A stretch of 22,385 nt of DNA from a virus, in the IMG/VR virus record IMGVR_UViG_3300032288_000196, positions 1-22,385 of that record; one strand, given 5' to 3'. Below the pieces are notes generated by a model. That model was not told where the DNA came from and searched no databases. It saw only the letters and a program-made list of their open reading frames with translations. Shown here piece after piece: positions 1 through 22,385 of this stretch (positions within the stretch are counted from its first letter, which is position 1; each line of letters starts with the position of its first letter). Both the position numbers and the translations under genes were made by a program.

Positions 1-831
1 ATCTGCTACAGCAGTTGTTAATACTAAGCCTCCATCACTAGCCGTTCTTCCTTGAATATTTCCAACAACATCTAATTTGGCATCTGGCGAACTCGTCCCT
101 ATCCCCAGCCCTGTGCTGGTCAGCCTAGCCAACTCAGTAAATGTTCCAGAAGAACGAGAACCTAATCGAATTGAGTCACCAGACGCAGTAAAAATTTGCA
201 AACCTGCGCTATCGGGTGTGCCAAAACCATAGTTGCTATTTGCAGAATAGTAAGAGCCACCAAGTGCGGTAGAAATGTTCGTCCCATCAAACGTCAGCGC
301 AGACCCAGAGGTCAAAGCACTGCTGCTCGAAGCGTACAACACACCGTTTGCGGTAAAACTAGTCAGCCCCGTACCACCGTTCGTGGTGGCAAGAGTACCG
401 GCCAAAGTTATGGCACCGGAGGTGGCAACAGAGGGGGTAAAGCCGGTTGTGCCCGCGCTAAATGTGGTCACCCCAATAGAAGACAGACTCGACCATGTAG
501 GCGCACCCGTACCGCCACTAACCAAAACCTGACCTGAAGATCCTGCTGAAGAAAATGCGTATGCCGAGCCAGTGCCGTAAGCCACAGCGCCAGCAGTTGG
601 TGTGGCTGTAGCATTTGTGCCGCCGTTTGCAATAGGAAGAACACCACTCGGCATTCTTACAGCCAAAGTTTGCACGTTGCCGCTGCCGTCCTTGTAGAAC
701 AAGCGCCCATCCGAATAATTCAAGGCAAGCTCTGCGCCAGAAGCACTGCTAGTCAAATTTGCCGCTGATGGCGTATTGCCGGGCGTGCCGGAAGCGTAAA
801 TTAATATAGGCGTGTACCCACTTTGCGACAT
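1..831 (-). CDS. Tail fibre / receptor-binding protein, N-terminal part (runs off left edge)
   Basis: An open frame of 277 codons begins at ATG 831 and has no stop before the left edge, so the C-terminus is missing. Start choice is supported by AAGGAG at 838-843, six bases upstream and inside the 3' end of the preceding endonuclease gene. The protein is low in charge and rich in Gly, Ser, Thr and Ala. It contains GGTNATATPTAGAVAYG, then a VTTFSAGTTGFTPSVATSG block also present in the 907-residue fibre, then a GGTGLTS/LYASSSSAL block, and finally a GIGTSSPDAKLDV motif. That last motif is common just before the C-terminal region of phage fibres, which often end in a self-cleaving S74 chaperone. 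Such an ending here is inference, because it would lie outside the window. Likely role: host recognition on the virion surface. Confidence is high for a fibre and low for the exact receptor role. Confidence 0.85.
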   Translation of the reverse strand, partial: MSQSGYTPILIYASGTPGNTPSAANLTSSASGAELALNYSDGRLFYKDGSGNVQTLAVRMPSGVLPIANGGTNATATPTAGAVAYGTGSAYAFSSAGSSGQVLVSGGTGAPTWSSLSSIGVTTFSAGTTGFTPSVATSGAITLAGTLATTNGGTGLTSFTANGVLYASSSSALTSGSALTFDGTNISTALGGSYYSANSNYGFGTPDSAGLQIFTASGDSIRLGSRSSGTFTELARLTSTGLGIGTSSPDAKLDVVGNIQGRTASDGGLVLTTAVAD

Positions 832-834
832 TTT

Positions 835-1554
835 TTACTCCTTGTTGGCACTTTGCCAGTGATAACCATATGCAGTTTTCCGTGCGCCGGACACTGCTCT
901 GCTGATGGTCTGAGGTTTTGCATTTGGGCCGACCCATTTTGCGGCATCAGCTTGACTTTGAAAAACTTGTCCCGTCTCAACACAGATGCAAGCTTTTGCC
1001 ATAAGCAGCCTATATTTGGGATGCTGCATTCTTGCAATACATCTTTCTCTTTGTTGCTGTCGGAACTCTTGTGAACTGTTTTGCAATAAAGCCGCCTGCC
1101 TGCTGCGTTCCCTGTTTTCAGGAATGGACATGTACCTTAACGCACCATCACGAACACGGCTTTTAATTTCTGGATTTTGCATCCGTAACTTGTTTCGCTC
1201 GCTGTTTCTTGCCCTTTGCTCAGGAAGATTGTGCAGACGCTTATGGTGATCAGAAAGAATTTTTTTTGTCTCTAACGTGTGCTTGTAGCCAGAGACTCCA
1301 TCGCCACCATTGGTGACATTTGTCAACTTGGTGCCCATAGCCCTGAAGGTGTCAATCAAAAAAACCTCATGGTCAAAGGCTTCTTTTTCTGTTGACCAGC
1401 GAGCCAAAATTTCGATCTTGTAATCAGGATACTTGGCAACAATGTGGTTCCAATGATTGTTGCGATAGTCCTTGGCCCACGCACGACGACCATGACCCTT
1501 CCCGATGTAGAACATCGAGTTGTCTGGCCTGTAGTGTGCGTATGTATAGAACAT
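835..1554 (-). CDS. GIY-YIG homing endonuclease with NUMOD-like DNA-binding tail
   Basis: A 239-residue protein. Residues 3-20 carry a divergent GIY-YIG core (YTY then FYIGKG), followed by Arg23/Arg24 and a Glu at 63 (HEVFLID) in the usual place of the metal-binding Glu. LTNVTNGGDGVSGYKHT (77-93) is typical of phage GIY-YIG enzymes and leads into a NUMOD3-like HTLETKKILSDHHKR segment. Residues 188-233 (CVETGQVF...ADAAKWV...TISRAVSG...YGYHW) match a NUMOD1-type helix-turn-helix. The family makes site-specific breaks that spread its own gene. The ATG at 1554 is one base after the stop of the upstream fibre, and no strong ribosome site is seen. An in-frame GTG at 1581 would add nine non-conserved residues. 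The gene is free-standing, with no intron signs. It looks AT-richer than the fibre next to it: a hand count gave about 40% GC in 1021-1080 against 55% in 2701-2760. Confidence 0.9.
   Translation of the reverse strand: MFYTYAHYRPDNSMFYIGKGHGRRAWAKDYRNNHWNHIVAKYPDYKIEILARWSTEKEAFDHEVFLIDTFRAMGTKLTNVTNGGDGVSGYKHTLETKKILSDHHKRLHNLPEQRARNSERNKLRMQNPEIKSRVRDGALRYMSIPENRERSRQAALLQNSSQEFRQQQRERCIARMQHPKYRLLMAKACICVETGQVFQSQADAAKWVGPNAKPQTISRAVSGARKTAYGYHWQSANKE
838..843 (-). promoter_or_regulatory. Ribosome binding site (AAGGAG) of the left-edge fibre gene, inside the endonuclease 3' end
   Basis: AAGGAG on the minus strand is followed by six bases (TAAAAA) and ATG 831. The last sense codons of the endonuclease (AAG GAG) are themselves the ribosome site, and its TAA stop lies in the spacer. 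Translation of the fibre is therefore physically tied to the end of the mobile gene. Confidence 0.85.
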
Positions 1555-1555
1555 T

Positions 1556-4279
1556 TCAGAAAGAGCCACCAGCCACACCACCAGTAATCTGGCCCGTGCT
1601 GGGATTGCAGGTTATCGATGAGTTTACCAATTGAGGCAGGTTTCCTGTAGTGGTGGAAACGAACGTCAGGTAGTGCGTTGCATTGGTCGTGCTTGCCGTG
1701 ATGGCGGTGTTGGTTGCGTTGGTCGCAGAACCGACCGACAGTGTGCTTTGATCTACATACTGCGGCGCAGAAGCACCTGCGGTCAGCACCTGCCCGCTTG
1801 TTCCAAGAGCCAACTTGCTCAAGGTGGTCGTTGCAGATGCGTACAGCAGATCACCCGCCGTATAGGTGGTCAGGTTCGTACCACCATACGCCACGCCAAT
1901 GGTCGTTGCGTTCCACACGCCAGCAGTAAGTGTTCCGACCCCGGTAATGCCGGTGTAAGAGCCACTCACTCGGGCAGAGTCAATCGTTCCAGTAGTGATC
2001 TGGCTTGCGTCAATCGCAATCGATGTGTTGGTGACGCTGGTCAACTGCCCTTGCGCATTGACCGCAAAGACCGGCACAGACGAGGCCGAGCCATAAGTGC
2101 TTGCCGACACCCCTGTGTTGGTGATGCTGAACTGAGAACCCGTCAGGGTCAGGCCCGTGCCTGCGGTGTAAGTTCCCGCACCAGAGAACTGCTGCCAAAC
2201 AATCGGGTCGGTGCCAACTGTCGTTACAGGCTCAATCTGCACCCACCCCGTATCGCCGTACAAAGTGCCGTTGGAGATGAACGTGAAGTCGCCACTTGCG
2301 ATTTCTGTTGCGGTATCAAAGTCAGTTGCTCTGGTAAGAACCGTCCCGCCGGTTGCCCAGGTGTAGATACCATTGTTCGCCTGGGTGGCCTCATTCTTGA
2401 CAAGAACTCGGTCGCCGTTTTGCAGCGTGTAACCGTCCAGCGTAGTCAACGCCACCGACAGGGTAAGAGTCGCACCGACCCCCAACGTGCCGTTGTTGTA
2501 GGTCACAGTCCCGCCGGTCAGCGAAGCCAAAGTGTTGGGTGTAGCCGCAGCGCAGGATGCATGGACATGAAGACCCTCTGCCACCGCATCCACATACTGC
2601 TTGGTGGCCAGTTGCAGAGCCGATGTTGGGTCTTGCGTCACCGCCACCGAGGTCAGACCGCCCAGAGTCAGGCTTGAACCACCCAACGAAATAGCAGTCG
2701 TCCCGATGGTCACCGATGAGTTATCAAGCGCCGCATTCGGGATGTTGCTCAGAGTGTTGGTCGCCCCGCTGATCGCCTTGTTGGTCAGCGTCTGCGAACC
2801 CGTAAGGGTGGCCACAGTGCTGTCAATGCCAAGCGTCTTGGCGGTCGATCCGTCAAACGTGGTGCCAGAGTTGAACTGCAAACCCGTCCCAGCGGTCAGC
2901 GCGGCTGTGGTGGTGGCAGTAATCGTCCCCGATGCTCCCAAGGCCACAGTAACCCCATTGAAGGTCACACTTGAATTGGTCAGGCTTGAGTTGGCAATGT
3001 TCGAGAACGTATTGAGCGACCCAGACATTGTCTTGTTAGTCAAGGTCTGCGTACCCGTCAACGTGGCAACGGTAGAGTCAATGGCAATAGTGACTGGTGT
3101 TGACCCGTCGTAACTTGTGCCAGACAACCCCGTGCTGATTGTCAAAGCATTAGGGTTTGCGGCTGTAATGGTTCCGCTGGCCCCCAGAGCAACATTGACC
3201 CCGTTGTAGGTCACAGAAGAATTCGTTAAGGACGAATTCCCAATGTTGCTCAAAGTGTTGTTAGACCCGCTGATCGTTTTGTTTGTCAGCGTTTCCGAGC
3301 CAGCCAGCGTTGCCAAAGTTCCGCTGGTGGGCAGCGTGACATTGGTCGAGCCAGTGGTAGTCAAAGTCAGGGCAAAAGCACCAGAAGTCGTAAAAGACCC
3401 AGCGGTGCTGATATTCCCACCTAGCGTGGTGGTGTATGAGCCGTTGTTGACACCCGTACCGCCGCTTGCTGGGTTCAAAATTCCAGCAAGCGTGACCACC
3501 CCAGATGTTGCCGTGGAGGGGGTAAAACCAGTAGACCCGGCGCTAAAGCTTGTGACCCCACCGGCCAAAGAAAACTGCCGCCAAGACCCAGCAGCGTAGC
3601 CGTCAAAGGTCTGAGTATCCGTGTTGAAGCGAAACTGCCCGTTTGATCCGGCTGGCTGCTGTGCGGTATTGCCAAGAGGAATGGTGACCGCAGAAGTGCC
3701 AGGAATCACTGGATTGGAGGCCAAAGAGATGGTCGGATTGCCGCCAGAGCCATTGCCATTGGCCACATCGATCTGGCTTGCGGTTCCCGCGATCAGAACC
3801 CCGCCTGCCGTGGTGCCGCTTTGGATCGCCAGCAGGCCAGTGCCGCCCACCTGGGCAATGTTGGAAATCAACCCACTCAGGGCTATCGTGGGATCACCAG
3901 ACACCCCAGACCCATTGGTAATACTCAGACCGGTGCCAGAAACCGCAATAGATCGGCCTGTAACAGTTGATGCGCCCGTCTTGACCACAACCCCCGTGGA
4001 GGCCGCCTCAAGGCTCCCAGAGGCCCCATTTAGGGTCACCTGAAGGGTAGACTGCGCCCCGCCGTCAATAAGCCCAATTCCAGTGCCTCCAGCAAGCGCC
4101 CTGCTGTTGTTGAGCGTGGGCTCCTGATTGACCGTCAGGAAGGTCTGGGTCTGGACGGGTGACCCCGCAAGGGCCGCTGTCGTGGTGCGAAGGGTCTGCC
4201 CGCCCTGAACAATTGGGACAAGCTCATCGCCCTGAATCGGGCCTGCCGCAGGCAGTTGGGTAATGGTTACGTTCGGCAT
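1556..4279 (-). CDS. Large repetitive tail fibre protein (907 aa)
   Basis: Gly/Ser/Thr/Ala-rich fibre of beta-repeat type. Residues 1-41 ([26 protein letters not shown]) form an N-terminal anchor shared with the 333-residue tail protein at 6115-7116. The middle holds units of 82 and 85 residues beginning TLTNK and a third partial copy. Residues about 554-697 contain [28 protein letters not shown] and [13 protein letters not shown], a segment widely seen in phage fibres. The C-terminus has [19 protein letters not shown] and ends abruptly in [16 protein letters not shown]. Start: ATG 4279 immediately follows the stop of the zinc-ribbon gene (TGATATG). A TTG at 4306 would add nine residues before the conserved MPN motif and is rejected. 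The ribosome site is weak, which suggests coupling to the upstream gene. Likely role: adsorption. The short C-terminus directly before a homing endonuclease could mean that the original end was lost. Confidence 0.88.
2660..3292 (-). repeat. Tandem in-frame repeats in the fibre (82- and 85-residue units plus a partial unit)
   Basis: Unit 1 (3292-3047) encodes [20 protein letters not shown] and continues through [12 protein letters not shown]. Unit 2 (3046-2792) encodes [20 protein letters not shown] and continues through [11 protein letters not shown]. Unit 3 starts at 2791 ([20 protein letters not shown]) and loses similarity after about 40 residues. The spacing is 246 and 255 bases, so the frame is kept. 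The first unit is preceded by a similar LATLAGSE segment, and the later ones by VATLTG(T/S)Q. Confidence 0.9.
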
Positions 4280-4280
4280 A

Positions 4281-4625
4281 TCAGGGCTGGATTTCCAAAC
4301 CGTCAAGGTTGCCGTTGTTTTCCGGCGTGTCTATGTTCTGCTCGGGAGACAGCACGGCACCGCCGTATGCCTCACCAGCACTCAGATTGTTGGGGTCAAG
4401 AGCAACCGAAACGTCCGGCCTTGGAAACCGAATCGTTATCCTTTCGGTTTTTCTGGCGGGTAGTCGGTACGGGTCAAAGTTGTCGGCGCACCCCTGATTG
4501 CAGACTTGCAACCCCGGAAAGTTGGGGTCAGACCGCATCTCCGCATGGGGGCGCTTCATCTTGCACCGATCGCATACTGCGATTGCGATGTCCGAGTAGC
4601 CCAGTGTGTCGAGGAAGATCGGCAT
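4281..4625 (-). CDS. Small zinc-ribbon-like phage protein (114 aa)
   Basis: A 114-residue protein with CDRCKMKRP near residues 18-26 and VCNQGC at about 41-46, a four-Cys pattern (CxxC ... CxxxC) typical of small zinc ribbons. It is followed by [11 protein letters not shown] and FPRPDV, which recur in conserved small phage proteins beside neck and tail genes. The tail half is acidic and probably flexible. ATG 4625 has GAGGTG five bases upstream and follows the stop of the adaptor-like gene by three bases. The start of the large fibre follows its own stop directly. The precise function is unknown. A structural or assembly role is inferred only from position. Confidence 0.8.
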
Positions 4626-4628
4626 GGA

Positions 4629-5702
4629 TCACCTCGTATACACGCTGATATTCGGGGCAAAGTAGATCGGTGACTTGTCTCGCTCCTCGGCCTCGGCCAG
4701 AGCAAGGTACTTGTCGGCCTGCCCCTCAAGGTATTGAATGCGAGCCGCATCAACCCCAGGCAACTCTAAACTCATCCGATGAGCCAGCATGAAAATGACC
4801 GCCTCAAACCACCTCTGGGGCACCTCTAGCTCACCATAAAGGTCGCCAACGTCCATGATCTGGCGCGAGTACCAGACAGTCATCTGCACGAAGGGGTCGG
4901 AAGGCACCGGCCAGAGATAAATCTCCGACTGAGGGATTGTTCGGTTGAACCAATACTGAAAAGGCTGGTTTGCGGTGAAGTTTTTGTTCGGCAGATTGGT
5001 GTAATCGTCCCGATTGAGACGAGCCATCGTGATTTCAGTCGAGTTATTGCCGAAATAAAGCTCCCTCAGAGACAAAGTGTTGCCACCCGTCTCCCGAATT
5101 CGGTAATACTGGACTGTCTGACCGGCTTCAATGTCGTACCAGAGCCATTCATTGTTGACCCAAGCGGTCTGCCCAGGCGCAAGCAAGGTACTCCAAATGA
5201 TTCCGTCTGCCGAATACTCAAAAACGACATTGAAGTCACCCGAAACACCCGGCAGGACACCAATTGACCCCACATAGACAGGGTTGCTGGTGCCGTAATT
5301 GACCGAAATGTTGCCGTTGGTCGATGTTTGGGTGCAAAGGGTGTCAATGTTGCTGTCAAAAGCGTTCCCAACAATGCCACCTGCGCTTGATGTATACCCC
5401 CCAGTGCTGTTGGGGGTCGGTCGGTTCATCCTGCGGTACAGAGCCTGAAGCACATCATTGCCACCCAAGGGCAGCTTGTAGACGTAATTGTTGGCCTGAA
5501 GGCCATAAACCTTCTTGTCGATGGCCCAATATTGGATGCCGATGTTAATCAGGTTCGACAGCAGGAAAAACAACGATTCTCTGGCGCTCAAAAGCTGCTC
5601 AGAGGTCAGTTCCTCGGCCAGTTTTCCGCACCGACGCGCCCCATGATCAATCAGGGTCTGGACTTGAATGACGGTCGTGCCGACTGTTCCCGAGTAGGCC
5701 AT
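4629..5702 (-). CDS. Head-tail adaptor / neck-like protein with an inserted discoidin-like domain (357 aa)
   Basis: The N-terminus (MAYSGTVGTTVIQVQTLID, then RRCGKLAEELTSEQL and LLSNLINIGIQYWAI) and the C-terminus (YLWPVPSDPF, YSRQIMDVGDLYGELEVPQR, then a helical ARIQYLEGQADKYLALAEAEE) resemble a P22 gp4-like or tubular-adaptor family found in many environmental phages. Between them, residues about 105-222 form a foreign-looking block: AFDSNIDTLCTQT, VYVGSIGVLPG, FEYSADGIIWSTL, QYYRIRETGG and SLRELYFGN. This is the pattern of an F5/8 type C (discoidin) carbohydrate-binding fold, including the terminal strand 'IRE.Y'. Start ATG 5702 has GAGGT six bases upstream. The probable role is to connect the portal to the tail, with the insertion exposed and perhaps sugar-binding. 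The adaptor assignment is by recall of the family, not by a search. Confidence 0.72.
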   Translation of the reverse strand: MAYSGTVGTTVIQVQTLIDHGARRCGKLAEELTSEQLLSARESLFFLLSNLINIGIQYWAIDKKVYGLQANNYVYKLPLGGNDVLQALYRRMNRPTPNSTGGYTSSAGGIVGNAFDSNIDTLCTQTSTNGNISVNYGTSNPVYVGSIGVLPGVSGDFNVVFEYSADGIIWSTLLAPGQTAWVNNEWLWYDIEAGQTVQYYRIRETGGNTLSLRELYFGNNSTEITMARLNRDDYTNLPNKNFTANQPFQYWFNRTIPQSEIYLWPVPSDPFVQMTVWYSRQIMDVGDLYGELEVPQRWFEAVIFMLAHRMSLELPGVDAARIQYLEGQADKYLALAEAEERDKSPIYFAPNISVYTR

Positions 5703-5710
5703 GCTTTACC

Positions 5711-6115
5711 TCACCATCCGGGGCAATTCCAACGCTTCATGGAGGCGCGAGATCGGCTGCCCTTCTCGCTCTTTTCTGCAATTGCACCCATTCTGGCGCA
5801 AAAGGAGTCCCTCCGGGAGCCTCCTTGCGGCTGCGGTGCCTTCAGGTTTGACCCAGTCTCTCGGTTGTACTTCTCTCTGCCTTTGGCTGTCAAGCCAGCG
5901 CCGCGCTCCACAGGCATTTTTTCGCCTCGGCCCACAGCAAGAGATACCCCGCCGCCCTTCATGCGCTCTGGCAGGGCGCTGTATGCTTTCTTGCCCTTGT
6001 TTGCTTGGGTGTACTCAGCAGCAACGCTCTGCTTGATGCCCACCTTCTTGGCGAACTTGGGGTTGTTTTCTGCCGCCTTCATCAGGCGAAATTGAGCTTG
6101 TGATTTTGGTGGCAT
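5711..6115 (-). CDS. Small basic phage protein with conserved GLTAKGREKYNRETGSNLKAP motif (134 aa)
   Basis: Start chosen at ATG 6115, which overlaps the stop of the upstream tail gene (TAATG), with AGGTG upstream. Longer in-frame extensions read through that gene and lack conservation. The N-terminus MPPKSQAQFRLMKAAENNP and KVGIKQSVAAEYTQ look like a 'PKSKAQ' small-protein family. Residues 53-72 hold a GG(G)-containing, KKGG-like stretch. Residues 73-109 hold GLTAKGREKYNRETGSNLKAP followed by SRRDSFCARM, a short motif I know from many phage and some giant-virus proteins of unknown function (DUF6321-like, from memory). The protein is strongly basic, with no membrane segment. Nothing else in the window shares the RRDSFCARM motif. 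The function is unknown. The position among tail genes suggests a virion component or assembly factor. Confidence 0.8.
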   Translation of the reverse strand: MPPKSQAQFRLMKAAENNPKFAKKVGIKQSVAAEYTQANKGKKAYSALPERMKGGGVSLAVGRGEKMPVERGAGLTAKGREKYNRETGSNLKAPQPQGGSRRDSFCARMGAIAEKSEKGSRSRASMKRWNCPGW

Positions 6116-7116
6116 TACGACACCTGATTGACGGTAAGAATCATTGCAGGGGCCGCTGGATACAGCGGGCTGGCGCTTGCCGGATAAGTCACAATCGAGC
6201 CGTGACCATCTGTGGACAGCCACCTCATGGTGACCTTGTCATTGGCGTTGAGCGACAAAAACACATTAGCAGCCATCAACGCAGAGGCCGGTGTCGTTTC
6301 ATTCTCACGCGAGGCAATGGTCACCCGACTAGCCGAGTTGGCCACATCAACCCCATTGACGGCAAACCAGATCGTTACCAAAGTCTGCCCAGCGGTCGAA
6401 TTGTTCAACTGGCCGCTGAATGCAAAGTTGTATTTTCCGCTGATAGCAACCTCAACCTCACTAGTTGCGGTATCAAGCGTCACCCCATTGCTCAAGTCTT
6501 GGGTGTTTAACTGCAACAGAGTGGGCGTGTTAGCCACAGCTACTTGAGCGCCGTTGACTGATGCTCCAGAAGTGTGAGACTTGTTGGGCGAACCAGCAGC
6601 GCCGCGAGTGCATCCGGTGAAAGATGTGGCGGTGATTCCAGTGTAAGTAATCAACTCGGCATCGATGAAAATTGCGCCAGTAGACGAAAACCCGCTAGTC
6701 GTCACCACCGGAATTGTGGTCTGAGTGTTGGTTATGTTGCCGCTCAGTGTGGTGCTGAAATCGTAAAAAAATGATCCGTACTGGGTGTTGATATCAGACG
6801 GATCAAGCAACTCCCAAGATGGGGCAGCAGAGACAGAACCAGTACCAGTCTGAGCCAAAAACTTCTTGGTCGTGGTCGTGTTTCCGGCCAGTTTCGCAAG
6901 AGTGTCTGTAGCCGATGCATACAACGTATCGCCCAGCGTATACGAGGTGATGTTTGTGCCGCCCTGGGTTGTCAGGACAGGATTAACATCAAGCACTTGC
7001 GACACATAGTCTGCCGTGGTGACCTGCTTGTTGAGGCCAGACTGAACAATCGGGGTAATCTCGGTTCCATCTAGCGTAGCCGCCGAGGGCATCGCAGAGA
7101 TTTTGGTATCTGGCAT
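6115..7116 (-). CDS. Tail fibre-like protein with C-terminal C1q/TNF-like jelly-roll domain (333 aa)
   Basis: Residues 1-40 (MPDTKISAMPSAATLDGTEI, TPIVQSG) are the same anchor type as in the 907-residue fibre. Residues 52-78 (GGTNITSYTLGDTLYASAT) also match that fibre near its C-terminus. Residues 147-187 (IDAELITYTGITATSFTGC then TRGAAGS..KSHTSGASV) are a tail-protein motif seen in many phages. Residues about 215-330 (SGKYNFAFSGQL, TIWFAVNGVDV, LSLNANDKVTMRW) have the strand pattern of a C1q-like trimeric jelly roll. ATG 7116 overlaps the previous stop (TGATG), with GGAGG seven bases upstream. It probably forms a short trimeric spike or fibre tip on the virion. The C1q-like call rests on pattern only. 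Confidence 0.8.
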   Translation of the reverse strand: MPDTKISAMPSAATLDGTEITPIVQSGLNKQVTTADYVSQVLDVNPVLTTQGGTNITSYTLGDTLYASATDTLAKLAGNTTTTKKFLAQTGTGSVSAAPSWELLDPSDINTQYGSFFYDFSTTLSGNITNTQTTIPVVTTSGFSSTGAIFIDAELITYTGITATSFTGCTRGAAGSPNKSHTSGASVNGAQVAVANTPTLLQLNTQDLSNGVTLDTATSEVEVAISGKYNFAFSGQLNNSTAGQTLVTIWFAVNGVDVANSASRVTIASRENETTPASALMAANVFLSLNANDKVTMRWLSTDGHGSIVTYPASASPLYPAAPAMILTVNQVS

Positions 7117-7355
7117 CAGCAGACCTCCATGTAGATTTTGCTGCTGTCCTCTTGCAGGACGTAGCCGCTACTTTCCATCAGAATAAAACAAGTTGTCGGC
7201 GGCACCGGAGGAACAAGACACGAATAAGTGTCTACCACGCCAGCGCCACCAAGGTCTTCTCCGTAGCCGTTGCTTGCATCAGCAACGACATTGAGGGCGC
7301 ACCCCGGAGTGGTCTGCGCTTGATTCGCAACCCCAGAGTAGCCGACGTAAGGCAT
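7116..7355 (-). CDS. Hypothetical small phage protein (79 aa)
   Basis: Not recognised. It has four Cys (CALNVV, SCLVPP, TCFIL, terminal MEVC) and a Gly/Pro-rich middle (VPPVPPTT), and it ends MESSGYVLQEDSSKIYMEVC, a strand-like tail that could pair with a fibre or capsid protein. No signal peptide or membrane segment is seen. It is kept as a gene because ATG 7355 and its stop both form TGATG overlaps with the flanking genes, which suggests coupled translation in the tail module. Confidence 0.7.
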   Translation of the reverse strand: MPYVGYSGVANQAQTTPGCALNVVADASNGYGEDLGGAGVVDTYSCLVPPVPPTTCFILMESSGYVLQEDSSKIYMEVC

Positions 7356-7657
7356 CAGATCCCCGCTTGGATTAGTTCAAGCGTAGCCGTACCACCACCA
7401 GAATTGACCAGCACCTTGACGCCAGTTACTGGGAATGCGTAGTTTCCATCCTGATTGGTCGATTGACTTGCAACAGTAGGATGGTCAAACCAAGTCGTAA
7501 ACCCCACAGCGGGGTCATCAAAGGTGTGCTGGATCGTGTAGTTCACCGTGCCAGTCACAGATACACCAAAACCCACATTGAAGGGGCTGATGTTCGTATT
7601 CATCACCAGAGCGGAACTCGAACCAGTTCCGGTCTTCGATACCGTCTGCACTTTCAT
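7355..7657 (-). CDS. Small virion-type beta-rich protein (100 aa)
   Basis: Start taken at ATG 7657, with GGGGA a few bases upstream. A TTG at 7669 would only add four residues. The sequence alternates strand-forming stretches: MKVQTVSKTGTGSS, NVGFGVSVTGTVNYTIQHTF, GNYAFPVTGVKVLVNSGG and TATLELIQAG. This layout (a 'TV.HTFDD' strand, then 'GN.AFPV.....V..G.G....T..QAG') recurs in small proteins of environmental phages next to capsid or fibre genes, probably a decoration or tail component. It sits immediately downstream of the hairpin that ends the KKGG gene and overlaps the next gene by TGATG. The specific role is unknown. Confidence 0.75.
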   Translation of the reverse strand: MKVQTVSKTGTGSSSALVMNTNISPFNVGFGVSVTGTVNYTIQHTFDDPAVGFTTWFDHPTVASQSTNQDGNYAFPVTGVKVLVNSGGGTATLELIQAGI

Positions 7658-7670
7658 GTTTATCCCCAAT

Positions 7671-7693
7671 CAAAAGCGGGGGCCGAAGCCCCC
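7671..7693 (-). terminator. Hairpin with UUCG loop, terminator-like, after the KKGG gene
   Basis: On the minus strand GGGGGC-TTCG-GCCCCC (7693-7678) forms a six-pair GC stem with the extra-stable C(UUCG)G loop, followed by GCTTTT. It begins five bases after the TGA of the KKGG gene. The T-run is only four long, so it may terminate partially or protect the 3' end of the head-gene message instead of stopping all transcription. Confidence 0.6.
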
Positions 7694-7698
7694 ACCTT

Positions 7699-8928
7699 TC
7701 AGCACTTCACAGCACCGCCGCGCTTTTTGGCTGGCTCCACCGTTACAGATTTCTCTGTTTGGGTAACGCTGCCAACAGGCTTTGCACCAGCGTCCCGCAA
7801 AGCTTTGCGCTCTGCCTCGGTCATGCTACCCTGACCCTCAAAAGCCTTTTGCAAGAATTTGCGCTCTGACTCACTCACAGAGCCTTGGCCAAAGAGGCTT
7901 TTGGCCCCCTCATAAATTCGGCTTGGAATTGACCGAATTTTTTTGGCCATATCAATCTCTTCCTTGCTCGGGCCAATCGACTTGTCATAAGCGCCCTTGG
8001 ACAGATCAACCATGCCGCCTTCGTTCATCTTCTTGCCGTACTTGCTGTAGACCTCATTGGAGTACGCCTTGGCCTGTTTCATGGCCGTAGCGTTTTCCTG
8101 CTTGAAGTTTTTCTGCAAGCGACCTTGAGCAGCAGTAACACTGCCGCCTTTCTTGAAGGTGCCAGAAAGCTGATTGATGCTTACCGGGGTGCTTGGCGTT
8201 TTGCGACCTTGAGGCATCGCCACGGGACGACCGGTATCAACAAGTCCCCCCGTGGCGTAGGCTTTTTTTGCGGCACCACCTTTGCGGTAGCCACCAGCAT
8301 TTGCCTTCGCCACACCACCAGTTGCATAGCCACCGCCATTGCCCAGCTTCACCCCGCCGGTTTTGGCCGGGGAGTTGTCTGGGGTTGCAGTGTGCATCAG
8401 GGTGTCACGGTACTTGCCGCCTTGGTTCTCGGTGTTGATGATGCCGCTTTTAGCCAGCCCGCCCTCGGCGTAGCATGAACTATCGTCGGCCATCTTCACC
8501 TTGCCGCCCTTTTTGTAACCGCCTTGACCCATGACCACACCACCGGTCTTCAAGCCCTTGTGGGCCTTGGACGCTGGTTTGTCGGCGTGTGCCTTCAGGT
8601 CTTTGGCGGTCTTGGCCATCTTTTCCATCTCTGCTTTGTGTTCAGATTTGGTTTCGCCGCCTTCCTTCATCACACGGCTGGCCATGCCAACAGGTGCTGC
8701 GGGGCCAGCACCGGCGGGCATTGCTCGCATCGCACGACGACGGGCAGCAATAGATGGCCGCATAGGAGCGGCAACGGGAGCCATACCACCGCGAGCAGGC
8801 ATTGCAGGAGTTGCAGCGGACATACCGCCCATCTGCATCTTCTTCTCTACCTTGCCACCTTTTTTGAGCTTCAGTTCAACTGAAGGCTCAGTGGTCATCA
8901 TTTTGACCATCGGTTTGAATTGGCCCAT
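7699..8928 (-). CDS. KKGG-motif-rich basic protein (409 aa), unknown function
   Basis: A very basic, Gly/Lys/Ala-rich protein built largely of short motifs: KKGGKV (22-27), KTGGVV (128), YKKGGKV (138), YAEGGLA (153), KTGGVK (189), YATGGVA (201), YRKGGAA (214), YATGGLV (224), FKKGGSV (258), NEGGMV (302) and RGGAVKC at the C-terminus. Residues 30-80 are Met/Ala/Pro-rich. Residues 345-380 contain an 18-residue tandem repeat (FGQGSVSESERKFLQKA / FEGQGSMTEAERKALRDA). No enzyme motif is seen. Similar GG-containing motifs separate the modules of the 1844-residue protein. ATG 8928 has GAGGT seven bases upstream. The location after the capsid genes suggests a virion or internal head protein. DNA binding is plausible from its charge but unproven. 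Confidence 0.8.
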   Translation of the reverse strand: MGQFKPMVKMMTTEPSVELKLKKGGKVEKKMQMGGMSAATPAMPARGGMAPVAAPMRPSIAARRRAMRAMPAGAGPAAPVGMASRVMKEGGETKSEHKAEMEKMAKTAKDLKAHADKPASKAHKGLKTGGVVMGQGGYKKGGKVKMADDSSCYAEGGLAKSGIINTENQGGKYRDTLMHTATPDNSPAKTGGVKLGNGGGYATGGVAKANAGGYRKGGAAKKAYATGGLVDTGRPVAMPQGRKTPSTPVSINQLSGTFKKGGSVTAAQGRLQKNFKQENATAMKQAKAYSNEVYSKYGKKMNEGGMVDLSKGAYDKSIGPSKEEIDMAKKIRSIPSRIYEGAKSLFGQGSVSESERKFLQKAFEGQGSMTEAERKALRDAGAKPVGSVTQTEKSVTVEPAKKRGGAVKC

Positions 8929-8936
8929 GATTTACC

Positions 8937-9386
8937 TCAGACTTTCTGAGCATACACAACGGTCAGACGAACAATCGCCTGGGTTGTGCTGATCGTGCCG
9001 TTGGGATCGACAGTAATGACTACGGATTGGTTTGACCCAATGTCAGCCATCGCCGCCAATTGCGCAGCGGTAAAGGTCAGTGCGGCCCGACCACCAGCAA
9101 AAATGTCGGTGGAGGACACATACTGAGTACCAGCGGCAGCAGTGCCGATTGTCATTGCAATTGCGGTTGCAGTGCCGCCCCCAACCACCTCATCTTGAAC
9201 CATATCAACAAAAAAGCTGATGATCTGGGATGAAGCCGGAAGAGTAATGGTGGCGCTGGTCGCGGTGCCTGCTGCTGCGGTGGTGACCGTGGTGGTCTGG
9301 GTCAAGACCGTAAAGCCGCCATCGACGGTATCGGTCAAGGTTCCAGAACCCGCACGGACAGTGCTGCCGAAATACGTTTGTGCCAT
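8937..9386 (-). CDS. Small structural-type protein downstream of the capsid gene (149 aa)
   Basis: A Thr/Ala/Val-rich, beta-strand-like protein: VDGGFTVLTQTTTVTT, ATITLPASSQIISFFVDMV, ALTFTAAQLAAMADIG, VVITVDPNG and IVRLTVVYAQKV. There are no Cys and little charge, as in capsid decoration or head-surface proteins, but I do not recognise a named family with certainty. ATG 9386 is preceded by AAGGAG, a strong ribosome site, after a 45-base gap that contains a GC hairpin. Those two signs suggest high expression, close to that of the capsid protein. A decoration role is inference from composition and position. Confidence 0.78.
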   Translation of the reverse strand: MAQTYFGSTVRAGSGTLTDTVDGGFTVLTQTTTVTTAAAGTATSATITLPASSQIISFFVDMVQDEVVGGGTATAIAMTIGTAAAGTQYVSSTDIFAGGRAALTFTAAQLAAMADIGSNQSVVITVDPNGTISTTQAIVRLTVVYAQKV

Positions 9387-9408
9387 TGTCTTTCTCCTTA
9401 ATGGAGCA

Positions 9409-9423
9409 GGGGCCTAGGCCCCC
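9409..9423 (-). terminator. GC hairpin between capsid and downstream structural gene
   Basis: The palindrome GGGGCCTAGGCCCC (9409-9422) can fold as GGGGC-CTAG-GCCCC. No T-run follows on the minus strand (TGCTCCATTAAGG comes next), so a classical Rho-independent terminator is doubtful. A 3'-end stabiliser or processing site for the capsid message fits equally well. It shares GTGGGGGC with the hairpin at 7671-7693. Confidence 0.4.
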
Positions 9424-9431
9424 ACTTAGGT

Positions 9432-10346
9432 TTAGACGCCGGGAGTACCGTACATCGCCCGCCAGTCGGTGAAGCCGACATCGTAACGCTCGGTGGCCTT
9501 GTAGCGCATCGAGTCAGTCTCGAAGTCACCCTCCATCGTCTTCTCCAGACGACGACGCATCATCAGCTTCATGCCTTCAGGTGCATCGGTCTGAACCCAC
9601 CATGCGGTGGCACTGGTCAGACGGGAGATAACAGCGGCACCCTCGTCCAGCAAGCCAATCGACTTGATGGGGTTGATGTCGTTGTTGGCGTTACCAGCCC
9701 GCAAAACCGACTTCAGCAGCACTTCGGCCTGGAAGACGTTGCCAGGGGCGACCACCAGTTGGCGGGGCACCAGACGAATCTTCTTGCCGTTGTTGTCCAC
9801 AGCCTGACGGATTTGGATCAACATCTGCTCAAGGGAGGTCTGAGACAGGTTGGCGGCAGTAGTCAGCAGGTTGCTGGCGGTGCCGTTAACGATGGGGTGC
9901 GAAGCACTGTTCAGAGCCACGCCATCGCCGCCGGGGTAGGAACCATTGAAAGCGCGGTTCAGCACGTTGGCCGACAGCGTTTCTTTGGTTTCAATCAGCG
10001 ACTGGGCGAGGTGACGAGCGTACACCTGACCGATACGGATATGGTCGCCGTCCTCAACAAGCACCTTGGTCAGCGCGAAGGCCAGACCATACACGTTGTA
10101 AACGTATCGCTTGAGGAACAGCACACCACCCTGCTGGTAGCTGACGGGGGTGCCGTCAGGCAACTGCGGGGCAGCGCCAAAGCCGTACAGGACGGGCTCT
10201 TCGTGGTAGTTACGGGGAATACCTTCCTGCTCGCGGAACACGCGGCTCCACTCGTCAGTGCGCTGATCGTACACGCCGTCAAAGCACTCATTCAGGATAG
10301 GTTCAACAATTGACCGAAAGTCGGTACTTCTCATCGGAGCGGCCAT
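9432..10346 (-). CDS. Major capsid protein (304 aa, HK97-fold, Mu gpT-like)
   Basis: Middle residues show the run seen in Mu gpT-like capsid proteins: FLKRYVYNVYGLAFALTKVL, VEDGDHI, YARHLAQSLIETKETLSANVL, NRAFNGSYPGGDGVALNSAS, HPIVNG. After them comes RLVPRQLVVAPGN..QAEVLLKS, then a WWVQTDAPEGMKLMMRR segment and a final FTDWRAMYGTPGV. The length (about 300) fits that family. Start ATG 10346 has AAGGAG (10353-10358) six bases upstream, overlapping the stop of the previous gene. Neighbours are a scaffold-like gene and a capsid-associated gene upstream and a likely decoration gene downstream. It self-assembles into the icosahedral shell, probably with help from the GroES encoded nearby. The other candidate for the main shell protein is the 190-residue gene, which is less likely because of its size. 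Confidence 0.85.
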   Translation of the reverse strand: MAAPMRSTDFRSIVEPILNECFDGVYDQRTDEWSRVFREQEGIPRNYHEEPVLYGFGAAPQLPDGTPVSYQQGGVLFLKRYVYNVYGLAFALTKVLVEDGDHIRIGQVYARHLAQSLIETKETLSANVLNRAFNGSYPGGDGVALNSASHPIVNGTASNLLTTAANLSQTSLEQMLIQIRQAVDNNGKKIRLVPRQLVVAPGNVFQAEVLLKSVLRAGNANNDINPIKSIGLLDEGAAVISRLTSATAWWVQTDAPEGMKLMMRRRLEKTMEGDFETDSMRYKATERYDVGFTDWRAMYGTPGV

Positions 10347-10357
10347 GATCTACTCCT

Positions 10358-10930
10358 TTAGATGGCGTTCACGGACGCATTGAACTGCGACTCGTTGATG
10401 GTTACGCGAACAATCGTGTACGCATCGCCCCACTCATTGTCGGGGTACGGAGCCAGATCACGGATCAGCATCTGTGCGCTGTTGCCCGCGCCGACCAAAG
10501 TGGTCGACAGAGTGCATTGCGACAGACCCGTGGTGGTCGAGCCAGCGGTGGTGTTGCTCAGATCGGCCATGTCACCAATCGAAGTCTGAGCCAGCGAACC
10601 GGCTGCCTGAATTTCATAAACGATGTTGGGATCGTTGTAGAAATAGGCCACGCAAGAACCGGTCTGGTACGCCGTATTGGCAGGCCAGTAGTTCGAGACG
10701 CGCCGACGACCAGTGGTGTCGGTGAACTCCACACCAGCGAAAGCGCCTTGGAAGGCATCGCCAGCAGCAGCAACAACCAGATTTCCGCTCGAGTTGAGCT
10801 TGACCGGTTGGCCCTTCAGAATGTCGGTGTTGTAAGCCGACGCAATACCGTTAGCCAGCGCCTGAGCGCGATCCAGACCAGAGGGATGGAACGCAGGGCG
10901 AAGGCCGAACGGAGCATTACTTGAAGACAT
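10358..10930 (-). CDS. Conserved capsid-associated protein (190 aa)
   Basis: N-terminus MSSSNAPFGLRPAFHPSG matches the 'APFGFRPV.H.SG' start of a protein family commonly found directly before capsid genes in environmental phages. The body holds LKGQPVKLNSSGNLV, GAFAGVEFTDTTGRRRVSNY, CVAYFYNDPNIVYEIQAAG and RDLAPYPDNEWGDAYTIVRV. It is beta-rich with few charges, consistent with head decoration or minor capsid. ATG 10930 has AAGGAG eight bases upstream. It lies between the 180-residue gene and the major capsid gene, 11 bases before the latter, so it is probably co-translated at high level. The exact role is not established from sequence. Confidence 0.8.
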   Translation of the reverse strand: MSSSNAPFGLRPAFHPSGLDRAQALANGIASAYNTDILKGQPVKLNSSGNLVVAAAGDAFQGAFAGVEFTDTTGRRRVSNYWPANTAYQTGSCVAYFYNDPNIVYEIQAAGSLAQTSIGDMADLSNTTAGSTTTGLSQCTLSTTLVGAGNSAQMLIRDLAPYPDNEWGDAYTIVRVTINESQFNASVNAI

Positions 10931-10945
10931 AGTCTTACTCCTTGG

Positions 10946-11488
10946 TTATCCCTGAAAGACAGGGGCTTTAACAGTTCGGTCAATATTGCCAAAACCCTCG
11001 CCCTCAACCGCCCCCAGGGATTTCCCTGAGCTATCTCTTGCGCCCTGAAGATTCTCAGCCTGAACACGGATCTTGTCCGCTTCATCCTGTGGAGCTTCAT
11101 GGTGCATTTGCAGCATGATGTCCTGATAAACGTCCATCGGAAGTTTGTACAGGCGCATCTCGTTGCATGCGATAAAACCGATGTCTTCTCCAGCTTTTAC
11201 GCGGTAATTCTCGAATCCTGGCAACTCATCTGCGCGAACAGGTATGTAGCCAAGTCGCATCCGCTTATCAATACTGTCGTAGCCATTGGTGGTTGATAAC
11301 CAGCAAAGGTGCCACCCCGGCATTTCCGGGACTTTTGGCAACGCACTTTGTGTCCACTCATCGCTCCACATCTTTCGACGTTCCTGCGCTGACATGAACT
11401 TCTCTTCGGGGGCAGCTCGGGTCTGATCTTGCGAAGATCGATTCTCACGACCACCAGCGTTGAGAGTTTTTTTGAGACGAGAGTCCAT
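10946..11488 (-). CDS. Conserved head-region protein of unknown function (180 aa)
   Basis: The first 40 residues are basic/polar and probably disordered. Then comes a compact conserved block: PEMPGWHLCWLSTTNGYDSI, DKRMRLGYIPVRADELPGF, EDIGFIACNEMRLYKLP, MDVYQDIMLQMHHEAP. This block is familiar from phage contigs between scaffold and capsid genes, but no activity is assigned. The C-terminal 40 residues are Gly/Ser-rich. ATG 11488 has AAGGAG upstream, located at the stop of the scaffold-like gene. The position in every sense between scaffold and capsid suggests a role in head assembly. Confidence 0.8.
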   Translation of the reverse strand: MDSRLKKTLNAGGRENRSSQDQTRAAPEEKFMSAQERRKMWSDEWTQSALPKVPEMPGWHLCWLSTTNGYDSIDKRMRLGYIPVRADELPGFENYRVKAGEDIGFIACNEMRLYKLPMDVYQDIMLQMHHEAPQDEADKIRVQAENLQGARDSSGKSLGAVEGEGFGNIDRTVKAPVFQG

Positions 11489-11493
11489 AATGT

Positions 11494-12447
11494 TTAGCTC
11501 CTTTTGTTTCGTGCTTCTTGGGCGTAGCGTTTAATCATCCGACTGCGTTTTTGGGGGTCATCCCAAAAACCGGCCTCCTTCATTGCTCGAACCTGTTCGG
11601 GCTCAAGAACGAATTCGTTGCCGCTGCCGCGTCCGGCTGATTCACGACTCGACCCAGTCACAAAGCTTCGAGGGCTCCTTCTGGACGTACTTTCGTCTTG
11701 TGTTCGAGTATAGCGGTGTGGCAATCTCTTTTGCAAGCGATTGTCAAGCTCATCCCAATAATCTTGTGTTGCTGGATCCCAACCCTCGGAAACCAGCCGG
11801 TTGTCAATGACCTTGGCAATCGCAGAATCCTCGTCCCCAGAGTCTGGGCTATACCAAGAATTCCTCTCCATCCAGTCATTGGCGAGCTTGACCAACTTGG
11901 GGTTGGCCGGGGCGCTCTCCTGATTATTGGACTTGGCCACCTTTTCCTTGTAGGTCTGCATCGCCTCAAGCTTACGGCGACTGTCGTACCACATCTCTTG
12001 GGCCTTGGTAAATGCAGCACCGTCCGAGTTATCGGTGGCCTCCTGCATCTTTCGCTGGGCATATTGCAGGCGGTATCCCTCGTCCTCAATAGCCTTCTCA
12101 AAGCGAGCCAAATCAGCCCCGTGGGTCTTGCGCTCCACCACGGACAGGCGCTCCATCAACTCCCGGTTCTGGCGCTCCAGAAGTTGCAGTTTGGCGTCCT
12201 TTTCCTCGTTGGTGCGCTTGATGTATTCCTTCTTGGCTCGGCGTCGGTTTCGCCGTGCCTCTCGGATAGCGTCGGTGTCGTCGGGGTGATCCTCGTCGCC
12301 ACCATCGTCCTGCGGCTCTGGGTTGCTGTCCTGATCCTTGGAATCATCCTCTGCCATATCGGCAGGGAGTTGGACAACGGCAGAGCCGTCCTTCTCTTCA
12401 ACGACCGCAATTTCTTCGGTCTGGTCTTGTGTTTTGTCTGTAGTCAC
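11494..12447 (-). CDS. Putative scaffolding protein (317 aa)
   Basis: Highly charged: residues 1-60 are very acidic (VEEKDGSAVV, DMAEDDSKDQDSNPEPQDD, GGDEDHPDDTD). A basic/helical stretch follows (REARRNRRRAKKEYIKR), then a coiled coil (LQLLERQNRELMERLSVVER) and helices to about residue 170. The C-terminus is basic (DDPQKRSRMIKRYAQEARNK). This acidic, coiled-coil, basic-tail layout and the place upstream of the capsid gene are the usual signs of an internal scaffold, whose basic tail binds the shell. No sequence signature proves it. The start is GTG 12447, overlapping the GroES stop as GTGA, with GAGGG upstream, so it is translationally coupled to GroES. Confidence 0.75.
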   Translation of the reverse strand: MTTDKTQDQTEEIAVVEEKDGSAVVQLPADMAEDDSKDQDSNPEPQDDGGDEDHPDDTDAIREARRNRRRAKKEYIKRTNEEKDAKLQLLERQNRELMERLSVVERKTHGADLARFEKAIEDEGYRLQYAQRKMQEATDNSDGAAFTKAQEMWYDSRRKLEAMQTYKEKVAKSNNQESAPANPKLVKLANDWMERNSWYSPDSGDEDSAIAKVIDNRLVSEGWDPATQDYWDELDNRLQKRLPHRYTRTQDESTSRRSPRSFVTGSSRESAGRGSGNEFVLEPEQVRAMKEAGFWDDPQKRSRMIKRYAQEARNKRS

Positions 12448-12881
12448 AGGAATGCCCTCATTGCAAGTGGATCACCAGTGAGTTTTGCAATCACTTCGTG
12501 ATCGTTCAGAACCATGAACAGTGCCGGATCTTCAAAATCGTCATCGCCGGGGACTTTGACTTCCCAGCGATCACCGCCCCACTTGGGGACGCGGATGTAG
12601 TCGCCTACAGAACACCAAGACCCCTCTGGCCATGCCTGCATCGTGTCTCGATGCTTGAATGCCAGCGGACCGATCTCGACGACCTTGGCCACCATGTTCT
12701 GCCACTTCTCGGTTTCTTTGGTTTCTTCAACCAAAATAATCCCTGCGCTTGTTGCCTTCTTTTTTGTGCGGCGCAACTGAACCAAAATGCGCCCGCCAAG
12801 AGGTTTTGCACCGGGGTCTACGCTCGGAAATGCCCAAGCTAACTCAGCTTCGTCAAAAGCTACCGGCTCACTCATGTTCAT
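12444..12881 (-). CDS. GroES-like co-chaperonin (10 kDa chaperonin family, 145 aa)
   Basis: Residues 26-136 read as a GroES fold: KPLGGRILVQLRR, mobile loop KKKATSAGIILVEETKETEK with the hydrophobic I48-I49-L50 that docks on GroEL, AKVVEIGPLAF, VGDYIRVPKWGG, WEVKV, and a C-terminal LFMVLNDHEVIAKLTGD ending. The bacterial protein is about 95 residues. The extra length is a 25-residue N-terminal extension, an insertion near WPEGSW, and a short tail. Phage co-chaperonins (T4 gp31 and relatives) cap host GroEL to fold capsid protein. Here the gene lies between portal and scaffold, directly coupled to the scaffold (GTGA). ATG 12881 is used; an ATG two codons later (12875) is equally possible. The start overlaps the 61-residue gene. 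Confidence 0.88.
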   Translation of the reverse strand: MNMSEPVAFDEAELAWAFPSVDPGAKPLGGRILVQLRRTKKKATSAGIILVEETKETEKWQNMVAKVVEIGPLAFKHRDTMQAWPEGSWCSVGDYIRVPKWGGDRWEVKVPGDDDFEDPALFMVLNDHEVIAKLTGDPLAMRAFL

Positions 12882-13053
12882 CGTCTTCTTTCATTAAGTT
12901 ACCCAGGATGTCGAGGGCCTCCTGTAAACCCGCAGAATGCCCGACCATGCGGTGATAAGTCTCCCAATTCGCCGCATTTCCAGCAGCGAGGGACGCGGCT
13001 ATTTCAGCCTGCCTAGACTTGATGCCACCAATCAGGTCGCCAATGGTTTTCAT
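12868..13053 (-). CDS. Small phage protein, head-gene cluster (61 aa)
   Basis: A 61-residue protein, MKTIGDLIGGIKSRQAEIAA then SLAAGNAANWETYHRMVGHSA and GLQEALDILGNLMKEDDE, predicted as two or three helices. The middle (ANWETYHRMVG...GL..AL) is a pattern I associate with small phage proteins encoded next to portal genes, function unknown. The ATG overlaps the stop of the 50-residue gene as ATGA, and its end overlaps the GroES start by 14 bases. Such nesting argues for a real, coupled gene. The ribosome site (GAAG) is weak on its own. Confidence 0.75.
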   Translation of the reverse strand: MKTIGDLIGGIKSRQAEIAASLAAGNAANWETYHRMVGHSAGLQEALDILGNLMKEDDEHE

Positions 13054-13202
13054 TTTTTCTTCGCTTGTTGCAGACCTCCTTGGGGTTTCGGGCTTGATTG
13101 ACCCTTGGGTTGCATGCTCGAGCCATCAAGCTTCTCGCCCATAGCGATGCGCTTGTGCTGGGGCACGTTGATACTGCGTTGCTCTTGGTCACTGGTCGCC
13201 AT
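13050..13202 (-). CDS. Very small basic protein downstream of portal (50 aa)
   Basis: An open frame of 50 codons, MATSDQEQRSINVPQHKRIA then MGEKLDGSSMQPKGQSSPKP and QGGLQQAKKK, too short for usual ORF cut-offs. AAGGAGG (13208-13214) stands five bases before ATG 13202, the best ribosome site type in the window. The start overlaps the portal 3' end by 14 bases, and the stop overlaps the next ATG (ATGA). It is polar, basic and probably disordered, with no domain recognised. The perfect ribosome site and the gapless tiling are the evidence that it is expressed. Confidence 0.7.
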   Translation of the reverse strand: MATSDQEQRSINVPQHKRIAMGEKLDGSSMQPKGQSSPKPQGGLQQAKKK

Positions 13203-15726
13203 ATTGGCCTCCTTGGGGTTGTACAGCCTTTACCTGCTCAAAATTGAGCTTGGCAGCATCTCGCGTTAGGCGGGCTGTTTCGATGCGCTCTTTCATCTCG
13301 TTGTCGCCTTGGGCAATCGCCAGCTTCAACTCCATCTCTTCCATCTCTCGCTGCTGGCGCTGTTGCAACTCTTGCATGTCCATTTGAATCTTGGCCGCAA
13401 GCTCCTGATCCTTGAGTTGCATCTCGGCCTGATCCCTGGCCTGTCTGCGCTGAGTCTCTGCCATACTGGTCTGGAGCAGAACCTGCGCATCAGGCGGCAA
13501 CTGGGGCTGCTGCTTGAACTGCTGCAAGTTCTGCATCAGTTGCTGGACGATTGGCAAAATGCCTTGCAGGGTCTGCTCTGCGTCCATCTCCACATGCTGC
13601 GATGCAGCACCAAACATGCGGTCGATAACCTTTGGATCGTTGTGCAGCTCGTATTCGGGCACCTTGCCGCCGACCGCCTTCTGGACGTACCCGTTCATGC
13701 GGTTGAGATACCACAGGACTATGTGCTGCTTGATGTGTTCAATCGCCTTGGGCAGGTACGCCGGGGCGATCATGGGGTTTGACCCGAAAATCGGGCTCTT
13801 GGCAAAGTCCAAATGGGCTTGAATGTGGCCCAGGTGATCCTGCTCAGGGTATGCAAAGGCCGCCTGCCCGATGGCCAGGGCCACGTTCTCGTTGGCGGCG
13901 TCCATCTTCACCGGAGCCGGTACATCGGTCATCAATTCGTTGATACCGGGCACCTTGATCTGTTTTAGGAACTTTTGAATTACAGCTCGTCGGTTAAATA
14001 GGTCAGGATTCTTCTCCATGACGGCCATAACCGCCTGGGTTTGGGCCATCCGCTGGGTTTCGCTGAAAATGTGCGGGTCGGAAACAGGGATCACATCCGT
14101 GACCCGCATAAAGTCCTCCCGCTTGATGTCCAAGTCCTCAACCACCTCGCCGCGCTGCATATCGTCCAGATACCAGCGGTTGATCCTGCTCAAAACCTTG
14201 AGCATTCGGCCCTGAGACTCATGCAATCTGGCGTGGATGGACGAGAAAACGGCTGCGCCCTGCTCAATCAGGGCTTGAGTGGTGCCAACAGGCGTGTTCT
14301 GCCCCACATCAGCGATTTTTTCCTCGGCGGTGGTCACTACCCCCTTGGCCGCGTTGGTCAACCACCCCAAAAGCTCAAAAAGCACCTGCGAAGGGGGGTT
14401 GAAAGGCATGGGCATAGCCAGCTTTCGCACATCATCAACCCCCGGAGCGCCCTCAATCTCGACCACCTGGGTGACTTCAATCTCCTGAGACTGCCCAGAA
14501 ATCTTGCCGCCCTTGAGTTTTAAGAGCGTTGCAGCGTTGTTGATGTGGGCAGAGTCCAGCAAGGCCCTCAAAGAGCCCGTAAGGGCCGCAGAAAGCCCTC
14601 CAATAAGCTGCGGCAGGCCCACAGCGTATGCGCCACGCCAGGGAATGAACTTGAACTCAATGACCCAGTCCAATTTGGTCATTGTGTCGTCGCCTTCTTC
14701 CCAATTTCGGTACAGCCCAAGCACCTCGGAGGACAAATCATCCACCATGAGGATGTACGGGGCGCTTTCGCCCTTGGTAATCGGGTCATCCTCAAGCTCG
14801 AGCCATGTGTAGATGTGGAAAACCCGGCGCAGACCGTCCTCATTCTCGTTTTGGGACTTGCCCTCAATCTTGTTGGTCGCCTTTTGGGATGCCGTAGGCT
14901 CAGGATCCATCGTGGCGCTGGTCAGACTCGTCTCTCTGTACAGGCCAGATGCAATTCGGCGCTTAAATTCCCACTCGGAGATGTCATCAACCTCGGTAAA
15001 TCGCTGCGCGGTGTAGAAATTGGCCGATGCAAAGGGCAAAAGCACGTTGTCAATGGGCAGAAACTGCGCACAGGGGCGCTTTTTCTTCTCGTCGTACCAG
15101 AGTTTGAGGTACTGAGAACCACCCAACGGCAACTGAGTGAGCATCTGCTCCTGCTCATCGCGGAACTCTTCGATCTGCTCGGTCAACTGCCAGTTCATGT
15201 AGTCGCGTTTGCGCTCTGCAATGGCGGTTTTTTCCTCATTTACATCGCCCAAAATCTTGGTTTTGGTCGGCCCGTCAGGCGGGAACAGTTCTTTAATGGC
15301 TCGAGACGCAAAATCAATGCAAGCCTCGGCCATAACTGGGTGGACAACCTTGGAAGCGCCCTGAAAGTTGGCCCCTCCTGGCGCATCATTGCCCATGCCG
15401 GTGCGCTTGATGCCGTCTTCGTACTGCTTGTCCCGCTGCTTGCGAGCCTCTTTGTCTTTTTCGACCAGTTCGATGTACCGCAGGGCTAGTCGGTCAAGGT
15501 CAATCTCGCTGATGATGTCGCCATCGGCAAGGTTGGCGTAGAAGTCTTGGTCTTCCATCGGCCCCTTGCTGTCCATGCGAACGATTGCCGAGCCATCAGG
15601 TAGCTCTTCAATCTCTGCCTCTTCTGCTGGCAGGTCAACAATGACCCCCTCTTCATCGTCCTGATCCTGCGGTTCACCGCCGATAAAACGACCAAATTCG
15701 GGATCAATGGGAAATTGTGTAGCCAT
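13189..15726 (-). CDS. Portal protein (845 aa, P22-like large portal)
   Basis: After an acidic N-terminal arm (1-60), residues about 70-115 read LALRYIELVEKDKEARKQRD, QYEDGIKRTGMG and GASKVVHPVMAEACIDFASR, then AIKELFPPDGP. This is typical of the large portal family of podoviruses that pair with big terminases. Later come MLTQLPLGGSQYLKLWYDEK, FLPIDNVLLPF, WRGAYAVGLPQLIGGLSAAL and VTDVIPVSDPHIFS. Residues about 715-830 form a long Gln/Glu/Met-rich coiled coil (QQRQQREMEEMELKLAIAQ), like the barrel-type C-terminal helix of P22-like portals. The length (845) also fits a barrel-bearing portal. It makes the dodecameric DNA channel and packaging motor base. ATG 15726 has AAGG upstream and follows the 1844-residue gene by three bases. 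Confidence 0.88.
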   Translation of the reverse strand: MATQFPIDPEFGRFIGGEPQDQDDEEGVIVDLPAEEAEIEELPDGSAIVRMDSKGPMEDQDFYANLADGDIISEIDLDRLALRYIELVEKDKEARKQRDKQYEDGIKRTGMGNDAPGGANFQGASKVVHPVMAEACIDFASRAIKELFPPDGPTKTKILGDVNEEKTAIAERKRDYMNWQLTEQIEEFRDEQEQMLTQLPLGGSQYLKLWYDEKKKRPCAQFLPIDNVLLPFASANFYTAQRFTEVDDISEWEFKRRIASGLYRETSLTSATMDPEPTASQKATNKIEGKSQNENEDGLRRVFHIYTWLELEDDPITKGESAPYILMVDDLSSEVLGLYRNWEEGDDTMTKLDWVIEFKFIPWRGAYAVGLPQLIGGLSAALTGSLRALLDSAHINNAATLLKLKGGKISGQSQEIEVTQVVEIEGAPGVDDVRKLAMPMPFNPPSQVLFELLGWLTNAAKGVVTTAEEKIADVGQNTPVGTTQALIEQGAAVFSSIHARLHESQGRMLKVLSRINRWYLDDMQRGEVVEDLDIKREDFMRVTDVIPVSDPHIFSETQRMAQTQAVMAVMEKNPDLFNRRAVIQKFLKQIKVPGINELMTDVPAPVKMDAANENVALAIGQAAFAYPEQDHLGHIQAHLDFAKSPIFGSNPMIAPAYLPKAIEHIKQHIVLWYLNRMNGYVQKAVGGKVPEYELHNDPKVIDRMFGAASQHVEMDAEQTLQGILPIVQQLMQNLQQFKQQPQLPPDAQVLLQTSMAETQRRQARDQAEMQLKDQELAAKIQMDMQELQQRQQREMEEMELKLAIAQGDNEMKERIETARLTRDAAKLNFEQVKAVQPQGGQYGDQ
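13208..13214 (-). promoter_or_regulatory. Ribosome binding site (AAGGAGG) of the 50-residue gene, inside the portal gene
   Basis: A full seven-base anti-16S complement, with a five-base spacer to ATG 13202, embedded in the last codons of the portal. It decides the start of the tiny gene. Confidence 0.8.
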
Positions 15727-15729
15727 AGG

Positions 15730-18700
15730 TCAAACCTTTTCGATTGCAGACAGAGCGCCCACAGCGCCGCCCTTTTTCTTGCCGGTATATTCTTTCATCA
15801 ATTCCTCGTACATCTTTATTTCTTCGATGTGCTGCGGGTCAACCATTTGTCGCGGTGTTGCGGTTTGATAGACGCGAGTTACATCTTGAGGACGATAATT
15901 TTCCTTGATAAATGCGGCGACATCTGGAAACTCTATTTCAGCAGGTGTCGGATATCTTGTCCTCGTAATCGGTGAGCCTGGGAAAATTGGTATGGTGTGA
16001 CTGTATGTCGGATGAGCAGACAACGTCAGATTGATCGGATCAATACTTGGATCAAGCCGCATCTGCGACAGGCCCGATGTCAGAATCTCCATATCGCGCA
16101 CTTCAGGCTCTGTGATGGCATGAAGGATCACCCGTCCATCTGGCAAATTCAGCGGCTTGGTGTACTCCGGCTTTTGCATCAATGCGTTGAAATACTTCCT
16201 CAACTCTGGGTCAACCGAAAAGGCAAGGTAGGCATCCAATTTGTCCTCAATGCCGGGGAATGTGGGGCGCGGGCCTGACTTTTCTGAACCCTTGCGGATA
16301 AGCTCGTTGAACTGATCAATCTGGCTTCTGCTCATCTTGCTCAGGTCGATTGCCTGAAGGTTGGCGTCAGCAAAATGCATGGCAAAGTTGGTGCCCTGCG
16401 GCCCCATCGCCACGAACTGCCCCAGCACAGGCGCACCCTGATTGGCATCGGAAAGCTCTTGCACCCGCTTCTGGAAGGTTGCTGCAACTGGGTTATTGGA
16501 TGCCCAGGCTCCTTCACCGCCGAGGGCGAACAAAGGCCCTCCGCGCTGCGGGGAGGGCAGTTCAAGCGTGTATGGGCCAGCCCTGTGCAAAACCTTGTCG
16601 GCTATTGATGTGTCGCCAGAGATGCCGATCTTGAGCATCCCCAATTGCTTCTCAATGTCAGCCTGGGTCTGCGGCAGCAGCTTCTTGCCCTTCTCGGGCC
16701 TGATGTCATGGGTCAGCCCCTTTTCCATCTCAAACCGCTCGCGGGACTTGCCCGCTGGGTTGATTGACTTCTTCGGGTTGGGGCGAACGAACTCGCCGGT
16801 CATCTGCTCGGCCATGCGCTGCGCAACTGGTCTGATTTCTTCTTTGGTCTTGGGCGCTGCCCTCGGAAGATTGAGGGGCAAAGATGGCTCTGCTGCCGCC
16901 TTGGCTCCTCTGCGCAGTATGCCGCCCACGCCCATCTCAACCTCGCCACCTGCTTTCATGCCATCCGCTGAATCTAAACCAAGTTTTTTTCTCCAAAGTT
17001 CGTAAACACTTGGATGAACATCTTTTAGACCAGACTTTTCACCAAACTGCAAAAGCTCTTGCGACGTGTAATAACCAGGAGAAATTGTTGGCACATTGCC
17101 ATGCGCTTTCAATCGCATCCATTCTTCAAAGCCCGGTATGTCTGATCCTTCCCCCACTTTTTGCAAACCAGTATTTTTCAAATCCCCCACATCAGACCAC
17201 TGACCGCTGCGCACGAAGTCTTGCACGAAGGGCAGGTACTCTTCTTTGGGGGCGCGGTTCTGCTTGCCTTTGATTTGAACGATGCGAGGAGGCGCGTTTT
17301 CTTTCGCCATCCTGACCGCAATATCTTCAATGTCTTGACTCGTATAACCACTAGGCAGTTGCTTTGCCTCTTCCTCTGCCGCAACCATGTATCTTTGAAC
17401 GTCAGCGTGTCTCGGTGCCCAATTGGGCTTTTGCACCTCCACCGTCACATGAGGCTCACCCTTGGCATCACGCAGGCTGTAGATGCGGCTGCGGCCTTCC
17501 ATGACGTCAGGGCAGTAGCCACCGACGCAGTGGCCCATCGTGTCGCCTTCGTACTTGAGGGCATCGGCAAGTATTTGCTCTCGCTCTTGACGTTTATACA
17601 GTCTCAAGGCCTCAGCCTCAGAAGCCCCAGTGCTGACCGCATTCCCCTTGTCATCGAACATGGTGTACAGCTCGTTGCCAGGATTTCTGTAGTTTGCTTG
17701 ATCGGGGAGAATTGAGAAGCCTTCTGGCAATTTAGACTCTGGCGTCGCCAACTCAATCCACCGATACCCCTCCGGATACTCCCTGTAGACCGGCATGCCC
17801 TCGGTGGCCTTGATCTGCGCCTCGCGCATCCGCTTGGCCATTTCTTGGTCGAACTCGGCGGTGCGGCGTACTGCCTGCTCCATGCTGACCTTGCTCAACT
17901 GCTCTGGGCGAATGCGGCCAGCGTCTAGGTCTTGCTTGAGAACGTCAACGATGTGGTCAAAGCCGAGATCTCGTGCCATGCTTTGAGATTGCATCGGAAC
18001 GATTGTATGAACGCGAGTAAATGGATCAACCTTCTCCATCCAAGGTTCAGGCAAACCAATGTTAACCAATTTGCCAACTGTTCCAAATCCGATTGGATTG
18101 TCAGCCGTCGCCTCCCACACCTGAGCCTGGCGCGATGTTCCTTCCGATTTTGGGAATCCAGCCTCTTCTCTTTTTGCCCAAACACTGCTCATGTTTCTGG
18201 GCATTGGCGTTCCTTCGGGCAGATGAGAAATTCCCTCCTCTGCCAACCTCCGCACCGGATCGTCCGATGTGGCCATCTGCTTCTTGACGTAGTTGGTCAG
18301 GTTGCGGTCGATCCAGCGGTTCAATGCACGGTTTGGATCTGACTTGTCAAAATTAGCAACGCGAGCGAGGATGTCTTCTTCCGCAACATTCATCCTGCGC
18401 AAAGTGCGGGCGATATCTGCATCCGACTGAGCAGGAATTTTGAGCGGTTCAAGCGCCTTCTCCACGCTGCCCGTCAGCCAGTTGCCGCCAGCGGGCTTGA
18501 TCACGTTGACAGCAGGCTGACCAGCCGCCTGGACGAAGTCCCTGCCAGCCTTGGCAACCGCGCCAGGAAGCGCACCAGCGAGCCTCAGAGGCGCTCCAGG
18601 GCCGGTGTAGAAGCCCCCAGCCAGTTGCCCTAAACCAGAGGCAAACTGCGCCGTCGGCGTCTCTGATCTGAGCGGCAGGCGCTTTTCAATGTCGCTGCTG

Positions 18701-21264
18701 GTCGGTAGCGTGGTCTTCTCGTCAAACCCCGGCAGCATCCGAACGATAGACTCTATGTCTCCAGGCGCACCAAGGACACCAGAGACAACGCCTCGAGCAA
18801 CATCAACAGGCATCCTTGCGGCAGCCTCTCGGTCTTGCCTTGATCGACGGGGCTTCATCTGCGGGAATACGCCGAAAGCGGCCTTCTCTTCAACCTCGCC
18901 GCCCTTCTTAAATGAATCAAGCTCAGGCTGGAATGGGTCTTTCTTTGCCGGTTTGACGATGATCTCCTCTGGAAGGACATCGTAACTGGCATATGGAAAC
19001 TCATTTGCCCTTTGGCTTGCCGTCATTCCCTCGCGGAACTGAGTGGCGCGGGCCTCGGCCTCACCAGCAAGACGCCGGTAGTATTCCATTGCGGCTTGCT
19101 GTTGAAATTCTCTGTCAAATTTAGCAATCTCTTTTGGGATTCTTTTTAAATAATTTTCATAACCCTCTTTTACTATCGACTGATCGACTTCATCGAAATT
19201 TTTTGAGGGATTGGACTGCATCAATTGTTCGACATATTCGTCATATGTCATTGGCTTTGCAGCCCTAGCACGAATCTCATCGAGTATCTTGTAAGCCTCT
19301 GGGTTGTTGAAGGCCGTAAAGGTGTTGCCGCCCGGAGCCATGTCTTCAACAGTCTGGACGGCGTGTTGCATCTCATGGAGCATGCTTGACCGAGGATCGC
19401 CGCGCAGACCCTTTTGGGTAACTTCCATCTCCATGTCGCGCTTGCCCCCACGCAAGGCCGCACTCTCAGATCCAATTCCCCGTCCACCCTGATAGACCTT
19501 TATGTCGGCTAATTCTGGATATGCCCTGTACAACTCGGGATGCTCCAGCACGAACTTGGCGCTCTGCCCCCGGACATCGGAATAGCGGCCAAGCTCGTCG
19601 GCCTCTTCCTTCAGGCGCTTGACTTGCTCGCGGGCAGGCCTCCTAGCCTCAGTCAGCGCCTTGGGGAACATATCCTTCTGGCCGGGGATGCCTTTGATTT
19701 GTTGCTGAAGATCAAGAGCTTCCTGCTTCCTCTGCTTGCCCAACTCCTTGAGGTCTGCCGGGTTGCGGTAAATCGCCCCGACATCGCTGATCTCCTGACG
19801 CAGGATGCCGTCAGCGCCACGGAAGGTGCCGGTCTGACGCCAGATTTCGGCAGGATCTCGACCCTCTTGCTCCATACGAACTGCGGCGTCTGCCTTGGCT
19901 TGATCCCAAGTCTTGGCCTTCGGGCCGATGAACATTCGGGGAGCGCCCTGCGGCGCAGCCATCACGAAATCCTGACCCGCTTTGACTACCGCCCTCGGAA
20001 CAGCCATTGCGGCCCTAGCACCAGAAAACGGCCCGGTGTATGCGCCACCCGCCAACTGACCGGCAGTCGTGAAGACTTGACCCGCTGGTGTCTGGCTCGC
20101 CCCTCGCAGGGGCAGGCGCTTCTCGATGTCCTCGGATGTCGGCAGGATGGTTGGGGAGTCTTTGCCGGAAATCAACTCATACGGCAGGCGGGCGATAGAC
20201 TCGATGTCCCCAGGCAGACCCAGCGTACCCGACACCAGACCACGGGCAACAGCCACGGGGATGCCTGCCGATGCCTCGCGGTTCTGCTGCGACTCCGGTC
20301 TGCGACCAGCGCGGCGGTAGCCGATGTAGGGCTTGCTCTCGACCTTGCCGCCGTCTGCCTTGTGGACTTCGCCGCCCTCGGCGTAGATGTCAGGCAAAAC
20401 GATGGCAGAACCTGTGCCCCCCTCAGGCATGACCAAGTTGCCAGTCAAGTCCAGTTCATTGCGCAACGCCTGGATGTACTCTTCCTGAGTGCGGCGCGGG
20501 AATGGCTCACGCAACTCAGCGCGGGGAACCAGTCGAACCAAACTTGTGGGCTGACCAGAAGCGGCTAGGGCGCGGCTGCGATGTCGCCCCTCATGGCCAG
20601 AAATAAACGGCTTGAGCGGCAGGCCGAACTCTTCCTTGTCAATGCTCAGAAACGGAACATCATCAAAGCCTTCAGGCAATCCGCGAAGGTACTTGATGTA
20701 CTCATCAGTAGGTAGCGTGTACTTGTCGATTTCACCCTTATTTGCCAGCTCTGCCATCTTGGGGCCAATGTCAGCCCTAGTGCGTGCGCTGAGTCCCTTG
20801 GCGTACTTCTCAAAGTCCGCAGGGTTCATGGTCATCAAAGCCTGAGCGTTGTCACCAGTAAAGGCAGAGCGAAGCCCTTCTTCCTTGTACATCCGTTCAA
20901 GATTGGGAATTTCATCGGCGGCACGCTCAACGCGCCGAGCGCCGTAGTCGCCCTTGCTCTGACGCACAGCCTCTTTGACGCTGCTCAACTTGCTGGGGAC
21001 AATGACCGCTGGGGCTTTGCCGCCCCCCAGCATCCTCTCAAGGTTAGCCCGATGCTCTGCCGCAGGCGCAACCTCTTGTGTGCCCTTCAGGGCTTTGGCA
21101 GCCTTCTTGAGCAGGCCACCAGCGGCGTACTTGTCAACCCTCTTGTTCCAGACATCCTCACGGCCATGAAAGCTCTTGGGAACCGCACCGCCGGATTTGG
21201 CCCACTCTTGGAGAGCCTTTGCGTCTGCAAATGGCTGCGCACCCTTTTTGCCAGCATTAGCCAT
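15730..21264 (-). CDS. Giant modular polyvalent protein (1844 aa), likely packaged/injected
   Basis: One uninterrupted frame of about 5.5 kb between the small post-terminase genes and the portal. Modules in order: an N-terminal region; GHEGRHRSRALAASG (223-237), ParB-like in appearance; linker YAEGGEV (294); repeat module A (311-436); a helical region; SSMLHEMQHAVQ with HExxH at 630-634, like the LPD23 domain of phage polyvalent proteins; linker FKKGGEV (785); repeat module B (799-916); YEGDTMGHCVGGYCPDV (1238-1254) with IYSLRDAKG and HVTVEV, PcfJ-like; linker MKAGGEV (1436); an unrecognised C-terminal block (1460-1820); KKKGGAV near the end. No signal peptide or membrane segment is obvious. 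Such proteins are thought to be delivered with DNA and to act early on the host. That is inference here. The start ATG 21264 overlaps the previous gene by eight bases and has AAGGA upstream. Confidence 0.82.
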   Translation of the reverse strand: MANAGKKGAQPFADAKALQEWAKSGGAVPKSFHGREDVWNKRVDKYAAGGLLKKAAKALKGTQEVAPAAEHRANLERMLGGGKAPAVIVPSKLSSVKEAVRQSKGDYGARRVERAADEIPNLERMYKEEGLRSAFTGDNAQALMTMNPADFEKYAKGLSARTRADIGPKMAELANKGEIDKYTLPTDEYIKYLRGLPEGFDDVPFLSIDKEEFGLPLKPFISGHEGRHRSRALAASGQPTSLVRLVPRAELREPFPRRTQEEYIQALRNELDLTGNLVMPEGGTGSAIVLPDIYAEGGEVHKADGGKVESKPYIGYRRAGRRPESQQNREASAGIPVAVARGLVSGTLGLPGDIESIARLPYELISGKDSPTILPTSEDIEKRLPLRGASQTPAGQVFTTAGQLAGGAYTGPFSGARAAMAVPRAVVKAGQDFVMAAPQGAPRMFIGPKAKTWDQAKADAAVRMEQEGRDPAEIWRQTGTFRGADGILRQEISDVGAIYRNPADLKELGKQRKQEALDLQQQIKGIPGQKDMFPKALTEARRPAREQVKRLKEEADELGRYSDVRGQSAKFVLEHPELYRAYPELADIKVYQGGRGIGSESAALRGGKRDMEMEVTQKGLRGDPRSSMLHEMQHAVQTVEDMAPGGNTFTAFNNPEAYKILDEIRARAAKPMTYDEYVEQLMQSNPSKNFDEVDQSIVKEGYENYLKRIPKEIAKFDREFQQQAAMEYYRRLAGEAEARATQFREGMTASQRANEFPYASYDVLPEEIIVKPAKKDPFQPELDSFKKGGEVEEKAAFGVFPQMKPRRSRQDREAAARMPVDVARGVVSGVLGAPGDIESIVRMLPGFDEKTTLPTSSDIEKRLPLRSETPTAQFASGLGQLAGGFYTGPGAPLRLAGALPGAVAKAGRDFVQAAGQPAVNVIKPAGGNWLTGSVEKALEPLKIPAQSDADIARTLRRMNVAEEDILARVANFDKSDPNRALNRWIDRNLTNYVKKQMATSDDPVRRLAEEGISHLPEGTPMPRNMSSVWAKREEAGFPKSEGTSRQAQVWEATADNPIGFGTVGKLVNIGLPEPWMEKVDPFTRVHTIVPMQSQSMARDLGFDHIVDVLKQDLDAGRIRPEQLSKVSMEQAVRRTAEFDQEMAKRMREAQIKATEGMPVYREYPEGYRWIELATPESKLPEGFSILPDQANYRNPGNELYTMFDDKGNAVSTGASEAEALRLYKRQEREQILADALKYEGDTMGHCVGGYCPDVMEGRSRIYSLRDAKGEPHVTVEVQKPNWAPRHADVQRYMVAAEEEAKQLPSGYTSQDIEDIAVRMAKENAPPRIVQIKGKQNRAPKEEYLPFVQDFVRSGQWSDVGDLKNTGLQKVGEGSDIPGFEEWMRLKAHGNVPTISPGYYTSQELLQFGEKSGLKDVHPSVYELWRKKLGLDSADGMKAGGEVEMGVGGILRRGAKAAAEPSLPLNLPRAAPKTKEEIRPVAQRMAEQMTGEFVRPNPKKSINPAGKSRERFEMEKGLTHDIRPEKGKKLLPQTQADIEKQLGMLKIGISGDTSIADKVLHRAGPYTLELPSPQRGGPLFALGGEGAWASNNPVAATFQKRVQELSDANQGAPVLGQFVAMGPQGTNFAMHFADANLQAIDLSKMSRSQIDQFNELIRKGSEKSGPRPTFPGIEDKLDAYLAFSVDPELRKYFNALMQKPEYTKPLNLPDGRVILHAITEPEVRDMEILTSGLSQMRLDPSIDPINLTLSAHPTYSHTIPIFPGSPITRTRYPTPAEIEFPDVAAFIKENYRPQDVTRVYQTATPRQMVDPQHIEEIKMYEELMKEYTGKKKGGAVGALSAIEKV
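18517..18870 (-). repeat. Module B of the internal duplication (residues 799-916)
   Basis: It reads RRSRQDREAAARMPVDVARG, VVSGVLGAPGDIESIVRM, LPTSSDIEKRLPLRS, GLGQLAGGFYTGPGAPLRLA and AVAKAGRDFVQAAG. It is clearly the partner of module A (see next entry), with the same order of blocks. Confidence 0.88.
19960..20337 (-). repeat. Module A of the internal duplication (residues 311-436)
   Basis: It reads YRRAGRRPESQQNREASAGI, VARGLVSGTLGLPGDIESIA, LPTSEDIEKRLPLRG, TAGQLAGGAYTGPFSGARAA and VVKAGQDFVMAAPQ. It matches module B block for block (PGDIESI, LPTS.DIEKRLPLR, GQLAGG.YTGP, KAG.DFV.AA). The hydrophobic Ala/Gly-rich part could be an amphipathic or membrane-interacting helix. Confidence 0.88.
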
Positions 21265-21490
21265 GAGCCTGTCCTTTCAAAGTGTCGGCATCATAAACGC
21301 TGGCACTTGTCAAGTCCACCCTCGTAGACAGCCAGTTGTCCACCGCAGCATGCGCCCACTTACCTATCGTCTCAGAGTCCATGCCGGGGTCAACCAGCAA
21401 CTCCAGGCGGTTCAGGCATGTCGTAGCCTTAGCGCAACGCATCGGCTCAGTAGCCGATATGACTGCCATCCATCCTTGGTCGAACGTCAT
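21257..21490 (-). CDS. Hypothetical small phage protein (77 aa)
   Basis: Not recognised. A 77-residue soluble protein, MTFDQGWMAVISATEPMRCA then KATTCLNRLELLVDPGMD and ETIGKWAHAAVDNWLSTR. It has two Cys, a likely helix at KWAHAAVDNWL, and no membrane segment. ATG 21490 overlaps the stop of the upstream gene (ATGA), and its end overlaps the 1844-residue gene by eight bases, so it is part of the same coupled run. Confidence 0.65.
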   Translation of the reverse strand: MTFDQGWMAVISATEPMRCAKATTCLNRLELLVDPGMDSETIGKWAHAAVDNWLSTRVDLTSASVYDADTLKGQAHG

Positions 21491-21699
21491 GATGGTTTTC
21501 TCAGGCCGCTTTCAAAGTCCTCGCGGCCATCGGCGCTGTTGTGGGTCGCCACCCAATGCTCCTCGTCTAGGCCGGGGCAACACCAGCACTCGCAGTCCAG
21601 GCAGTGGTCGCGCAGGTCATCCATCGGGATGATGTGGGTCACCATAGACCCGCTGTCGGTGATGCCGGTCACGCTCATCCAACCAGATTCAGCTTGCAT
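21487..21699 (-). CDS. Small Cys-rich conserved phage protein with CWC...HNSADGRE motif (70 aa)
   Basis: Residues about 27-60 hold DDLRDHCLDCECWCCPGLDE then VATHNSADGRED. The 'LR.H....CWC.P........HNS.DGRE' pattern recurs in small proteins of many phages, function unknown. Five Cys within eight residues (CLDCECWCC) and two nearby His suggest metal binding. ATG 21699 follows the previous gene, with AGGG some bases upstream, and the stop overlaps the next start as ATGA. It is near the terminase in gene order, so a packaging-related role is possible but not shown. Confidence 0.75.
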   Translation of the reverse strand: MQAESGWMSVTGITDSGSMVTHIIPMDDLRDHCLDCECWCCPGLDEEHWVATHNSADGREDFESGLRKPS

Positions 21700-21710
21700 A
21701 CGGGTTAACC

Positions 21711-22025
21711 CTATGACTTTGACTTGATGTAAGCCATCTGCCCATTGGATCGCATATGGTGTCGCACGATGGACTTCAAGTCTCGCAGCACCTTGCGGGA
21801 AACCAACTCAAGGTCGTTCGTCAGCAGGTGGCTGTCTATGACATTGACGCGCTCCACGGCCCACAGAATGCGCGGGCTGCGGTGCAGACGCAGACGGAAG
21901 CGGGCGCTGAAAGCCTCGCAGGTAGCGAAGTCAAACCACACCCAGACAGCCACAAAGCCGCCCTGTGCCAGATACAGGTTCAGGCCCAACTTAACGTGTT
22001 CGCCCTCTCGTTTGAAGCGAATCAT
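21711..22025 (-). CDS. Hypothetical phage protein after terminase (104 aa)
   Basis: MIRFKREGEHVKLGLNLYLA then QGGFVAVWVWFDFATCEAFS forms an alternating strand pattern, and a helical basic half follows (LVSRKVLRDLKSIVRHHMRS). There is one Cys. I do not recognise the family. ATG 22025 has the strongest kind of ribosome site, AAGGAGG at 22030-22036, overlapping the terminase stop, so the start is secure. The stop (TAG) is followed 11 bases later by the start of the Cys-rich gene. Confidence 0.75.
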   Translation of the reverse strand: MIRFKREGEHVKLGLNLYLAQGGFVAVWVWFDFATCEAFSARFRLRLHRSPRILWAVERVNVIDSHLLTNDLELVSRKVLRDLKSIVRHHMRSNGQMAYIKSKS

Positions 22026-22029
22026 GATG

Positions 22030-22036
22030 CCTCCTT
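22030..22036 (-). promoter_or_regulatory. Ribosome binding site (AAGGAGG) overlapping the terminase stop
   Basis: A full-strength site with a four-base spacer to ATG 22025. It overlaps the TAA of the terminase, so the downstream gene is probably translated by ribosomes finishing the terminase. Confidence 0.8.
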
Positions 22037-22385
22037 AAATGGCGTAAGGGTTTACCCTGCGCTGTCTGCCGGTGTCGGCGTAGTCGTCCTCATCCCAATC
22101 TTCCTGCGGCGGCGGGTCGATCTCGAGCCACCCGGCATCGCGCAGATACCGCAGCGCCTGGGTACAGGCGTCGACGTAATCGTCATGCGTTGTCTCTGGG
22201 AACGAGCAGATCTGGCTCACGAAGCCCTCGGCCCAGTCCTTGACGTAACCCTTCCTAGCGTCCGACTCCGGTATCCAGACGCGCCCACGGGCAATGATGT
22301 TCGAGACGATGTTTAGGCGCTGCACCTTGTCGGCCCGCCCTGGGTTGTAGGCTCGCACAGGCAGATGCGCCCGCTGTAGGTCTTG
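22035..22385 (-). CDS. Terminase large subunit, C-terminal 116 residues (runs off right edge)
   Basis: The open frame continues to the right edge: QDLQRAHLPVRAYNPGRADK, VQRLNIVSNIIARGRVWIP, then ICSFPETTHDDYVDACTQAL and RYLRDAGWLEIDPP. The order 'K..R.......G.V..P......FP...HDD.VDA...A......' is the end of the terminase nuclease domain, and the final HDDYVDA supplies the third acidic metal ligand. The ATPase and most nuclease residues are outside the window. The acidic/aromatic tail (EDWDEDDYADTG, then RRVNPYAI) could be the portal-binding end. The true start is not visible. An internal GTG at 22358 is only where a frame-finder would begin. It cuts and translocates DNA into the prohead through the portal encoded downstream. 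Confidence 0.88.
   Translation of the reverse strand, partial: QDLQRAHLPVRAYNPGRADKVQRLNIVSNIIARGRVWIPESDARKGYVKDWAEGFVSQICSFPETTHDDYVDACTQALRYLRDAGWLEIDPPPQEDWDEDDYADTGRQRRVNPYAI

What the first reader, a model, noticed from the sequence alone, without database searches (positions are those of the whole stretch)
15730..21264. An 1844-residue multi-domain protein in the packaging-portal interval
The sequence shows one intact 5.5-kb frame with at least four different elements (GHEGRHR, HEMQH, PcfJ-like MGHCVGGYC, unrecognised C-terminal block) joined by GG-containing linkers. Polyvalent proteins of phages and conjugative elements are known to collect such domains and to act early in the recipient cell. 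This combination and order, placed before the portal, is not one I know. It may be an injected anti-host or anti-defence effector. That function is inference.
Basis: partly seen in the sequence, partly recalled or inferred. Interest (0 to 1): 0.82.

Follow-up and report, generated by a model that had tools for sequence, protein, structure and literature searches.

The report
Punctuated phage polyvalent effector-cargo protein
A freshwater-type phage carries, in a fixed slot between its DNA-packaging motor gene and its portal gene, one giant protein assembled from swappable enzyme-like units separated by a short 'GGxV' mark; it is a new, unusually orderly form of the known phage 'polyvalent' proteins that are thought to be injected into the host with the DNA.

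Summary
One intact 1844-codon frame lies on the minus strand (15730-21264), has a ribosome-binding site, and ends 3 bp before the portal gene. It belongs to the phage polyvalent proteins (Iyer et al. 2017).

In 142 non-redundant IMG/VR loci the same slot, TerL-[cargo]-portal, holds 57 different module orders; the window's order occurs only here. The slot is empty in cultured Caulobacter phage RW and Planktothrix phage Pag-Yong1, so the cargo is accessory.

The GG linkers are punctuation. A strict GGx[V/I] motif occurs in 129/162 junctions between units (14 expected) and 0/209 within units. Homology breakpoints cluster at it. Module A is a portable leader before PcfJ, metallopeptidase, ART and other domains.

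Best reading: an optional, virion-delivered multi-effector protein built from exchangeable leader-enzyme-GGxV units. Injection and enzymatic activity are inferred, not shown. Fold searches hint that PcfJ is GNAT-like and D1 sulfiredoxin/ParB-like; both are weak. Verdict: new variant of a known kind.

The parts
15730..21264 (-). 1844-aa polyvalent protein (whole ORF)
21118..21264 (-). N-terminal mini-unit (res 1-49), ends KYAAGG; recurs near the N-terminus of many relatives (cluster 8, 39 loci)
20377..21042 (-). D1 domain (res 75-296), HEGRHR strictly conserved; weak sulfiredoxin/Osa fold match
20341..20376 (-). GGEV...GGKV unit boundary (res 297-308)
19930..20343 (-). module A, copy 1 (res 308-445), portable leader
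19777..19935 (-). LPD23 (Pfam PF18838, hit at res 444-494)
18910..19776 (-). zincin-type metallopeptidase-like domain (res 497-785); HEMQH 630-634, GEAEAR 734-739
18880..18909 (-). KKGGEV unit boundary (res 786-795)
18475..18852 (-). module A, copy 2 (res 805-930)
18025..18474 (-). N-terminal part of the PcfJ unit (res 931-1080)
16957..18024 (-). PcfJ domain (res 1081-1436), MGHCVGGYC 1243-1251; weak but consistent GNAT-fold matches
16915..16956 (-). KAGGEV...GG unit boundary (res 1437-1450)
15772..16752 (-). CT domain (res 1505-1831), no Pfam family; also a solo gene in other phages
15733..15771 (-). C-terminal tail GGAVGALSAIEKV (res 1832-1844)
13189..15726 (-). portal gene bordering the slot downstream
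   Evidence: (phrog_1216)
22035..22385 (-). C-terminal part of TerL bordering the slot upstream
12444..12881 (-). GroES-like gene, part of the conserved order TerL-cargo-portal-GroES-scaffold-MCP

Best explanation
It is an accessory, most likely virion-packaged polyvalent effector protein of a podovirus-like phage. It is a string of four exchangeable units: D1; leader A + LPD23-metallopeptidase; leader A + PcfJ; CT. Each unit ends in a GGx[V/I] mark. Shown: the gene sits in a fixed slot between TerL and portal; slot content is reshuffled between phages at GGxV marks and at the C-end of leader A; the slot can be empty. Inferred: made late with virion proteins, packaged, ejected with the DNA, and acting early in the host. 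The HEXXH unit would cleave host proteins or trim the chain; PcfJ may be an acyltransferase-like protein modifier; D1 may be a ParB/sulfiredoxin-type nucleotide or nucleic-acid enzyme. GGxV acts as a flexible hinge or a processing point that lets units work separately; leader A acts as a docking or translocation segment.
For: Pfam LPD23 and PcfJ above cut-off; conserved HEXXH plus GEAEAR with predicted strands and helices in zincin order. Slot: in 142 non-redundant loci the cargo is directly upstream of portal in 102/102 (gap <200 bp in 94) and downstream of TerL in 130/130. 57 collapsed module orders in 146 complete ORFs. Punctuation: 129/162 between-unit junctions against 0/209 within-unit. 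Breakpoints within 15 aa of the motif 32% vs 5.4% expected. Leader A: 105 unique copies before PcfJ 73, metallopeptidase 14, ART-like ~8, others; N-terminal in its ORF in 65. Empty slots in phage RW and Pag-Yong1; other cargo in the slot of DSL-LC04 (PcfJ) and MW202545 (ART-like + GP88); MW202675 joins CT + GGAV + InPase (no TerL or portal annotated next to it in the stretch shown).
Against: No proteomics shows it in virions. No catalytic activity is demonstrated. D1 gave no profile match to ParB, and the fold matches are below significance. A separate 'DNA transfer protein' is annotated in relative DSL-LC04, so this need not be an ejection protein. The within/between split was set after the first look at the junctions, so its contrast is partly post hoc.
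Confidence: 0.68

Rival explanations
1. A polyprotein: GGx[V/I] is a protease recognition site and the chain is cut into D1, metallopeptidase, PcfJ and CT products during assembly or after entry, as double-glycine sites are in some eukaryotic viruses (own knowledge) and as zincin processing was proposed for polyvalent proteins.
For: Motif at most unit boundaries and within 30 aa of the C-terminus in 109/198 ORFs; the same units occur as separate genes in relatives; Iyer et al. propose processing (PMC5512222).
Against: No dedicated peptidase found; motif density is the same with or without the HEXXH domain (2.6 vs 2.2 per 1000 aa), so that domain is not the general cutter. No cleavage data.
Confidence: 0.3
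2. GGx[V/I] and leader A are encapsidation or scaffold-docking peptides, one per ancestral virion protein, and fusion of genes left internal copies.
For: The window's 409-aa protein (7699-8928) and MW202675's 382-aa protein (7 copies) in the capsid gene region carry many copies; slot proteins of pelagiphage HTVC027P carry ADGGRIGY-type copies; A is N-terminal in 65 of 105.
Against: The motif is rare in capsid, portal and scaffold (0-0.7 per 1000 aa), so no obvious binding partner; no binding data.
Confidence: 0.35
3. GG stretches are only flexible linkers, neutral apart from spacing, that also mark places where recombination is tolerated.
For: Glycine-rich linkers commonly join domains (own knowledge); breakpoints cluster there.
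Against: Strong position-specific preference (x then V/I; K or A before) and 129/162 vs 14 expected from the same stretches shuffled; also at C-termini where no linker is needed.
Confidence: 0.25
4. A structural head or portal accessory protein rather than an effector.
For: Invariable position beside portal.
Against: Slot empty in two cultured relatives with the same portal family; content varies freely; several domains are enzyme-like.
Confidence: 0.1

Closest known systems
Phage polyvalent proteins (Iyer et al. 2017, PMC5512222), e.g. P1 DdrB, N4 virion RNAP, ART/InPase/MPTase fusions
   Same: Large multidomain protein beside virion genes; LPD23, HEXXH domain, relatives with ART-PolyVal and InPase
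   Different: Fixed TerL-portal slot; regular GGxV marks between units; repeated portable leader A; D1 and CT have no Pfam family, and PcfJ is not mentioned in that paper's main text (0 occurrences)
PcfJ-like protein of Phage DSL-LC04 (OR003939) and 'PcfJ-like protein' of uncultured Caudovirales phage (e.g. A0A6J5KNR3)
   Same: Same PcfJ unit; in DSL-LC04 the same slot between TerL and portal
   Different: One main unit (825 aa in DSL-LC04) instead of four; leader A not detected in DSL-LC04
MW202675 (Manatee Spring phage) CT protein
   Same: CT domain followed by GGAV
   Different: Followed by a polyvalent InPase domain; in the 12.9-kb stretch shown no TerL or portal is annotated next to it
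Caulobacter phage RW and relatives
   Same: Same portal family (46.5% identity) and gene order with GroES
   Different: No cargo gene between TerL and portal (empty slot, tRNA-Val only)

Membership tests
Phage polyvalent proteins | Two or more disparate domains, including known polyvalent-protein domains, in one polypeptide | tested here: met
   LPD23 and PcfJ above Pfam cut-offs plus HEXXH domain, D1, CT
Phage polyvalent proteins | Gene in the vicinity of late/virion genes | tested here: met
   Between TerL and portal in window and relatives
Phage polyvalent proteins | Packaged in virion and delivered to host | not testable with these tools
   No proteomics available
Zincin-like MPTase of polyvalent proteins | HEXXH helix after a three-stranded sheet and a second helix with a conserved Glu | tested here: met
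   Strands 589-594, 602-605, 612-616; helix 624-639 with invariant HEMQH; helix 733-744 with invariant GEAEAR. Zinc geometry not measured
Zincin-like MPTase of polyvalent proteins | Profile match to a peptidase family | tested here: inconclusive
   Window copy none; distant members match DUF6782 putative metallopeptidase 1.8e-7 and Peptidase_M78 1.4e-4
PcfJ (PF14284) | Match above curated cut-off | tested here: met
   30.2 bits vs 25; covers model positions 76-122 of 147
ParB/sulfiredoxin superfamily (D1) | Fold and profile match | tested here: inconclusive
   Foldseek top two 1xw3 (E 0.34) and 4ovb Osa (E 0.42); hhalign against 15 ParB sequences negative
GNAT acetyltransferase fold (PcfJ domain) | Fold match | tested here: inconclusive
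   Most of 50 VIA-align rows at about res 1143-1399 are GNAT-fold acyltransferases, Z 4.2-6.4, all below the reliable level; Foldseek best E 0.71
GNAT acetyltransferase fold (PcfJ domain) | Acetyl-CoA binding signature and activity | not tested
   -

The most novel reading that the evidence does not exclude
A widespread, exchangeable effector-cargo slot of aquatic podoviruses: cargo is written in a fixed grammar, leader A - enzyme - GGx[V/I], where A targets each enzyme into the virion or host and GGx[V/I] is cut or acts as the release mark, so that phages swap injected effectors as cassettes between TerL and portal.
Probability: 0.35. Interest if true: 0.85.

Novelty: new variant of a known kind. 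Interest (0 to 1): 0.62.

Why it matters
Polyvalent proteins were described as varied combinations of domains. Here comparison of relatives gives them syntax: a fixed address, unit boundaries visible in sequence, a portable leader, and natural empty-slot relatives in culture. That makes the open question of how injected multi-effector proteins are packaged and released directly testable, and gives a simple way to find candidate injected effectors: read whatever lies between leader A and GGxV in this slot. D1 and leader A gave no tblastn match in 50,697 phage records.

Tried and rejected
Metallopeptidase as general GGxV cutter: motif density does not depend on its presence. D1 as classical ParB by profile: no match. 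PDB sequence-profile searches for D1, CT, LPD23+MP and PcfJ: nothing convincing. CT resembles YTH domains at Z 5.0-5.5; too weak to use. ESAT-6-like hits for the helices at 500-600 are common helical hairpins; ignored. Module A as structured domain: copy 1 has pLDDT 28-45, copy 2 has moderately confident helices and then disorder; no fold claimed. Module-A and CT alignments were at first too diverse for pattern search; closer subsets worked. D1 in bacterial genomes: none; PcfJ-unit matches in beta-proteobacterial MAGs (Burkholderiales, Nitrosomonadales) only hint at host. Papers: no description of this slot, of PcfJ in phage virions, or of GGxV found. The HTVC027P infection transcriptome paper names neither slot gene gp41 nor gp42 in its main text.

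Full report
WHAT IS THERE. The window is a fragment of a virus record with all main genes on the minus strand. The finding is one ORF, 15730-21264 (minus), 1844 aa, ATG start with an upstream AAAGGA. It follows a few small ORFs after the TerL C-terminus (22035-22385) and ends 3 bp before the portal gene (13189-15726; phrog_1216, 9e-16), after which come GroES, a scaffold-like gene and a major capsid gene.

MODULES. Pfam finds LPD23 (444-494) and PcfJ (1235-1279), both above curated cut-offs, and nothing else above a cut-off. Comparison with relatives divides the protein into: N mini-unit 1-49; D1 75-296 with strictly conserved HEGRHR; module A copy 1, 308-445; LPD23 444-496; an HEMQH domain 497-785; module A copy 2, 805-930; PcfJ unit 931-1436; CT 1505-1831. 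Coding selection is clear: dN/dS against close relatives is 0.04-0.17 for D1, LPD23, the HEMQH domain, A copy 1 and CT, 0.11-0.27 for A copy 2 and 0.27-0.39 for PcfJ; the N-terminal part of the PcfJ unit is looser (0.55 in the one pair that could be computed).

SHUFFLING IN A FIXED SLOT. Searches of IMG/VR with the whole protein, module A and CT gave 214 loci, 142 of them non-redundant. These loci were fetched by cargo modules, so presence of cargo is by construction; its position is not. In all 102 with a portal gene the cargo lies upstream of it, in 94 with a gap under 200 bp, and in all 130 with TerL it lies downstream of TerL. Content differs: 146 complete cargo ORFs show 57 different collapsed module orders, using also ART (Pfam ART-PolyVal, 2.7e-14) and further unnamed modules. 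Some phages split the cargo into two overlapping ORFs. The window's order D1-A-LPD23/MP-A-PcfJ-CT occurs only in the window.

EMPTY SITES. The window's portal matches cultured Caulobacter phages at 46.5% identity over 91%. In phage RW, TerL is followed by a tRNA-Val and then portal, with no cargo gene. Planktothrix phage Pag-Yong1 has TerL and portal about 26 bp apart. DSL-LC04 has one PcfJ protein there, MW202545 an 890-aa protein with ART-like and GP88 matches, and pelagiphage HTVC027P two unassigned genes. So the cargo is optional for virion formation in this gene order. That these absences reflect loss or non-acquisition rather than cargo moved elsewhere was not tested.

PUNCTUATION. GGx[VI] occurs at 5.0 per 1000 aa in stretches outside modules and 0.04-0.27 inside A, PcfJ and the HEMQH domain; 492 strict motifs against 92 +/- 6 in shuffled proteins. 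It is present in 129 of 162 junctions between units, where shuffling the same stretches gives 14.0, and in 0 of 209 within-unit junctions (A to its enzyme, LPD23 to HEMQH domain, the two halves of the PcfJ unit), where 3.7 are expected. The within/between classes were defined after looking at the junction table, and between-unit stretches are longer (median 158 vs 40), so the shuffled expectation, not the raw contrast, is the fair test. Homology breakpoints between relatives fall within 15 aa of the motif in 32% of 694 cases against 5.4% expected; the next class is at the C-end of module A.

MODULE A. Of 105 unique copies, 73 precede PcfJ, 14 LPD23-metallopeptidase, about 8 an ART-like 'TVYHGSPHKF' domain (ART by resemblance; no Pfam match), and a few others; 65 stand at the N-terminus of their ORF, often as MADxxAAFGVFPQMKPRR; internal copies usually follow a GG mark. 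It has no Pfam or PHROG family and no match in the phage collection. AlphaFold gives copy 1 no structure (pLDDT 28-45) and copy 2 separate helices of moderate confidence followed by disorder. A conserved, weakly structured leader in front of different enzymes suggests a docking or translocation segment; this is inference.

STRUCTURE AND FUNCTION. D1, LPD23+HEMQH and CT are predicted with high confidence, PcfJ with fair confidence. The HEMQH domain has the zincin order: three strands, the HEXXH helix, a later helix with conserved GEAEAR, as described for polyvalent metallopeptidases (PMC5512222). D1's first two Foldseek rows are human sulfiredoxin and the plasmid protein Osa, both ParB/Srx superfamily, but at E 0.34 and 0.42, and a profile comparison with ParB failed. 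For PcfJ most VIA-align rows are GNAT-fold acyltransferases at Z 4.2-6.4: consistent in kind, weak in strength. CT has no usable match in solved structures; BFVD holds uncharacterised phage proteins of 419-472 residues with significant matches to this model.

MECHANISM. Most likely, following Iyer et al., the protein is packaged and delivered with the DNA, supplying several host-modifying activities at once. GGxV would be the hinge or cut point freeing the units. The HEXXH domain is unlikely to be the general cutter, since motif density is the same without it. Not shown: packaging, injection, cleavage, any activity.

NOVELTY. The class is known; the fixed slot, the junction grammar and the portable leader were not found in the papers searched, a limited library. 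I rate it a new variant of a known kind.

Noticed in passing
window 7699-8928 (-): 409-aa protein next to the capsid genes made largely of KGG/YAxGG repeats, the same short motif that punctuates the 1844-aa protein; MW202675 has a similar 382-aa protein (L061:7472-8620) with seven GGx[VI] copies.
   Followed up: partly
window 835-1581 (-): Protein resembling a GIY-YIG endonuclease (YIGKGHGRRAW), apparently lying between two tail-fibre-like genes that share repeats (1-831 and 1556-4306); judged by eye only.
   Followed up: no
window 5711-6223 (-): 170-aa protein with DUF6321 (2e-14) and an N-terminal part matching the N-termini of PHROG virion structural proteins; it also carries GG motifs.
   Followed up: no
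L265:5247-5627: In cultured Caulobacter phage RW a tRNA-Val gene occupies the place where relatives carry the cargo gene.
   Followed up: partly
L010:10057-12699: Widespread further cargo module 'FYSAVDETLANLKRNKGTG...HVEEIQSDW', no Pfam match for that part, in about 58 loci, often first in a second cargo gene.
   Followed up: partly
L219-L222: Best PcfJ-unit matches among bacterial genomes lie on contigs of aquatic beta-/gammaproteobacterial MAGs (Burkholderiales, Nitrosomonadales, Chromatiales), a weak hint at host.
   Followed up: no
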